DNA of 58,747 nucleotides from a virus. Shown piece after piece: positions 1-58,747 of the stretch. The stretch is from positions 1 through 58,747 of the IMG/VR virus record IMGVR_UViG_3300048839_000819; one strand, 5' to 3'. Position 1 is the first letter of the stretch. Every line of letters begins with the position of its first letter. The notes below the pieces were generated by a model, which searched no databases, was not told where the DNA came from, and saw nothing but the letters and a program-made list of their open reading frames with translations. The translations under genes and the position numbers were made by a program.

Positions 1-53
1 ATGATTGTTTTTAGCTGTTCTGATGACGTCTTTTTTATAGTTTTTATTCTGAT

Positions 54-1031
54 TCATGACAAATCCTTGTTTGATAGAATAGCATTACCACAAGTTATTC
101 TACTTTGATCTTCTTCCAATGAGGGGATAAACACAAGAACATCAAAGCCTACGGCTTTAAGTTCTTCTTCAACCTTCTTGTATGGAGTAAACTGCATATA
201 GCCATTAGATGTTTCTATACCTTTGTCAACACAGGACTTAGTTAGATGCATGGGAGTTATTTTGCACATAAACTTTTTAGGATTGAACAAATCCACCAAT
301 TTCTTTGCATCTATCTCATAACTATCTGCTAATGCAAAGTTTAGAGCATATTTCCTACCTTTAGGATAAGGCAAATGATCACACATCTTGGAGATGAAAA
401 ACAAATCCCTCGAATTTCCATGAAACATTTCCTCTCTCTGTATTTCATTTGTACTATTTATAGATATCTGCAACCCAGCATCCCCTCTATAAATGTCATT
501 CTTTACTTCGTATGTCCATCTTTGAAGAAACCAAAGCAAATCATCATTTCTTTTAGGCATCATAGTAGAAACAACTGGATGAACTAAACTATCATGAAGT
601 TTGTGTCTAACTGATTGTTTTAAATGTAGAGCATGTGTTATAACATTGTGATTAAAAGTTGGCTCACCCATTCGTGCATAATGCACATTAAGTCTATCTG
701 TATGAAAAACTTTAGGATATTGGCTTAAAGCCATCTCCACTTGAAGAAAAAGATCATATAATGTAGCATTTCTACCAGGACCAACCTTTGGTACGTCACA
801 GAAAGTACAACCCATGCTGCAACCATATTGAGTCAAAATAGTGACCACCCATTTATGCGTCAAAGGCATTATGTCACCATTAGGAACCCCCTCTATCTCA
901 TCTGACAAACCAAGGAAATCAGCTTTTATATTTTTTTCTTTTCCATAATCTCCTATAGAAAGACATTCAAGCCTTCCAAGAGATCCGTCCACAATAAGTA
1001 TTTTCCCTGTTGGTACATCAATGACCTTCAT
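54..1031 (-). CDS. RlmN/Cfr-like radical SAM protein
   Basis: The 325-residue protein has the radical SAM cluster motif C71-x3-C75-x2-C78 (GCSMGCTFC), which binds a 4Fe-4S cluster and S-adenosylmethionine. It is followed by ARMGEPTFN near residues 119-127, which resembles the GMGEP-x-N motif of RlmN/Cfr RNA methylases. A lone cysteine near the C-terminus (C314, in TCGN) sits where RlmN and Cfr carry their catalytic cysteine. The protein is shorter than RlmN (about 380 residues) and Cfr (about 350). I infer an RNA-modifying role, perhaps on rRNA or tRNA; another radical SAM function is possible. The start is ATG with AAAGGAAT upstream. It is the last gene of the minus-strand group. Confidence 0.65.
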   Translation of the reverse strand: MKVIDVPTGKILIVDGSLGRLECLSIGDYGKEKNIKADFLGLSDEIEGVPNGDIMPLTHKWVVTILTQYGCSMGCTFCDVPKVGPGRNATLYDLFLQVEMALSQYPKVFHTDRLNVHYARMGEPTFNHNVITHALHLKQSVRHKLHDSLVHPVVSTMMPKRNDDLLWFLQRWTYEVKNDIYRGDAGLQISINSTNEIQREEMFHGNSRDLFFISKMCDHLPYPKGRKYALNFALADSYEIDAKKLVDLFNPKKFMCKITPMHLTKSCVDKGIETSNGYMQFTPYKKVEEELKAVGFDVLVFIPSLEEDQSRITCGNAILSNKDLS

Positions 1032-1046
1032 TTTTAATTCCTTTAT

Positions 1047-1136
1047 TTAAAAAATGTTATGCACAATAAATCCAAATAGTGCCCCAATAATGCCACCGAC
1101 AATTCCACCAATTAATGATCTTTGTAAACTTGACAT
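1047..1136 (-). CDS. 29-residue glycine-rich membrane peptide
   Basis: This short frame follows the stop of the upstream gene by one base and has a strong site, AAAGGGATTAAG, directly before its ATG. After a short polar start (MSSLQRS), residues 8-25 are a single hydrophobic segment with glycines at 10, 11, 14, 15, 18 and 22, like a glycine-zipper helix. It is probably a one-pass inner-membrane peptide. No function can be assigned. Small membrane peptides in early phage regions often act on the host, but that is only a guess here. Confidence 0.6.
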   Translation of the reverse strand: MSSLQRSLIGGIVGGIIGALFGFIVHNIF

Positions 1137-1137
1137 C

Positions 1138-1374
1138 TTAATCCCTTTCTACATTATCTGAGATACTTGGAAACTTAGCTTCACCTGGACCAACCCATTC
1201 ACCTACCAAAAGATAGATATAGCACTCATCCATCCTATACTCGTAGTCAATATGCATAGGATCATTACCAACACTGTTGTCTAAATTGTCTAAAACCTTT
1301 TTTGCGCCCTCAATAAAGCTGTATATCCTATTTATTTGCATTGCAGGGAAGCTTTTAAGCTCAACTACTCTCAT
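1138..1374 (-). CDS. small acidic hypothetical protein
   Basis: The protein has 78 residues and I do not recognise its family. It contains several aromatic residues around positions 45-60 (DYEYRMDECYIYLL) and no transmembrane segment. The ATG overlaps the upstream stop as ATGA and is preceded by GAGGGGTGAGTT, so it is well translated and coupled to the gene at 1371-1583. The opposite-strand frame across this stretch has no ribosome binding site and was dismissed. Confidence 0.65.
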   Translation of the reverse strand: MRVVELKSFPAMQINRIYSFIEGAKKVLDNLDNSVGNDPMHIDYEYRMDECYIYLLVGEWVGPGEAKFPSISDNVERD

Positions 1375-1583
1375 AACTCACCCCTCATATCCTCATGCCT
1401 AACGCCTCTGGCCAAAAGGCATGTATGCAGAACATACAAATTTAAAACATCAACGCCATATGCTCTTTTAATGTCTGATCTTATGAATTTCATAAAATCA
1501 ACAGCGTCATCTGTGCTCTCAAAGCCGAGGGCTTTACCAGCAAGAAAAGCTTGTATAGGCTTAAATCTTTCTTCTAATTCCAT
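1371..1583 (-). CDS. small hypothetical protein
   Basis: The protein has 70 residues, looks mostly alpha-helical and soluble, and belongs to no family I know. The start ATG has the phage-typical site AAAGGGATTAAC. It is the first gene downstream of the minus-strand promoter at 1625-1653, overlaps the next gene by four bases, and so heads a short early operon that continues to the radical SAM gene. Confidence 0.65.
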   Translation of the reverse strand: MELEERFKPIQAFLAGKALGFESTDDAVDFMKFIRSDIKRAYGVDVLNLYVLHTCLLARGVRHEDMRGEL

Positions 1584-1624
1584 TGTTAATCCCTTTCACA
1601 ATAATGTTAACTTAATTCTTTATT

Positions 1625-1653
1625 ACTGTATCGACCAACGGTGAGATTGTCAA
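1625..1653 (-). promoter_or_regulatory. sigma70-type promoter for the small minus-strand operon
   Basis: On the minus strand TTGACA (1653-1648) is followed after 17 bases by TACAGT (1630-1625, four of six consensus positions). It points at the gene starting at 1583. The exact -35 box and ideal spacing make it a good host-polymerase early promoter. Confidence 0.6.
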
Positions 1654-1679
1654 TATAAAAACTCAAAAAGATCAAAATA

Positions 1680-1737
1680 AATCTAGTCAATATATATATT
1701 TACAACACACTAATCTAGTCAACATATACATTTACAA
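1680..1737. repeat. tandem 26-bp repeat in the promoter region
   Basis: Two copies, 1680-1705 and 1712-1737, share 24 of 26 bases (aatctagtcaa, then AT-rich, then atttacaa) at a 32-bp period, about three helical turns. On the minus strand each copy carries TTGACT, so the copies may be tandem promoters or operator sites. A shorter match, tctagtc, recurs at about 1784. The repeat lies between the facing promoters and could bind one regulator. Confidence 0.6.
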
Positions 1738-1755
1738 AATTTTTTATTTTATCCC

Positions 1756-1784
1756 TTGACATGCCAAAGAGGATTTGGTAGTAT
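1756..1784 (+). promoter_or_regulatory. sigma70-type promoter facing the HNH gene
   Basis: TTGACA (1756-1761), a 17-base spacer and TAGTAT (1779-1784) lie on the plus strand. The predicted start is about 1791. No plus-strand gene follows: the next element is the perfect terminator at 1810-1856, so the promoter appears to make only a very short RNA. Confidence 0.6.
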
Positions 1785-1790
1785 CTAGTC

Positions 1791-1855
1791 TTAATCCCTT
1801 TTATCTATAGGGCTTGAATCAATGTTCGCACTGCTTTGATTCAAGCCCGTTTTTT
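1791..1855 (+). ncRNA. candidate 65-nt small RNA with anti-Shine-Dalgarno sequence
   Basis: The predicted transcript starts near 1791 and ends in the T-run at 1850-1855, with no reading frame. Its 5' end (cttaatcccttttat, 1790-1804) is the exact complement of the ribosome binding site used again and again by this phage (AAAGGGATTAAG before the ATG at 1136, AAAGGGATTAAC before 1583, AAAGGGATTAAA before 3310). The rest is the terminator hairpin. I infer a possible regulator of phage translation; it may also simply be a convergent terminator with a promoter nearby. Confidence 0.4.
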
Positions 1856-1856
1856 A
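1810..1856 (+). terminator. rho-independent terminator
   Basis: A perfect 13-bp stem (GGGCTTGAATCAA at 1810-1822 with TTGATTCAAGCCC at 1836-1848) and a 13-base loop are followed by six T's on the plus strand. There is no T-run on the minus-strand side, so it works on plus-strand RNA. It overlaps the stop codon of the HNH gene. Confidence 0.85.
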
Positions 1857-2318
1857 TTTATCTGAAATGCAAAAATGCTCCATCAAATCATCAACAGCAA
1901 TCACCATGAAGCCGTTGGCTTCGTACTGATTATCTTCTATCCACTTCTTCAAGTTTTCCTTCTTAGTGGTTTTGTTATTCCTTTTTCTCACCTTCCTATT
2001 GGCTTTTCTAATCTTCTCCTTCAATTTTTCCTTTAAAATGCCAATAGCTTTGTTTTTACTAACGTTGATTACATCATAAGTATGAGCTAGTTGGTGGCAT
2101 CCACCACACAGAACTAACAAATCTTCTTCTGGACTTACGTCATACCAAGAGCCATACCAGATATGGTGTACCTGAAGTTTTGCTTTCTTTCCACAAACAC
2201 AACACTTGAAATTAGCTAACTTTCTAGCTTCTGAGCTTTTCTCTTCCCAATCAGATGACCGTAAATACTGTTGGTATTTCTCTTTTAAACTTTTTGTATC
2301 TTCTTGTTTTATAGACAC
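1854..2318 (-). CDS. HNH endonuclease
   Basis: The 154-residue protein has the HNH zinc/nuclease layout: C39-x2-C42, the catalytic pair H51-H52 (LQVHHIWYG), then C71-x2-C74 followed by H75 (CGGCHQLAH). HNH enzymes cut DNA with a beta-beta-alpha-metal fold. In phages they serve as homing enzymes, packaging nucleases or restriction-like enzymes. The C-terminal half is very lysine/arginine rich and probably binds DNA. The start is GTG with AGAAGGGA upstream. It stands alone between non-coding stretches, as free-standing homing enzymes often do, and could act on the intron-less allele of another gene. Confidence 0.8.
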   Translation of the reverse strand: MSIKQEDTKSLKEKYQQYLRSSDWEEKSSEARKLANFKCCVCGKKAKLQVHHIWYGSWYDVSPEEDLLVLCGGCHQLAHTYDVINVSKNKAIGILKEKLKEKIRKANRKVRKRNNKTTKKENLKKWIEDNQYEANGFMVIAVDDLMEHFCISDK

Positions 2319-2334
2319 TTATGATTCCCTTCTA

Positions 2335-3041
2335 ACTAAAAATTTAACCAAAAAGATTCCCCTCAAGTTACTCTAGCTATAAAAGCCCTACGGGCTTGGT
2401 TAGTATCTTGTAATTTTCTAGTTTTTGTTCACTATACTAAACTTTTATCTTTTCTTCTTAATGCCAGAGGTATTGTTTACTACTACAAGATTTTCTTATA
2501 TTATCTCTAGTTTCTTTCTTTTATTATCTTTTCTTATCTAACGTGATTAAGTCATTTTATAAGGTATTTTATAGAGTATTTAAGATATTTAAGAGATATT
2601 TTCTGACCCCGTAGGGGTCTATAATTAATTAACTTTATTGATCAATGTGCATGTAATGCACTAATAATAAACAACTTAAAGAGTTTATGTTTTGAGGATT
2701 CTTTAAGCAATAGTGAAGGGAGTTAGGGCATGTCACTGCCCCATAATGTTAAAGATCTTTGAGTCTCCTTTGAAGTTTCAGATCAGTCATTAGCCTATTA
2801 ACTTGCATTTCATGCACGCTTGAGTCAAACCTACCTAATAGAAAGAGTCAGATAAAATAGGATAAATATCTGGGATATGGTAGCCTAATCCATACCTCTT
2901 AATCGCGTTAGTGTCTACGAAGCCATACTCTTGCTGGCCAGGACTCATCCTGGGCTTTCATCTATTCAATTGTCTAAACTACTTAAAATATTTAAATTTA
3001 ATCAATTATCAGCTTCACTCAGCTTTATGATTTATTTGTTG
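2335..3041. other. non-coding, hairpin-rich region
   Basis: No convincing gene lies in this 0.7 kb. It holds several perfect small hairpins: AAGCCC-TAC-GGGCTT (2383-2397), GACCCC-GTA-GGGGTC (2605-2619), GTGCAT-GTA-ATGCAC (2647-2661), GGGCA/TGCCC (2726-2741), TGCAT-TTC-ATGCA (2804-2816) and CCAGGA-CTCA-TCCTGG (2938-2953). It lies downstream of the minus-strand leader starting near 3155 and upstream of the HNH gene, so it would be a long structured 5' leader, or a separate non-coding RNA. I recognise no known RNA family. Confidence 0.45.
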
Positions 3042-3155
3042 TTAAAGAATAAAAAAAGAGATCCAGGGTATGAAGACATAAAGTAAATAAGAAATGTCGC
3101 CTGGATCTCTTTGGCTACAACTATAATAACTAGTATTTACTTTATAAATCTTCAT
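3042..3155 (-). ncRNA. leader RNA with two competing stems (attenuator-like)
   Basis: A minus-strand RNA from the promoter at 3162-3189 would start at about 3155. It contains stem strands in the order B'-A'-B-A. A pairs 3055-3067 with 3100-3112, 13 perfect base pairs followed by a T-run, a terminator. B pairs 3068-3089 with 3134-3157, 21 base pairs around a 1x3 internal loop. The strands interleave and the long stems cannot both form, so they look like a terminator/antiterminator switch. A 37-codon frame (ATG at 3155, stop at 3042, hydrophobic C-terminal half) overlaps; its stop lies beyond the predicted end of the terminated RNA. Confidence 0.55.
3050..3112 (-). terminator. terminator arm of the leader switch
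   Basis: On the minus strand AAAGAGATCCAGG (3112-3100) pairs perfectly with CCTGGATCTCTTT (3067-3055), with a 32-base loop, and runs straight into T's (3057-3051). This meets the rho-independent pattern, although the loop is long. Its loop holds one strand of the competing stem. Confidence 0.6.
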
Positions 3156-3161
3156 ACTTTC

Positions 3162-3189
3162 ATAATATTACAAATGAAAAATATGTCAA
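3162..3189 (-). promoter_or_regulatory. near-consensus sigma70 promoter for the leader
   Basis: TTGACA (3189-3184), 16 bases, and TATTAT (3167-3162) on the minus strand match the consensus at 11 of 12 positions. Transcription would start near 3155 and run toward the HNH gene. It diverges from the plus-strand promoter at 3226-3254. Confidence 0.7.
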
Positions 3190-3225
3190 GAGAAATTTTT
3201 ATTTTTTTTAATCCCAAGATTTCTC

Positions 3226-3254
3226 TTTACAAATCCTCAAGCCCAGTGTACATT
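3226..3254 (+). promoter_or_regulatory. sigma70-type promoter for the rightward early genes
   Basis: TTTACA (3226-3231), a 17-base spacer and TACATT (3249-3254) lie about 55 bases before the first plus-strand gene at 3310. It is the only good match between the leader promoter and that gene. Confidence 0.5.
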
Positions 3255-3309
3255 AAACCCGATAGTTAACAATGATTGTTTTTAACAACTAAATAGAAAG
3301 GGATTAAAA

Positions 3310-3513
3310 ATGTGGGTTTACATGTATCAAACACCGTCACAGCTTGGGATTAGGAACATTCAGACAGGCGAAACCAGGAGTTTTCCTTCATATGGATCTG
3401 ATATAGTGAGTCATTATATATCAGGAACTTCATTGACAATTGAGACTGAAGAGGCTACTATTGTCTACGACATAGACAGCAGCTCCACTTTGGATTTCAT
3501 CAGGAAGTATTAA
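3310..3513 (+). CDS. small hypothetical protein
   Basis: The protein has 67 residues, begins MWVYMYQTPS, and looks like a short beta-rich domain. I know no family for it. ATG is preceded by the typical site GAAAGGGATTAAAA. It opens the long plus-strand early block. Confidence 0.6.
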   Translation: MWVYMYQTPSQLGIRNIQTGETRSFPSYGSDIVSHYISGTSLTIETEEATIVYDIDSSSTLDFIRKY

Positions 3514-3544
3514 TATAAGTTATTAAAAACAAAGGAGTTACATC

Positions 3545-4144
3545 ATGGGATGTGATATACACATGTATGTTGAAAAGAAAATAGGTACAAATAACAACGA
3601 ATCTTGGTTTTGCATTGACGATTGGGGCCTTAATCCCTATTATAACGGTGGATCTGAACAAGATAAATTTGAGCATAGACCTGTTTATAGGTATAGAAAT
3701 TATAGGTTGTTTTCTATTTTAGCTGATGTGAGAAATTACAGTGAGAATGGATGTATAGATGAGCCCAGAGGGCTCCCTGATGACGTGTCAGACGTTGTTA
3801 AAGAGGCAAACAATGAATGGGGGTGTGATGGTCACACTCACAGTTATTTCCTGCTCAGCGAGCTCCTAGAGTACCAAAAAGAGAATCCTGTGTGTAAATG
3901 CTCCGGTATGGTTTCACCTGAGCAAGCGGTAGACTTGGATGAGAAGAATATTAAACCAGATTCATGGTGTTTGAGTACAACAAATAAAACACATGTATAC
4001 AGAGAATGGGAGATTGAAAGTCCTTTGAATTACCTTATTGATGTGGTTATCGAGTTTTTGGTAAGAACTTGGACAATTTATAGAAAAGAGGATGTTTCTA
4101 AAATTGCTGATAGAATCAGATTAGTTTTTTGGTTTGATAACTAA
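3545..4144 (+). CDS. MGCDIH-family phage protein
   Basis: The protein has 199 residues and begins MGCDIHMYVEKK, a start shared by a widespread phage family of unknown function (from memory, not checked). It is rich in Asp, Glu, Tyr and Trp and contains a conserved-looking histidine/cysteine set (CDGHTHSY near 97-104; C-x-C at 118-120). A metal-binding role is possible. ATG is preceded by AAAGGAGTTACATC. Confidence 0.65.
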   Translation: MGCDIHMYVEKKIGTNNNESWFCIDDWGLNPYYNGGSEQDKFEHRPVYRYRNYRLFSILADVRNYSENGCIDEPRGLPDDVSDVVKEANNEWGCDGHTHSYFLLSELLEYQKENPVCKCSGMVSPEQAVDLDEKNIKPDSWCLSTTNKTHVYREWEIESPLNYLIDVVIEFLVRTWTIYRKEDVSKIADRIRLVFWFDN

Positions 4145-4171
4145 ATCATTATAAACAAAGGGGTTACAAAA

Positions 4172-4345
4172 ATGGAAATTAAAGGACAAATAACATTATT
4201 TTTTAATCAGGATGGACTGAGAATAGAGGTACGAGACAAGGAAGCTTGTACAACCTTTTTGAATGTAACACTTGATGTAGAAAGCACTTGCAAGGCTTTG
4301 TCTAGATTGGGTAATACTCCCTATGTGTGCTGCAAACCGAACTAA
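4172..4345 (+). CDS. 57-residue hypothetical protein
   Basis: A short frame with a good site (AAAGGGGTTACAAAA) just before ATG, 27 bases after the previous gene. It begins MEIKGQITLFF and ends YVCCKPN; it carries four cysteines. No family is recognised. The spacing and ribosome binding site make it a real gene rather than a shadow. Confidence 0.55.
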   Translation: MEIKGQITLFFNQDGLRIEVRDKEACTTFLNVTLDVESTCKALSRLGNTPYVCCKPN

Positions 4346-4349
4346 ACTA

Positions 4350-4363
4350 AGCCACAGTAGCGG
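4350..4363 (+). repeat. short intergenic direct repeat (agccacagtagcgg)
   Basis: The same 14 bases occur at 4350-4363 and 4717-4730, each just before a small gene's ribosome binding site. In the second copy it includes the stop codon of the upstream gene. It may be the footprint of a local gene duplication. Confidence 0.5.
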
Positions 4364-4377
4364 TGGGAAAATGAGCA

Positions 4378-4521
4378 ATGAAAGAAGAGAAATGTTCCAG
4401 ATGCAATAAAGTAAAACTGTGCAAGAACATAATCATCATTAAATTGCCAGGAGGAAAACTTATCAAACCAACACAAATGCCTTTTTGCAAAGACTGTGAA
4501 CCTTTGGTAGGGGAAAATTAG
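4378..4521 (+). CDS. 47-residue Cys-rich zinc-ribbon-like protein
   Basis: The peptide begins MKEEKCSRCNK and carries C-x2-C (6, 9), a single C15 and C-x2-C (37, 40), the arrangement of a small zinc ribbon. The site GGTGGGAAAATGAGCA precedes the second of two nearby ATGs. The junction GAAAATTAGCAATGAAA before the next gene closely resembles this one, as if the two genes arose by duplication. Confidence 0.55.
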   Translation: MKEEKCSRCNKVKLCKNIIIIKLPGGKLIKPTQMPFCKDCEPLVGEN

Positions 4522-4523
4522 CA

Positions 4524-4727
4524 ATGAAAAAAAGAACATGTAATGGATGCAAGGCTCTTGATGATAGAGGAAAATCAAATTTTGTGTGTTGCTTGGGCTT
4601 TCTTATAAAATCAAAAAGTATAACTATCAAAGGATTAGGTACACTTTATGAGCCTATACCGGTTTCTGAATGCCCCAAGCCTAAGACAAATGCAGATTAT
4701 TTTAAAGCTAAGAATGAGCCACAGTAG
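4524..4727 (+). CDS. Cys-rich small hypothetical protein
   Basis: The protein has 67 residues and begins MKKRTCNGCKALDD, with C-x2-C at 6 and 9, CC at 22-23 and a further cysteine at 50. Similar Cys-rich short proteins occur in many phage early regions. It starts two bases after the preceding stop. It probably binds zinc; the function is unknown. Confidence 0.6.
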   Translation: MKKRTCNGCKALDDRGKSNFVCCLGFLIKSKSITIKGLGTLYEPIPVSECPKPKTNADYFKAKNEPQ

Positions 4728-4742
4728 CGGCGTGGAATAAAA

Positions 4743-5021
4743 ATGACCAATAAAACAAAAGACTTCTTGAACACAGATTTAACCATAGGTGACAGCGTTG
4801 TTTTCCCACATTTTGGATCTTTTGATGTGGGTACTATAGAGAAAATTGAAGAGGACAAGATACACATTAGCAGTAAATTAAGCAATAGATTTAATTTTAG
4901 TAAAAAAACAATAAAACTAGATAAAGACGTAATCAAGATACAAGCCGGTTCCATTGATGAAATTTGCAGTGTGTTCAGATATGATGATAAATTCCGTGAA
5001 TTTGATAGGGACAAACAATGA
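4743..5021 (+). CDS. hypothetical protein, SH3-like
   Basis: The 92-residue protein contains LTIGDSVVFPHFGSFDVGT near residues 13-31, which looks like a small beta-barrel (KOW/SH3-like) strand pattern, followed by a lysine-rich stretch. No catalytic motif is seen. It overlaps the next gene as ATGA, so translation is coupled. Confidence 0.55.
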   Translation: MTNKTKDFLNTDLTIGDSVVFPHFGSFDVGTIEKIEEDKIHISSKLSNRFNFSKKTIKLDKDVIKIQAGSIDEICSVFRYDDKFREFDRDKQ

Positions 5022-5278
5022 TTAAACTAAAACTTTCTGATTTTGAATGGATGCAATTAATAGACGGGGAGAGAGATGAATTGCCTGTATGTTGTACTGA
5101 CGCCGCATTATTGAAAGATGTTATTGTGTCTATTGCTAGGCAAGGAGGAAAAATAAAGAGCTGGGAGCAGAAACGGTTAGAGGAGAGGATGCAGTGGTTT
5201 TTGGAAGGTCATAAAATTACAGAATTGCTGCAAAAAGTGTGTGATCAAGCTAATATAGATATTAAAGGAACTAAATAA
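5018..5278 (+). CDS. hypothetical protein
   Basis: The 86-residue protein is predicted to be helical and soluble. It begins MIKLKLSDFEWMQL and shows no motif I know. The ATG overlaps the previous stop by four bases, showing that both genes belong to one message. Confidence 0.55.
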   Translation: MIKLKLSDFEWMQLIDGERDELPVCCTDAALLKDVIVSIARQGGKIKSWEQKRLEERMQWFLEGHKITELLQKVCDQANIDIKGTK

Positions 5279-5289
5279 AAGGAGTAAAA

Positions 5290-5469
5290 ATGATTCCTAC
5301 AGGATTCAGATGGGTTTCAAAAGAATGTTGTGATGTTTGCAAATATTGTAAAAAGATTGGGCAAGATCCACCAGAGCACAAATGCATAAAGCATGATCAT
5401 TATTTGGGTGGATATCCATCAGATACCGTGTGCTTAGGTTTTGAGTGGAGTAAATACTGTAAGGAGTAA
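5290..5469 (+). CDS. 59-residue Cys-rich protein
   Basis: The frame follows AAAGGAGTAAAA and encodes a peptide with the pattern CCDVCKYC at 13-20 and further cysteines at 32, 48 and 57, with HDHY at 35-38. A zinc- or metal-binding fold is likely. It ends two bases before the RNA ligase gene and lies in the same operon. Confidence 0.6.
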   Translation: MIPTGFRWVSKECCDVCKYCKKIGQDPPEHKCIKHDHYLGGYPSDTVCLGFEWSKYCKE

Positions 5470-5471
5470 TT

Positions 5472-6368
5472 ATGCCATTTGTTAAATACCAACATATTGA
5501 GCGTTTTGGTACTGAAGAAGTTGAAGGTATCGAAGTTGGGGAATGTTATGTTTTCCCTAAAATAGACGGAACTTGTAGCGTTTTATTCTATGAAGATGGT
5601 AGGATACATGCTGGAAGCAGAAACAGGGAATTGTCTAGTGAAAGTGATAATGCAGGCTTTTACAAAGCCTTGTCCGATGATGATAGAATTTTAGAGTTTT
5701 ATGACGTTCATAAAGATCTTATTCTATATGGTGAATTTCTTGTTCCACACAGCTTGAAGACATACAAAGACGCTGCATGGAGAAAATTCTATGTTTTTGA
5801 TGTGTGCAGAATCGTCGATGACAAGCTGCACTATTTACCTTATACTGAGTATCAGCCTATATTGGAGGAATTTAGTATTGATTATATTCCACCACTTAGG
5901 ATTATTAACAATCCAGACTACGACAAGCTGGTATCTTTGTTAGATCAAAACACCTTCCTCATCAAAGATGGAGAAGGTGCTGGTGAAGGGATTGTTATTA
6001 AGCGGTATGACTTTGTCAATAAATATGGACGGACCACTTGGGCAAAGATTGTAACCTCAGAGTTTAAAGAGAAACATGCTAAGGTCATGGGTGCGTCAAG
6101 ACAAGAGGGTAAGGACTTGGTGGAAGAGAAGATTTGTGAAAAATTTGTAACCCAGGCTATGGTTGACAAAGTTCATGCTAATATTGTTAATGAAAAGGGA
6201 TGGTCCAGCAAGGACATACCTAGACTTTTGGACACTGTGTTTCATGATTTGATTAAAGAAGAATCCTGGAACTTCTTGAAGGAGTTCAAATTTCCAAGTG
6301 TCAACTATAGGACACTGAGATCCTTTTGTTATTCAAAAGTTAAAACGTTGAAACAAGAATTGTTTTAG
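5472..6368 (+). CDS. ATP-dependent RNA ligase, Rnl2-like
   Basis: The 298-residue protein shows the nucleotidyltransferase motifs of RNA ligases. Motif I is K30-IDGT, where the lysine forms the AMP adduct; motif III is LYGEF near 96; motif IV is EGIVIK near 172; motif V is TWAKIV near 191. Length and motif spacing fit the T4 Rnl2 family, which seals 3'-OH/5'-phosphate nicks in RNA. It may repair cleaved tRNA in phage-infected cells. A nucleotidyltransferase and a tRNA gene lie downstream in the same block. The start is ATG two bases after the previous stop, with AAGGAGTAATT upstream. Confidence 0.85.
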   Translation: MPFVKYQHIERFGTEEVEGIEVGECYVFPKIDGTCSVLFYEDGRIHAGSRNRELSSESDNAGFYKALSDDDRILEFYDVHKDLILYGEFLVPHSLKTYKDAAWRKFYVFDVCRIVDDKLHYLPYTEYQPILEEFSIDYIPPLRIINNPDYDKLVSLLDQNTFLIKDGEGAGEGIVIKRYDFVNKYGRTTWAKIVTSEFKEKHAKVMGASRQEGKDLVEEKICEKFVTQAMVDKVHANIVNEKGWSSKDIPRLLDTVFHDLIKEESWNFLKEFKFPSVNYRTLRSFCYSKVKTLKQELF

Positions 6369-6378
6369 AGGAAATAAA

Positions 6379-6687
6379 ATGAGAGTTTACTCGGATAAAA
6401 ATAACGATGAATACAGTAAAAATCATTTACCTTTTTTGGGTTCCCACAGCATAATTGTAGGACAAAATAAGTTATATAAATGGGGCTTTTTGCAGCTTGA
6501 AGACGAAGAATGGAATGTTTGTGTAACATCCTGTGAAAATTGTTTTCAGCTTGCTGTGGGAATTCCAGAACAAAATAAACCGAAGTTTTGCCCCTACTGT
6601 GGGCTTCCCCTTAGAGTCAATAAGTCAGAAGACACAAACGATACATCTCAGGAAGAAACTCAGCCTGAACCAGATCCCCATGCTTGA
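6379..6687 (+). CDS. zinc-ribbon hypothetical protein
   Basis: The 102-residue protein has C48, C53 and C56 (VCVTSCENC) and CPYCG at 73-77, a zinc-ribbon pattern, followed by a low-complexity acidic tail. It begins ten bases after the ligase with GAGGAAATAAA upstream. Its last 71 bases overlap the end of the minus-strand gene at 6617-6898. Confidence 0.6.
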   Translation: MRVYSDKNNDEYSKNHLPFLGSHSIIVGQNKLYKWGFLQLEDEEWNVCVTSCENCFQLAVGIPEQNKPKFCPYCGLPLRVNKSEDTNDTSQEETQPEPDPHA

Positions 6688-6898
6688 AGTACTTTAGTTG
6701 TTCTTTTATTGTTGAAATATTAGAAACCTGGATGTCATAGTTAGACACTTTTCTTGTTTGTCTGATTATTTTTGTTATTGTCGAGGTTCCAAGGATGAGT
6801 TGAGTCTTGTTCTCTACCTTGCATCTGGTTCTAATATTCTTGGTTGTTCCCGTTTCATTGTTGGTGATGTGAATTGTTGCATATTCGTGCTTTTTCAT
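6617..6898 (-). CDS. hypothetical protein, minus strand
   Basis: The ATG at 6898 has the strong site AAAGGATTAATC, better than the GTG/ATG further upstream. The 93-residue product begins MKKHEYATIHIT and is beta-rich at first and then helical. Its 3' end overlaps the tail end of the opposite zinc-ribbon gene, an unusual convergent overlap. It has its own promoter candidate at 6927-6954. Confidence 0.55.
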   Translation of the reverse strand: MKKHEYATIHITNNETGTTKNIRTRCKVENKTQLILGTSTITKIIRQTRKVSNYDIQVSNISTIKEQLKYFKHGDLVQAEFLPEMYRLCLLTY

Positions 6899-6926
6899 GA
6901 TTAATCCTTTCATCTAATTATTTCCA

Positions 6927-6954
6927 AGTATAGTATTTTATCGTCAAAAAGCAA
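6927..6954 (-). promoter_or_regulatory. possible promoter for the gene at 6898
   Basis: TTGCTT (6954-6949), 16 bases, TATACT (6932-6927) on the minus strand. The -10 box is good, the -35 box weak. It lies in the 154-base divergent gap between the genes at 6898 and 7053. Confidence 0.35.
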
Positions 6955-7052
6955 GAGAAATGTTACCAAAATAGAAATATTTTTCTTGCTTTCTTTTTGG
7001 TTTTGGTGTACCATCCACAAAGTAATTAAGTTATACTTTCAAGGGATTTGAT

Positions 7053-7286
7053 ATGATTGTCTACCATGTTTGTTCTGCAAAAAAACTGAATAAGTACCTT
7101 AAAACCGGGCACATCGTGCCCCCCGTAAGAGCTTGGGAGAATTTAGAACAGGCTAACAGATTTTCAATAAGCACAGGTAGAAGAGTCATATTGCGCCTTA
7201 AATTTCCAAAAAATGCTGAGAAACTAGAGGGTCATTTTAACCAGGCAAGAGTTTTACATTGTAAATATAAATTAGAATCGTTTTAA
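7053..7286 (+). CDS. small hypothetical protein, possible ADP-ribosyltransferase-like fold
   Basis: The 77-residue protein begins MIVYHVCSAKKLNKYLKTG and contains PPVRAWENL at 23-31 and RRVILRL at 43-49. The YH-x-Cys/Ser start, then G and R, resembles the beginning of ART-type folds, but the protein is too short for a full enzyme, so this is only a possibility. A ribosome binding site (CAAGGGATTTGAT) precedes ATG. Confidence 0.5.
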   Translation: MIVYHVCSAKKLNKYLKTGHIVPPVRAWENLEQANRFSISTGRRVILRLKFPKNAEKLEGHFNQARVLHCKYKLESF

Positions 7287-7299
7287 AAAGGATTGAACT

Positions 7300-8250
7300 A
7301 TGAATCGTAGAATCATCAAGAAGGTACTGAACAAAAAACATAAAGACTTCTGTGCATCAATTAAAGATGAAAAAGTTAGAGATCTTGTTGAGAAAAATTC
7401 TTTCATAACAGGGGGTAGTATTGTCTCTATGCTGCTCAACGAGCCAATATCAGACTTTGATTATTACTTCACAGATTTTGAGACAGTTAAAGCAGTTGCA
7501 GAATATTATGTTCATGAATTTATAGAACTAAAGTCGCAAAGAAACGATCCTTGCAAGATTGAGCCAGAAGTTTTGTATGAAACCAAAGACAATCAAAATA
7601 GAGTAAAAATTGGGATTAGATCCGTTGGTATTGCTGCAATTGGAGCTGATGATTCTGATTATGAATATTTTGAGCAAGGCCCAGAATCAAAGGGTATGGA
7701 CTTTGTTGAAAAGCAGATGGATGCTTTAAATGATATGACAGATTCTGTAGAGGATGATTGAAAAGTTCCAGATTATTCTCCTGTGTTTATGTCAGACAAC
7801 GCTATTACCTTATCTAGTAAAGTTCAGCTTGTCATTAGATTTTATGGTTCTCCAGAGGAAGTTCATAAGAACTATGATTTCACGCATTGTACTTGCTATT
7901 GGGTCGCCAAAGACGATGAATTGGTACTACCCCCAGAAGCATTAGAAAGTATTCTTACCAAAAATATTTGGTATCAGGGATCTCTATACCCTCTTTGTTC
8001 TATTATAAGAACAAGGAAATTTATCCAAAGAGGATGGCACATTAATGCTGGACAGTATTTGAAAATGTGCTTTCAGCTCTCTGAGCTGGATCTGTCCAAT
8101 TTAGAGGTTTTGCAAGAGCAGCTTACCGGCGTAGACGCCGCTTATTTTATTGAAGTCATTGATAAGTGTAAAAATAAATTAGCAGCAGAACCAGATTTCA
8201 AGGTCACTATGCCATACCTGTGTACCATCGTTGATAAAATTTTTGGATAA
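7300..8250 (+). pseudogene. nucleotidyltransferase gene interrupted by in-frame UGA
   Basis: The first part (7300-7761, 153 residues) has the nucleotidyltransferase signature ITGGSIVSML followed by SDFDYYF, whose GGS and D-x-D bind metal and nucleotide. The frame meets TGA at 7759-7761 but stays open in the same frame to 8250. The second part (from GTG 7783 or ATG 7789) reads SDNAITLSSKVQ and VIRFYGSPEEVH, which I recall as the second half of one phage family of about 300 residues. The whole is 317 codons with one stop. Either it is a recent nonsense mutation, stop readthrough is used, or two polypeptides are made; no good ribosome binding site precedes the second part. The function is probably RNA or nucleotide adenylation. 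Confidence 0.65.
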
Positions 8251-8261
8251 AGGAAAAATAA

Positions 8262-8861
8262 ATGAATTTCAAATTAACTGACAAAGAATATACAGATTTT
8301 TTCTATGAGGCACTTGAATCAGTGACTAAATTTCACTTCGCCTTTGATCTGGCCATCGGCCAGGATATAGGCTTTGAGCTATATTGTTTGCGGTCTTCAT
8401 TGATTAATGAAGAGAAGGCAGAGTTTGATGCTGCTATGTCTAAAGGATCAAAGATAGACATACTGGATGCTTTGTGTGATCTATTGTATGTTCTTGATGG
8501 CGCTTTTGTCAGTAGCAAAGCCAGTAAATATTCGCCTTATATACTAAAGTGGAAAGGTTATTTTGAAGAGCATGGCAGCAAAGATTGTGTCTTTTCTCTA
8601 CAGGATAATTTATGCTCATTCTTGGATGAGCTATTAACCCCAGAAAAATCCTTTGATCTTTTTGAGAGTCTATGCACTTGTTATTCTATCATCATGAATA
8701 CAGCAACAAGGTTTGAGCTTCCAATGGTAGAAGGTTTTAGGCTTGTACATCAAAATAATATGTCAAAATTAGGGGAAGACGGAAAACCAGTAAGAAACGA
8801 TTACGGAAAGATCATCAAGCCATCAGGCTATAAGCCTGTAGACTTGAGTGTTTTGTTCTAA
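8262..8861 (+). CDS. MazG-like/PRA-PH-type NTP pyrophosphohydrolase
   Basis: The 199-residue all-helical protein has LINEEKAEF near 47-55 and a D-x-L-x-D-x2-YV segment near 69-80 (ILDALCDLLYVLDG), typical of all-alpha NTP pyrophosphatases that bind Mg2+ through E-E-x2-E and D residues. The C-terminal half has FRLVHQNNMSKLGEDGK, a signature of phage members of this family. The protein probably hydrolyses a (d)NTP to the monophosphate. ATG is preceded by AAAGGAAAAATAA. Confidence 0.75.
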   Translation: MNFKLTDKEYTDFFYEALESVTKFHFAFDLAIGQDIGFELYCLRSSLINEEKAEFDAAMSKGSKIDILDALCDLLYVLDGAFVSSKASKYSPYILKWKGYFEEHGSKDCVFSLQDNLCSFLDELLTPEKSFDLFESLCTCYSIIMNTATRFELPMVEGFRLVHQNNMSKLGEDGKPVRNDYGKIIKPSGYKPVDLSVLF

Positions 8862-8878
8862 GAAGAAAGGATTAAACA

Positions 8879-9202
8879 ATGCATACACAAGATATTGAAT
8901 CGTTTTTGATAAAGGATGGATGGGAGTATATCGAAGATCCATTTGAAAAGGAATCTAAACCCTATTACAAATTCTTTGATACCCCAACAAAATGTAAGCA
9001 CAACCATGACAAGCCTGGAGTTAAGATTTGTATTAAGTTATGTGGAAATATATATCAAATGCACCTAGGAGGACAGCTTCAAGACGGTACTTGGATAAAG
9101 CTGTTTCACTGGGTAATACCATTAAATCTTGAAGAGGGTTTGCAACTAATTCCAAGGCTGCTTGCAACGTGGGAGTTTGTTGCAAATTATAAGGAGAGTT
9201 AG
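8879..9202 (+). CDS. hypothetical protein
   Basis: The 107-residue soluble protein begins MHTQDIESFLIKDGWEYIED and has a mixed alpha/beta pattern with several Trp, Tyr and Phe residues. No family is known to me. The site GAAAGGATTAAACA precedes ATG. Confidence 0.55.
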   Translation: MHTQDIESFLIKDGWEYIEDPFEKESKPYYKFFDTPTKCKHNHDKPGVKICIKLCGNIYQMHLGGQLQDGTWIKLFHWVIPLNLEEGLQLIPRLLATWEFVANYKES

Positions 9203-9204
9203 AC

Positions 9205-9375
9205 ATGCCAGATATTAGTATGTGCAGGAATAAAGAGTGTCCTCTTAGAAGTAAGTGCTACAGATTTTTAGCTACGCCGTCTTTTTGGCAAGCATACATT
9301 GATGCAAAACCAATCACCAAGGAGGATGGTACTGTGGTGTGTGAGCATTTCTACAAAGCTGATATTAGTAAGTAA
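9205..9375 (+). CDS. 56-residue Cys-rich phage protein
   Basis: The start is MPDISMCRNKECPLRSKCYR, with cysteines at 7, 12 and 18 and one more at 46. Short proteins with the pattern MC-x4-CPL-x3-CYR are found in many phages (from memory); the function is unknown, zinc binding is likely. The ATG follows the previous stop by two bases, with AAGGAGAGTTAGAC upstream. Confidence 0.65.
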   Translation: MPDISMCRNKECPLRSKCYRFLATPSFWQAYIDAKPITKEDGTVVCEHFYKADISK

Positions 9376-9387
9376 AGGATTTGCATA

Positions 9388-9981
9388 ATGAAAGAAGAAA
9401 AGAAAATATTTTATGACACCGCTGAAGCAGCACAGTATAAAGAAATCACCCTAAAAGGGTGGTGGTCAGGATCAAGTACCTACCACAAAAAATCTGTGTT
9501 CTGGGGAGAAGATGAGCATATGGCGCGATGGGATGGGTGCACCCATCTCAAGTGTGCGTGCGGTAAAGAACATTCCAAACATTACACTTGCTGTGATGAT
9601 TGTCGAAAGGTGCATACAAGAGAAAGATATGAAAAACTTCAATTAGTTGAGTGGGATGGTGTAACACCAATAACCACGTTCGACGACGATAAATATTTTT
9701 TCAGTGAGGATGATTTACTTGATTACATTTACAACGAAAATGTAGATCAAGAGGATCTTATGCTGGTTTTGTGCAAACCAAATTATGCTGAAAATCTAGA
9801 AATAGATAGATGGGAAGATGATCTTCCAGAAGATTCTGAGGGACCAGATTGGTTGATTGAGGCTATTGATGCCTTTAATAAAGCAATCAAAGATAAGGGG
9901 CCTTTGTCTTGGGGAGCAAGTAATAAGCGGATAAACTATAAGCTGCCTGATAATTTTAAATATGAGGATGAAGAAGGATAA
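9388..9981 (+). CDS. Cys/acidic hypothetical protein
   Basis: The 197-residue protein has a metal-binding cluster HLKCACGKEHSKHYTCCDDC at about residues 53-72, likely a zinc knuckle, and an acidic C-terminal half. It lies just upstream of the tRNA gene. No family is recognised. The site AAAGGATTTGCATA precedes ATG. Confidence 0.55.
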   Translation: MKEEKKIFYDTAEAAQYKEITLKGWWSGSSTYHKKSVFWGEDEHMARWDGCTHLKCACGKEHSKHYTCCDDCRKVHTRERYEKLQLVEWDGVTPITTFDDDKYFFSEDDLLDYIYNENVDQEDLMLVLCKPNYAENLEIDRWEDDLPEDSEGPDWLIEAIDAFNKAIKDKGPLSWGASNKRINYKLPDNFKYEDEEG

Positions 9982-10007
9982 TTAATAAAAGTTTGGGAAA
10001 TTTGAAA

Positions 10008-10094
10008 GGCTCAGTGTCGGAATTAGCTTACGAGAGAGATTTAAAATCTCTTGCCCTTAAACAGGGCGTGTGGGTGCAAGTCCCACCTGAGCCA
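10008..10094 (+). tRNA. tRNA-Leu (anticodon UAA)
   Basis: The 87-base gene folds as a class II tRNA. The acceptor GGCTCAG (10008-10014) pairs with CTGAGCC (10087-10093), with A10094 as discriminator. The anticodon stem AGAGA/TCTCT surrounds the loop TTTAAAA, giving UAA. A long variable arm (GCCCT/AGGGC) and a T-arm GTGGG-TGCAAGT-CCCAC follow. It reads the codon UUA, common in this AT-rich genome, so it probably supports phage translation. CCA is not encoded. Confidence 0.9.
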
Positions 10095-10116
10095 TTATTT
10101 TAGAAAGGTTTTAAAA

Positions 10117-10670
10117 ATGATTTCTACAAAAGGAAACACTCGTCAGCAGTATTTTTTCACTGCTGACGAGCACTGAATTATGGGCATTCAGGGATCATCG
10201 AGTACTGTAATCGTCCATTCTCCTCTATAGAGGAAATGGACGAGGAAATAATTAGACGACACAATGAGGTTGTTACTTACAGAGACACCGTTGTTCATGT
10301 TGGAGATTTTACACTAAAGAAGAGTAAAAGAACAGCCGGGGATTATGTTAAAAGATTATGTGGAAATCATATATTCCTAAAAGGATCTCATGACTACTGG
10401 TTGGGTAAAAACCACCCTTTACAGATTTGGGAAAAACAAATAGGAGATGTTTATATTGTAGCGTGCCACTATGCGATGCGTACATGGGCAAGATCACATT
10501 ACAATTCATGGCAACTTTTTGGACATTCACATGGAAAATTACGCCCAATTGGAAAATCTTGGGATATTGGAGTTGACAACAACAACTTCTATCCAGTATG
10601 CTTTGATGAGCTTGTGGAAATAATGGAAACTAGGGAAGATAATTTTAATCTGGTCAAGAAGGGATACTAA
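10117..10670 (+). pseudogene. metallophosphoesterase with a frame disruption at the metal site
   Basis: ATG 10117 (with AAAGGTTTTAAAA upstream) starts a frame reading QQYFFTADEH and stopping at TGA 10174-10176. The other frame continues as YGHSGIIEYCNRPF, then VHVGDFTLKK, IFLKGSHDYW, FGHSHGK, the motifs of a calcineurin-like phosphoesterase. Removing the five bases 10174-10178 (tgaat) restores DEHYGHSG, the usual D-x-H-x2-H metal site. The downstream frame can restart at ATG 10236 (AGAGGAA upstream), but then lacks the first metal ligands. A perfect 12-bp hairpin (10139-10170) ends four bases before the stop. Programmed frameshifting, sequencing error or inactivation are all possible. Confidence 0.7.
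10139..10170 (+). repeat. 12-bp perfect hairpin inside the phosphoesterase start
   Basis: CTCGTCAGCAGT (10139-10150) pairs exactly with ACTGCTGACGAG (10159-10170) across an eight-base loop rich in T. It lies in coding sequence just upstream of the frame disruption and would be a stable mRNA structure. Confidence 0.75.
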
Positions 10671-10671
10671 A

Positions 10672-11136
10672 ATGCAATTTTACATCATTCACCCAGATCC
10701 AGAAACGTCTGCTAGAAATCTCCCAGATTATGCTTTAAAGCGAGTCAACATCCGAGAGGGTTATCAAATACTGTCGGACATAGGCCATATTCTTGGTATA
10801 CACTGGGAAGGGCAAAACAAGCTCTATTCTGCAAGTCATGCCTTGACTAGGCATTTTTGCAGTGATCCTAACATTCTCAAGGAGTTTTTACGTAATTACA
10901 CTCAATGTTGTATGGAGTATGAAAGAAGATACAAAAAAAGTCATAAGTACATTGACTTATTTTATAGCAACTACGATTATATTTTGACCTTGCCAAGATT
11001 ATGTTATAAGTCCAAATACGAAAGCACTTTGAAATATTTGCTAGAAGAAAAAACCAGTAAACTGAGTGAAGTAGATAAATTAACACTAAATAAATTTCTG
11101 GAAGTAAAAAATGATACTGCTAAGACAAAGTCATGA
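10672..11136 (+). CDS. possible pyrimidine-dimer glycosylase-family protein
   Basis: The 154-residue protein begins MQFYIIHPDPETSARNLPDY and has YKKSHKYID near residues 86-94, preceded by EYERR. The layout resembles the phage family annotated as pyrimidine dimer DNA glycosylase-like, in which a start like D-P-x3-A is followed by an L-x3-Y-x2-RY-x-K-x-H segment. The usual CDKH segment is not clear here. It may have lost activity or belong to a sister family. It overlaps the thyX start. Confidence 0.45.
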   Translation: MQFYIIHPDPETSARNLPDYALKRVNIREGYQILSDIGHILGIHWEGQNKLYSASHALTRHFCSDPNILKEFLRNYTQCCMEYERRYKKSHKYIDLFYSNYDYILTLPRLCYKSKYESTLKYLLEEKTSKLSEVDKLTLNKFLEVKNDTAKTKS

Positions 11137-11782
11137 AATTCTGGACATCACAAACGAGCCTACAAGGCTCATTGAGAGAGCAGCTAGAACATGTTATAAA
11201 AGTGAGCATCTCATATGCGAAGGATCAGATTTAGATTTAATAAAGAAATTAATTAAAAGAGGCCATGAGGCAATGCTTGAATTTGCCAACATGACCGTTG
11301 AATTTGTTACAGACAGGGCCATATCGAATGAGCTCACCAGACACAGAATTTGCTCGTTTGCCCAAAGCAGTACTCGCTATATAAAGTACTCGGACCATGT
11401 GCCTTTCATAATTCCAGAGGAATATGAGGCTATATTGGCAGGCATTTATGGTCCTTTTGATGAGTTTTTTTACCAGAAATTTGATTATCTATCCTCAGAT
11501 GAACATCTATATTTATGGAATTATAAACAACTTGAAGACATTTACACATCTGCTCTGAAAATGGGTTATTCAGCCCAACGGGCTAGAGATGCCTTACCTT
11601 TGAGTACGGCCACCACTTTGGTTGCCTCTGCCAACTTTAGAGAATGGAGACACATTTTTAAATTAAGATGTAGTAAAAAAGCCCATCCAAGAATGAGGGC
11701 TTTGATGATTCCTTTGGTCAAGGAATGTCAGGAAAAAATTCCTTTGATTTTTGACGACATTAAGGTAGACTGTACAACATGA
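11111..11782 (+). CDS. thyX: FAD-dependent thymidylate synthase
   Basis: The 223-residue protein carries the ThyX signature RHR-x7-S: R77-H78-R79 followed by S87 (RHRICSFAQSSTR). ThyX makes dTMP from dUMP with methylene-tetrahydrofolate, NADPH and FAD, and acts as a tetramer. The length is typical (about 220-250). It starts inside the previous gene (26-base overlap) and overlaps the next start as ATGA. It belongs to the nucleotide supply set with the dNTP hydrolases and the HAD nucleotidase. Confidence 0.95.
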   Translation: MILLRQSHEILDITNEPTRLIERAARTCYKSEHLICEGSDLDLIKKLIKRGHEAMLEFANMTVEFVTDRAISNELTRHRICSFAQSSTRYIKYSDHVPFIIPEEYEAILAGIYGPFDEFFYQKFDYLSSDEHLYLWNYKQLEDIYTSALKMGYSAQRARDALPLSTATTLVASANFREWRHIFKLRCSKKAHPRMRALMIPLVKECQEKIPLIFDDIKVDCTT

Positions 11783-11946
11783 GTGAAAAATGCACAGAAT
11801 GTGGACTAAAAAAGCCTGACCATCGTTGCACAAAGTGCAGAGCATGGTACTGCAAAAGCTGTTGTGTTGGTCTTTCTGGCATTTGCATTTGCGCTCCAAG
11901 CACTATAGTTTCTTTGAGTGAGTACAGAAAAACCAGAAAAAAGTAA
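11779..11946 (+). CDS. 55-residue Cys-rich zinc-finger-like protein
   Basis: The peptide starts MSEKCTECGL and has C5-x2-C8, C17-x2-C20, C25-x2-C28 with C29, and C36/C38, similar in spacing to B-box/RING-like double zinc fingers. The ATG overlaps the thyX stop (ATGA), so the two are co-translated. The target is unknown; protein or nucleic acid binding is likely. Confidence 0.6.
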   Translation: MSEKCTECGLKKPDHRCTKCRAWYCKSCCVGLSGICICAPSTIVSLSEYRKTRKK

Positions 11947-11956
11947 AGAGGTTGAA

Positions 11957-12616
11957 ATGGAAGAACGGGATATCCCAAAATTTGAGGATTTAAAAGACAG
12001 ACAAAATTTTATTTTTAGTGATAAAAAACCTTTTAAGGAGTCTTCAGAGAATACCACCTTAAAAGGTATGTCAGAAAAAGAGGCTGAGACCATTTTAGAG
12101 AGTTTTAGGGGGGACTATGATGATCCCCCCTGTCAGAGCCCTAGTATAAAAGACAAAAGTAACAAAGAGAAAACTAACAAGATGGTTAAAGAAGCCGTAT
12201 CAAGAGGTTTGAATTCACTTTTAACTGTTTTGGATGCAGATGGTGCCAGTAAAACAGTTGGTGATAGTACAATATCCAAGGAAAAGCTGTGCGGCCAAGA
12301 ATACATTGGAACTCTCAAGGTAGAGCCTAAAGAGAGCTTCCCTGGAGGAGCCACCAGAAGCGATTCTAGGGGCAAAGGCAGGTTTGACCTCATACCCTAT
12401 GGGCCTCTCAAAAGATTGGCTCTACGGTATGAATATGGGGCTGTACAGCACGGTGACAATAACTGGAGGAAGGGTCAGCCCAAATCACGCATATTTGCTG
12501 CTATGATCAGACATGCGTACCAGTGGCTTGCTGGGTATAGGGATGAAGACCATTTAGCCGCTGTTGCTTGGAATGTTTTTGCTTTGATGTATTTTGAGGA
12601 AAAAGATAATGATTGA
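11957..12616 (+). CDS. dATP/dGTP diphosphohydrolase-like (DUF5664) protein
   Basis: The C-terminal half contains RFDLIPYGPLKRLA, EYGAVQHGDNNWRKG and MIRHAYQWL followed by DEDHLAAVAWNVFALM, the signature of the all-alpha dNTP-diphosphohydrolase family (DUF5664/MazZ-type). The N-terminal ~110 residues are charged and unconserved. I choose ATG 11957 (AAAGAGGTTGAA upstream; 219 residues) over a GTG 39 bases earlier inside the previous gene. It may lower dATP/dGTP or adjust phage nucleotide pools. Confidence 0.75.
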   Translation: MEERDIPKFEDLKDRQNFIFSDKKPFKESSENTTLKGMSEKEAETILESFRGDYDDPPCQSPSIKDKSNKEKTNKMVKEAVSRGLNSLLTVLDADGASKTVGDSTISKEKLCGQEYIGTLKVEPKESFPGGATRSDSRGKGRFDLIPYGPLKRLALRYEYGAVQHGDNNWRKGQPKSRIFAAMIRHAYQWLAGYRDEDHLAAVAWNVFALMYFEEKDND

Positions 12617-13004
12617 TCATATTGGACCAAGTAGAATACCTTTCACAGAACAATTAACCTCAGATGATGTTAAGCTTGTTCCTTTAGAATTAAGAGAAAC
12701 AACCATAGATGGTGGTGTACAAACTGCTGTATCTGCAATGCCTACGGCATTACCTACTATGGCTTTAGATTTGATTTCTAAAGTTATGGCCGAAGGCATG
12801 GAAAAATACCCCAGACATGAGGATGGAACTTTAAACTGGTACAAAATTTCCAGCATGTCAAACTTTGACCACTCTATCTCACACTTTTTTAATTTTATAA
12901 CTAAAATAAATAATCCTGGAATAGAAATAAATGAGCTCGAAGAGCTCAGTCATTTTGTGGCTAGAGCCTTAATGGGTCTAGAGCAATATTTGAGGGGAAA
13001 ATAA
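12609..13004 (+). CDS. second dNTP-hydrolase-like all-alpha protein
   Basis: The 131-residue protein contains AEGMEKYPRHEDGTLNWYKI and DHSISHFF then ELEELSHFVARALMGLEQYL, a weaker copy of the helix pattern G-x2-KY...NW...H...ELxH-x3-RALM found in DUF5664-like proteins. It may work with the preceding gene as partner or paralogue. The start ATG at 12609 overlaps the previous stop region, with GAGGAAAAAGATA upstream. Confidence 0.55.
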   Translation: MIDHIGPSRIPFTEQLTSDDVKLVPLELRETTIDGGVQTAVSAMPTALPTMALDLISKVMAEGMEKYPRHEDGTLNWYKISSMSNFDHSISHFFNFITKINNPGIEINELEELSHFVARALMGLEQYLRGK

Positions 13005-13276
13005 TGAATGATTTACAAGAAGAACACGAAGATAGTTTTATTTCATACACTCTACACATTAATGGTGTAGATATTCCTTTAACCAAAGATAAGTTAGAAA
13101 ATTTATATAAAGAATTAAAAAATATATTTGAAAAAGATACTATTTATTATCCAATTACATCACCATATTATCCTGTAACACCTGTACCATATCTAGATCC
13201 AACCTATATTAGTGATCCGGTCCCGCAGGGACCAATTATCACCTGTCAAAATAATGACTCCCCACCTTCTTCTTAG
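13004..13276 (+). CDS. hypothetical protein with Pro/Tyr-rich tail
   Basis: The 90-residue product has a short helical start with the segment YTLHINGVDIPLTK and a C-terminal part rich in Pro, Tyr and Ser. The stop/start junction with the previous gene is TAATG. No family is known. The tail contains the perfect hairpin GGTCCC-GCA-GGGACC (13219-13233). Confidence 0.5.
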   Translation: MNDLQEEHEDSFISYTLHINGVDIPLTKDKLENLYKELKNIFEKDTIYYPITSPYYPVTPVPYLDPTYISDPVPQGPIITCQNNDSPPSS

Positions 13277-13287
13277 AAAGAGTTTTT

Positions 13288-13839
13288 ATGAGAGATTTAT
13301 GTTTCCTTGATATGGATGGTGTGCTAGTCAATTTCATTGACGCTGCACACAAATTACACAATCAAAGAACATTACTCCCTGATTGGCCATATGAAAAGGG
13401 AGAAAAGAGCTTTGATGTAACCGAACGACTGGGCATATCTGTCTCTGACTTCTTTGCCCCTATGGGATTTTCCTTTTGGAAAAATCTCGAATGGTTTGAT
13501 TTTGGAGACTCCCCCCTCTTTAATGGCAAGCTTCTTCTTGAATCTTGTGAATCTTTGTATGGTGTTGAGAACATTTGCATCTTGACATCACCATGCTTAA
13601 CCCCTGGTTGTGTTGAGGGCAAACGTGCTTGGATAGACAAGCATATGCCCAAATACAAAAAGCAGGTTTTGTTTGGATCAGCCAAACATTACTGCGCTCA
13701 TAAAAACGCTATACTATATGATGACAAAGAATCTAATGTAAGTAAATTCAAGGGGTGGGGCGGTAAGGCATCGTTGATGCCTAGGCCCTGGAATAGTAAT
13801 TTCAAAGTGTGGGATGAAAAACTATGCCCGACAAAATAA
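13288..13839 (+). CDS. HAD-family 5'(3')-deoxyribonucleotidase-like protein
   Basis: The 183-residue protein starts MRDLCFLDMDGVLVNF, the HAD motif I with D8 (nucleophile) and D10. ILTSPC near 97-102 matches motif II, and a basic region (HKNAILYDDKESN near 137-149) supplies the motif III/IV residues including DD. The family removes phosphate from deoxynucleoside monophosphates. It may recycle host or phage dNMPs beside ThyX. Confidence 0.75.
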   Translation: MRDLCFLDMDGVLVNFIDAAHKLHNQRTLLPDWPYEKGEKSFDVTERLGISVSDFFAPMGFSFWKNLEWFDFGDSPLFNGKLLLESCESLYGVENICILTSPCLTPGCVEGKRAWIDKHMPKYKKQVLFGSAKHYCAHKNAILYDDKESNVSKFKGWGGKASLMPRPWNSNFKVWDEKLCPTK

Positions 13840-14099
13840 ATAGCATGTTTTTCATAGTATCAGGTTGCTTAATTTGGCTAAATGTTATAAAACTGTACAA
13901 AGACAAGCACGTTCTTGGCGTTAATTTGTTGGCAGTTATGCCCATAGTTTTATGGGGATTTTGGAATATTTATTATTTACAATATCTAAATCAGACCTTT
14001 AGCTTCTGGGCTAATATCAATGTTTTAGTTCCAAACACTATTTGGTTTTGTCAACTAGTTTATTACAGAAAGAGGTACAAAAATGGAAATTTTGATTAA
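13824..14099 (+). CDS. three-helix membrane protein
   Basis: The 91-residue protein has three hydrophobic segments, about residues 8-24, 33-53 and 60-80, with many Trp, Tyr and Asn residues, like small phage inner-membrane proteins with a PQ-loop-like look. The role is unknown; superinfection exclusion or membrane reshaping are possibilities. It overlaps the previous gene by 16 bases and the next by 17. Confidence 0.6.
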   Translation: MPDKINSMFFIVSGCLIWLNVIKLYKDKHVLGVNLLAVMPIVLWGFWNIYYLQYLNQTFSFWANINVLVPNTIWFCQLVYYRKRYKNGNFD

Positions 14100-14355
14100 C
14101 AAAAAGTATAGACTCACCTCAGATTCATACAACTACATGCTAGAGAAATCTTTCACAGCAGGTGATAAATCCAAGAAGGCGGGTGAGATAGGATGGAAGA
14201 CCATTGGGTATTATTCCACTATCAGCGCAGCCCTGAAAGGGCTATTGGATAAGGTGTGTAAAAGCTCAAAGGCAAAGTCTATTGAGGATTTAGAGAGGCT
14301 AGTTTCAAGCGTTAAGTCTGATATTGATAAAGTGTTGTCTTCAAAAGGTTTATAA
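14083..14355 (+). CDS. DUF5405-like phage protein
   Basis: The 90-residue protein begins MEILINKKYRLTSDSYNYMLEK and has GWKTIGYYSTISAALKGLL, which resembles a phage family of unknown function (DUF5405-like, from memory). It is probably a small alpha/beta protein. It overlaps the upstream membrane-protein gene. Confidence 0.5.
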   Translation: MEILINKKYRLTSDSYNYMLEKSFTAGDKSKKAGEIGWKTIGYYSTISAALKGLLDKVCKSSKAKSIEDLERLVSSVKSDIDKVLSSKGL

Positions 14356-14362
14356 AAATTTA

Positions 14363-14683
14363 ATGAAACCAAAAACCATCTATGATCCAACCTTTAAGGT
14401 GACTTTTAGGATTTGCTATGGCTGGTCAGAAAAGGACTTTAAAGCTGCTTTAAAGAAACATGGGTACAAGGATGAGGATGAGCTTTATGAGGGCAAAGCC
14501 ATTATTTTTGATAGAATGATTTGGATATGGACAAGAAGGCGTAGCCTTCCTGAGTACGTTCATGAGATAGTTCATGCAGTGATTTTCATACTGATAGACA
14601 GGGGGATAACTTTATCAGATGATTCAGATGAACTGTTTGCGTATCTCGTAGAGATGCTTTTTAGAGAAGGCAGGAAGAAATAA
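14363..14683 (+). CDS. HExxH metallopeptidase-like protein
   Basis: The 106-residue protein carries VHEIVHAVIF (H66-E67-x2-H70), a zinc metalloprotease motif, followed about 17 residues later by DSDELFAYLVE, whose glutamate may be the third ligand. Phages carry several such small HExxH proteins of unknown substrate. ATG 14363 is preferred over a TTG 39 bases upstream. The only ribosome-binding-like site lies 14 bases away, so translation may be coupled. Confidence 0.55.
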   Translation: MKPKTIYDPTFKVTFRICYGWSEKDFKAALKKHGYKDEDELYEGKAIIFDRMIWIWTRRRSLPEYVHEIVHAVIFILIDRGITLSDDSDELFAYLVEMLFREGRKK

Positions 14684-14702
14684 CAATAGAAGGTACAATA
14701 TT

Positions 14703-14900
14703 ATGCTTAGTTATGAACACGATATTAAAGATTCATTTTATGAACTTTCTGATGATGAAAAAGATATTGTAATGCAAGTAGCTGCAAATTTCCATTATCG
14801 GAACGGGGTCAAGCACCCCGATGGTAGTCTAGGAGAGATTAGAATCACTAATCGTCAGCTTACCGACTGTTTTGCATATATGTTTATTATGAAATCTTGA
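14703..14900 (+). CDS. small hypothetical protein
   Basis: The 65-residue acidic helical protein starts MLSYEHDIKDSFYEL. No family is known. It is the last gene of the rightward block, followed by a strong terminator 30 bases later. A hairpin CGGGG/CCCCG lies inside it (14805-14821). Confidence 0.5.
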   Translation: MLSYEHDIKDSFYELSDDEKDIVMQVAANFHYRNGVKHPDGSLGEIRITNRQLTDCFAYMFIMKS

Positions 14901-14927
14901 CAAAAATAAAACTAATCGTCATAGTTC

Positions 14928-14962
14928 AAGGGCACCACTCGTTGTGGTGCCCTACTTTTTTG
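14928..14962 (+). terminator. terminator at the end of the rightward block
   Basis: GGGCACCAC (14930-14938) pairs with GTGGTGCCC (14944-14952) with a five-base loop, then TACTTTTTTG. It stops plus-strand transcripts before the convergent sugar-gene operon. Confidence 0.85.
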
Positions 14963-14965
14963 ATT

Positions 14966-15547
14966 TTAAGTCTTAACTAGTCTTCTAAACTCTCTTGACG
15001 CCTGATGATGTGTAATGATAGGATTCTTTACACTTTTCATACTGTCAAAAATTTGACAATATTGCTCTGGTAGTCTGAAATACTTACCCTCTACAACTTT
15101 TTCAAGATGTTTTTGATCCCATATCTTGGGAAATTTTTGACATTCATCTTTCCATTTGTTTAGAATATCCAACACAAATTCATTGTTTTTGAAAAACAGT
15201 GTACCACTTAGCATTTCAAAGTTGTTTGTTTTTCCGTAATATTTCTTCCAGCTAAACTCAAAAGCCGCTATATCACAGTCTAGAATAGTAAACAAGCCTG
15301 GATAGGCATTTAAGGAAGCATCACAATCAACCCATACAATGTTGTAATCCGGAAACTTCTTACACATTTTTATGATAAATGATGGCTTGTAGCTGGTATT
15401 TAACTCCCAGCTACCTAAAGATTTTATTCCCTCAACATGAAAATTTACTTTGTGTTTTTTTAGTGACTTTATTAAGCCAGAGGCATACTTTTCATACAAA
15501 GAATCCTTTGTGTAGTAACTTACCAGTATCCAAGGTGTTAGGATCAT
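14966..15547 (-). CDS. GT-A type glycosyltransferase
   Basis: The 193-residue protein contains IVWVDCDASLN near 69-79, a D-x-D metal-binding motif of GT-A glycosyltransferases, after the pattern SFIIKMCKKFPD. Its size and the motif fit nucleotide-diphospho-sugar transferases found in phage sugar clusters. It is the last gene of the glycan block and overlaps the epimerase by four bases. Sugar and acceptor are unknown. Confidence 0.6.
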   Translation of the reverse strand: MILTPWILVSYYTKDSLYEKYASGLIKSLKKHKVNFHVEGIKSLGSWELNTSYKPSFIIKMCKKFPDYNIVWVDCDASLNAYPGLFTILDCDIAAFEFSWKKYYGKTNNFEMLSGTLFFKNNEFVLDILNKWKDECQKFPKIWDQKHLEKVVEGKYFRLPEQYCQIFDSMKSVKNPIITHHQASREFRRLVKT

Positions 15548-16518
15548 ATTTTGCGAAGCCAGTACTGAAGGAGATCTTTCAAAGTGTCTTCAATATCAAT
15601 TGATGCTTCCCATCCTGTATCTTTTTTCAATTTAGAAGAATCACCTATCTGAACAGCTATGTCTATGGGTCTATAAAATGGAGCATAGATTTGCTGAACT
15701 ACATCATCTAATCCGGAATGTTTTATGAGAATATCTGTGAAATGCTGCATTTTATGCACAGTATCACCACAGACATTGTAAACTCCGCTTGCTCTTTTAT
15801 ACATCAAAAGCCTATAAGCATTTACACAGTCCTTAACATCCATGACAACACGTTCTGTTTGAAGGTTTCCAATGTTAAGTATGTTATCTTTAGTCATGCC
15901 TTTCATCATTTTAGCTATTTGAAAAGCATCGGAAGATATAGAGAAGTTTTTACCTCTTCTTGGCCCTGTATGAGAAAACGCTCTTGTTATGAATCCATTC
16001 ATTTTATTATTTTGTATTCTTTCTTGAACATAAAGATCCATTGCAGCTTTGCTAGCACCATAAGGATTGCAGGGTTTTAGATTCAAAGTCTCTTCCAGCA
16101 CCCCTATGTCTTTGCCTTGATCCCCATAAACTTCGGATGTGGAGCAAAAGTGAAAAATACAATCAGATGATTGATGATTTCTCATGGACTCTATTAAGTT
16201 AATAGTTCCCATGACATTAGTTTCATAGGTAGCTTGTGGAAATTTAAAGGATGTTGGTGGGTGACTCTGTGCAGCTAAATGAAAAACACCATCAAAAGTA
16301 TTGTCTTTAAATATTTTGTCTATGCCTAGGGCATCCACAAGATCCGAATATACCCAATTAATTTTAGATAACTCATCCTCAGTCATAATATCTAAAAGGT
16401 CAGTTTCTCTACCATTACTGTGTCTGACTAATCCAAAAACTGTGTGTCCATCTTGCATTAATTGCTGTGCCAAATGTGGTCCAGCAAAACCTGTTATACC
16501 AGTTACTAAAAAATTCAT
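15544..16518 (-). CDS. NAD(P)-dependent SDR, GDP-mannose dehydratase/reductase-like
   Basis: The 324-residue extended SDR has G7-x2-G10-x2-G13 (VTGITGFAG) for NAD(P) and Y-x3-K in NPYGASKAAMD near 149-159. VFHLAAQSHPPTSF and FHFCSTSEVYG are typical of GDP-mannose 4,6-dehydratase and GDP-6-deoxy-mannose reductases. It probably makes or reduces a nucleotide deoxysugar for the neighbouring glycosyltransferases. The start is ATG near 16518. Confidence 0.75.
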   Translation of the reverse strand: MNFLVTGITGFAGPHLAQQLMQDGHTVFGLVRHSNGRETDLLDIMTEDELSKINWVYSDLVDALGIDKIFKDNTFDGVFHLAAQSHPPTSFKFPQATYETNVMGTINLIESMRNHQSSDCIFHFCSTSEVYGDQGKDIGVLEETLNLKPCNPYGASKAAMDLYVQERIQNNKMNGFITRAFSHTGPRRGKNFSISSDAFQIAKMMKGMTKDNILNIGNLQTERVVMDVKDCVNAYRLLMYKRASGVYNVCGDTVHKMQHFTDILIKHSGLDDVVQQIYAPFYRPIDIAVQIGDSSKLKKDTGWEASIDIEDTLKDLLQYWLRKI

Positions 16519-16528
16519 AATATTGTCT

Positions 16529-17128
16529 TTATACCTTTCTTGCAGTTACTCTAAAGTCTCGTTCTGGATGATTGTGTGTTATGCCATCACCAATACTTAT
16601 TATTTTGAAATTTGATTGCCTAAGTATCTCAGCGGTAGTATTGCCTGTGTATCCCCAGTGATGAGACCATTCAGGTCCAAAATTAAACTCATCACCGTAT
16701 ATCTCAGATATTGTTTGTTTTAGTATTTTGTTGAATTCGTCGTTAGAAGCATTTAAAAGAGATTTACTACTGTTCGTAATTATCTTGAATATGTCTGGTG
16801 CTTCAACTATCAAAGTTCCACCATCAACCATAAGATTGTGAATTATATTAAGTATTTTTTTGATGTTGCTGGGATATATATGCTCTATAACATGTGAAAA
16901 TAAGACTCCCTCAAAAGCATTTCTTAATCCTATATCATTCAACTGATCTATGTTACAAACTATATCTGCTCTTAATTTTTCATCAGAATTAGACATTATA
17001 TCAAAATTGATATGGTCTTTTAAAAACATGTGTCCACTTCCAAAATTAAGCTTTGGATTTTGTAAACACAGCATTTTTCTACTGGGATCTTCAAAAGATT
17101 CACATATTTTAAGTAGTTTTAAATTCAT
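16529..17128 (-). CDS. SAM-dependent methyltransferase-like protein
   Basis: The 199-residue protein has LNFGSGHMFLKDHINFDIM (residues 27-45), a nucleotide-sugar-cluster type methyltransferase motif I, and VLFSHVIEHI near 76-85 (motif II), then DGGTLIVEAPDI. It may methylate a sugar. Ten bases separate it from the SDR gene and four bases overlap the gene upstream. Confidence 0.6.
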   Translation of the reverse strand: MNLKLLKICESFEDPSRKMLCLQNPKLNFGSGHMFLKDHINFDIMSNSDEKLRADIVCNIDQLNDIGLRNAFEGVLFSHVIEHIYPSNIKKILNIIHNLMVDGGTLIVEAPDIFKIITNSSKSLLNASNDEFNKILKQTISEIYGDEFNFGPEWSHHWGYTGNTTAEILRQSNFKIISIGDGITHNHPERDFRVTARKV

Positions 17129-17865
17129 CTGATTAAACTCTCAGCTATAGTTTTTACTGTATCAAGTGACAACTCATTCCAGCATTTAAAATTATTTTTG
17201 CAAGGACTAAGATTGAAGCAGTGATGACAATCAGTTCTTGTTGTTACATTCATATGAAAACTATACCCGGTCCATATAGGGTCTGAAAAACCACCGAATA
17301 GTACTAGAGCTTTTTTATTTAGTCCAGCGCATAAATGAGATATGCCCCCTTCTCCACACACAACTAAATCACATCCTGATAGATAGTCCATAAGGTCATA
17401 TAGATATGTCTTATTATCAAAATGTGGAATCCTCTCAAAGCCTTCCATATCTGCAAGCGTATCAAAATGCGGCCACACTCTTTTAGAGTGGTAATTCCTT
17501 TTATGTTCACACTGAACAGCTATCCTGGTTTTTTTTACTGTCTTAGGCTTATAGTAAATTTCAGGCTTAACTTGCGGTAGATTTGTCTTTAGATTATATG
17601 CTTTACAAATAATTTCCCAGTCTGTTAAGATATGATGTTTAACGGGGTGAACGCCCCCATCTGGGGCGGGATACCCAAGAAACACACCTTCATTATTACC
17701 CCCAACCTTATCAACATAAGGATTATCTCTAACTACTTCCGCACGATTTGTATTAACAGTTATAAAACAATCAGGATAAGACTCTTTGATAACTTTAAAG
17801 GATGGAGTAGCAAATAGCATGTCCCCTATACCATTAAACGACTTAACTATTATTTCTTGCCCCAT
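17125..17865 (-). CDS. glycosyltransferase family 9-like (heptosyltransferase fold)
   Basis: The 246-residue protein begins MGQEIIVKSFNGIGDMLFAT, with the G-x-GD motif of GT9/heptosyltransferases. Near its C-terminus are CDLVVCGEGGISHLCAGLN and VLFGG, typical of GT-B donor sites. It would transfer a heptose-like or other sugar from a nucleotide donor. A cysteine cluster follows (C-x2-CF, C-x4-C). Confidence 0.65.
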   Translation of the reverse strand: MGQEIIVKSFNGIGDMLFATPSFKVIKESYPDCFITVNTNRAEVVRDNPYVDKVGGNNEGVFLGYPAPDGGVHPVKHHILTDWEIICKAYNLKTNLPQVKPEIYYKPKTVKKTRIAVQCEHKRNYHSKRVWPHFDTLADMEGFERIPHFDNKTYLYDLMDYLSGCDLVVCGEGGISHLCAGLNKKALVLFGGFSDPIWTGYSFHMNVTTRTDCHHCFNLSPCKNNFKCWNELSLDTVKTIAESLIR

Positions 17866-18575
17866 TCTACCTCCCTATTGCCTCCTTCACAAAGAAAGCT
17901 CAAGCTCTCTTTATTTTTGTACTCATCTTCATAATTTTTATATTGAGAATAATAAGCAAACAAAGAATTATTTGGTTGTATTGCTATGCCCAACTCATGT
18001 GCAAGTACTGATCCAACAACCATATCATGTCTATGTCCACAGACTCTTGAGTCTTTAGACACTACATTATTTTTGTTATCCCAACTGCCTTTAAAGGCTG
18101 TTCCTTTTTCTGCTTCCCTCAAAAAAGAGTTAAAGAATATATTTGTTCTCTCTTCTCTAAAGTCGTACCCTTGAAAGCCTCCTGAGAACATACACACGTC
18201 CCACATGTCTTCTCTCTCAACGCCTAGGTGCTTCAAGGAGGCGTCTGAGCTCCATTGGGCCACTGGATACCCAGAGTTCTGAAGTAACACGCTGTGGGCC
18301 TCCACAAGATCAAAAATGGTACTTGTAGATTTGATCAGCCAAAAAGATGAATCCACCCATATAACTTTTTCATACCCTATAGATCTAGCCTCCTCAATAG
18401 CATACAGTTTGAAGGCATAGGGTACTTTTGAATGTTCTGGGCTCTTCAATGTTATTTCATTAAAAAGTAAAACATCAATTTCTGGGCTGTAAAATTTAAT
18501 AGTTTTATGCAGCCTCTTTTGTGCGTCAGGATACCAAGCGTTTGAGGTGGCATAGTTGACAATGCAATTTTTCAT
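17850..18575 (-). CDS. glycosyltransferase-like protein
   Basis: The start is taken as the ATG at 18575, which overlaps the upstream stop as ATGA and has GGAG at the right distance. The 241-residue product reads MKNCIVNYATSNAWYPDAQ and has IWVDSSFWL near 75-83, in the position of a D-x-D-like metal site, and YAFKLYAIEEARS. It is probably a GT-A sugar transferase of the same class as its neighbours. Confidence 0.55.
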   Translation of the reverse strand: MKNCIVNYATSNAWYPDAQKRLHKTIKFYSPEIDVLLFNEITLKSPEHSKVPYAFKLYAIEEARSIGYEKVIWVDSSFWLIKSTSTIFDLVEAHSVLLQNSGYPVAQWSSDASLKHLGVEREDMWDVCMFSGGFQGYDFREERTNIFFNSFLREAEKGTAFKGSWDNKNNVVSKDSRVCGHRHDMVVGSVLAHELGIAIQPNNSLFAYYSQYKNYEDEYKNKESLSFLCEGGNREVEWGKK

Positions 18576-19342
18576 ATCATCTCCACAAATGTCCAATCGT
18601 CTTTACAAGAGTCAAACGGTTTAAACTCTGTATGTTTTGGCAGACAAAATTCTTCAAACCAATTTATTTTGGAACATCTGTCATAATTATAATTGTGTTG
18701 TACTACACAGGTATCACATTTAACATCAGGCGAAAAAAATGATTTAGGAAATGTGCTTAAAGATAGATCGTAATAATTACTTGCTATTTTTAAAGCACAA
18801 TTTAGGGCGGGCATTTCTCTGCCAGATCCTAGGGCTTTCCACAGGTCAAACCATTTTTTAAACATTTTAATAACAGCATCATTTTTCTTAAAAAGTAAGA
18901 TACCACCATTATATATTTTTACAGGTAATTTAACACCAGCTTCAACAAAAGCTTTTTTGTAAATGTTGGGTATTTTCTCGTTCTTCTTCCAAGCACAGAA
19001 AAAATTTACCATGATATCAGAAGTTTTAAGCATATTAAATATTTCATCAACTCCATTATTTTTTATTACACTATCACAGTCTATGTACAGTGTTTCATCG
19101 TATGGAGTATATTCATAAAGATGAAGTTTTACAAAACGATTTTGATCTTGTGAAAGATATTCTCTAATGATATTGACATTGCTATTTTTTAACCAAAGAG
19201 GGTCTTGTTTTTCCTCAGAAATATTAGTTATTACAGTTATGGGTAAATTCGTATATTTTCTGGAAAATAGCATTGTGTGTGCTGCTAATCTCTCGTACTC
19301 TTCTCCAAAAGCTACAGTTATTATACCCTTTGTCACACTCAT
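18572..19342 (-). CDS. GT8/glycogenin-like glycosyltransferase
   Basis: The 256-residue protein has ETLYIDCDSVI near 84-94 (D-x-D), with GIITVAFGEEYERLAAHT at the N-terminus and NGGILLFKK near 145-153, as in family 8 and glycogenin-like transferases. The C-terminal half contains four cysteines. The start ATG has no strong site; it follows the FkbM gene by two bases. Confidence 0.6.
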   Translation of the reverse strand: MSVTKGIITVAFGEEYERLAAHTMLFSRKYTNLPITVITNISEEKQDPLWLKNSNVNIIREYLSQDQNRFVKLHLYEYTPYDETLYIDCDSVIKNNGVDEIFNMLKTSDIMVNFFCAWKKNEKIPNIYKKAFVEAGVKLPVKIYNGGILLFKKNDAVIKMFKKWFDLWKALGSGREMPALNCALKIASNYYDLSLSTFPKSFFSPDVKCDTCVVQHNYNYDRCSKINWFEEFCLPKHTEFKPFDSCKDDWTFVEMI

Positions 19343-19344
19343 TT

Positions 19345-19944
19345 TTAACGCTCCAAAAACATATTTTCACCATTATGTTTGTTGCAAGAAAAGCCTAAAT
19401 TTTTTGCTATTTCAAGTATTGGTCCATAGTTATTTTGTTTATCGTGATATTCAATACATATGGCTGTGCAGGTGCTTAAATCATCTGGTTTGAACTGTTT
19501 AAATACTTCTAGATTTACACCCTCAACGTCAATATTGATGAAGTCAAAATTAGTACCAACTGTGGAAAGAAGCTCTTCAACCGTAATAGTTTTCATCAAA
19601 AGTTTTTGATATGGTATCTGATTGTTAGTTACCCACAGATTTTTGTGATCAATGTCATAAGTTGAAATTGCATCTCCATTTGAATCCCAGAATTCTATGA
19701 TTCTAGACTGAGTATCAATTGCAGCATTTACAATAAGCGCATTGTCTCGATCTTTGTAGTGGTTCATCAAACCCTTTATTACAGATGGTGACGGTTCAAC
19801 AAGAACGCCTCCCCATCCTAACAATGACAAAGCCCAAGTGTTACTCATGCTTTTTCCGTCGTATGCACCAATATCTAGAAAATTACCTATCTTTCCTTTG
19901 AAGTGTTCTAAAATCCACTGTTCTTCTTTGTTTTGTGAGTACAT
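19345..19944 (-). CDS. FkbM-family methyltransferase
   Basis: The frame is open further, but the ATG at 19944 (AAAG site nearby) avoids a long overlap with the gene upstream; the product is 199 residues. IGNFLDIGAYDGKSMSNT is the SAM-binding motif I, and FINIDVEGVNLEVF with a following WxxxD/IEYH is typical of FkbM O-methyltransferases. It may methylate a sugar hydroxyl. Confidence 0.75.
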   Translation of the reverse strand: MYSQNKEEQWILEHFKGKIGNFLDIGAYDGKSMSNTWALSLLGWGGVLVEPSPSVIKGLMNHYKDRDNALIVNAAIDTQSRIIEFWDSNGDAISTYDIDHKNLWVTNNQIPYQKLLMKTITVEELLSTVGTNFDFINIDVEGVNLEVFKQFKPDDLSTCTAICIEYHDKQNNYGPILEIAKNLGFSCNKHNGENMFLER

Positions 19945-19957
19945 AATTTTAATCTTT

Positions 19958-20623
19958 CTATTTAGGGAATCCCAAGGCTTTTCGGTTGTTATATGTTTTA
20001 CAATCAGCATCATTGTCTCTAGAGTTTTTCTTGTACAGGTCATCCTCAGACCCAGGACCACCATGCCATTTATGCTGAATTATAACTTTAGGGTTGTAGT
20101 AATGCTTTTTCAAAGCTCTTACAACCTCTGTGAATTCATTGTCACAGTAAAAACTTTTGTAGTCTGGGTGATACATATACCCAAAATATTCGTACAGTTT
20201 TCTACCCATTATTGACAAGGTGATAGTGTTGTCTTTTCCAAACAGCCCATCGTTGTAGTGGAGAGCTCCGTCTGTATCAGGGAAATTAGCTTTCATATCA
20301 CTTACAATTACTTTGTCAAACTCTGGAACAATAGGTATCATATCGTCTGAAACCAGAACAATGATATCCCATTTAGTGTCTAGGCTTATATCTGCGTTAC
20401 ACGCAGCTATTTTACTAGGTGAGTTTCCAAAGAAGTAGGAAAGCTTAGGGAAAGTTTTTAGCTGGGCAATCATATCTCTATTGTTCATCGTTTTGTCATC
20501 GTGATCTAGTGTTATGACAAACTCAAAATCACAAGTGGGACTCAACATTTTATAGTAGGTTTTAAGGGTTTGAAGAAACCACTCTGGACGACTTCTGGTT
20601 GGGTACTTAAAAAGAATTTTCAC
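19958..20623 (-). CDS. glycosyltransferase family 2-like protein
   Basis: The 221-residue protein begins MKILFKYPTRSRPEWFLQTL, with DHDDKTM near 40-46 and VLVSDDMIP near 89-97 where D-D may be the metal motif, and later HGGPGSEDDLY. The layout fits GT-A fold family 2. It follows the next upstream gene (20627) by three bases. Confidence 0.65.
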   Translation of the reverse strand: MKILFKYPTRSRPEWFLQTLKTYYKMLSPTCDFEFVITLDHDDKTMNNRDMIAQLKTFPKLSYFFGNSPSKIAACNADISLDTKWDIIVLVSDDMIPIVPEFDKVIVSDMKANFPDTDGALHYNDGLFGKDNTITLSIMGRKLYEYFGYMYHPDYKSFYCDNEFTEVVRALKKHYYNPKVIIQHKWHGGPGSEDDLYKKNSRDNDADCKTYNNRKALGFPK

Positions 20624-20626
20624 AGG

Positions 20627-21178
20627 TTAGCTCGCATAATAATAGTATAGAACATTTTTTATTTTAACTTCGGTTTTAAGTAAAGGAAGTAGGGCTTCTG
20701 AATAAACACGGTCTTCACCAATTGTTATGTTTGGAAACCCTACAGAACAAGCAATATCTTTTTTTATAGCATTTAGATGGTTTGGAGATCTGTAATAAAC
20801 ATTGTTTTCAAGATACCAACTTTTGTAATCTATAGAATGTTTAAACAGCCTTTTTATTCTCCTGTACCCATTGCTGTGCTTCTCAGATAACTCTATCTCA
20901 CCAACTAAACTGCAACAGTCAGGTGAGTACTTTATAGCCTCTAAAACGTCTTTTACATAAGTAGGGCTAACAAGATCATCGTCATCTATGAAAGCTATGT
21001 AGTCCCCCTTAGCTCTTTCCAGAAGTATATTTCTTTTCTTACCAGTCGGTATTGTTTTGTTGTCGCAACAATACAAAACTTCAACCTCTGAGGTTAGTTG
21101 CGGGAGAAGAACTTTCTTGAGCCTATCCAGTGAGAGAGCTCTCTCTTGCAGTGTACACACAAGTAGAGATAATTTCAT
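20627..21178 (-). CDS. glycosyltransferase family 2
   Basis: The 183-residue protein has the GT2 start LSLLVCTLQERA, then RNILLERAKGDYIAFIDDDD at residues 49-68, where the DDD binds the nucleotide-sugar metal, and EDRVYSEALLP near the end (catalytic Asp/Glu-Asp region). It is shorter than typical GT2 enzymes, with a minimal catalytic domain. Confidence 0.8.
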   Translation of the reverse strand: MKLSLLVCTLQERALSLDRLKKVLLPQLTSEVEVLYCCDNKTIPTGKKRNILLERAKGDYIAFIDDDDLVSPTYVKDVLEAIKYSPDCCSLVGEIELSEKHSNGYRRIKRLFKHSIDYKSWYLENNVYYRSPNHLNAIKKDIACSVGFPNITIGEDRVYSEALLPLLKTEVKIKNVLYYYYAS

Positions 21179-21199
21179 GAGATATGATTCCTCACATCT

Positions 21200-22000
21200 T
21201 TAGGCTTCCTGAAGCTCTAAAGAATGGCTTCCCATAGCATTTTCTGTGTTTCTGACTAGTTTCATAAGCTCGCCCACTTGTGTTGCTTCAACACTAAATT
21301 TTTGTGTGTCGCCATAATCGTCACAATCATGTGTAACGGGGAATTCCAACATGCCTATGTTTTGAGACACAATTGCAGGAATGTATTTAATAGGCTTTGC
21401 TCCAAGGGAATACCCAATGAAAGCACCAGCGGATGAATATTTATATTTCAAGGTTTGAATTCTTCTGATGTTGATATTATTAGATGAGCAGGTGTTGCTT
21501 CCAGGAGAAGCCAAAATACCAGCAATGGTATCTGTAAAATAATAAACTACATTGTCAAGATCGTTTTCTGGTGTGGAGCCAGTATTAAGAACTACAGGGG
21601 TTCCTAAGTTTGCACAAGCCTTAATGTAGTCTAAATCACAAAAAAGATCTGATGGTATTCTTAGGTAAGGAACATGGTACTTTTCAACTAACATCTTTGC
21701 TGATTGAATATCCCACGGTGTGGATGTCCATTCAATGTTATAGTTTTGACAGGCTTCATTTATCTCGTCGTAGTCACACTCTTCCAGCTCAAGTGCTTCT
21801 ACTTCATCCCTGAGTGTTTCACCCCACATGCTTTTTTTAGATGAATCTAGGGCAGTTTTACTATAGAATGTATCTACGTTCTTTGTGTGAAACTTGATAA
21901 TATCAACTTTGTGCTTTGCCAAAATCTCGATCATGGCTAACACATTATCAATCTCCCCATTGTGATTGACTCCATAATCAGCTACTACTTTACAGTTCAT
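21200..22000 (-). CDS. NeuB-like N-acylneuraminate synthase
   Basis: The 266-residue protein starts MNCKVVADYGVNHNGEIDNV, with the N-H-N-G motif of NeuB/SpsE synthases, followed by DIIKFHTKN, where NeuB has the KFQ segment. Further on it has TPWDIQSAKML and LGTPVVLNTG. These enzymes join phosphoenolpyruvate to a sugar to form a nine-carbon nonulosonic acid. It is shorter than NeuB (about 350) and seems to lack the C-terminal SAF antifreeze domain. No other nonulosonic acid gene is seen, so its product is uncertain. Confidence 0.65.
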   Translation of the reverse strand: MNCKVVADYGVNHNGEIDNVLAMIEILAKHKVDIIKFHTKNVDTFYSKTALDSSKKSMWGETLRDEVEALELEECDYDEINEACQNYNIEWTSTPWDIQSAKMLVEKYHVPYLRIPSDLFCDLDYIKACANLGTPVVLNTGSTPENDLDNVVYYFTDTIAGILASPGSNTCSSNNINIRRIQTLKYKYSSAGAFIGYSLGAKPIKYIPAIVSQNIGMLEFPVTHDCDDYGDTQKFSVEATQVGELMKLVRNTENAMGSHSLELQEA

Positions 22001-22052
22001 GTTTTACTCCTTGTAAATATTTAATTAAAAACACTGAAACTTTAAAGTGAAT

Positions 22053-22080
22053 ATTCTAGACATTTTTTTATTAAAGTCAA
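22053..22080 (-). promoter_or_regulatory. internal promoter before the NeuB-like gene
   Basis: TTGACT (22080-22075), 16 bases, TAGAAT (22058-22053) on the minus strand, in the 102-base gap between the genes at 22103 and 22000. It would let the distal glycan genes be expressed apart from the tail genes. Confidence 0.5.
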
Positions 22081-22102
22081 GTATTTTTAATGATTTTTAA
22101 TC

Positions 22103-22882
22103 TCACCGATAGTTTGAAACCCTCAAAATATTGAATTTGTCCTTCTCCAGGTAATCTCTAGTAGCTAATGCCAAATCTATATCAGTTTTACCTATGGTAT
22201 TCATTGCCAGTAAGGTAGCTTTTGTGATATCCTCTTTGGTGTTCCAAGCCACTGTACAGGGCAAGTCAGGGTTATTGTGTACAGAATAAATACCTAATTG
22301 CCCTAACTCAAGTACAGTATTAGATAGACCATCATGCTTAGTTAGGCGATAGCCTAGGAAGCATCGTTTATAGACATCAAACATTTCCTGATGTTGTACA
22401 TCTTGTGAATTTGCAGTAATGAATTCTATATCTGGGAAATCCGATGATATTTCCTTTACCATCTTTTTATTATAGATTTCAGGACGCTGCATTATGCCAT
22501 AAGAATATACACATTTACCCTTGTTAATGACTGGGTAAATTATGCTGGTTGGGGTGAATTTCTGTCTAACATATTTAAGTTTTAGAATGTCTAGATCTTC
22601 AGCTATCCAATGTGATACAGCTACACTAATTATATTCTTCTTCCTAAGTCTTGGGACCATATAGGAATTAATTGTGTGCAGTAATGCAGCATCCATACCT
22701 CCCCAAATAACAACAGCAAGACCCTTATGAGACTCTATCATTCTCAAAGAGGTTTCAGAGTAACAACCAAAAAATATAGACGGTTTTGTTGTATTTTTAT
22801 AGTTGTTTAGTTGATATTTTTTTAGGACTCTGTCCTTAAAGTGTGTAAGGCATGGAGACACAAATATCTGATCAATTATCAT
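22103..22882 (-). CDS. GT-B (family 4-like) glycosyltransferase
   Basis: The 259-residue protein has a GT-B layout. Its C-terminal part has FLGYRLTKHDGLSNTVLELG, where K-x2-G-x-N-x3-E is the donor-site motif of family 4, then YSVHNN. The N-terminal part has PSIFFGCYSETSLRM. It is shorter than most GT4 enzymes (about 350) and probably adds one sugar of the phage glycan. Confidence 0.65.
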   Translation of the reverse strand: MIIDQIFVSPCLTHFKDRVLKKYQLNNYKNTTKPSIFFGCYSETSLRMIESHKGLAVVIWGGMDAALLHTINSYMVPRLRKKNIISVAVSHWIAEDLDILKLKYVRQKFTPTSIIYPVINKGKCVYSYGIMQRPEIYNKKMVKEISSDFPDIEFITANSQDVQHQEMFDVYKRCFLGYRLTKHDGLSNTVLELGQLGIYSVHNNPDLPCTVAWNTKEDITKATLLAMNTIGKTDIDLALATRDYLEKDKFNILRVSNYR

Positions 22883-22933
22883 TGAAACTCATTTTAAAAT
22901 AAAAAGTAATTTTGGACAAAGTATATATTTTAA

Positions 22934-23656
22934 TTACAAAATGTCAATACTAATTTTTGGAAAAACTTCAAGAGCGGAATTTTTATTTAGATTATATATT
23001 TCTATGTCTGTTGATTTAATTAAATCAGAGACAGTTTCAAAACACTTGATAAATTCGTTCAATTTTCTCTTTGTTTGGCTTGGTTCTTGTCTAAAGTATC
23101 CACTGTGCCAGTGGGTTTTTTCGTTTTTGTCGTCAATGGACAAATCAAACCCCAAAAGGTGTATAATGTTAAAACCAAGGGCGATAGCGAGCATAATTGC
23201 GCCAGAACCAGAGTTGCTTGTGCTGTATATTCCATTTTTTATATCTCTTGATAAAGTAGGTTTTATTATAGATTTTAGGGCTATTACTTCTTTGCTAAAC
23301 ACAAGGTCTCTATGAGACCGTATTGTGTATTTAGTTCCTGAAAAATTTCTCCAGGCTTGTCTCATTGCTTTAATGTCTTTTTCATCCGATGGAGTGTCTG
23401 ATGTGCAGTTGGTGTAAATACCTATATCCATGAAATACATGGTATCCACATAAGGTAATAGAATAGACTTATTCACACCAATGGTGTGATAGTCTTTCCA
23501 GAGTTCAGGGGAAACATATTGTAAAGACGGGCCTCCCCCCAAGATGACGCACGGTCTATTTCTATGGGAACTAGAGAGGCCCTGATTTGAAACAACGCTT
23601 ATTTTATTAGGCAGATTCCTGGTTATTTTAACTATTTTTCTATCTGGATATCCCAT
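22934..23656 (-). CDS. DUF115/MptE-like glycan protein
   Basis: The 240-residue protein has CVILGGGPSLQY near 36-47, YFMDIG near 75-80 and STSNSGSGAIMLAIALG then IHLLGFDL near 150-175, the pattern of the DUF115/MAF-type and related sialyltransferase-like proteins that bind nucleotide-linked sugars. It probably transfers or activates a nonulosonic acid-like sugar, matching the NeuB-like gene nearby. It overlaps the last tail gene by one base (TAATG), tying the glycan genes to the tail operon. Confidence 0.6.
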   Translation of the reverse strand: MGYPDRKIVKITRNLPNKISVVSNQGLSSSHRNRPCVILGGGPSLQYVSPELWKDYHTIGVNKSILLPYVDTMYFMDIGIYTNCTSDTPSDEKDIKAMRQAWRNFSGTKYTIRSHRDLVFSKEVIALKSIIKPTLSRDIKNGIYSTSNSGSGAIMLAIALGFNIIHLLGFDLSIDDKNEKTHWHSGYFRQEPSQTKRKLNEFIKCFETVSDLIKSTDIEIYNLNKNSALEVFPKISIDIL

Positions 23657-24762
23657 TATTGTTTAACAAGATCACCGGTTCCAAAAGGCATCCAATAAAT
23701 TACCAAAGAAGATGAGTTTTGGGTAATTTTAATATAGTCACCATTCTTTATAAGTCCAGAAGCTGCGCCAGTTGCTTTAGCATAACCTCCGGCTTCATAA
23801 AAACCTCCTAAGAAAGTTACAGGAGGATTAGATGAATCAGAATATAATAGAAGATAAGTGGTTGCACTGGTTGTTGCAGCAATTAAGTAGCCATCACATT
23901 GTGCTTGGTATACAGAATTTTGTGTTAAGGTATTGCCTAAAGAGTCAGTGGTTGTTCTAGTTCCAAATCCGGGCCACTGTATGCTGGAAGCAACAGCAAT
24001 TTTACCCGTACTTGTATTTGTTGTAATTGTAGACTCATCAGGAAAAACCGGCTTGTGTACTAAGCTTCTCCCATCTGTAATATCACTCTTTGTAATAATC
24101 TTCCCTACGGGAAGAACTATAATTGCCAAAATTGCTTTAGCATTATACGTTGTTGCTGTGGCTGAATGTGCTACAGCGCCTGTATCACTTATATAGATAT
24201 AAATTGACTGACCTGCTGTGTATCCAGAAAGATCAACATATTGCCAGGGCACTGCTACTATGCCAGAGGCAACGGCAGCAACGCCCGGATTAACCACTAC
24301 CCTTGAGCTATTTACATAAGTAGGGGTAACTTTTAGTTGGTATTTGTAATGCTCTGGAATGCTTCTACTTGCTTGACTGAAGCTTACTGGAGTTGCGCCA
24401 CTATATGTCATCTCACCAAGCAAAATGTCATTAGCTGCAACGGACGAAGTGGCTAACAAATCCATGTAGTCATCTGAAGCATTTCCTGTATACTCCCATC
24501 TTAGAACAAGGTATTTGTTTGTAGAGTCTAAGGCTACGTTTACACTGTCTGCTGTCTGTACACGAACCTGATAGGTTCCATCAGATATTTCACAAATAAG
24601 AGGGCCTATTGTAACGGTATTACTGGGAATTGAGGTTGACACCTCACCACCCTCATAAATACCAGTGGGTCTTGTTTTGTAATGTCTCAGATTAACCAGA
24701 CCACTTCTTACAGCATCCAAATATTTCAAACTAACAGTTTGCGTTCCAACATCTGCTGGCAT
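23656..24762 (-). CDS. tail/baseplate-associated structural protein
   Basis: The 368-residue protein is rich in Thr, Ser, Val and Gly and has the beta-rich look of a baseplate-tail fibre connector. It begins MPADVGTQTVSLKYLDAVRS and contains VTIGPLICEISDGTYQVRVQ-type repeats. It follows the P2 gpI-like gene, where fibre or wedge-tip genes usually lie. The C-terminal end has GSGLIKNGDYIKITQ-like beta strands. I cannot assign an exact role. Confidence 0.5.
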   Translation of the reverse strand: MPADVGTQTVSLKYLDAVRSGLVNLRHYKTRPTGIYEGGEVSTSIPSNTVTIGPLICEISDGTYQVRVQTADSVNVALDSTNKYLVLRWEYTGNASDDYMDLLATSSVAANDILLGEMTYSGATPVSFSQASRSIPEHYKYQLKVTPTYVNSSRVVVNPGVAAVASGIVAVPWQYVDLSGYTAGQSIYIYISDTGAVAHSATATTYNAKAILAIIVLPVGKIITKSDITDGRSLVHKPVFPDESTITTNTSTGKIAVASSIQWPGFGTRTTTDSLGNTLTQNSVYQAQCDGYLIAATTSATTYLLLYSDSSNPPVTFLGGFYEAGGYAKATGAASGLIKNGDYIKITQNSSSLVIYWMPFGTGDLVKQ

Positions 24763-24778
24763 AATAAACTCCTACCAA

Positions 24779-25879
24779 TTAAACGGTTCTGTTGACCGTA
24801 ATAATGAACTTTAAAATTTCGTCTGTACCTGTGTATATATCAGGAAAAGTTACACCTATCATTAACTCTTCACCTACTGCTGTGTAATATAAGCCTAGAA
24901 GGTTTGCTCCAGAAGTTAAAATAGTATTTTTAGGTATTAAAACTTCATAAATACATCTATCTTCATAGATTGTAACACTGTCAATTGTTCCAGTAGCTTG
25001 GACAGGAAACACAGAGTATGGTCCTGCTCCGCTTAAATCCATATAGGTAGAACCACCAGTCCCTAGTTTCCAGTCTGTTATATTGTTGATGAAACTTTCT
25101 GTATCCAAATCAAAAGTTTCTACTGGAGTGTCATCAAAGTATTTCAAATCCGGTGAGCTTAAACCATCACCGTCGAAAAATGTGTTTGAGTATTGCCACG
25201 TCCCAATGATCCTACATGAAACATTGTTGCTTGTGTTTGTGCTTACAGCTAAATCTTCTGAGCATCCTGTGCTGATCTGTAAATAATATGATGGTACTGT
25301 ATTTACGGGTCTAGTTTTTTCTATTAGTGTAGCAACGTTTGTAAATAATCCAGGTCTCCACAAATGATCAGGGTAGACAATGCCAGAGTAGGTTTCTGCT
25401 GGATAGTATTTGTCTAAAAGTGCAGCCATTCCAAAATGGGGAGACTTGTAGTAGGTGCTATCAAGCCCCGGTGGATTCTCTCCCTCATCACCGACAAACC
25501 AATCCTGCTCTACAAAAGTAGAGTAGTCATTAGTATACAAGTCATAGATAGTTAAATTCAGATCTGTCAATAGAGAAATAACACTTATTGATTTATAAGT
25601 TCCTTTTAACTTCAACCAATCTGTCATCCATATAAGGTTTTTCCTTATTTTTTCATCAGAAGCACTGTCCGATGTTAGAAGGGTTTCACCTAAAAGAGCT
25701 GCCAGATATTTAATGTAATCAATTGGAACTGTTTCAGGATTGACTAAATCAGGAAGAGCCTCAATGCTAGTTACCCACTCCTCTGCAATCTCTTGAAAAG
25801 CAGAGCAAAAGTCAATAACCAAATTTGAAGTTCTCAAATGTGGTGGAAGTAAATCAATAAAATCTAATGAAAATGACAT
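24779..25879 (-). CDS. tail protein I (P2 gpI)-like baseplate wedge
   Basis: The 366-residue protein starts MSFSLDFIDLLPPHLRTSN and has DYIKYLAALLGETLL near 53-67 and WMTDWLKLKGTYKSIS, the pattern of the P2 tail protein I family that forms the outer wedge of contractile baseplates. The C-terminal half adds a beta-rich extension, perhaps a fibre attachment domain. It is adjacent to the J-like wedge gene, as in P2 (J then I). Confidence 0.7.
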   Translation of the reverse strand: MSFSLDFIDLLPPHLRTSNLVIDFCSAFQEIAEEWVTSIEALPDLVNPETVPIDYIKYLAALLGETLLTSDSASDEKIRKNLIWMTDWLKLKGTYKSISVISLLTDLNLTIYDLYTNDYSTFVEQDWFVGDEGENPPGLDSTYYKSPHFGMAALLDKYYPAETYSGIVYPDHLWRPGLFTNVATLIEKTRPVNTVPSYYLQISTGCSEDLAVSTNTSNNVSCRIIGTWQYSNTFFDGDGLSSPDLKYFDDTPVETFDLDTESFINNITDWKLGTGGSTYMDLSGAGPYSVFPVQATGTIDSVTIYEDRCIYEVLIPKNTILTSGANLLGLYYTAVGEELMIGVTFPDIYTGTDEILKFIITVNRTV

Positions 25880-25893
25880 AGTTTATCCTTGAT

Positions 25894-27609
25894 TTAATAT
25901 CCAATTGAGGAAAAAACAGTACTGGACAATCTGCAAATTTGATTAGAGTCCAAAACAATATCCCCAGATTCATCTTGTTCATAGATGACATAAACGTCCG
26001 TTGGTGATATTCCTGAAACGTCAAAAACAAGTACACCCGTTGTATAATTTACAGTGCCTGAAACCGTAGCCACAGAATGTTGTGTAACAATATTTCCAGA
26101 ACCATCGTCAGCAGCAATTAAAACGTCCTCTGTGCCGCTTACAGTCCCGTAAATATAAACACTGGAGGTTTTCACCGAGGTACAGTTTAAAGCCGTTCCC
26201 CAGTCATACAGCGAGTTGTAGGAGGTGCTTGCTGATTGTCTTAATTTCATGGTCAAGGACAAGTATTTTACGCCAGCAAGAGAATCAATGGCTTGAATAA
26301 CATTGGATGCTCTTTTAGATTCTCCCAGAAGAGACGTTGTTCCAAGAGTGAATTGATCAGTCAAAACTCCGTTTATATCACTTTGAACTTGCGTCAGTGC
26401 ATACCCAGAATTAACTACAACAGATAAATAAACAATTACATAGATAATGTCTGGGTCAACATATTCATATTTTACTGTCAGCATTGAATAATCTCTCATA
26501 GAAGCAGATAATGTTGTTTTGAAAGATGCTGTGGGCAATTGCCAGTTTTGTAAAATAGTAGATATTTTAACTGTGTTAAACATGTCATAATTTGGGGGGC
26601 TTTCCTCTGCTTCTCCCCAAACATTGACATCAGCCACGCTACTGTAGTTTTGTATAAAAGACACATAGTCTTTCTTTCTAGAAAGACTGCCCCCTGTGGC
26701 AAAAACATTAGGCGCTTCTGCTGCTATCTCTTCTGCTGTTTCAGCATCATCGCCACCTGTCATTGTGGTTGAATTTGTAACAGCAATAGTGGAAACTTCC
26801 ACCAAAGATTCATTGTATATTGTGGATCTTACAGTAGTTACTTTTCCTGTTTCGTAGATATTTCCTGAAAGTCCACTTGTGCTGATATATTTAACGGTTA
26901 TTGTTGAGCTTGTTCCAGGAATAGCTCCATTTGTATTATCCCCAAACACGACTGTGATTGTGTCGTCTAAATTGCTTTTAATAGTAAAGTGAGAGTCTGT
27001 AGAACTAGAGCTTAGAAAGGATGAAACATATGTCCATTCCACGTCATCTACATACACCCTAAAAGTGCGAAATGGTAGCAAGGTTGTGTGGTCATCGTTG
27101 TCAACAGACGTGTCTGAAATATCAAACTCTTGATCTGCTGTACCATCAGATGTAAAAGTAAGCTCTGTAAGCTGCCCTTGAATAGCTGTTACATTATTGC
27201 TTGTTTGAGTTGTCTCAATGGTGATATCATAAATGGTTGTGAATATAATACCATCAGCGGTTTGACACTCAGTATATTGAGGTATAATTACTCTTGTAGA
27301 TGGAGCAGAAGGTACAGAAAAAACCAAAGTGCCAGTAGACCCTACGGGTCTTTTTGGCCTATAGTTTAAAAGTTTAACCAGATTAACAACACTGGATTTA
27401 TTACTTGCCAATCCTATGTAATTCTCGGTAGCTTGTCGCTCCAGATAGTACATAAGCATATTGCCAATACCAGCAACAAACTGTGTTAGAGTTGTTCCTG
27501 TTGCAGACTGGTAAGTGTCCTTCCAGGCGTTTGTAGCTTTCAATTTTGTTTCAAATTGAGAAACTATATCCGAGTATTCATAATTTGCATAATTTAGCTC
27601 TGTGGGCAT
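25894..27609 (-). CDS. baseplate J/gp6-like wedge protein
   Basis: The 571-residue protein begins MPTELNYANYEYSDIVSQF and contains EIAAEAPNVFATGGSLSRKKDYVSF-type J-family signature with a repeated RAVTRxDY-like core (RKKDYVSFIQNYSSV). VVVNSGYALTQVQSDINGVLTDQF is typical of the J C-terminal half. It forms the inner baseplate wedge in contractile phages (T4 gp6, P2 gpJ). It overlaps the gp25-like gene's end by position and follows it directly. Confidence 0.85.
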   Translation of the reverse strand: MPTELNYANYEYSDIVSQFETKLKATNAWKDTYQSATGTTLTQFVAGIGNMLMYYLERQATENYIGLASNKSSVVNLVKLLNYRPKRPVGSTGTLVFSVPSAPSTRVIIPQYTECQTADGIIFTTIYDITIETTQTSNNVTAIQGQLTELTFTSDGTADQEFDISDTSVDNDDHTTLLPFRTFRVYVDDVEWTYVSSFLSSSSTDSHFTIKSNLDDTITVVFGDNTNGAIPGTSSTITVKYISTSGLSGNIYETGKVTTVRSTIYNESLVEVSTIAVTNSTTMTGGDDAETAEEIAAEAPNVFATGGSLSRKKDYVSFIQNYSSVADVNVWGEAEESPPNYDMFNTVKISTILQNWQLPTASFKTTLSASMRDYSMLTVKYEYVDPDIIYVIVYLSVVVNSGYALTQVQSDINGVLTDQFTLGTTSLLGESKRASNVIQAIDSLAGVKYLSLTMKLRQSASTSYNSLYDWGTALNCTSVKTSSVYIYGTVSGTEDVLIAADDGSGNIVTQHSVATVSGTVNYTTGVLVFDVSGISPTDVYVIYEQDESGDIVLDSNQICRLSSTVFSSIGY

Positions 27610-27610
27610 T

Positions 27611-27991
27611 TTACACTCCTGAAACGTCTACAGATATAGCCTGAATTTCATTTGAGCCTAAAGGCGTATATGAAAGGTTTATTGTAGCTTCATTTGTATC
27701 TGGATCTATACTTACAGTTATATTTTTAATCTTAGCTCTAGGTTCAAAAGACTCAACCTGAGATTTCATTCTGGATGCCAATCTATCAAACTCTCCTTTA
27801 GTAGATAAGGAGAATATATAATTTGATATACCAAAACCAAACCAAGGCTCCATGAATCGGTCTCCAGGGCTGGTAAGAATGAAATTCTTTATAGACGCGC
27901 CAATAGCTTGGGCATTGTATACGTGCTTAACGTTGCCCTGGGCATCAGTAACCATTGCTGGATCTAAATCACTATATTGTATAATTGCCAT
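27611..27991 (-). CDS. gp25-like baseplate wedge
   Basis: The 126-residue protein has LTSPGDRFMEPWFGFGISNYIF near residues 39-60, the classic gp25/GpW signature (E-P-x-F-G), and the start YSDLDPAMVTDAQGNVKHVY. gp25-like proteins form the wedge core beside gp6. ATG is one base before the end of the next gene. The size is typical (about 130). Confidence 0.9.
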   Translation of the reverse strand: MAIIQYSDLDPAMVTDAQGNVKHVYNAQAIGASIKNFILTSPGDRFMEPWFGFGISNYIFSLSTKGEFDRLASRMKSQVESFEPRAKIKNITVSIDPDTNEATINLSYTPLGSNEIQAISVDVSGV

Positions 27992-28033
27992 AGTTTAATT
28001 TTCTATATATAGTATATTCTATATCTTTATTTG

Positions 28034-28309
28034 TCAAACGTCAATATAAACTTTTCTGTCTGGAGGGTTTATGACAGCGCCACAGGCAGCGGTGGCACCC
28101 TCAGTTACTATCAGATTTCCGTTTATGAATGTCTTAGTAGTTATGGGTGTGATCGCCGTTGTTCCATGCCCCTCTACAGAGCATTGAAACAGTGCGCCAT
28201 CAACAGCCACAGCGGTAGAATCACTTTTTACCTTTGATTGCCCGGCTGATATTATTGATCCTGGATGTGAAGCAGGATCTCCTAAACATGCTATTTTTTT
28301 ACTAGCCAT
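28034..28309 (-). CDS. PAAR-domain spike tip protein
   Basis: The 91-residue protein starts MASKKIACLGDPASHPGSI and ends with VNGK-like strands plus GAVINPPDRKVYI, the pattern of PAAR proteins that cap the central spike with a zinc-bound tip (conserved Cys/His: C8, H15, H48, C76). It completes the spike (28314-28955) and lies right after it. Confidence 0.85.
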   Translation of the reverse strand: MASKKIACLGDPASHPGSIISAGQSKVKSDSTAVAVDGALFQCSVEGHGTTAITPITTKTFINGNLIVTEGATAACGAVINPPDRKVYIDV

Positions 28310-28313
28310 AAAA

Positions 28314-28955
28314 TTAATTTAGGTTTATAGAAGTGTCCCCAGTTAATGTTATTTCATCGGCTTGCACTGAAATACTACCTCCCCCTGTCACAGTTGTACT
28401 TCCAGCGGCTACTATAGCTATGCCCCCTGTTACAGTTGCTATCATATCTCCAGACACAACGGCCTTTAGGTCGTTGTCTGTGTTTAGTGTTAAATCGTTT
28501 TTAGAGGTTATTGTGATATCACCAGTATTATCATTTATGACTATGGTTATACCATTAGGCGTTTTAAGTACAGTAGTTTCAGGGTAATTGAGGCTTACAG
28601 CCTCAGAAGGTATTACAGCTACTCCATCTATGGCATTTGCAAAATAAACAGGGGAAAATATGTTCCCGCCTTCAAAGAAAACAAATACTTTTGAGTTCAC
28701 ACTAGGTATGCTTATAGACCCTGCTGATGAAGAAGCCCCATAGAATAACGGTGTGGCTGGAACAGCCCAGGGAATGTCATCTAAAGACATTCCCTCAATA
28801 GCAACTGAGGTTTGAGAGTTAATGGTGGTTGCTGTATCCTTACCTACGATGTAAGGGGGCACCTCTACCTTTAAACGCCCGGATTTAATAGACTCACTTG
28901 CATCCGTAGCTAAGACTGTTCCTCTGTATATTCCTGTTAATTCTTTGAAATCCAT
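28314..28955 (-). CDS. gp5/gpV-like baseplate spike
   Basis: The 213-residue protein has an N-terminal OB-fold with IPWAVPATPLFYGASS near 70-85 and VNSKVFVFFEGGNIFSPVYFAN, then a triple beta-helix region (ITITSKNDLTLNTDNDLKAV and similar repeats). It lacks the lysozyme domain of T4 gp5, so cell-wall cleavage must be done elsewhere. It is followed by the PAAR tip. Confidence 0.8.
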   Translation of the reverse strand: MDFKELTGIYRGTVLATDASESIKSGRLKVEVPPYIVGKDTATTINSQTSVAIEGMSLDDIPWAVPATPLFYGASSSAGSISIPSVNSKVFVFFEGGNIFSPVYFANAIDGVAVIPSEAVSLNYPETTVLKTPNGITIVINDNTGDITITSKNDLTLNTDNDLKAVVSGDMIATVTGGIAIVAAGSTTVTGGGSISVQADEITLTGDTSINLN

Positions 28956-28961
28956 AGTTTG

Positions 28962-30251
28962 TTATGCTCTATTTTTCCTATTTTTCTGATCAACTTGTTC
29001 TAATGTTGTATTGATGTCTACATTTGATCCACTTCTGGTTAAAAGAAACTTTGTTCTGTGCCATATATCAAATGTATGAACAACTCGTTCTATCATCCAT
29101 TTTCCTACAAATCTTCCTTGATACATCTCAGACGGAGATATTGGGTCTAATGAGGCAATATCAATAATATCCCCTGGATATACATTGTGAGTGCCCCATG
29201 TAGTTACCCACAACTTAGACAAGTTTAACATTTTTTTGGATAAATATCCAGAGGTTTTATATACAAAATTATTAGAAATCTCACTAGTTCTATTTGACGT
29301 GAAATCAAAACTTGCTGATGTATCCTTGTCCTCAACATCCAAATCATAATAATTAGCCAAGGAAGAAACATCCTGTTTAATGTTTGAATTTTCCTTCAGC
29401 TTGGATTCAACTATTTTGTACTTGCCCGTCTCAAAGTCAAAGTACCCACAAGCCTGTGTTCTGCCACCGGTTACTCTGTGAATGCCATAATTCCCTACCG
29501 CCTTATAGTCCAGGATAGGCAAAATAGCTTCTTTTTTCTCATTAACTACGGCAGAAGGTATCGTTGCTAAAATATACTTTGGTTTGCTATCTAAAAACTC
29601 ATTTATTGGTTTAAAAACTAGACTACTAGAATTCAAATTTGGTTTGATGTACGTATAATACCCAGATTCACTATTTTTTCCTTCTAGGTAGCTTTTTAAC
29701 CAGTCTAAAAGTTGACCGTTTGTAATTAAGGGCTGTAATATCTTCTTAGGATAATTAAGACTGCCACTTATTTCATTGTTCTTTAGGCCCATCTCGGACG
29801 CCATAGTGGACAGAGTTGTTGATATATTACCAGAAAAACTTCTACATTTTACAGGATTGAAAAAATTAGGTGTATTCAAAACACCTGTAACATGGTATTT
29901 TTTGGTAGAATCTGGGGAAGACCTCAAACCCAAAAAGTTAAAGGATATTACATCACCAGGAGTAGTATTCCATACAGAACCAAGAGTTACATTTAAAGTC
30001 AAGGCATCTCTATCAGGGGGGCTTTTGTGGCTTAAGAAATTTAAACCATCATTTATCTTTATATTAAACATGGGTAATAAGTAATTTATATCCAGAGTGA
30101 TTGTAAAATCACTTATTATTTTATCATCAATGGGAACTTGTAAATTTGTACTCTTATTTTTAGATCTACCAAAAATAAGATCAACATTGTATCCCGTTGT
30201 GGATAGAGGGTGCTGTGCACTATCTAAGTTTTCTATTGCGGTAGAGCTCAT
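28962..30251 (-). CDS. baseplate hub, gp27/gpD-like
   Basis: The 429-residue protein has the order of hub genes (hub, spike, PAAR). Its N-terminal part (LQVPIDDKIISDFTI) and its C-terminal part (VYPGDIIDIASLDPISPSEMYQGRFVGKWMIERVVHTFDIW) resemble gp27/gpD-type hub domains with beta-barrel strands. Its length fits T4 gp27 (391). It overlaps the next upstream gene by 32 bases. Confidence 0.75.
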   Translation of the reverse strand: MSSTAIENLDSAQHPLSTTGYNVDLIFGRSKNKSTNLQVPIDDKIISDFTITLDINYLLPMFNIKINDGLNFLSHKSPPDRDALTLNVTLGSVWNTTPGDVISFNFLGLRSSPDSTKKYHVTGVLNTPNFFNPVKCRSFSGNISTTLSTMASEMGLKNNEISGSLNYPKKILQPLITNGQLLDWLKSYLEGKNSESGYYTYIKPNLNSSSLVFKPINEFLDSKPKYILATIPSAVVNEKKEAILPILDYKAVGNYGIHRVTGGRTQACGYFDFETGKYKIVESKLKENSNIKQDVSSLANYYDLDVEDKDTSASFDFTSNRTSEISNNFVYKTSGYLSKKMLNLSKLWVTTWGTHNVYPGDIIDIASLDPISPSEMYQGRFVGKWMIERVVHTFDIWHRTKFLLTRSGSNVDINTTLEQVDQKNRKNRA

Positions 30252-30525
30252 GTATGTCTGCTAATGTTGGAATTTCTAATATATCACCAACGGAAATTTC
30301 AGAGAACGGGTTTTTTATATTATTATGTAGACATATGATCCACCAGTAAGATGTATTACCATAAGCATTGTGGCTTATTTTGTCTAATCTAGATATGTCT
30401 TGTTGTGAAACTTGATAGTACCCAACAGGATTTTTAGGTATAAAGCCATTGATTTTGGTATCCAAGAAATCCAACTGTGGTATGCTGTCTATTGTTACTT
30501 TTTCATAGAATTTACAGCGGCTCAT
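30220..30525 (-). CDS. gp53/LysM-like baseplate wedge protein
   Basis: The 101-residue protein has YYQVSQQDISRLDKIS and AYGNTSYWWIICLHNNIKNPF then GDILEIPT, a LysM-like pattern found in gp53 and tail-tube base proteins. Shorter than T4 gp53 (196). It probably links wedge and hub. Confidence 0.65.
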   Translation of the reverse strand: MSRCKFYEKVTIDSIPQLDFLDTKINGFIPKNPVGYYQVSQQDISRLDKISHNAYGNTSYWWIICLHNNIKNPFSEISVGDILEIPTLADIHELYRNRKLR

Positions 30526-30532
30526 GTTTTTC

Positions 30533-31276
30533 CTATACTAAACTAGCTTTATCTATATCAGATTTTGAGAAAATTTCATATGTTTCAAAATCAACATCTA
30601 CAGAAGCTTTTACGGCACCATTTGCCCGTGAGAAATAAGGATACTGCGTAGCCACAATATTTCTTACAATGACATTACTAAAAATCCACTGGTTTCCTAT
30701 AGTTATATCCGTTTGCTCTCTGTACAAATCCGGACCCTCATAATTTTTTCCTGCTATATTTACTTTGTACGGAACTGGTCCAGGAGCATAAATAGCTACT
30801 TGGTCTCCAAAAGATCCTTCACTAAATATTGACTCTGGTAAGGGCAATTTCAACAATTCTTTTACAGGCTGTATAACCTCAGATTGAATGTCTTTTTCTG
30901 CTAAAAATTCTAAAGATATTTTGAATTTTAAAGGAGACGTTCCTGTCCAGCTTCTTCTAGAGGAAAATCTGCCCTGCAAGGATACACCAACAGCTTGTGC
31001 AGCGCTTTCAATGAGAGTAAATCCTTTTACAGCAGAAAATTCTGTCCAATTGCTTGATGTTTCAAACCTTATAGGTTTTTGCATATATCCTATGACCTGA
31101 CTAAAAGTAACTTTTTCATTTTTAGGGTTTTTTATTGTTCTGGTTCTTCTTTGCGTTTCTATAATTATTTTATACTGATCTGGAACACTGTCATCTTTAA
31201 CACCACAATATATGTCACCAGCAGAATTATCTGTTTGACTGTTAATAAAATTTTTGGAGTACGTTATATTTGCCAT
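30533..31276 (-). CDS. baseplate-tube junction protein, gp48/gp54-like
   Basis: The 247-residue protein begins MANITYSKNFINSQTDN and has IRFETSSNWTEF and FKISLEFLAEKDIQSEVIQPVKELL near 105-135, a segment typical of tail-tube-fold baseplate proteins (gp48/gp54). Its position, between the tape measure and the hub genes, fits the tube start. Assignment to gp48 or gp54 is not possible. Confidence 0.6.
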   Translation of the reverse strand: MANITYSKNFINSQTDNSAGDIYCGVKDDSVPDQYKIIIETQRRTRTIKNPKNEKVTFSQVIGYMQKPIRFETSSNWTEFSAVKGFTLIESAAQAVGVSLQGRFSSRRSWTGTSPLKFKISLEFLAEKDIQSEVIQPVKELLKLPLPESIFSEGSFGDQVAIYAPGPVPYKVNIAGKNYEGPDLYREQTDITIGNQWIFSNVIVRNIVATQYPYFSRANGAVKASVDVDFETYEIFSKSDIDKASLV

Positions 31277-31280
31277 TTAA

Positions 31281-33122
31281 TTATCCGTAGTATATAGTAG
31301 ATAAGTCCAGTGTGCCTCTTTTTGCAATCTCAGATATCATGGGATCGTATATCCCTAAATAATGATGCATCGCAGGAAGTATTTGTGATGTAGGCTTTGA
31401 TTCTTGTTTATTAGCTTCATTAATAGTATCAATTAGTTTTTGAACATCTGTTTTTTCAGAAGGCTTTTCTATATCTGTATTAAATTCAAGAATAGCTTTT
31501 TCAGAATTTTTTATTGATTCTTGTAAAGATTCTAAAGTAAATGACTGTTCAATAATTTTGGGTCGTATTTCAACAAAATTATCACTAGCTTTATTTTCTT
31601 TAGGTGTTTCCTCGCTAAAAGTTCCACCTAAAAGATTTGAAAGAGTTTCGGATACCTTTCCTTTTTTTATACTGCTTGTATCTATCCAGGCGCTACCTGG
31701 ATTCATGGCACTTTGTGACTGTATCTCTTTAACACGCTTTTTTTCTTTTTCTTTTGTATCTTGTGACCTTGTGTGTTCAAAAACAAGCCTTTGATATAAA
31801 AACTTATTTTTAAAGTTTTCAGCCTGCTCAGGCTCCAAAAATTCAGGATCATCACGAGGTAGTAACGTTCTTTGATAATATTTCTCAGACTCTGTATCAA
31901 CTAGATATTGGCTTATTGCTGATAAATTTTCATAAGTTTTGTATCCCTCTGGAAGCTCGTTTCTTTTTCTTTCTATTTCTTCCGCTTGTTTGGTCATCCT
32001 TCTACCCCACCAGCTATCTGTAGCCCAATCTTCTCCAAATTCTGATTTTATGTATTGATATATTGCATAACCAGCTCCCCCTAATGCAGCTACTATTGCA
32101 GTCTCTGCCATTAAAGGTCCAGCAACAGTTAATAGTCCCCTTATTGCTACAATACCAGCGGATGTTTTAAAATAATCAAGCGCAGATTCAATTATGCCTT
32201 TATCATCTACAGGAGATCCTTTTTCGGATGAGCCCTTTAAAACAGCTAAAAGTTCTTTAGTATACTCAGCCTTATAGGCTCCTTTATCCCAAAAATTAAA
32301 CAAGTCATTATAGAATGACCCTTTTCCTTTAAAAGGCAAAGATACACCACCACCATCAGCAGGACCCCCAGTACCTCCTCCCATACCAAAAGCTCCAGAA
32401 AAGGCCCTACCTATTCTGGACTCTTGCTCTGCATAAGCCTCTTCTTCGGCATCTGGATCATACCCTAGTCTTTGTGCTTTATTATATCTATCCCTACCAT
32501 AGAATTCTCGTTTTTCACGAGCGGTTTGCCAAGACGCAGAAGCTCTACTTAAAGTTCTAAAAGCATTATAGCCAAACCCTATTGTACTAGCGGCAACCTG
32601 CCCTAAAGGGCCAAGTGCCGTTCTAGCAGCTAAAGAAACCCCTCGTCCAAGTAATTCCCTTCCTCTGGAAATATAAGCTTGATCCATATAGCTTAAAAAA
32701 GCAGACTTTCTTATTCTAGGGGCACCAGCATAATTTATTGTTACACCACCAGGGCCTCCTCCCATGCCCCCAGCGCCACCAGTACCACCCCCCTCTTGTC
32801 CTTGAGAGTAGGGCGATGATGCATTATACTTTAGCTGAATGTTTAGAAGTTTAGCCTCTCTTCTTTGCCTTAAAGTGTTATATCTATTGAATTGAGAATC
32901 TTCTACTCTTGCAAAGTTTCTAATGATTTCAACAGATAAATCTACAAGCTCTTCCAAAGTTCTTATGACGCTGTCAACTAGAACTTTAAAGTTTATGACA
33001 TCATTATCACCAGCCCAATCCTGAGCATTTGCTATCATATCATTAAGGAAAGACATTTCCTCTTGATATGTAGCAATGTGTTCTCTTAACTCTTCTCTAG
33101 TATATCTAGGTTTATTGTCCAT
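31281..33122 (-). CDS. tape measure protein (gp29-like)
   Basis: The 613-residue protein has an alpha-helical N-terminus (coiled segments 1-115), a glycine-rich stretch at 119-139, hydrophobic residues about 325-360 (AGPLMAETAIVAALGGAGYA) and a lysine/glutamate-rich C-terminus. It is the longest protein between the tube and hub genes, as the tape measure is. T4 gp29 is 590 residues, so the tail length should be similar. No transglycosylase domain is seen. Confidence 0.65.
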   Translation of the reverse strand: MDNKPRYTREELREHIATYQEEMSFLNDMIANAQDWAGDNDVINFKVLVDSVIRTLEELVDLSVEIIRNFARVEDSQFNRYNTLRQRREAKLLNIQLKYNASSPYSQGQEGGGTGGAGGMGGGPGGVTINYAGAPRIRKSAFLSYMDQAYISRGRELLGRGVSLAARTALGPLGQVAASTIGFGYNAFRTLSRASASWQTAREKREFYGRDRYNKAQRLGYDPDAEEEAYAEQESRIGRAFSGAFGMGGGTGGPADGGGVSLPFKGKGSFYNDLFNFWDKGAYKAEYTKELLAVLKGSSEKGSPVDDKGIIESALDYFKTSAGIVAIRGLLTVAGPLMAETAIVAALGGAGYAIYQYIKSEFGEDWATDSWWGRRMTKQAEEIERKRNELPEGYKTYENLSAISQYLVDTESEKYYQRTLLPRDDPEFLEPEQAENFKNKFLYQRLVFEHTRSQDTKEKEKKRVKEIQSQSAMNPGSAWIDTSSIKKGKVSETLSNLLGGTFSEETPKENKASDNFVEIRPKIIEQSFTLESLQESIKNSEKAILEFNTDIEKPSEKTDVQKLIDTINEANKQESKPTSQILPAMHHYLGIYDPMISEIAKRGTLDLSTIYYG

Positions 33123-33124
33123 TT

Positions 33125-33277
33125 TTACTTTGATCTCAAGGACACTAATTTATCAGTATACCATTGCAGGTCCGTAACACTTAGATTTCTCAAATCTTGT
33201 ATACTTTGATGCAATCCATTCATTAGAAAAAAATAACGCTCTTTTATTAGATTAGAAGGCGTAATTTGTTCTGACAA
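33125..33277 (-). CDS. small tail-assembly protein, TTG start
   Basis: I choose TTG at 33277, giving 50 residues beginning MSEQITPSNLIKERYFFLMN and ending LVSLRSK. Starting further upstream would overlap the gp26-like gene by 140 bases. The remaining 26-base overlap and lack of a strong ribosome binding site suggest coupling to that gene. The pattern TPxNLIKxRYFF resembles small T4-type tail-assembly proteins beside gp26. Confidence 0.5.
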   Translation of the reverse strand: MSEQITPSNLIKERYFFLMNGLHQSIQDLRNLSVTDLQWYTDKLVSLRSK

Positions 33278-33959
33278 TGTAGTCAAATCGAAAGGGAAGC
33301 AAAGACTGCTGCTCCTTCTTACAAGATGGGCATGTATGCTCGAAGAGCATGCTAGGCCCGTGTTTGTATTCTTCTTCGATCTTTTGTGCAATAAAGCGTA
33401 AGTCTGATACAGGAATTTTTCTAGAATCGAAAGCTTCCTTTTCTAGAGTATTATTCCAATGAGTTATGTTGTTAAGCATGTCGTAGATTGTAACAGTGAT
33501 TTCTGTTATAAAATCCGTTGACGGATTGAAACCGTCTTTAGTTGTAGGACATCTAACTATAATCTCTTTCTCCAACTTAGGAAGTTTTAAGATAAGTTCC
33601 TTGGAAGAGCTGTCCTTTAGAATATCTACATTGAGGTCTCTCAAATCAACTGTTTTTGTGTAATCTTTCAAGCATGATTCACATTTGATATTCACAGGAT
33701 ACTCAGGTGAGTAAGAGTTTATGGCGTGCCAAAGAATGACGTACAAGGTATCACCATCGGTGAGCTTGGTGATGTCATCCACACCTTCTAATGTATCTTG
33801 TATAACCTCAAGTAGTGCTTTTGAAGTTTGCGCTTCTGGTGAAAGCATAACCTTTTCTTCATCTGCACCAATCATAGTCCTTATACCTATCTTACCTTTA
33901 AGTTCAGGATAAGGAACAAATCTAGACGGTAAATCTAAAGCATGATAATTAAAACTCAT
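33252..33959 (-). CDS. gp26-like baseplate hub protein (T4 baseplate family)
   Basis: The 235-residue protein has an N-terminal FVPYPELKGKIGIRTMIGADEEKVML (T4-baseplate family) and CESC (84-87) and CPSC (221-224) cysteine pairs, a zinc-binding feature of the family. Its neighbours are the tape measure and the tube-like genes, as in T4-like clusters. It is an assembly factor or minor baseplate part. Confidence 0.75.
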   Translation of the reverse strand: MSFNYHALDLPSRFVPYPELKGKIGIRTMIGADEEKVMLSPEAQTSKALLEVIQDTLEGVDDITKLTDGDTLYVILWHAINSYSPEYPVNIKCESCLKDYTKTVDLRDLNVDILKDSSSKELILKLPKLEKEIIVRCPTTKDGFNPSTDFITEITVTIYDMLNNITHWNNTLEKEAFDSRKIPVSDLRFIAQKIEEEYKHGPSMLFEHTCPSCKKEQQSLLPFRFDYIVRTNYAF

Positions 33960-33986
33960 AGTAAAGCCTCCAATAATAAAATTACT

Positions 33987-34598
33987 TTATAAATTAAATA
34001 TATTATCTGTGATGTCAGTTCCAGATTCAGGATATATTCTATCAAATTTTATGTTAATTGCAAGTAGCATTCTTCTTTCTTGTTCAAAGGTGAAAGAATA
34101 TGAATAGGTATTTAGTGGATAACAATCTCTAAGTATAATTTTATTGGTAACTTCATCTTTTCTGTCTACTAGAGCAACCGTTATTGATTTTTTATAATCT
34201 TTTGTAGCTGAGTAGAAACTTTCTTGTAAAATTAAACCTCTCCATTTATTAAAATAACTTGATACAATATCTGGTGTAGGAATGACAAACTGAAAGTTTG
34301 CCATTTTAGAGTTTAGTCTTCCTGGGAAGTTCTTGTCGTACAGACCAGCTTTGATCAACTCTGGAGAACCAAATGAGTAGTCATCAACAGAGCAAGCTTG
34401 ACAAAGATCGTTTATTCTTCTACTTGATTTTAAATCCGTAAATCCCGCATATGGGAAGAATACTTTAAAATCATAGGGCCTTTGTATTGGCCCTATGATT
34501 TCACTTGGTTTAACTATCTCAGACGTATCTTGCTTTTTTAAAAGTTTAGTTTTACGTCTTACGTATAGGTTTTCTAATTGATGAAATGGAAATGCCAT
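33987..34598 (-). CDS. tail-tube-like protein 1 (gp19/gp54 fold)
   Basis: The 203-residue protein has the tube-protein layout: a basic N-terminus and a beta region with LRDCYPLNTYSYSFTFEQERRML near 155-175 (gp19 fold: NxY...L...). It may be the tube initiator or the second tube subunit. It lies next to the gene at 34621, which has the same fold. Confidence 0.6.
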   Translation of the reverse strand: MAFPFHQLENLYVRRKTKLLKKQDTSEIVKPSEIIGPIQRPYDFKVFFPYAGFTDLKSSRRINDLCQACSVDDYSFGSPELIKAGLYDKNFPGRLNSKMANFQFVIPTPDIVSSYFNKWRGLILQESFYSATKDYKKSITVALVDRKDEVTNKIILRDCYPLNTYSYSFTFEQERRMLLAINIKFDRIYPESGTDITDNIFNL

Positions 34599-34620
34599 AT
34601 TTTCACGTTAAGTCTTTTCT

Positions 34621-35190
34621 TTAAGAAATTAGTGAAGATCCAGCGGCCAAAGCAGCTTGAGCCACACCCAAAATAGACAAACCAGTATCAAGTGTCCAGA
34701 AATCAAAAGAAAGAGTTGCACTTATGATAATATGTGTATCTGAATCCTGCTGAAGAGGAACTTCTTGAATGTTTTCAAGATAGCAACCCCAAATCTTGTA
34801 AGTTTCAGCAACTGCACCATCTTTGTTGATCATCTGTAGATCAACATTTCTTTTGATAAGGGCATCTCCAACACCTACACCTGATAAGGTGTTCTGAATC
34901 AATTGAGACCATGCATACAACTCAGCATGGGACCCTCTGTCCTCAGACTCATTGAAAGTCACAGGAAGGGTGTGTGTGTAAACTTCTTTTCCTGGATAAG
35001 ACACACCACCAGTGCCCCTAAAGGGCACAACAATCTTTCCAAAACCCCTAGATGGTTTTGAAGTTGACCTGCATCTGATGGTCCAAACGGCCCTATCTCC
35101 ACCAGGAGAACTAGGCACTTTCATTTCCCAAAGCCATCCACGAGCTGGATTTAAATTTGCTCTTAGAGCAACTGAACTTAACGTAGGCAT
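34621..35190 (-). CDS. tail tube protein, gp19-like
   Basis: The 189-residue protein begins MPTLSSVALRANLNPARGW and has VPFRGTGGVSYPGKEVYTHTLPVTF and DLQMINKDGAVAETYKIWGCYLENIQEVP, the T4 gp19-like tube pattern. It follows the sheath gene, as in all contractile phages. Length: T4 gp19 is 163. Confidence 0.85.
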   Translation of the reverse strand: MPTLSSVALRANLNPARGWLWEMKVPSSPGGDRAVWTIRCRSTSKPSRGFGKIVVPFRGTGGVSYPGKEVYTHTLPVTFNESEDRGSHAELYAWSQLIQNTLSGVGVGDALIKRNVDLQMINKDGAVAETYKIWGCYLENIQEVPLQQDSDTHIIISATLSFDFWTLDTGLSILGVAQAALAAGSSLIS

Positions 35191-35236
35191 TTTATAACTC
35201 CTAATTTTCCAATAAAGCAGTTTCCTGATTTAGTTA

Positions 35237-37042
35237 TTAAAATTGATATCCTCTAGAAACAAGCTCATCAAAAGAAGCACCAGTAGAAGTAACTACAACG
35301 TTAAGTCTAACGTAATAGATGGCTCTAACAGGCTTGACAAACACAGTGATTGCCAATTCATTAGCATCAATAACAGCGGGTGTATTGTTAGATGTATCAC
35401 AGATAACTCTGTATCCAGAATCTCCAGATTCTGTTTGAAAAGCTCCTCTAGCAGCAAGATTGTTCAAATATGAATCTGTTACAGAGGCAACCTCAAATCT
35501 AGTATCTGAGGTATTGTTATACCCAATGATATAATCTTGATATGCCTCACAGAGGTCGTACTCAAGCATATTTAGGAGACGCCTGACATTGATGCCAGAA
35601 AGAGCAGAGCTCTTCTTCTGCATGGTTCTCTGACCAAACAAAGCAATGCCTCTACCCGGAGATACTTTGATACAGTTGACTTGAGCAGCGTCCAGCAAGC
35701 CAATTTCAGTATCATTATATCTTTGAGAAAGACCAATTACATTAGTGAGCTGTCCATTTGTCCATCCACCAACACCATCCCAAACTTCACCATTAAATGT
35801 GACTCTGGCGTATGCAGCAGCAATAGAACCAATCGGAGGTATAGTTACAACCTGATCATTGATACTGTCATTGATCTTTACATAAGGTGAGAACAATGCA
35901 AAATCATCTGTATTGAAATTCTGTGTTGAATTTCTAAAGGTAAGTGCGCTTGCAGCAGCCTTTTCAGAATCAGGAACAGCACCAAAAGCAATGGTATCTT
36001 TCCTATTTTCAGCAACAGCCTTCATTGCTGTCTGAATTGTTACAATATCAGATGCAGAATGTGAAGATAGATAAGATCCACCAATAAGGATATTTACTGT
36101 AACATCGGATTCATTGTAGAATGTGTACCATCCAGAATAATCCGTAGAGCTTCCAGCATAATTGCTGGCTGTAGGATCACTACCATTTACACCGCCTCCA
36201 AGCAGAACAGCCGTTGAGTTCTCTTTTGGCAGAGTTGTTTCAGCAACAGCAGTTTCATCTGAAACACGAATATACATACTGTAATCATTTATCTTGGTTT
36301 CAAGGTACAATTGTTTGCCAAAACCATCAATTTTCTTGACACGAGAAACGTTCCATGACTCAACAAGAGTTGTTACATTGTTGATATCAGTCTCATAAAC
36401 CTCAATATCAAATGTAAAAGCCTCTGTTTCATCAGAAACATACGTAACCCCAGAGCTTTCCCATGCAGGAATACCCGTGGTGGGATCAGTGGTCAATACC
36501 CAGTGAGTCGGGGCAGCTCCAGGAGTGTAGGTCACACTGGCAGTGTGATTTAGTAGGCATCTATAAACAGAGCCACTATACACAACTTTATGAGCGCCAA
36601 GAACATTGACAATCTTTACTGATAGGCTATTTCCCCAGGCTCCTTGATTATCTGCAAAGATGTCAAAGACTTGAGAATCCACAGAGGATCTAGCTGCATA
36701 CGTGGCAGCAGCAGTTCCAGTTGTGAATGCTGTGATAGTATCAGATGAATCCTTAGATACCGCTGAAATACCAGCAAAAAGAGCCCCATTAATTATTCTC
36801 TTAAAGTAAAGCTGTCTTCCTTGAGACAGAAACTCAAGAGCCATATAATGGGCATAATTACCCACTTCTGGGTTGCCATAGATAGCCACAAAATCTTGTG
36901 AATTTGTTACAAGAGTTCTATCTGTTCTGCCCTTCTTTGTGAAACCAACACACCCACCAATAACTGAAGGATTATTTTCAATAAATTGTGAGGTGTCAGT
37001 TTCTTTTAAATAAACATTTGGACCTTTTGACTTGTCGCCCAT
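35237..37042 (-). CDS. tail sheath protein, gp18-like
   Basis: The start is ATG 37042 (AAGGAGTTTTAAT upstream), giving 601 residues. The N-terminal GPNVYLKETDTSQFIENNP and the C-terminal FVKPVRAIYYVRLNVVVTSTGASFDE are sheath signatures. T4 gp18 has 659 residues. It lies directly upstream of the tube gene. The middle part has an insertion with a beta-rich domain (DNVTTLVES). Confidence 0.9.
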   Translation of the reverse strand: MGDKSKGPNVYLKETDTSQFIENNPSVIGGCVGFTKKGRTDRTLVTNSQDFVAIYGNPEVGNYAHYMALEFLSQGRQLYFKRIINGALFAGISAVSKDSSDTITAFTTGTAAATYAARSSVDSQVFDIFADNQGAWGNSLSVKIVNVLGAHKVVYSGSVYRCLLNHTASVTYTPGAAPTHWVLTTDPTTGIPAWESSGVTYVSDETEAFTFDIEVYETDINNVTTLVESWNVSRVKKIDGFGKQLYLETKINDYSMYIRVSDETAVAETTLPKENSTAVLLGGGVNGSDPTASNYAGSSTDYSGWYTFYNESDVTVNILIGGSYLSSHSASDIVTIQTAMKAVAENRKDTIAFGAVPDSEKAAASALTFRNSTQNFNTDDFALFSPYVKINDSINDQVVTIPPIGSIAAAYARVTFNGEVWDGVGGWTNGQLTNVIGLSQRYNDTEIGLLDAAQVNCIKVSPGRGIALFGQRTMQKKSSALSGINVRRLLNMLEYDLCEAYQDYIIGYNNTSDTRFEVASVTDSYLNNLAARGAFQTESGDSGYRVICDTSNNTPAVIDANELAITVFVKPVRAIYYVRLNVVVTSTGASFDELVSRGYQF

Positions 37043-37053
37043 ATTAAAACTCC

Positions 37054-37773
37054 TTACGTTGTGCAAACGCTACAATTCTCACCAGACCAAAGTAGTAGTG
37101 CTTCTCGTCTTTGTGAATCTATTTCTTGTTCTCCAATTACCATGTCAATCATATTTTGGTCTGTTAGAGCAGACCCATCATACAATTTCATGATAATACT
37201 TCTGATAGCCTTCTGCGTAAGGCTCTTTAATATATAACCTTGTACCTCTACCCCTATTTTTTGGGTATAATACTGGCCTTTTTCGTATTTAATACCAGTT
37301 GTTGATTCGTCTACTATATCTTTTAATGATACATTAAATTCTATAGGAAAATTTGTGTTATAAGTTAAATCCAATGAAGGATTTTCTTGGTTCCAGAAAA
37401 GAAGCTTGTCTGTGACTAATTCATGTGTATATAGACTTAATGTCCAAAACCAAACATCGTAATTTATGATTGCTGGAACAGCAGTTACTAAGGTGGATTC
37501 ATCGTCGTCATCAACCTGTATTTCAATACCAGTTCTGGCTAAGCCTGTCTGATTCATACGCCAGTTATATGAAACTTTTGTTTTCCATAGATTTATAAAC
37601 TCAAGAAAATTCTGTCCTCTTTTTTCAGCGGTATGCCTCTGAGCAGACTCTTTAGGCATGATGCTGACATGATTTTCCATATTAGGTAAGTCCAGAATCT
37701 GTCTGAACTTAGAGAATAAATTACATCTAAGTGCAAAAGAAACTAAAGATATTGTGCTTATACTAGTATTCAT
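37054..37773 (-). CDS. tail terminator/neck-like protein (gp15-like position)
   Basis: The 239-residue protein has NYDVWFWTLSLYTHELVTDKLL near 104-125 and a pattern of beta strands with PIEFNVSLKDIVDEST, as seen in sheath-terminator-like proteins. It lies between structural genes and the sheath, where gp15 or a tail-completion protein is expected. The family cannot be fixed. Confidence 0.5.
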   Translation of the reverse strand: MNTSISTISLVSFALRCNLFSKFRQILDLPNMENHVSIMPKESAQRHTAEKRGQNFLEFINLWKTKVSYNWRMNQTGLARTGIEIQVDDDDESTLVTAVPAIINYDVWFWTLSLYTHELVTDKLLFWNQENPSLDLTYNTNFPIEFNVSLKDIVDESTTGIKYEKGQYYTQKIGVEVQGYILKSLTQKAIRSIIMKLYDGSALTDQNMIDMVIGEQEIDSQRREALLLWSGENCSVCTT

Positions 37774-38366
37774 TAAAATCCAAAGATACTACTTTCACCT
37801 TCGGAGGGAGATGACCCACCAATGGACCCGGTTTCATTTGTAGAGCCTGCAAGATAAGGACTAGAGGGCAATTTATCCGTAACAGAGTCAATATCTGCAT
37901 TTGCCGTTACGGCAGCATCGCAGGCACTTTGCACGTCAGAAGATGTTAAATCTTGCAGATCACTAACAATTTTAGAGTCTGTTTTTATACCTATGTGTAT
38001 AGGAAATGTGTCGGCCAATGTGAAATTAAGACCTATAGTGTCTCCATTCATTTCAGCCGCTGTTATACCTGTTATGCCCCATTCACCAGAGGTTGCATCA
38101 TAGGCTACTGTTCCAGAAAGAGTTCCACCAACACCATCTTTTGTATATTTCTTTGCAGGAGTTCCTGTGGTTACTTCAGAGCCATCTAGAACAGATATGA
38201 ACTTACCTATAGGTAAATAGCTTATTGCTGTATTCTTTTTAAACATTGATTCTACCTCATTGAATCTGTTAGATTTTACAAATAAACTAGATGGATCAGT
38301 GCCCATAGTTCCAGTTGCCCCCAAAGGGGTGCTATCGTCTAAAAGATCTTCACTATACCAAATCAT
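37773..38366 (-). CDS. small neck/tail structural protein
   Basis: The 197-residue protein has a Ser/Gly/Thr-rich composition, beta strands and a C-terminal PYLAGSTNETGSIGG stretch. No catalytic motif is seen. It overlaps the gene downstream by one base. It could be an adaptor or small head-tail protein. Confidence 0.45.
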   Translation of the reverse strand: MIWYSEDLLDDSTPLGATGTMGTDPSSLFVKSNRFNEVESMFKKNTAISYLPIGKFISVLDGSEVTTGTPAKKYTKDGVGGTLSGTVAYDATSGEWGITGITAAEMNGDTIGLNFTLADTFPIHIGIKTDSKIVSDLQDLTSSDVQSACDAAVTANADIDSVTDKLPSSPYLAGSTNETGSIGGSSPSEGESSIFGF

Positions 38367-38432
38367 TATATTCTATCTATTATATCTGAATTAAAATAAA
38401 ATAAAACTATTTTTTATTTAAATATTTTATGT

Positions 38433-38723
38433 TTATATGTCTTCATTGACATCAAGCATTTTACTCAATTTTACATACTCTTTGTCATTTCCAACTGTAG
38501 TTACTGATCCATCCTCATTTTCTATTGTGGATATGGGATTCAAAACAGTTATAATTTCACCTTCTGGACCATCACAGACACCAGTTTCAGTATCTGACTC
38601 ATATCTCAAAGCATACTTATCTATGAAAGCTTCTATTCTTTCCGCTTTCTCAGGAGAAGGTGCAACAGTATCCATTAAATTGCCAGAGGGCATAACCCAA
38701 TAAAATGTCTTTATTTCATACAT
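38433..38723 (-). CDS. small hypothetical protein
   Basis: The 96-residue acidic protein begins MYEIKTFYWVMPSGNLMDT. No family is recognised. It separates the tail genes from the 548-residue adhesin-like gene. Confidence 0.5.
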   Translation of the reverse strand: MYEIKTFYWVMPSGNLMDTVAPSPEKAERIEAFIDKYALRYESDTETGVCDGPEGEIITVLNPISTIENEDGSVTTVGNDKEYVKLSKMLDVNEDI

Positions 38724-38735
38724 ATGTATTACCTT

Positions 38736-40382
38736 TTAACTAGCTGGTATAGAAATAGACCAACCTTGAGTACCTAAGTAAGTTATATCAGTTAGACCTT
38801 GACCTGTTGCCCTTGGCATATTGGTCATAGTTACAGTACAAGAAGGAGCGCCTGCATCACTCGCAACGCGACAGGATGCGAAGAATTCATTAATCTCAGT
38901 AACTGTCCAATTGACAGCATCTAATGTGATCGTAGTTAGGGTACGTTGTCCATCTAATGCGCCTGTAGTCCAGTCCAGGCTTGACGCCTTGGTCACGACT
39001 AGGGATGTCAGCGGCAGAGATGATAGGCTTGCCAACCCGCCTATGTTTTGGTCGGGCCAGGAATTAATACAGACGCTGCCGATGGTTATGTTGCAAGCCC
39101 CATTGCGATTCAAAGAGAATGTTGCATCAGTAGACGTCGAGTAAAGAAGACGAGACTCCTTTGCTGACAATACAGCAAAATCACTTAAAAAATTCCAACC
39201 CGCACGCACACCACCCGAAACCGCGTTTGTTACTTCTGCTAACAACCTGTATTGATTGCCTATGGTCCCAATTTCTTGAGACATATTTACTGCGGCACCC
39301 GTGCTAATAATCTGACACGCACCCGCAGGATTCTCTGTTACCTTACTCGTAGCATCACCAACCTCAATGACACTCCATCCGTCAGGATTATCCCCAGTCC
39401 ACGCATCAAACCCGCCATTGGCCACCAAGTTGGTGATTGCCTTGACAGAGACGTAGGGGATGGTTATGGTGCCGGAGGTGGAAGACGACTCAACCATTAA
39501 GCGTAAATCATAATCAGTATTGCGGACAGCAAAGAGGATTAAAGTATGTGTGCCAACAGTCGAAGGTATTGCTGTGGTCCCTTCGTAAAACGCACCATCA
39601 GAGTGCAGGTATAATAGATTGTTGCCAGCAAGACTGTTTTCAGAAACTCGATACTCTATAACAAAAACGTTGCCAATCGTATTGCTAAAAGATTGGCCGA
39701 GTGTATTCCTCTGGCTATTGCCTGTACACCTGAGTGATGAATTAAACGCCTCCCACGAGGTCCCAACTACCTCAGTCCATCCGGTTAAGTCTGTTGGAAA
39801 ATAACTATTCGTCAGCAGCTCCACGTCCGTTATATGCCCCACCGGCTCCATATCCGGTAAGGTCAGAGAGGCGAGATTACTGAACTGGGCGAACTGTGAC
39901 ACGTCGCCGAGAAGACGGGCACCGTTCATGTTGATGACTGTCACAGCAGTGTTCACGCTGATGACAAAATCAACCACATCATCTTTAGCTACAAGAACAG
40001 ATGCAGTAGTGGCTGTAGTCAACGAAGTTGACAATGATCCATTGATATACAAATCAACAGTTCCAGAGCTGAATGTAAATGTTACATTGATGTAACCAGA
40101 TAAAGTAGCTGTGAAATTTAGTAAAGCATTACTGACAGATGGGGCTGTAAGCCAATGGTTGTCATTGTAATATTTGTACCAATAAGATGTACCACCAATA
40201 CCATCTGGATGTTGTTGATAGGATTTATATACTCTTTCTCCATTTTTATAGCCTGTTCCTAGACCATCACCATAGTCTGTATCTTTATCCCATAAAAATA
40301 AACCTACAGGCCCAGTATCCTCAAAAGCTCCACCAGGATCAACCACTAAAGTTCCAGAAGTTCTTATTCTATTGTAGCTCAT
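38736..40382 (-). CDS. adhesin/fibre-like protein with carbohydrate-binding and leucine-repeat parts
   Basis: The 548-residue protein has an N-terminal part in the AT-rich style of its neighbours (WDKDTDYGDGLGTGY) and a C-terminal part in clearly GC-richer DNA. Within the latter NPDGWSVIEVGDATSKV near 338 resembles carbohydrate-binding jelly-roll modules (a YxNGGFDxWxGDNPDGW-type start), and the final 100 residues carry leucine-repeat-like LASLSSLPLTSLVVTKASSL. It may bind host or environmental glycans. The composition jump near 39990 suggests domain acquisition. Confidence 0.55.
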   Translation of the reverse strand: MSYNRIRTSGTLVVDPGGAFEDTGPVGLFLWDKDTDYGDGLGTGYKNGERVYKSYQQHPDGIGGTSYWYKYYNDNHWLTAPSVSNALLNFTATLSGYINVTFTFSSGTVDLYINGSLSTSLTTATTASVLVAKDDVVDFVISVNTAVTVINMNGARLLGDVSQFAQFSNLASLTLPDMEPVGHITDVELLTNSYFPTDLTGWTEVVGTSWEAFNSSLRCTGNSQRNTLGQSFSNTIGNVFVIEYRVSENSLAGNNLLYLHSDGAFYEGTTAIPSTVGTHTLILFAVRNTDYDLRLMVESSSTSGTITIPYVSVKAITNLVANGGFDAWTGDNPDGWSVIEVGDATSKVTENPAGACQIISTGAAVNMSQEIGTIGNQYRLLAEVTNAVSGGVRAGWNFLSDFAVLSAKESRLLYSTSTDATFSLNRNGACNITIGSVCINSWPDQNIGGLASLSSLPLTSLVVTKASSLDWTTGALDGQRTLTTITLDAVNWTVTEINEFFASCRVASDAGAPSCTVTMTNMPRATGQGLTDITYLGTQGWSISIPAS

Positions 40383-40387
40383 TTTAC

Positions 40388-40591
40388 TTAGTCAAATAAC
40401 AGTTTTTGAGAAGAGTTTTCATTAACTTCTGTTAGATTTTGTACAAACGAAAGTTTACTTTTATCGCTTCTCATTAAATCTATATCAACATTTTCTATTT
40501 TAGTTTTAGGAGGTAGTGTTATACTATCTCCAGAATTAGTCACAACTTTAGCTGATATATCACTTATATTTTGACATTCCAAACATCTCAT
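40388..40591 (-). CDS. small hypothetical protein
   Basis: The 67-residue protein begins MRCLECQNISDISAK, with a C-x2-C, and has a good ribosome binding site (AAGGAGTAGAAAAT). It may be a small zinc-bound virion protein. Family unknown. Confidence 0.5.
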   Translation of the reverse strand: MRCLECQNISDISAKVVTNSGDSITLPPKTKIENVDIDLMRSDKSKLSFVQNLTEVNENSSQKLLFD

Positions 40592-40596
40592 ATTTT

Positions 40597-41073
40597 CTAC
40601 TCCTTAAATCTTTCAGCGCGTCTAGGCACAGCCTTAAACCGCTGCTTTATTGCTATTTCGTGCATACTTTCAATAGGTGTATCCACCAACTCAAACTCAT
40701 CCGTGTCGCTTATATCATCAGGAATGTAGTAAATAGGTATTTTGACATAACTTCCAGGTATGATGTCTATGTCTACTGTTTCACTATCCTCATTTACAGC
40801 CTGATTCGGCAAAGTCACCAAAATAGGCAACTCACCTTCCACAAACAAACCCAAATTTTTCAAATGATACTTATTAGGATTCCAACTAACTGATATATTG
40901 CAAGTATATGTTGTAAATTCATAGTCATTCGTAGTTGAATAAGCATCTAAAGCCATAACTTGATTATAGTTATTGGGTATGTACAGAGTACATGGAAACC
41001 CACCAATGTTTAACGCAACATTGACAGTGTTTCTTAAAGCATCAACAGTTTCTTGTGGTACAAGTTTTGACAT
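40597..41073 (-). CDS. hypothetical head/neck protein
   Basis: The 158-residue protein begins MSKLVPQETVDALRNTVNVAL and has beta-strand rich NVALNIGGFPCTLYIPNNYN. Its position, between the 710-residue virion protein and the small Cys gene, suggests a neck or head-completion role. No family is known. Confidence 0.45.
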   Translation of the reverse strand: MSKLVPQETVDALRNTVNVALNIGGFPCTLYIPNNYNQVMALDAYSTTNDYEFTTYTCNISVSWNPNKYHLKNLGLFVEGELPILVTLPNQAVNEDSETVDIDIIPGSYVKIPIYYIPDDISDTDEFELVDTPIESMHEIAIKQRFKAVPRRAERFKE

Positions 41074-41084
41074 ATATTATTGTT

Positions 41085-43217
41085 TTAAACAGAGGGCTCT
41101 TCTACAACTACCATGAACAATTCAGGATCTTCTGAATCAGTTGTAACTTTAGAATTGGGTGTGGATGCAGCAATTCTATCAGCCTCTTCTTTAGTGGCGA
41201 TAGAGCTTGCTTTAACTGTGTAAGATACTTCTTTTTGCTCTTCTATAAACAAGGTATCATCTTGTTCCATAGAAGACTGTCCATTGAGTTTAAAATCCTC
41301 TCCTTCCGCAGGACTAAAAACAAAATCTCTCGACTCAAATTGCTCATCAGCAAATCTGTCGTCGCCTATATAGTTAGCCCCTTCTCCTGGTTTAACATAG
41401 GCAACTGTTATATGAGGAATATAATCAGGATGATCATTTCCAGGAGCACCTACTCCGTCAACAAGCTCTTTATTGAGGGCATTAACAGCATCACTAACAA
41501 CAGGAATGTATATAACATCGTAATCGTCTCCTTCAAAAACACTTACTTCACCTAAAGTACCAGATATATCATTATACTTATCTACAATAGATGAAAGTTC
41601 ATCTACATTTGTATTTTCTAAACCATAGAGAATAGTAAGATGTGTCTGCATTTCTCTGCCAAATTTGGCAGCATCCTCTTCTGTTCCCTCACCTACATAC
41701 AGTATATCATCAGGGATGTCCTCAGCAAAAGAACGAACTCTAGCAGCAATGTTTTCAGGGATATTCAACATCAAGCAATCATACTCATAGAGGTCATCAG
41801 GCTTTTCTTCAGATTCCTCCTGATTGTCATCAGTAAGAGTTTCCAAAGGCTTCTCTTCTACAGCTTCTACTACTGATGGTGTTGCTTTGTATGTATCGGA
41901 AGTCTCCACAGTGTCCTTAGAAGAGTCATCTAAAGAACCGTACTCCCTAGCATGCCCATTGACATAGTAATCAGGATCTTCTTTGAGGTTATCCATAGCA
42001 ATTTCTCTTGCAATCTCAGGATCATCTGTATGCTCCATTTCTACTCGTGTACCAGTTTCCAATTGCTCTGGATCATAATCTTCTGGAGATGTACCATCCG
42101 CTATACCTCCAACCAACTTCTCTTCATACTGACCTTTATCAAGAGACTCATCCCCCATTGATAAATTCTCTTCTGAATCATCCTCATCTATTGATTCTTC
42201 AACAGGCTCTTCCTCTACACTCCCAATTTCCCCTTGCTCATAAACTTCCTGAGAAATATTCTGTGTGTTTCCGTGATCATTTATATGCCAAACAGAAGGG
42301 AAGAAGTTGTCTTTGGCTGTTTTTTGTCTAACAGCAGCAAGACCTTGCTCATAGTCACTAAATTTGCCTATCATATCCCCTTCAATATAATAGACCTTTA
42401 CGGTACTTCCCATACCAGTATCTGCTATTACAATATCTTCCGGTGAAGGTTCAGCAAACATATCCTCTTCACCACCATCAAGAAGATCATCCTCATAGTA
42501 TTCTTCGTATTCATCCTGCTCATAATTATCAAACATTGTATGCGCCGAATGAACCTCATAGAGGAGCTTGGACGGAACAGCTATATAAGGAATTTTACCC
42601 GATGATCTTGTCACCACAAAAGGCAATGAAGACTCTGAAATGGCCTTTGCAAGGCCCTTGTCATAAACAGGAAGATACTCGTATTCTTTGAGCTTATCTT
42701 CTGAAATCTTCATGGCTTTATATTTTTTGGCAAGACTCTCAACAAACTGTTTATGTTTTGTTTCAGAAACAAGTCTAACAGAATTCAATGAAAATTGCCT
42801 TTGCTTATCGTCTATGACAACACAGCACATTGGGCCAAGAATGCTTTCTACAATAGCACACTTGCCAAAGGCATCGCTTTCTTTATTAATCACCATTACC
42901 GTATCATAAATAGAAATGGACTCTACTCTGACTGTATCACCACTGACATCATCAGCAATGATGCTTTTATCTTCCATTTCTTTTTCATACTTGATTCTTT
43001 CATTATCCGTATCAGATGAGTCTTCCTTAATGTGGGTATTGACTCTACGAGTCAGAGCCCCACAGTTTTCACAAAGATTCTCATAATCAGCACCGTTAGA
43101 CTCTGCAAGAGTCTTTTGTGTATGTGTACAACGAACACACACTCTCATATTAGTAGATTCCTTTACTTCGGGATCTTCAAGGGTCATAAGCTTAGACAAA
43201 AGTTTTTGCATATTCAT
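41085..43217 (-). CDS. 710-residue virion-operon protein with 2H phosphoesterase domain
   Basis: I choose ATG 43217 (AGGAGCAATTTT upstream). The protein has an N-terminal zinc ribbon (CVRC, then CENC), a small SH3-like part (TVMVINKESDAFGKCAIVES), a long acidic middle, and a C-terminal 2H phosphoesterase. The two H-x-T motifs are HLTILYG near 526 and HITVAYV near 602, 76 residues apart. 2H enzymes open cyclic phosphodiesters; in T4 one (Acb1) degrades the cyclic nucleotides used in CBASS immunity. Here it lies in a structural operon and may be carried in the virion. The natural substrate is unknown. Confidence 0.65.
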   Translation of the reverse strand: MNMQKLLSKLMTLEDPEVKESTNMRVCVRCTHTQKTLAESNGADYENLCENCGALTRRVNTHIKEDSSDTDNERIKYEKEMEDKSIIADDVSGDTVRVESISIYDTVMVINKESDAFGKCAIVESILGPMCCVVIDDKQRQFSLNSVRLVSETKHKQFVESLAKKYKAMKISEDKLKEYEYLPVYDKGLAKAISESSLPFVVTRSSGKIPYIAVPSKLLYEVHSAHTMFDNYEQDEYEEYYEDDLLDGGEEDMFAEPSPEDIVIADTGMGSTVKVYYIEGDMIGKFSDYEQGLAAVRQKTAKDNFFPSVWHINDHGNTQNISQEVYEQGEIGSVEEEPVEESIDEDDSEENLSMGDESLDKGQYEEKLVGGIADGTSPEDYDPEQLETGTRVEMEHTDDPEIAREIAMDNLKEDPDYYVNGHAREYGSLDDSSKDTVETSDTYKATPSVVEAVEEKPLETLTDDNQEESEEKPDDLYEYDCLMLNIPENIAARVRSFAEDIPDDILYVGEGTEEDAAKFGREMQTHLTILYGLENTNVDELSSIVDKYNDISGTLGEVSVFEGDDYDVIYIPVVSDAVNALNKELVDGVGAPGNDHPDYIPHITVAYVKPGEGANYIGDDRFADEQFESRDFVFSPAEGEDFKLNGQSSMEQDDTLFIEEQKEVSYTVKASSIATKEEADRIAASTPNSKVTTDSEDPELFMVVVEEPSV

Positions 43218-43231
43218 AAAATTGCTCCTAT

Positions 43232-44128
43232 TTATTTTGCTTTTAAAGATCCACCACAAAATATAAAAATTTGAGGCTGATTTAGATCTTCACTGTAACA
43301 AACTGCTTGTGTGTATTGTGAAAATCCTGAATGTTTTAATGTTGTGCTTACTCCAAGTAAGAAAGTAGAGCCATTTATATCCGTTGATTCCTTGAAACTC
43401 TGAGGAAATTTTACCAGTGCTACGATATTTTTGATGTTTATATCGTTTGATATTTTACTTATTGATAGAACTACTGCTTTTTCAATTAAATCTTGAGGAG
43501 AAAATTCCTCAAATTGTATAACATCACTCTTGACTATTGGGCTTTTATATAGCTTATCCACAGCACCATACTTTGGAGAAGTACTAAAGTTAGCTTGATT
43601 TGAAAGACTCAAGTAGTTTTTATATGTAGTAATTGTTTTATAAACGCTTAATTGTACGTCTTCTGTATTTTGTTTTTCAGCAAATACCGTATTGACTATA
43701 CCAGAGTGCGCCAAAGTGGCGATATGGAACAAATCTTTCTTATTGGTATAGATACAAAGCACAGATATGTTGCTCTTTGAGCAAATATTTATGTTTGACA
43801 AAGCATTGTGTTTGTCATTAAAGACAATGCCTGAAATAATTGACTTTAAATACTTATTAGAAGCATCTGAACAAATTAGAATCTGTGACTTATTTGTGGT
43901 GAGATCAGAGATCTCTGTATACAAATCCTGTATGTTGTTTATATGAATCCCAGATGTTTCTTGAGGATCATCATGAACATAGAATGATGGAAACACCTCA
44001 TCACCAAAAGAGAGTATCTTATGGTAAAGAGATCCTATCTCACCTAAACATACAAATATATAATTAGGGAGACATCCCTTCGGTATGCTTAGAAATGAGG
44101 AAACACTTATGTCAGGAGCAATTTGCAT
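43232..44128 (-). CDS. hypothetical structural protein
   Basis: The 298-residue protein starts MQIAPDISVSSFLSIPKGC and is low in charge, with many Ser/Ile. No family is recognised. It is coupled to the gene at 44128 (TAATG) and belongs to the neck/head operon. Confidence 0.45.
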   Translation of the reverse strand: MQIAPDISVSSFLSIPKGCLPNYIFVCLGEIGSLYHKILSFGDEVFPSFYVHDDPQETSGIHINNIQDLYTEISDLTTNKSQILICSDASNKYLKSIISGIVFNDKHNALSNINICSKSNISVLCIYTNKKDLFHIATLAHSGIVNTVFAEKQNTEDVQLSVYKTITTYKNYLSLSNQANFSTSPKYGAVDKLYKSPIVKSDVIQFEEFSPQDLIEKAVVLSISKISNDINIKNIVALVKFPQSFKESTDINGSTFLLGVSTTLKHSGFSQYTQAVCYSEDLNQPQIFIFCGGSLKAK

Positions 44129-44529
44129 TAACCAACAATCTTTACAGACTCTCCGCTTTCATTTGCCCATTTACCAGACCCAGAATCACCCAAATTAAGC
44201 AAAGAAAAAATCTTATCACTTACGGTATCACCAATTTTCCAGTAAGCACATTCCAAGGGACTGGTTTCCTTTTCCCCTGCAACCAGAGGTTGCTCTTCTC
44301 TTTTGAGGTTTTTAAACCTATAGGAAACCAATTTATGCAGTGCTGTGGCTGGATTGTCTACTGTGGCAATATCAGTCAGAATTTGCATAGCCTTCTCATC
44401 TTTGGGAAAAGCTTTAGATCCCCGGTCTACGAGCTTATTAAAAATAGAGTCGTAGCCAGAGGCTGGAGCCTTGTCTAAGTAAGAAGCAAATATTTTCATC
44501 CAGGTTTTGTACAGTTCTAATTGTTTCAT
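44128..44529 (-). CDS. hypothetical neck/head protein
   Basis: The 133-residue protein starts MKQLELYKTWMKIFASYLDKA and has a helical N-terminal half and a glycine/serine-rich C-terminal end. Its position, near a neck gene, fits a small connector. Family unknown. Confidence 0.45.
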   Translation of the reverse strand: MKQLELYKTWMKIFASYLDKAPASGYDSIFNKLVDRGSKAFPKDEKAMQILTDIATVDNPATALHKLVSYRFKNLKREEQPLVAGEKETSPLECAYWKIGDTVSDKIFSLLNLGDSGSGKWANESGESVKIVG

Positions 44530-44615
44530 GGGGTTTTGCTCTTAAAAATAATTAATTTCAATTTTTATTATATTATAATTTAAAAAATAAGTAAACTAAA
44601 TTTTTATATAAATTG

Positions 44616-46193
44616 TTATTCTATGTCGTCAATTGCGTATTTAAGACTTAATAGTGTTCTTTTATTTAGCAAGCCTGATTTAAAATTTGGTGTAATATTT
44701 TTTCCAGATATAACAATAGATGGGTCTTTAATGTCATCCAAGATGGACTCTTCATCTACTTTTATTTGTTCCCTAATATTTAAATCTGGGGAAACCAGTA
44801 TTGAATATTCTAAAAGCACTTTGCCATACAAAGAACGGACAACAACACCGTATAGATAATCAAAGTTTCCGAAGGGCTCAAATTGGGCCACAGACTGTCC
44901 TGAGAGGGTTGCTTTAATAATCTGGTCCAGAGCCCCCCTGTCGTCCCAATTCGCCTTCACAGCAGCGTCAGTGAGCTGTACGGCCCTATCCTGAAAGTGT
45001 GGCACAGGCACAGCTACGGAATCAGGGGTTACAACCTTGGATTTGGGGAAAATCTTCTTCCAGAACAAGTATCTATCAACCACAGTCTTGAATGGTTTCT
45101 TCTTGAAAGACTCCAGTATGGCCTTTTTAGCTTTTTTTCTAAGCTTGTCCATATCCACACTGTTCTCTGTTTTGCTGAGTTCTTCATTCAAGCTTTCAGC
45201 AAAATCTGAAACATAGACATTAGGAACATGAATAAACAAAGAATCATTCTCATAGATTCTAACACCATCAACGGTTTCAAGCACCTTTATTCTACCTTTA
45301 TCCTTTTTCTTCTTTATTTTAGAAATAACTTTTTTAAATCCACCGGGAAGATAAGCAATATCATCCTCAGTTGTTGCAGTGTCTGCAACGGCTTCTCCCT
45401 CTTCGTTTAAAGCAAATAAATCTTGAAAAGTCAGAGACTCGTTTTTATCTTCTTCCTCTACAGGCTCTTCTGTAGGCTCCGTAGGAGCCTCTTCAAAGGT
45501 TTCTTCATCACCTGTGATAATGGGCTCTTCTTCCTTTTCAATTCTTTCGATTTCTTCTGGCTCCAAAGGAGATATTTTCTGTTCGCGGCTTTCCATAACT
45601 TTGAACTTTTTCCTACCAGACTTGATATTGTCCACCATCTTCTGCATTGTGTCTTTATAGGCTTTGCCTATCCATCTAGCCAGCGTTATGGTGTAATCTG
45701 GTAATTCATTCAGAAGTAGGGTGTTATGCTTGCAAAATGCTCCGACCTCCCCTGAATTCCTAACTACAGGAGGACGATTTTCGGCCTTACCATACTTAGC
45801 ATCCCTATCAGGTCTAGATAAAATGTAATTGAAACCATAAAATTGTTGACTTGGGCATGAACACAGAATTTGTAAATCCCCTTGCTCAATAAGCTTTTCA
45901 GCTACTTTCCTAAGAACAACCCTATTGCCTCTGGCGTTCCAGTTCTCTTTATCTTGAACAGCCTCAGCAAGAAATTGCTTTATGTTTTTAAACTTTATGT
46001 AACCGTCATACCAAACCTTTTGCTTTGTTCCAGAATGAATCTTGAAATGTAAGAGACTGGGGTACTTCTGTAACAGACGAACACCCCCCTTTTCTTCTAC
46101 CTTTGCAACACGATCATAAAAAGTAGGAAAAAGCTTGGTAATATCCTGTTGTTTATTTTGTAAATCGCCTAACGTATATTCGTTAATAAGCAT
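44616..46193 (-). CDS. 525-residue protein with SWIM-type zinc finger
   Basis: The start is ATG 46193 without a clear ribosome binding site; a TTG lies 15 bases upstream. Near residues 112-163 lies LCSCPSQQFYGFNYIL, then about 30 residues, then GAFCKHNTLL. This is the CxC...CxH pattern of a SWIM zinc finger, which binds nucleic acid or protein. The middle has a poly-Glu/Pro linker (EEPIITGDEETFEEAP). Proteins of this type lie in head operons of large phages. A terminator precedes it at 46220-46265. Confidence 0.55.
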   Translation of the reverse strand: MLINEYTLGDLQNKQQDITKLFPTFYDRVAKVEEKGGVRLLQKYPSLLHFKIHSGTKQKVWYDGYIKFKNIKQFLAEAVQDKENWNARGNRVVLRKVAEKLIEQGDLQILCSCPSQQFYGFNYILSRPDRDAKYGKAENRPPVVRNSGEVGAFCKHNTLLLNELPDYTITLARWIGKAYKDTMQKMVDNIKSGRKKFKVMESREQKISPLEPEEIERIEKEEEPIITGDEETFEEAPTEPTEEPVEEEDKNESLTFQDLFALNEEGEAVADTATTEDDIAYLPGGFKKVISKIKKKKDKGRIKVLETVDGVRIYENDSLFIHVPNVYVSDFAESLNEELSKTENSVDMDKLRKKAKKAILESFKKKPFKTVVDRYLFWKKIFPKSKVVTPDSVAVPVPHFQDRAVQLTDAAVKANWDDRGALDQIIKATLSGQSVAQFEPFGNFDYLYGVVVRSLYGKVLLEYSILVSPDLNIREQIKVDEESILDDIKDPSIVISGKNITPNFKSGLLNKRTLLSLKYAIDDIE

Positions 46194-46219
46194 ATTTTGA
46201 AAAACCAAATTTAAAAATT

Positions 46220-46265
46220 TTGTGGGGATCTTTGTCGCTGGAGGCTAAGACGCCGATCCCCACAA
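46220..46265 (-). terminator. terminator or attenuator between neck genes
   Basis: TTGTGGGGATC (46220-46230) pairs exactly with GATCCCCACAA (46255-46265); on the minus strand the stem is followed by AAATTTTTAAATTT. The 24-base loop can form a second small stem (GGC/GCC). It lies between the genes ending at 46284 and starting at 46193. Confidence 0.6.
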
Positions 46266-46283
46266 AGGAGTAAAACACAAAAA

Positions 46284-46988
46284 TTATCCACGCTGCGCCA
46301 TGACTAACCAAATACCTTGTTCAGATAATTCATCTTGCAAGCTCTTCTTATCATCCAAGCCTTGCTGAATCATTTGTGTGGCATTTATGCCCTTAACATC
46401 AGCAATTGCAGCTTTAGCTAAAGTCTGACCTTCACATATCATCACCAAAGCATAGGTGTATCTCTGAATCCAATCCAAAATCCATTGACTCTCAATGTCT
46501 TCGTCACCAACAATTCTATGAGATCCAACAACTGTTAGAGTTGACACACCCATAGGTACAGTAGATAGATACAATTTCCCACCCTCTTCACTACCAAAGT
46601 TAGTGGCCATAGGGGGCAAAAAAGTAAACCTAAAATCTGTACCCACAAAAGTCTGATAATTCTTAAATCCAGCAGACATCGTGATCATATCACTAGAGAC
46701 ATGATCTATGATGGGGATGCCAAGAAGAGACCACAAAGGATGATTGTTAAGTAGCCACGTAGTGGCTTGTCCAGGGTAAACTTGAACAACAGACTTGAAA
46801 TGCTCATCTAATTCAACAACATCGCCTCCAGGGTATGACACAGTCTCTACTCTGGGAAATGCAGAGTGACCGTTGAAATACCTTTTTGCATTGTAAATTT
46901 GCTGCTGTATATTAGCGGTTGTTGTAGCAAGCGTAATAGGAGCAAATTGAGTTTGAATCCAAGAAACTATCGTATCTATTTGAGACAT
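46284..46988 (-). CDS. neck protein-like (gp13-like) structural protein
   Basis: The 234-residue protein contains YNAKRYFNGHSAFPRVETVS and QATTWLLNNHPLWSLLG, with DMITMSAGFKNYQTFV, a pattern recalled from T4-like neck/connector proteins. It lies near the capsid and other neck genes. I keep the neck label tentative. Confidence 0.55.
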   Translation of the reverse strand: MSQIDTIVSWIQTQFAPITLATTTANIQQQIYNAKRYFNGHSAFPRVETVSYPGGDVVELDEHFKSVVQVYPGQATTWLLNNHPLWSLLGIPIIDHVSSDMITMSAGFKNYQTFVGTDFRFTFLPPMATNFGSEEGGKLYLSTVPMGVSTLTVVGSHRIVGDEDIESQWILDWIQRYTYALVMICEGQTLAKAAIADVKGINATQMIQQGLDDKKSLQDELSEQGIWLVMAQRG

Positions 46989-47000
46989 TTAATTTGCCTT

Positions 47001-47726
47001 CTATTTAAATTCCAGAGAATACATGGAATTACACTTAGGACAGTTTAAAATGAGTAAATTATTGTCGTCGTCCCTGTCGAGAGCTTCCATCTCTTGCTTG
47101 TCACATTTTTGACACCAGTACTTTTTTCTCCTGTCTAATTTGCCCATAACAGGAATGTCTTTGGTATCAAGGGCATCCTCATCCTCAGATGATTCCAACA
47201 AGGCTCTAAGCTCATCCTTATTAAGACATCCATTGTCATTAGTATCTTCGTCTTGTTCTATATCAATATCTGGTAAATAATCGTCATCAGATTGAGATGC
47301 TTTTTCAACAATAGCCTGATCAATATCCAAAACACTTATTTCATTTTCAGGAATACTCAAATCCTGTGAAAGTTGAAATGCTTCTGATTCATCAGCACTA
47401 TCCAAAATACTTTGAATATCATCAAGATCTTCAACAATATCAGGAGTGTTCAAAACATTTGAAATGGTTTCTTTGCTTTGCAAAGCTTCCTGAACTGTTC
47501 TTATCTTTTGTATCTGTGATTTTCTTTTAGTTAGCAACTTTTGTATCATTTTAGCTGCGTCAGCTTCATCATCTAGAATAGTTAAAAGTTCCATATTTTG
47601 AAATGATTTGGCTTGAGCCAAAGATTCAAACTGAACAGATACTTTCTGACCAATCTCTAATTCAAGACATTGCAACCCAGTTGACAGTGAAAAGTCTTCT
47701 AAAGCAATTATATTTAAAACTATCAT
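47001..47726 (-). CDS. acidic protein with C-terminal zinc ribbon
   Basis: I choose ATG 47726 (TGGAGGTAATA upstream), giving 241 residues. The middle is a run of acidic and Ser/Gln helices. The C-terminus has WCQKC and CPKC, about 25 residues apart, a zinc ribbon. It follows the capsid gene after a strong terminator. It may be a small capsid-associated or core protein. Confidence 0.5.
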   Translation of the reverse strand: MIVLNIIALEDFSLSTGLQCLELEIGQKVSVQFESLAQAKSFQNMELLTILDDEADAAKMIQKLLTKRKSQIQKIRTVQEALQSKETISNVLNTPDIVEDLDDIQSILDSADESEAFQLSQDLSIPENEISVLDIDQAIVEKASQSDDDYLPDIDIEQDEDTNDNGCLNKDELRALLESSEDEDALDTKDIPVMGKLDRRKKYWCQKCDKQEMEALDRDDDNNLLILNCPKCNSMYSLEFK

Positions 47727-47739
47727 TATTACCTCCAGC

Positions 47740-47778
47740 AAAAAAGTAAGAAAGGGGTGGGACTTTCCCACCCCTTTC
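47740..47778 (-). terminator. strong terminator after the capsid gene
   Basis: A perfect 12-bp stem (GAAAGGGGTGGG 47750-47761 with CCCACCCCTTTC 47767-47778) with a five-base loop precedes TTACTTTTTT on the minus strand (47739-47749). It ends the capsid message. Confidence 0.85.
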
Positions 47779-47785
47779 TATTTGG

Positions 47786-49980
47786 TTAGGCACCAAGGTT
47801 GGTGATTTTACCATAAGTGAACATACGACTGTTCAAGACCTTAAAGCCAGCAGCACTCATGAAACCCTTCTGGCTGAACAAGTCAGAAGTCGTCACTGTA
47901 GGCGAGGTGAACAGAGGCATATACGGAGCATAGGCAAACGCAGCATGCAAGAAATCCTTGCCGCGATAACCCATGATGTATCGGTTAGTGCCAGATACGC
48001 TGGACCCACCAATAGTGCGATCCTGAAGCAGAGGATCTTGGATCACAGTACGACCACCAATATCGCCAATGACCATAGGTCCAAGAGGCAGATCAGTAGT
48101 CTTTGCCTTAAAGGTAGGCAACTGCTTAATAACACGAGCCACGTTATTACCGCAGATGATCCAACTACCCTGTGCTCTCAAGGTAGCCGCGAAGATGTTG
48201 TTTGAGCCTTCCTCAAACCTATCAAGAATTTCCTGTTTCTTGAACACCCATTCCTGACCACTACCAACGGAAGCATTCCATGCGGTAATGGCGGTTGCAG
48301 GAGTGTACGAAGTACCTTCCCAAGACCCGCCATGAGACGCGATGTCAATCTGGTTGATGCCGAAGTGATCAATTGTAAACTGACTAGCTGTTACTTGTAG
48401 ACCTATTAAAAGCACGATCACTAAAATGCAATTAATTAATTTTTTAATAGGCGGGTAAGTCATCTCTGCTTACCTCCAAACATTTCTGCTTGGTTCAGAC
48501 TATATCTTAACCCTGAATTTTCCAGGGTTGCCGCCGTAGCCTCTAAGATTACTCTTAAAGACGTAGTCGTTGAACTAGTATTGAACAAAGTATCCTCAGC
48601 CATTGCTGTTTCAACCATATTGTTCATTTTATTTTTCATATCAATCTTTCAATACTAGCTGCTGATTGTCCCGAAGGAGGTTCCAGCAATTAAGCGGCTT
48701 TCGCGATGCCGATATTACTATCGACGCGAGGCCCACATTTAACCTCGCCACCCAGATACTTCACCAATTCGCTCTCCAGGTCCATACCATGAGCCTTGGA
48801 AAGGTCAATGGCAGCACCAATTGACCAGCTTGCAGCCAGAGGGAAATCAATGGCTGTAACAGGCGATTGTGTCAAAGACACGCTTGCCTTGGGTACACCA
48901 CTCTGATCGTTGTAAGCATCAATGGGCTTATCATACTGATAGCGATAATTCACTGCAACACCAGAACTGTCAGTGGTAGTTGCAAGCGTGAAAGAAATCG
49001 CACCAGTGGTGTAATCCACAGTACCAGTACCACCGTCACCAGTTATAACAGTGGCTGTATCAGCGTCAGTACCAAGAACAGTACCGTCAGCAGCCTCAAG
49101 CACAACAGTACCAGAGGTAATGCCGGGCTTATAGGTGCAGGTGTGGGTAATGGTTTGACCAATGGACTTGGAAGACGAAGAGGCAATAGCCTCACCAATA
49201 ACACCAGAGTAAGCATACGTCTGACCAGCAAGGGTACGATTTGTACCAGTAGTAGACGACAGCATGGTGTCACCAGCGGTGACTGCACCCTTGGTATTAT
49301 CGTACTTCACATCCAGATAGAACACAGAACCAGTCCTTCGGTCCAAACTTTGAATAAGAGCAACCTCATTCAGCACTAATGCACAAAAGTCCCTATTTTT
49401 CAAAAGGGGGTGGATCATATCATCCTCACAATGGAGGTTCGGCGCTTTTGAGATATTATTGGTAGCAAAATCCTCAATCTCTGATCTCTGAACTTTCTCT
49501 TTTACATAACTACTTGCATTCAAAGAGCTTAGCTGCTGATTAGCATATTCTTCTTTCGAAGAACTTAGCGTTCCAGAAAGTAATTGTCTTTCATATTTAA
49601 TTGTTCTGTTGGTTTTTGACATTACTTTTTTCAATTCACCGAATTTTTCAAAATAGATTACTCTATTAAGCCGCCATTTGATCTAACGGAAGCAGTGCTG
49701 CGATAATCGGAAGCTGCACACCCAGGAAAGAAATATTGTCTTCCGTGGTGCTCTCAAACAGACGCCCAAGCGCCTTCGGCGCTACACCGGTTTGCATAAG
49801 GGCATTATCAAGACACTGTGCTGTCGCACGAGCTTCATGAATACCAAGCTCACGGCCTTGAGTCTTCTTGAGGTAATCATTTACAGGATTCAACCAAGAA
49901 CCCCAACGTTTTACAACGTTATTCTGTTCGGCGATGATCTCCTTACGGCGACCTTCTACCATCTTTTTCATATCAATCAT
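47786..49980 (-). CDS. major capsid protein (gp23-like), split by two group I introns
   Basis: The gene is complement(join(47786..48383, 48742..49381, 49686..49980)), giving 511 codons and 510 residues (T4 gp23 has 521). The exons read continuously. Exon 1 ends VQLPIIAALLP; exon 2 supplies SLVLNEVALIQSLDRRTGS and ends VKYLGGEV, continuing QFTIDHFGINQ in exon 3. Exon 3 ends with RGKDFLHAAFAYAPYMPLF, typical of gp23 C-termini. The ATG 49980 has AGGAGATCTATA upstream. It forms the hexamers of the head shell. The exons are GC-richer than their surroundings. Without splicing each frame stops soon after the exon, so splicing is needed for the full protein. Confidence 0.9.
48384..48741 (-). ncRNA. 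group I intron 2 in the capsid gene
   Basis: The 358-base element fits group I introns of the T4 td type. P1 pairs the exon end GCGAGGUU with GGCCUCGC, keeping the U-G wobble at the splice site. P3 pairs GCCGC with GCGGC. GGAACCUCC-UUCG-GGACAAUC lies in the P4/P5 region. P7 pairs GACUA (in GTTCAACGACTA, 48561-48575) with UAGUC (in AAGATATAGTC, 48498-48508). P8 (CCCTG/CAGGG) precedes it. The 3' end, AG before TCAGTT, fits reading phase and a short P10. A P9 hairpin GGTAAG/CTTACC is also present. There is no homing endonuclease. Confidence 0.85.
48460..48639 (-). other. 59-codon open frame across the core of intron 2
   Basis: From ATG 48639 (GAAAGATTGAT upstream) to TGA 48460-48462 a frame of 59 codons runs through P7, P8 and P9. 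It begins MKNKMNNMVETAMAED and ends EMFGGKQR. It is probably accidental, since the RNA structure constrains it, but it may be a remnant of an intron protein. I do not call it a gene. Confidence 0.2.
49382..49685 (-). ncRNA. group I intron 1 in the capsid gene
   Basis: The 304-base element shows the same core. P1 pairs CCGU with GCGG, with the U-G wobble at the splice site. P7 pairs GAUCA (in GTTCAGAGATCAGAG, about 49480-49493) with UGAUC (49413-49417, in GATGATATGATCC). P8 (CCTC-CATTGT-GAGG) lies just upstream of the latter. P10 pairs the start of exon 2 (CAUU) with AAUG next to P1. The 12-base segment AATCAGCAGCTA is shared with intron 2. Intron 1 is open in frame with exon 2, so an unspliced RNA would encode a 310-residue product from ATG 49622. 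Confidence 0.85.
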
Positions 49981-50066
49981 TATAGATCTCCTGAATACAT
50001 TTCAATTTAAAAAATACGTTCTCTCTCGTGGTGTGTGAATGAAGTGCATTCAGCTTACCAGATGTT

Positions 50067-50087
50067 TTCAGCAATAGTGTTGCTGAA
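50067..50087 (-). promoter_or_regulatory. leader hairpin of the capsid message
   Basis: An eight-base-pair stem (TTCAGCAA/TTGCTGAA, 50067-50087) with a five-base loop lies in the 123-base leader before the capsid ATG. It may stabilise the mRNA 5' end. No T-run follows. Confidence 0.5.
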
Positions 50088-50103
50088 TAAACAGCGATAA
50101 GAG

Positions 50104-52602
50104 TTATCTACTCAGATGTTTTGTGATCTCTTTGTTGATTATAAGAGACTCCTCATCAGAAGTAGATTCAATCAATAATTCATCATAACTCGGTTTCATC
50201 AAAAGGTCAAGCATAAATTTATGACTATTTCCCTCCAGAATACAATCAATATCATCTTTTGTCTTTGCTTTCTTAGCAAGTTCACAAATAGACTCAGAAA
50301 GAGTTATACCCATGAAGGACGATTTGATGTCCAAGTAATTCTTTAAACTTTCTTCTCTAACCAATTTCTCTACAGACTTTTTAGTAGTCTCTATAATCTT
50401 GGTGGCTTTTGTTTTCAACTTTTTAAGCTTAGTTTCATACAGACTGGTGGTCTCAGTAAGTTTAGCGTTCAATTCACGAATTACTGAATTTCTGGAAAGA
50501 ATCGTCTTGTTCTGAGATTCGTTTGTTTTTGTAGTACTGTCAATCCTCTCATTGAGCTGATTGATAGTAGTTTGCATCTCATTGATCATTTCAGACAGTA
50601 CAGAAATTTCATCACTCTTAATAGCTTCATCTGCCCGTTGGGCATACGTAAGCTTTGAGACATCAAGGGATTCTTTCTTTTGCTTTTTGACTTCTTCAGC
50701 TGATGTGCCAGCTTCCATACTCTTTTGCACAGCTATAGCGTCATCTTTATTATTTGTTTTATATGTTGCTGTTTCATCCTTTACACCATCAATATAAACA
50801 TCTACAACAAACTCACCGGTGTCTTTATTTTTATGAATTTTAGTTTTTTTACCACTAGAGGCTTTACCTTCAGAGAGATCATCCTTATCCTTCTTACTGG
50901 TCTCTTCGAGACCACTGGCAAGCCTTTCGAAATAATCTAAGAGACCATAGTATGACTCTTTGATGACTCCCTTGATTTTAGGAGCTACAGCTTTTTGTAC
51001 TTTTGACTCACCAATGACGGACATGTACTCTTTTTGACAGGAGCAAGAAGAGAAGCTTTCACCACAACTAGGACATGCCTCCATGAGGCACCCCAGAGTG
51101 TGGAGATTACCTTCTTTCATTTCCACCTTACATCCAATACAAGTTACATTTGGCTTGACAACCATCTGTCTCTCATATATCTTGTCCTTGATTTTTACGT
51201 ATTTGGATTCTTTATTGTATCCTGATTTAATAGGCTTTTTCTTCTTAGACTCTTTCTTTTCCTCATCCTCTTCAACATCCTCAAGAGTTTCTAGGTCTTG
51301 AATTTCTTCAGACTTTTCATTGAAGTCCTTCTCTTCCTCTATCTCTTCTTCCATTTCTACTGGAACTTCACCTTGTGAAACATCAGTAACTACTGGTATG
51401 CTACTCGTAGTTGTAGTTGTAAGCCTGATGACAGGTGAAACGGCATCAGATTTAAAAATCTCAATAGTATCAGATGTGCTGTTAGTACTATATTGAGTAT
51501 CAGGAAGAATCTGAGCCATTTGCTCATTTTCTTTCAGAGCCTTCAAAAGAGAATCACCAGAAAGGCCCTCTTTCAAAGTAATTTCAAATTCTTTATCAAA
51601 GGATTCATCCAATGATTTAACTGTGTATGTTTTTGATTCTGTTTTCATAGAAACTTCTCCATCAACTTCAACGTCAGGAATGTAGTCTTTCAACTCCCAC
51701 ATACTGTCCATAGCATCAGGAATGGAGCCAGAACCAGAGGTAAGCATGGCATGCACAGTTTCCATACGATATGGGGATTTAATGGTTGCTGACCAATTAT
51801 CTTTGTCAATATCTATCTGAAGGCCCTTGAACTTTTGACCATCAAGAAAATCTATGACACTAGGGTCAGAAGCCTCCAGCGTATATGAATTAATACGATC
51901 TTCATTTATTTTAGGCCTCTTTACAGATTCAAGCAAAACCTTTGCTTCATCTGATTTTAATACAGCAAGAATAGACTCAGCAAGCTCTTTGCTTATCTTT
52001 CTTGCGTCATCTTCTGTGGTGCATCCATCAGAGATGGCCTCTACAACATTTCTTTCCAACTTTGTGGGAATAGAACCAAAGGTAGAGGGATCGGCTGTAA
52101 AGTCTGTGGTAATGTATTTGTACTTATCAGGAACGACTCTATCGTAAGTAGCTGACCCTTCTGTAATTGTCTCTACATCACCAGAAGCTCTTGTACTTAC
52201 ACCAACCATACAATTAGCCTCAATGAGAGTGTGAATAAGTCTACCATGAGGTGTATCAAGTACCTCAATCTCCTGAAAGACCTTCTCAACAACCTTACCG
52301 TCTTCCTCAACAGCTTCAAAGAATGTATCTGTGATGATATGACTTGTTTGCATCAAGTCAGACTTCACCCCTTCGGGGTGCTCACCATGACCATACAAGT
52401 TTCTATTTTTATGCTTTGCTTTTATTTCAGGATCATCCATTACCTTTTCAAACACAGCACGCTCATAGATGCGTCCGTTTGCGTTTAGCTCATCTACATT
52501 GCAAATAGGCCAAACGCCTCTAAACAGGACACCCTTGGGTAATTTTGACCTATCTGATTCTGTAATCTTACAGTTTACCAAAAGTGTTTCATTTAAAATC
52601 AT
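50104..52602 (-). CDS. prohead protease fused to scaffold (gp21/gp22-like)
   Basis: The 832-residue protein starts MILNETLLVN with GAGGAATTCACA upstream. Its first ~230 residues are a gp21-type prohead protease. NANGRIYERAVFEKV precedes LYGHGEHPEGVK, where H75 fits the catalytic His, and MVGVSTRASG, where S136 fits the catalytic Ser. The middle is acidic and has a Cys-rich segment (CIGC, then CPSCGESFSSCSC). Residues about 675-755 are a coiled coil, as in scaffold cores. In T4, gp21 and gp22 are separate genes; here they are one protein, a rarer arrangement, in which the protease would come with its scaffold substrate. Confidence 0.75.
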   Translation of the reverse strand: MILNETLLVNCKITESDRSKLPKGVLFRGVWPICNVDELNANGRIYERAVFEKVMDDPEIKAKHKNRNLYGHGEHPEGVKSDLMQTSHIITDTFFEAVEEDGKVVEKVFQEIEVLDTPHGRLIHTLIEANCMVGVSTRASGDVETITEGSATYDRVVPDKYKYITTDFTADPSTFGSIPTKLERNVVEAISDGCTTEDDARKISKELAESILAVLKSDEAKVLLESVKRPKINEDRINSYTLEASDPSVIDFLDGQKFKGLQIDIDKDNWSATIKSPYRMETVHAMLTSGSGSIPDAMDSMWELKDYIPDVEVDGEVSMKTESKTYTVKSLDESFDKEFEITLKEGLSGDSLLKALKENEQMAQILPDTQYSTNSTSDTIEIFKSDAVSPVIRLTTTTTSSIPVVTDVSQGEVPVEMEEEIEEEKDFNEKSEEIQDLETLEDVEEDEEKKESKKKKPIKSGYNKESKYVKIKDKIYERQMVVKPNVTCIGCKVEMKEGNLHTLGCLMEACPSCGESFSSCSCQKEYMSVIGESKVQKAVAPKIKGVIKESYYGLLDYFERLASGLEETSKKDKDDLSEGKASSGKKTKIHKNKDTGEFVVDVYIDGVKDETATYKTNNKDDAIAVQKSMEAGTSAEEVKKQKKESLDVSKLTYAQRADEAIKSDEISVLSEMINEMQTTINQLNERIDSTTKTNESQNKTILSRNSVIRELNAKLTETTSLYETKLKKLKTKATKIIETTKKSVEKLVREESLKNYLDIKSSFMGITLSESICELAKKAKTKDDIDCILEGNSHKFMLDLLMKPSYDELLIESTSDEESLIINKEITKHLSR

Positions 52603-52640
52603 TGTGAATTCCTCAAATTTTAAGACGTTTGCCTATATGA

Positions 52641-53414
52641 TTATTTAAATTTCTTATCTTCTTCGTCTTCTTCCTCTAATTCAAAATCATCAGAGAATTC
52701 ATCAACGGGTTCTTCATCTGTGCCTGCTTCAAGATCTTCTGGAGATTCAATTTGCTCTAAATCTTTCTGAATCTGCTCTTCCTCAGCACTAACCTCTTCC
52801 TCAGCAACATTTCTCTGCGCCTCTGCCTGAAGCTCCATTATTTTAGGCAAAATCCATTTAGAGTGAACATCATAAGAAAGATTGGTCATACCATATTCAT
52901 CACTGGCAAGCTGAAGTATTTTAAGCAGTGCCGTAGGAAAGTCAGCCACAGGAATATTGTTCTCAGAGGCTTTCATAATAGGAACTTCATTTTGGTCCTG
53001 CAAAACAATATCAGATATTAAATTACCTGTATCATTCAAAACAGTCACAGCATAAAAGTTCTTATCACCATTAGAATTAGCCCCAAGATAAAGCTTGTCA
53101 GGGATGCCAGAGGCATCATCTAAAGTGGGAGCTTCTTCTGGAGCTTCCTCCATAGGAGAATCTTCCAAAGGATCGGAAGAGAAATCACCCTCATCCTCTA
53201 AAGAATCATCAAAATCACCTGAAAGGTCATCCTCTTCAAATGATTCATCAGGATCGTCTATACCCATATCTTCGTCCTCTGAATCTTCTGAGTAATTACT
53301 CAAATCTGGGTCTTTTAAGTTTTGTTTTTCTTCAAAAAAATGAGTGGTTCCTGTGAACCGTCCTTCTTTCAAAGATCCACACAAATGCATGAGATGAAAA
53401 GCTAAATCTTTCAT
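52641..53414 (-). CDS. acidic core protein-like
   Basis: I choose ATG 53414, which follows the upstream stop by one base, with GGAG nearby; 257 residues. The protein has very acidic stretches (EDEDMGIDDPDESFEEDDL) around a folded middle (DKLYLGANSNGDKNFYAV) and acidic C-terminus. It may be an internal core protein (gp67/gp68/IP-like), processed by the prohead protease. Confidence 0.45.
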   Translation of the reverse strand: MKDLAFHLMHLCGSLKEGRFTGTTHFFEEKQNLKDPDLSNYSEDSEDEDMGIDDPDESFEEDDLSGDFDDSLEDEGDFSSDPLEDSPMEEAPEEAPTLDDASGIPDKLYLGANSNGDKNFYAVTVLNDTGNLISDIVLQDQNEVPIMKASENNIPVADFPTALLKILQLASDEYGMTNLSYDVHSKWILPKIMELQAEAQRNVAEEEVSAEEEQIQKDLEQIESPEDLEAGTDEEPVDEFSDDFELEEEDEEDKKFK

Positions 53415-53415
53415 A

Positions 53416-53796
53416 CTAATTGGATCTCCGAGATAGAGGTGTTTCAAAAATCTTTGTTTTTATTGACCTTATTTCAGATTGGAGTTCAATAATAGAATCA
53501 TGGTCCAAGGAGGTCTTCTCGGATAAAATATCAATCATTCTTTTATTAGATACAGTAAGCTCTTTTATATACTCATTTTGCTGAGCATATATTTTAGTTT
53601 CCTCAGTATGAGATTTTGTATAAACCTCAAACTGATTTCTAGTGTCAGTGACATAAAGCAAAAAGCCTAGTAAGCTTAGAAGAATAGGCCAAGTTTTAGA
53701 TAGATTGTCAAGAATGCGATCCATGAGCCCTCCCGAGCAGAGCTTTTCGTTTGATTTATCGTTTGTTTGACTAAACTCAGCTTTATTCTTTGCCAT
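53416..53796 (-). CDS. single-TM protein with coiled coil, head operon
   Basis: The 126-residue protein (ATG 53796) has one TM segment (WPILLSLLGFLLYV, about 36-49) and then a coiled-coil stretch with a predicted long helix. It resembles holins/spanin-like or portal-assembly membrane proteins. It could anchor prohead assembly to the inner membrane (like T4 gp40), or act in lysis. Confidence 0.45.
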   Translation of the reverse strand: MAKNKAEFSQTNDKSNEKLCSGGLMDRILDNLSKTWPILLSLLGFLLYVTDTRNQFEVYTKSHTEETKIYAQQNEYIKELTVSNKRMIDILSEKTSLDHDSIIELQSEIRSIKTKIFETPLSRRSN

Positions 53797-54199
53797 TTTC
53801 AGGAGTCTTCTTATCCTTACTTTTGTCACTTTCCATTAGATCATTGATCATCTTTGTTTCGTCAGGATCTTCCCAATCAGGAATCTTGCCTTCGGCAAGA
53901 ACGATTTCCTTGTATTCCTGCTCAGACTCATTCATTGAATCATAGTCACGAAGAACAATCTTCTGACCTTCAATGGTCTCAACGACACTGATTTGCCCAT
54001 CTTTGATAGACAGAATAATGTCCTTGGACTCTTTCTTCTCTTCTTTGTCTTCCTTGTCCTTCATGTCTTTATCTTCTTCTTTCTTGATGTCACAAGAACC
54101 AGTTGCCTCTTCAACAACCTCTTCTTGATCCATAGACTCTTCCCTGATAGTCTCTTCAGCAACACTTTCACTGATATGTTTGTACAGTGCATCTAACAT
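53783..54199 (-). CDS. charged small head/core protein
   Basis: The 138-residue protein is dominated by Lys/Glu/Asp runs (KKEEDKDMKDKEDKEEKK) around a small central beta segment (LSIKDGQISVVETIEGQK). It resembles gp67-like core proteins. It overlaps the TM gene by 14 bases. Confidence 0.45.
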   Translation of the reverse strand: MLDALYKHISESVAEETIREESMDQEEVVEEATGSCDIKKEEDKDMKDKEDKEEKKESKDIILSIKDGQISVVETIEGQKIVLRDYDSMNESEQEYKEIVLAEGKIPDWEDPDETKMINDLMESDKSKDKKTPENGKE

Positions 54200-54201
54200 T
54201 C

Positions 54202-54585
54202 TTACATCTCCAATATTAGTTTACCAATTCGTTCATATAGTTCTGGCAACAAAACAGATGATTCTGTTTTACCTTGCTCACAATCAATAATTATATGTGT
54301 TCCCAATGAAAGACAAGCTTTAAGCTCAGTCAAAACAGGAACACCTTTATCACTTGCTAACTTTTTAAGGGTACTATGAACAGACTTACCCTTTAATCTG
54401 TTTACCAAGTTTTCAAAAATAACTTCTTTGTTGGGAACTTTAGACAAGATTTCCAAGCAAGATGTGTAATCACCTTTGTTGTACTTATCTAAGGATTCTG
54501 TTAAGACATGTCTAAAATTGGGATGCTGTAATGTAGAATACATTTCTTTTATTTTAGACAGAGCTTCTTTTTGATTTGTTTTCAT
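54202..54585 (-). CDS. hypothetical head-operon protein
   Basis: The 127-residue protein begins MKTNQKEALSKIKEMYSTL and is helical, with a leucine-rich middle (CLSLGTHIIIDCEQG). No family is recognised. ATG 54585 follows the upstream stop closely, so translation is probably coupled. Confidence 0.45.
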   Translation of the reverse strand: MKTNQKEALSKIKEMYSTLQHPNFRHVLTESLDKYNKGDYTSCLEILSKVPNKEVIFENLVNRLKGKSVHSTLKKLASDKGVPVLTELKACLSLGTHIIIDCEQGKTESSVLLPELYERIGKLILEM

Positions 54586-54591
54586 GATCAA

Positions 54592-54996
54592 TTATCTACA
54601 CAGCTTATTAAGCATATCATTTAGCATGTTAGTTGGTTTTAAAAGCGTTTCAACACACTCTGTCAGAGAAGCATCATCCATTCCTTCATCCTCTGATTCC
54701 AACAAATCTTCCAAAGAAAAAGCATTGGAAGATGGTTTTAGAAATTCAGAAGGTGTAGGGGGAACCTCTTCTTTTTTTGAAACACTTACAGATTCTGCTT
54801 TTAGTTTGTCTGAAAACTTGTTTTGTGGAACACTTTCTGACAAAATAGACTTTAATTCAAAAACCTCAGAATCGTGATTTGCCCACCTATTTTCAATAGA
54901 ACCCTCAGAAATAATCTCTTTTTTAACAACTTCTTTGCCTGTAATAGCTTTGCTGAGTTGCTGTGGAGAGGGTATTTCAAAATCATCTAATGGCAT
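54592..54996 (-). CDS. hypothetical head-operon protein
   Basis: The 134-residue protein has a low-complexity, Ser/Glu-rich middle and short helices at both ends. It begins MPLDDFEIPSPQQLSKAI. No family is known. It lies in an unbroken run of small head-operon genes. Confidence 0.4.
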   Translation of the reverse strand: MPLDDFEIPSPQQLSKAITGKEVVKKEIISEGSIENRWANHDSEVFELKSILSESVPQNKFSDKLKAESVSVSKKEEVPPTPSEFLKPSSNAFSLEDLLESEDEGMDDASLTECVETLLKPTNMLNDMLNKLCR

Positions 54997-54999
54997 TTA

Positions 55000-55233
55000 T
55001 TAGTCCTCTAAACTCTCTGCCAAAGTTTTCAAAAATCTAGATAGTTTAGCTCTATTGGAATCATCTTGATCCAACCAAGAACGAAGGTCCCCGGTTGACT
55101 CACATTTCAAATCACCAATATCACTCATATTGGACTCATCGAGTCCCACTATATTTATCATCAAAAGAGGCTTCTCAATAGTCTCTGCTATTTGAGAAGC
55201 ACAACTTTCAAAAGTATGTTTTAGTAACGACAT
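55000..55233 (-). CDS. small hypothetical protein
   Basis: The 77-residue protein starts at ATG 55233 (AAGGAAAAACTGTG upstream), reading MSLLKHTFESCASQI. Helical. No family known. Confidence 0.4.
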   Translation of the reverse strand: MSLLKHTFESCASQIAETIEKPLLMINIVGLDESNMSDIGDLKCESTGDLRSWLDQDDSNRAKLSRFLKTLAESLED

Positions 55234-55245
55234 CACAGTTTTTCC

Positions 55246-55545
55246 TTATTCGATGGTTATAGGTGTATAAACGTAAAGTTTCGTTTTATCACCATGTACA
55301 GCATTAGACCCAGTAACAGCGGTTATGTATGCCTGTAATTCCCACTCACCGGCCTCATCAATATCACCAGATTGTACAATATATGTACAATAATAAGTGT
55401 TTTCCGCTACTGCTGACCACGTACCAGTAGACCCCGAAGGGGTCTTGTATTTTATATAAAGATTATACCCGCTTGTAACGTCAGTATTGACGTATAAGCG
55501 AAGTTTAATTCCAATATCACCAACAAATATTCGATTGAGGGCCAT
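55246..55545 (-). CDS. small beta-sandwich structural protein
   Basis: The 99-residue protein starts MALNRIFVGDIGIKLRLYVNTD and has YIKYKTPSGSTGTWSAVAENTYY and GEWELQAYIT, a beta-sandwich pattern found in small phage capsid/decorating or tail proteins (VGDIG-x-KLRL...DEAGEWELQA). It overlaps the gene at 55517. Confidence 0.55.
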   Translation of the reverse strand: MALNRIFVGDIGIKLRLYVNTDVTSGYNLYIKYKTPSGSTGTWSAVAENTYYCTYIVQSGDIDEAGEWELQAYITAVTGSNAVHGDKTKLYVYTPITIE

Positions 55546-55738
55546 AAGATGCCTTTGGTACTATGTCACTACTAAAAGAAAGCTCTGCTATAAATGTCGT
55601 CGCAGACGTTTCATTCCCTGAATCTGCTCCATATGTGGCACTATTTAGATTTATTGTTTTTATAACTGTAATAGTGGTGCTAGAAGCTTCCGGAAAAGAT
55701 GATCCAAACAATAAACTTCCAAAAAGACCAAAACTCAT
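55517..55738 (-). CDS. small hypothetical protein
   Basis: The 73-residue Ser/Thr-rich protein starts MSFGLFGSLLFGSSF. It overlaps the next gene by 29 bases. It may have an N-terminal membrane or surface segment. Family unknown. Confidence 0.35.
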   Translation of the reverse strand: MSFGLFGSLLFGSSFPEASSTTITVIKTINLNSATYGADSGNETSATTFIAELSFSSDIVPKASYGPQSNICW

Positions 55739-55768
55739 ATTGCGCCTAGCACCACATTACAGAATTAC

Positions 55769-56140
55769 TTATTGAATAACTTCTACTGGCTCTTCGGCTT
55801 CCAAGCCGGTTTTAGAGCCATCGAGCATCTTGTAAACTTGCCCAAAAATAAGGGGCATTGCCGCGTATTGGCTCTCTTCGAGAGCTTTCTTCATTGTCTC
55901 AATATCACTTGAAACAACCTCAAGATCACCAACCTTTGGCTTTGACATCTTGACAGCAAGTTCAAATCTTTTCACTCTCTGCTCAGTTGTCATTTTAGCA
56001 GCCTGCTCTGTGGCAGTAACCAAAGAGGATTTAATAACATCCCCTAAAGTAACTACTACAGGCTCAGAGGTTGAGCTGTTACGCTCCTTAATCTCTGAAC
56101 CATCCAGGTTTCTTAAACTTTTTGAAAAATCAATTACCAT
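55769..56140 (-). CDS. phage protein of unknown function
   Basis: The 123-residue protein reads MVIDFSKSLRNLDGSEIKER, then a long helical middle, and ends EEPVEVIQ. It resembles a phage family with an N-terminal FSKxLxxLDGxxI pattern (recalled, unchecked). The promoter at 56190-56217 lies just upstream. Confidence 0.5.
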   Translation of the reverse strand: MVIDFSKSLRNLDGSEIKERNSSTSEPVVVTLGDVIKSSLVTATEQAAKMTTEQRVKRFELAVKMSKPKVGDLEVVSSDIETMKKALEESQYAAMPLIFGQVYKMLDGSKTGLEAEEPVEVIQ

Positions 56141-56189
56141 AAAAAGCCTCCAAATTAAATAAAAAAATTAAGTAAATCTTTATCTCCTA

Positions 56190-56217
56190 ACTATAGCATA
56201 ATTATATATTTATGCAA
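56190..56217 (-). promoter_or_regulatory. promoter of the small-gene/head operon
   Basis: TTGCAT (56217-56212), 16 bases, TATAGT (56195-56190) on the minus strand. The -35 box is weak, the -10 good. It lies in the 136-base AT-rich gap before the gene at 56140 and is overlaid by an inverted repeat (GCATAA/TTATGC), possibly an operator. Confidence 0.4.
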
Positions 56218-56276
56218 CTAATTTTTTTATTTTTATTTTATTTACAATAAAAATATTATAAAACAAATGTTTATAT

Positions 56277-56540
56277 TTATTTTGGTGTGTATTCAACACC
56301 CACAACAGGAGATTTAGCACCAAGCTCATCTGCCCTAATCTGTATTGCATCTTTCAAATTGTTGTATGCAACGTCACAGATTTCCTCTTCTGTCATATCA
56401 GCGCAATCAGCGATTGCTACGTATGTATCCATTAAAAAAGGCTGATGCTGATCTACTTCTACTGAAAACCCAACCCAATATTGTGTAGGCTCATCATTGG
56501 GGTACAACTCAAATCTGTAAATCTTAATTTTGTTTATCAT
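56277..56540 (-). CDS. small hypothetical protein
   Basis: The 87-residue protein begins MINKIKIYRFELYPNDEP and contains TEEEICDVAYNNLKDAIQ. Its strand/helix pattern is a small mixed fold. ATG precedes the next gene by a short spacer. Family unknown. Confidence 0.45.
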   Translation of the reverse strand: MINKIKIYRFELYPNDEPTQYWVGFSVEVDQHQPFLMDTYVAIADCADMTEEEICDVAYNNLKDAIQIRADELGAKSPVVGVEYTPK

Positions 56541-56554
56541 ACTACTGTTTCTCC

Positions 56555-56899
56555 TTAGATGTCTCTTTTTGATGTTGATCTAGCTGAGGGCAGCAAAGAG
56601 TTATTCTCACCCCAACCATTTTGCTTAAAACCAATGTAAAACCCAATTTTACCAATAGAAACGGATAAAAATGGTCCTACGAAGAACGGCAACTTTGCCG
56701 TAAACCATATATTTCCTGGAGAGTACTTGTTTTTCCAGGCATCTTTTTTCCAGAATTTAGGCATGTCCCAGTGTACAGGACCATACATTAAAGATAGTCT
56801 AACACCATATCCAGGACTGATATTAGCCGTAGGCTTGGAATCATACCACAAACCACCAGGAAAGGTTCCTAAAGTTAAAGTTATTCCACCTGTTTTCAT
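56555..56899 (-). CDS. small beta-rich hypothetical protein
   Basis: The 114-residue protein is rich in Gly, Trp, Phe and Lys (MKTGGITLTLGTFPGGLWY...), suggesting a beta-structured domain. It follows the tail fibre gene by 13 bases. It may be a fibre-associated part, but this is a guess from position. Confidence 0.4.
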   Translation of the reverse strand: MKTGGITLTLGTFPGGLWYDSKPTANISPGYGVRLSLMYGPVHWDMPKFWKKDAWKNKYSPGNIWFTAKLPFFVGPFLSVSIGKIGFYIGFKQNGWGENNSLLPSARSTSKRDI

Positions 56900-56912
56900 A
56901 GTCTACACCTTC

Positions 56913-58747
56913 TTATGCAGCATCAAAAATTCCCATAGAAACAAGAGCATTCACCACATCGGTAAATGCTGCCCAATTATTATACGACGCTTTAGCCTGT
57001 TGTTTGAGCTTAATTATTGCCCCACCCTCTTCTCTATGATGCAGACAGGCATTGCCTGCGGAATAATCAGCAGACCACATTTGAACCCCATCTGTGATTG
57101 ATGTGCTGGGGGCTGTGCCGTTTCCTAGGGCGAGGACTTTAGCTGCGGAGGTGCCGAAGGTAGAGGCATTGAATCCTATATTACCAGTCTCCAAACCTGC
57201 TGTTATAAAATTATAAGATATACCTAGTACGTCTGTAAGACCTGAAATTTGAAAAAGGCCATTGTCACTGAATAGGGATACATGCTTGACATTAGATCCA
57301 GCAGAGGTGTCCACTAAATCAAGAACACCTATGCCATTACCTTGAGAAACAATTCTAGATCCTGTAGTGGTAGAAGCAAGTTGCAAAGTTCTTTGAGCAA
57401 CACTGCTACCATTAATCACAGTAGGTGTTAAAGTACCTAAACCTACAGAGTCACTAAACACATGGCTAGTCCCATCTTCAGACCTGATATGAAGCCCTGC
57501 CTTGCCTGCGGTGCCACCGCGATCGGCAGAATATAAAACAACTCCATCTGTGATAGATCCTGTTGGTGATGTGCCCGTAGTTATAGAAAAAGAATTAGTA
57601 GCAGACGTAGGCTCAGTAACTCCTCCTCCTAAAAGTAGATTTCCTAGGTAAGTCAATACCATATTAGTTACTAATGTTTGGTCTACCCCATTAGGGGCTG
57701 TTTGCCATAAGAATCCTTGATGAGCACTAGCTACTTGGTCATAAAAACCAAAAATGCCTCCTTTTCTTTCAGCATTAGTCATTGTTGTTGGCACATAACT
57801 ATCAGCGGCTGTCATCGTTCCATTAAAAACTATTGCTCCACCGACTTGATCTTGAAATTGATGAAGACTTATAGCTCCATCCCCATTTTGAGTATTCTCA
57901 AAACGAGCAATAGGAATTGTATAATCCGCAGTTGCATATGTGGAATGAAACACACAAGAAGGAGTAGTCGTCCCAATCCCAACTCTATCACTAAACACAT
58001 GACTAGTCCCATCTTCAGACCTGATATGAAGCCCTGCCTTGCCTGCGGTGCCACCGCGATCGGCAGACCACATCTGAACTCCATCTGTAATTGAGGTGCT
58101 GGGGGCTGTACCATTAGGCATAGCTAAAACTTTGGCAGCGGAGGTTCCCACTGTTGCGGTAGATATCATCAAATTTGCACTACTGTCTATTTTGAGTACT
58201 TGGGTATCTGAAGATCCCATTTTAAATATAAATGACCCATTAGTCCAACTAGCAGCATCTCTGTAGTATTCCAAAGATCCCGCAACATCTAACACACCAG
58301 AATTGCTTTGATACCATTGTAACTGTCCAAAAGTTCCAGCACCCCCCAAGTCTCTACTAATCCGTATATCTGCTTCTGTGGAGCTATTTGACACTTCTAA
58401 CAGGGACGAAGCCCTTATTATACCAACAACATCCACGTTGGTTGCAGGAGTAGTAGTCCCTATCCCAACCCTGTCACTAAACACATGACTAGTCCCATCT
58501 TCAGACCTGATATGCAGCCCTGCCTTGCCTGCGGTGCCACCGCGATCGGCAGACCACATCTGAGTGGTATTTGCTGGGCTTGTGGATGGTGCTGTGCCGT
58601 TGCCTAGGGCGAGGACTTTGGCTGCGGAGGTGCCGAAGGTAGAGGCATTGAATCCTATATTACCAGTCTCCAAACCTGCTGTTATAAAATTATAAGATAT
58701 ACCTAGTACGTCTGTAAGACCTGAAATTTGAAAAAGGCCATTGTCAC
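56913..58747 (-). CDS. repeat-rich tail fibre protein (partial; runs off the right edge)
   Basis: The frame has no start in the window and continues past 58747, so 611 or more codons are seen. It consists of repeated blocks with the pattern SADRGGTAGKAGLHIRSEDG then SDRVGIGTTTP, separated by variable domains. The C-terminus, HREEGGAIIKLKQQAKAS and NNWAAFTDVVNALVSMGIFDA, is a common phage fibre end. The repeats are conserved at DNA level (see repeat entries). It is the likely host-range adhesin, or a long fibre shaft. Confidence 0.7.
   Translation of the reverse strand, partial: DNGLFQISGLTDVLGISYNFITAGLETGNIGFNASTFGTSAAKVLALGNGTAPSTSPANTTQMWSADRGGTAGKAGLHIRSEDGTSHVFSDRVGIGTTTPATNVDVVGIIRASSLLEVSNSSTEADIRISRDLGGAGTFGQLQWYQSNSGVLDVAGSLEYYRDAASWTNGSFIFKMGSSDTQVLKIDSSANLMISTATVGTSAAKVLAMPNGTAPSTSITDGVQMWSADRGGTAGKAGLHIRSEDGTSHVFSDRVGIGTTTPSCVFHSTYATADYTIPIARFENTQNGDGAISLHQFQDQVGGAIVFNGTMTAADSYVPTTMTNAERKGGIFGFYDQVASAHQGFLWQTAPNGVDQTLVTNMVLTYLGNLLLGGGVTEPTSATNSFSITTGTSPTGSITDGVVLYSADRGGTAGKAGLHIRSEDGTSHVFSDSVGLGTLTPTVINGSSVAQRTLQLASTTTGSRIVSQGNGIGVLDLVDTSAGSNVKHVSLFSDNGLFQISGLTDVLGISYNFITAGLETGNIGFNASTFGTSAAKVLALGNGTAPSTSITDGVQMWSADYSAGNACLHHREEGGAIIKLKQQAKASYNNWAAFTDVVNALVSMGIFDAA
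57113..57268 (-). repeat. 156-bp duplicate block in the fibre gene (copy 1)
   Basis: Positions 57113-57268 are nearly identical to 58592-58747, with only a few differences; the second copy is cut by the window edge, so the true repeat is longer. It encodes the segment ending FNASTFGTSAAKVLALGNG. Confidence 0.8.
57451..57530 (-). repeat. 80-bp repeat in the fibre gene (three copies)
   Basis: Copies at 57451-57530, 57988-58067 and 58474-58553 differ by only a few bases. They encode the GLHIRSEDGTSHVFSD block. The near-identity suggests recent duplication or gene conversion. Confidence 0.8.

Follow-up and report, generated by a model that had tools for sequence, protein, structure and literature searches.

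The capsid locus and its surroundings

The DNA analysed here, termed the window, is a linear IMG/VR virus record of 58,747 bases that probably represents an incomplete genome. On its minus strand, at 49980-47786, lies what is very probably the gp23-like major capsid gene of an uncultured, T4-like phage, interrupted by two group I introns and consisting of three exons of 295, 640 and 598 nt. T4-type virion genes surround it, and the prohead protease, the expected upstream neighbour of gp23, is directly upstream. The features are as follows:

50104..52602, minus strand: prohead protease, T4 gp21-like (Pfam Peptidase_S77, E 1.5e-9; PHROG head maturation protease, E 7.5e-23)
49686..49980, minus strand: exon 1, residues 1-98 and the first base of Ser99 (joined translation; aligns with the intron-free capsid ORFs L013-L015)
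49382..49685, minus strand: predicted group I intron 1, 304 nt, 34.5% GC, without a nuclease gene (RF00028, pairing, terminal G, P10)
48742..49381, minus strand: exon 2 (Pfam Gp23, 42.7 bits; joined translation)
48384..48741, minus strand: predicted group I intron 2, 358 nt, 39.4% GC, without a nuclease gene (RF00028, fold, pairing)
47786..48383, minus strand: exon 3 (Pfam Gp23, 54.8 bits; joined translation)
35237-37066, minus strand: tail sheath, T4-type virion gene
34621-35190: tail tube, T4-type virion gene
25894-27609: baseplate, T4-type virion gene

The tail sheath protein also matches a CBM_5_12 carbohydrate-binding module at residues 160-189. A virion-region protein at 41085-43259 (minus strand) has a 2'-5' RNA ligase-like domain and gives an anti-CBASS Acb1 match just below the cut-off (25.3 bits vs 27). 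Sugar genes at 14966-22882 (minus strand), perhaps for glycan decoration, comprise ORFs that are glycosyltransferase-like by eye, a GDP-mannose dehydratase/epimerase-like gene and a NeuB-family gene. At 56913-58745 (minus strand), a long protein of repeated units (SADRGGTAGKAGLHIRSEDGTSHVFSD and so on) runs off the contig end and is probably a tail fibre.

Exons and joints

Joined in phase, the three exons translate into 510 amino acids followed by a stop codon, and all three are free of frameshifts and stops. Exons 2 and 3 each match Pfam Gp23 (PF07068) separately, with the scores listed above against a cut-off of 24.4 bits. A profile of an alignment that included the spliced protein matched T4 gp23 chains with an E of about 1e-42, a value that depends on the relatives in the alignment. 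Exon GC content is 48%, higher than that of either intron. The initial annotation had described two breaks in the frame and an in-phase, gp23-like product of 510 residues; this was borne out, with exon sizes, coordinates and phase all correct and with the Pfam matches supporting the family assignment.

Single-protein scans of viral contigs using the capsid, a neck-region gene and the sheath found no close relatives. Relatives were found with a five-sequence alignment (A2); a nine-sequence alignment was too diverse. L013, L014 and L015 have intron-free capsid ORFs of 503, 508 and 514 amino acids, respectively, which are 45-55% identical to the capsid over the matched part and span both intron sites without a break or gap. 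Across the intron 1 site they read LLPSLALNE (L013), LPTLVMND (L014) and LPSLVLNQ (L015), and across the intron 2 site YLGGEVKFTID (L013), YLGGECKFTID (L014) and YVGGMAKFAID (L015).

The joints were also located by base pairing between the exons and a guide in each intron:

49671..49678, minus strand: intron 1 guide (base pairing)
48726..48735, minus strand: intron 2 guide (base pairing)

In intron 1, GCGG (49674-49671) pairs with CCGU of exon 1 as P1 and AAUG (49678-49675) with CAUU of exon 2 as P10. The corresponding pairings of intron 2 are GCCUCGC (48732-48726) with GCGAGGU of exon 2 and UGG (48735-48733) with UCA of exon 3. Because P1 places a U.G pair at the splice site and P10 adjoins it at both introns, both splice sites are fixed without reference to the protein. 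The joints are defined twice, by predicted RNA pairing and by the uninterrupted relatives.

Group I identity of both introns

Judged from their sequence, both gaps are group I introns. The search against RF00028 (gathering score 50 bits) that had been suggested as a check places intron 2 above the cut-off, with 73.1 bits and an E of 1.1e-16 over the whole window. Intron 1 has an E of 2.5e-9 (6.3e-11 in a second run), and its score of 41.8 bits is below the cut-off. There are no further matches elsewhere in the 58,747-bp record. The fold of intron 2 is far better than that of shuffled sequence (z-score -6.0); the free fold of intron 1 is ordinary and no better than shuffled sequence (z -1.0).

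When the helices were paired by hand, standard pairs were found throughout P1, P2, P3, P6, P7, P8 and P9 of both introns. P2, P3, P6 and P8 differ in sequence between introns 1 and 2, yet are fully paired in each. The last intron base is G in both cases, at 49382 and 48384. In intron 2, P4 (UUGCUG/CAGCAG) is contiguous with 6/6 positions paired, and P7.x, P9.1 and P9.2 extensions are present. These paired core helices, together with the RF00028 matches, uphold the earlier claim that both gaps carry group I core elements. P7 of intron 1 is formed by:

49482..49486, minus strand: 5' strand of intron 1 P7, GAUCA, which pairs with UGAUC at 49417-49413

Compared with the usual phage GACUA/UAGUC, this helix carries two compensated changes.

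Both introns are of the IA type, the subgroup being judged by eye. They share with the IA introns of RF00028 (T4 td, nrdB and nrdD, SPO1 and Twort) the same core helices, the P1/P10 guide, the terminal G and an early in-frame stop, and the extra helix that phage IA introns have between P7 and P3 is also present in the capsid-gene introns. Intron 1 differs from all of these in having a hairpin within the 5' strand of P4. The exon 1 frame stops at TAA 49668-49666, just behind P1 of intron 1, and the exon 2 frame at TAA 48692-48690, before P4 of intron 2. In coding genes, stops soon after the start of a group I intron are believed to protect the folding core from ribosomes (PMC3984707), and the early in-frame stops of both introns fit this pattern.

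The 12-mer AATCAGCAGCTA, to which the initial annotation had drawn attention as common to the two elements, is indeed present in both, at 49530-49541 and 48656-48667. It is the conserved P4 3' strand region. Since the pattern AATCAGCAGCYAA with loose flanking elements matches at least 119 viral stretches, the 12-mer is no sign of close kinship between the introns, and it was rejected as a mark of common origin. Comparison of the intron DNA with 50,697 phage records yielded short core matches only and no full-length relative. A MAFFT alignment of five introns (A3) was unreliable in the periphery, and the alignment was left out of the pair counts. In Campylobacter phage CP21 (L037), a 28-nt match to the intron 1 core at 2501-2528 lies between pieces of a multi-part annotated tail sheath gene and probably marks a further group I intron, so far unannotated, within a virion gene.

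The split P4 helix of intron 1

The first reading of the intron 1 core overlooked that its P4 helix is interrupted by the following element:

49577..49631, minus strand: 55-nt hairpin (AAAGUAAUGUC / GACAAUUACUUU) in intron 1 (pairing, free fold)

The P4 5' strand of intron 1 reads AAUUG, then the hairpin, then CUGGAAC; in the other introns compared it is AAUUGCUGGAA or near to it. The hairpin pairs at 8/8 and 3/3 positions and is also seen in the predicted free fold, and both P4 halves can still pair with CAGCAG despite the 55-nt split. A scan for AATTG..CTGGAA..AATCAGCAGCYAA matched at least 119 viral stretches. P4 is contiguous in 120 of the 123 matches listed, and the remaining three are copies of one sequence that has its CTGGAA in another element. 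A stricter scan for a split P4 returned 11 stretches, of which eight are introns whose P4 is contiguous and three lack intron features. Among the listed matches and the stricter scan, no split P4 was found in the other viral introns inspected. The hairpin is absent from the related introns L140, L081, L088 and L156, and the P4-P5 region of L140 (AATTGCTGGAACGCTAAGTTCGAAAGAATATGCCAATCAGCAGCC) equals that of intron 1 except that the insert is missing. We rejected the hairpin as a mobile repeat, no second copy being found in the window or the viral contigs. By its sequence, intron 1 appears to be an ordinary phage intron that received an insertion in its core at a late stage.

The activity of intron 1 appears less sure than that of intron 2, because it scores below the Rfam cut-off, folds like shuffled sequence and has a split P4. 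The same three observations could mean that intron 1 is dead or dying, its core broken by the hairpin, with intron 2 alone active and the contig derived from a defective phage or a minority variant that makes no full capsid protein. We consider this unlikely, given that both P4 halves are retained and able to pair with CAGCAG, that the insert is a clean hairpin able to stand aside, that P1, P10, P3 and P7 are unbroken, the changes in P7 being compensated, and that the three exons have acquired neither a frameshift nor a stop. The intact exons, guide and P7 suggest that intron 1 still splices.

Introns in other capsid genes

Two introns in a capsid gene had been regarded as unusual. This view holds only in part, given published multi-intron major capsid genes and two gp23-like genes collected here (L030 and L019). 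A crAss-like phage major capsid gene in five pieces with group I introns has been published (PMC7886860). Among crAss-like capsid genes, which likewise can be split by several group I introns each, that of cr116_1 (MT774389, L032) has two RF00028 matches; these genes differ in their crAss-like capsid, in their other insertion sites and in that the introns were found mostly via nuclease domains. RT-PCR and the size of the virion protein demonstrated splicing of the capsid intron of mycobacteriophage LittleE (PMC3706429). That intron resembles those of the window in lying in a major capsid gene, with U before the intron and G at its end, but it is a single intron with a nuclease ORF within, in a capsid of another family. 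The same study describes a nuclease-free tail-gene intron in BAKA and cites a capsid-gene intron of lactococcal phage Tuc2009 (PMC3706429).

Most of the gp23-like relatives collected have an uninterrupted capsid ORF, and group I introns were found at other sites in gp23 genes, numbering one, two or three per gene. Bacillus phage SP-15 (KT624200, L003) has a gp23-like capsid gene with 27% identity, which is annotated as a joined CDS and contains a group I intron (RF00028, 38 bits); unlike that of the window, this gene has a single intron, which is placed at LIS04 residue ~256 and encloses a Phage_endo_I-type ORF. The IMG/VR contig L030 has two interruptions, each with an ORF that is GIY-YIG-like by eye, and matches RF00028 in part, at 23-25 bits. 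The 4.5-kb IMG/VR contig L019 has three RF00028 matches (57.2, 57.0 and 49.9 bits), the first intron having a nuclease-like ORF and the other two no ORF. A very short exon (SVSVQPMDNRVG, about 36 nt) lies between its first two introns (L019:1-3252). L029 has one interruption near the capsid C-terminus.

All insertion sites of L030 and L019 differ from those of the window, the nearest being L030 intron 1, 7 nt downstream of the window intron 2 site. Placed on Listeria phage LIS04 numbering by inspection of the alignment, the sites lie at about 83 (window intron 1), 89 and 100 (L019), 256 (SP-15), 262 (L019), 279 (window intron 2), 281 (L030) and 408-414 (L030, L029), and they occupy three conserved stretches. 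Capsid introns and multi-intron capsid genes are already known, and the present gene is a good new example.

Two contigs, L017 and L022, were left out of the firm introns, having an RF00028 match in one scan that is not listed by cmscan. Each has an intact gp23-like gene, behind which come a nuclease-like ORF and a repeat of the last ~40 capsid residues (L017:1482-4357, L022:1620-4442), an arrangement suggestive of partial 3' exon duplication around a group I intron. In Streptococcus phage vB_SagM-GXN1 (L005:3422-3836), a group I match of 34.7 bits directly follows the capsid stop codon.

Splicing, origin and role

Judged from the sequence, the late transcript most likely self-splices in the ordinary way. 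Each intron would fold and bind guanosine in P7, the RNA would be cut after the U of P1, at 49686 and 48742, and the exons would be joined at the P10-held site after the terminal G (49382 and 48384), yielding one mRNA for the 510 residues. The early in-frame stops would end translation of unspliced RNA and so keep ribosomes out of the core.

The introns most likely entered the gene separately, since no two well-resolved insertion sites coincide, and as selfish elements whose homing nucleases were lost or never present. As had been stated earlier, both are without a recognisable nuclease gene: searched for a homing endonuclease, the ORFs of either intron match no family. The HNH gene at 1854-2318, which had been offered as a former intron partner, is a generic HNH protein (PHROG, E 1.3e-10) located 45 kb from the introns; no link was found, and it was rejected as a lost homing partner. 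Splicing would make the introns nearly harmless, allowing them to persist with, we infer, no benefit to the host.

It has also been proposed that the introns are held for the timing of late expression, in which case splicing would delay or meter capsid synthesis in late infection. Beyond the general need to remove an intron before protein is made, no supporting evidence for such regulation was found. The intron-free relatives at 45-55% identity manage without it, and other gp23 introns lie at scattered, different sites, often with nucleases, as for selfish elements, which makes this explanation very improbable.

Open frames within the introns

In the exon 2 frame, intron 1 runs for 100 codons without a stop, and only one of 2000 dinucleotide shuffles was as open. 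Within it lies:

49383..49622, minus strand: 80-codon stop-free stretch from ATG, in frame with exon 2 (shuffles, weak coding signal)

The translation of this frame includes the peptide MSKTNRTIKYER. Its coding signal is weak, at 0.094 per codon (references: 5th percentile of true genes, 0.067; 95th percentile of wrong frames, 0.037), and its codon use is intermediate between those of true genes and wrong frames. No role was found for it. An open frame leading into exon 2 is not required of a plain intron, and this counts against a simple intron 1; as one result among many examined, the open frame may be due to chance.

An 18-nt near-repeat (94%) occurs at 48632-48649, at an ORF start within intron 2, and at 49964-49981, at the start of the capsid gene, and ORF59 (48639-48460) resembled gp23 N-termini by eye. 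In Smith-Waterman comparisons with the capsid N-terminus, shuffled sequences did as well in 33/300 cases for ORF59 and 11/300 for the intron 1 ORF. Of four profile comparisons testing the likeness, one gave 7/500 and the others 146-215/500. The likeness was treated as chance, and the intron ORFs were rejected as copies of the capsid N-terminus.

That no splicing takes place and the capsid is built from separately translated pieces, such as the intron 1 ORF with exon 2 and the intron 2 ORF with exon 3, is scarcely credible: ORFs from ATG 49622 to TAA 48690 and from ATG 48463 both exist, and the 100 open codons with their weak coding signal would suit it, but the group I signals are complete with P1 and P10 matched to the exons, the relatives are single uninterrupted proteins, and the intron ORFs have no family match and are not significantly like the capsid N-terminus. 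With self-splicing as the preferred reading, we consider it possible, at somewhat less than even confidence, that intron 1 is a working ribozyme whose P4 bears a side hairpin at a position that is bare in the other phage introns inspected, and which is in addition stop-free in the exon 2 frame.

Conclusions

The split P4 of intron 1 offers a simple test case for the tolerance of the core in a natural group I ribozyme. The gp23 gene is the standard environmental marker for T4-like phages, and introns in it disrupt gene calling and can conceal these phages in surveys; the capsid gene of the window is not recoverable by ORF annotation or the Rfam cut-off alone. Group I introns have hit gp23 repeatedly. 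Their sites differ and lie in a few conserved stretches, a pattern consistent with selfish elements that have well-conserved DNA as their target.
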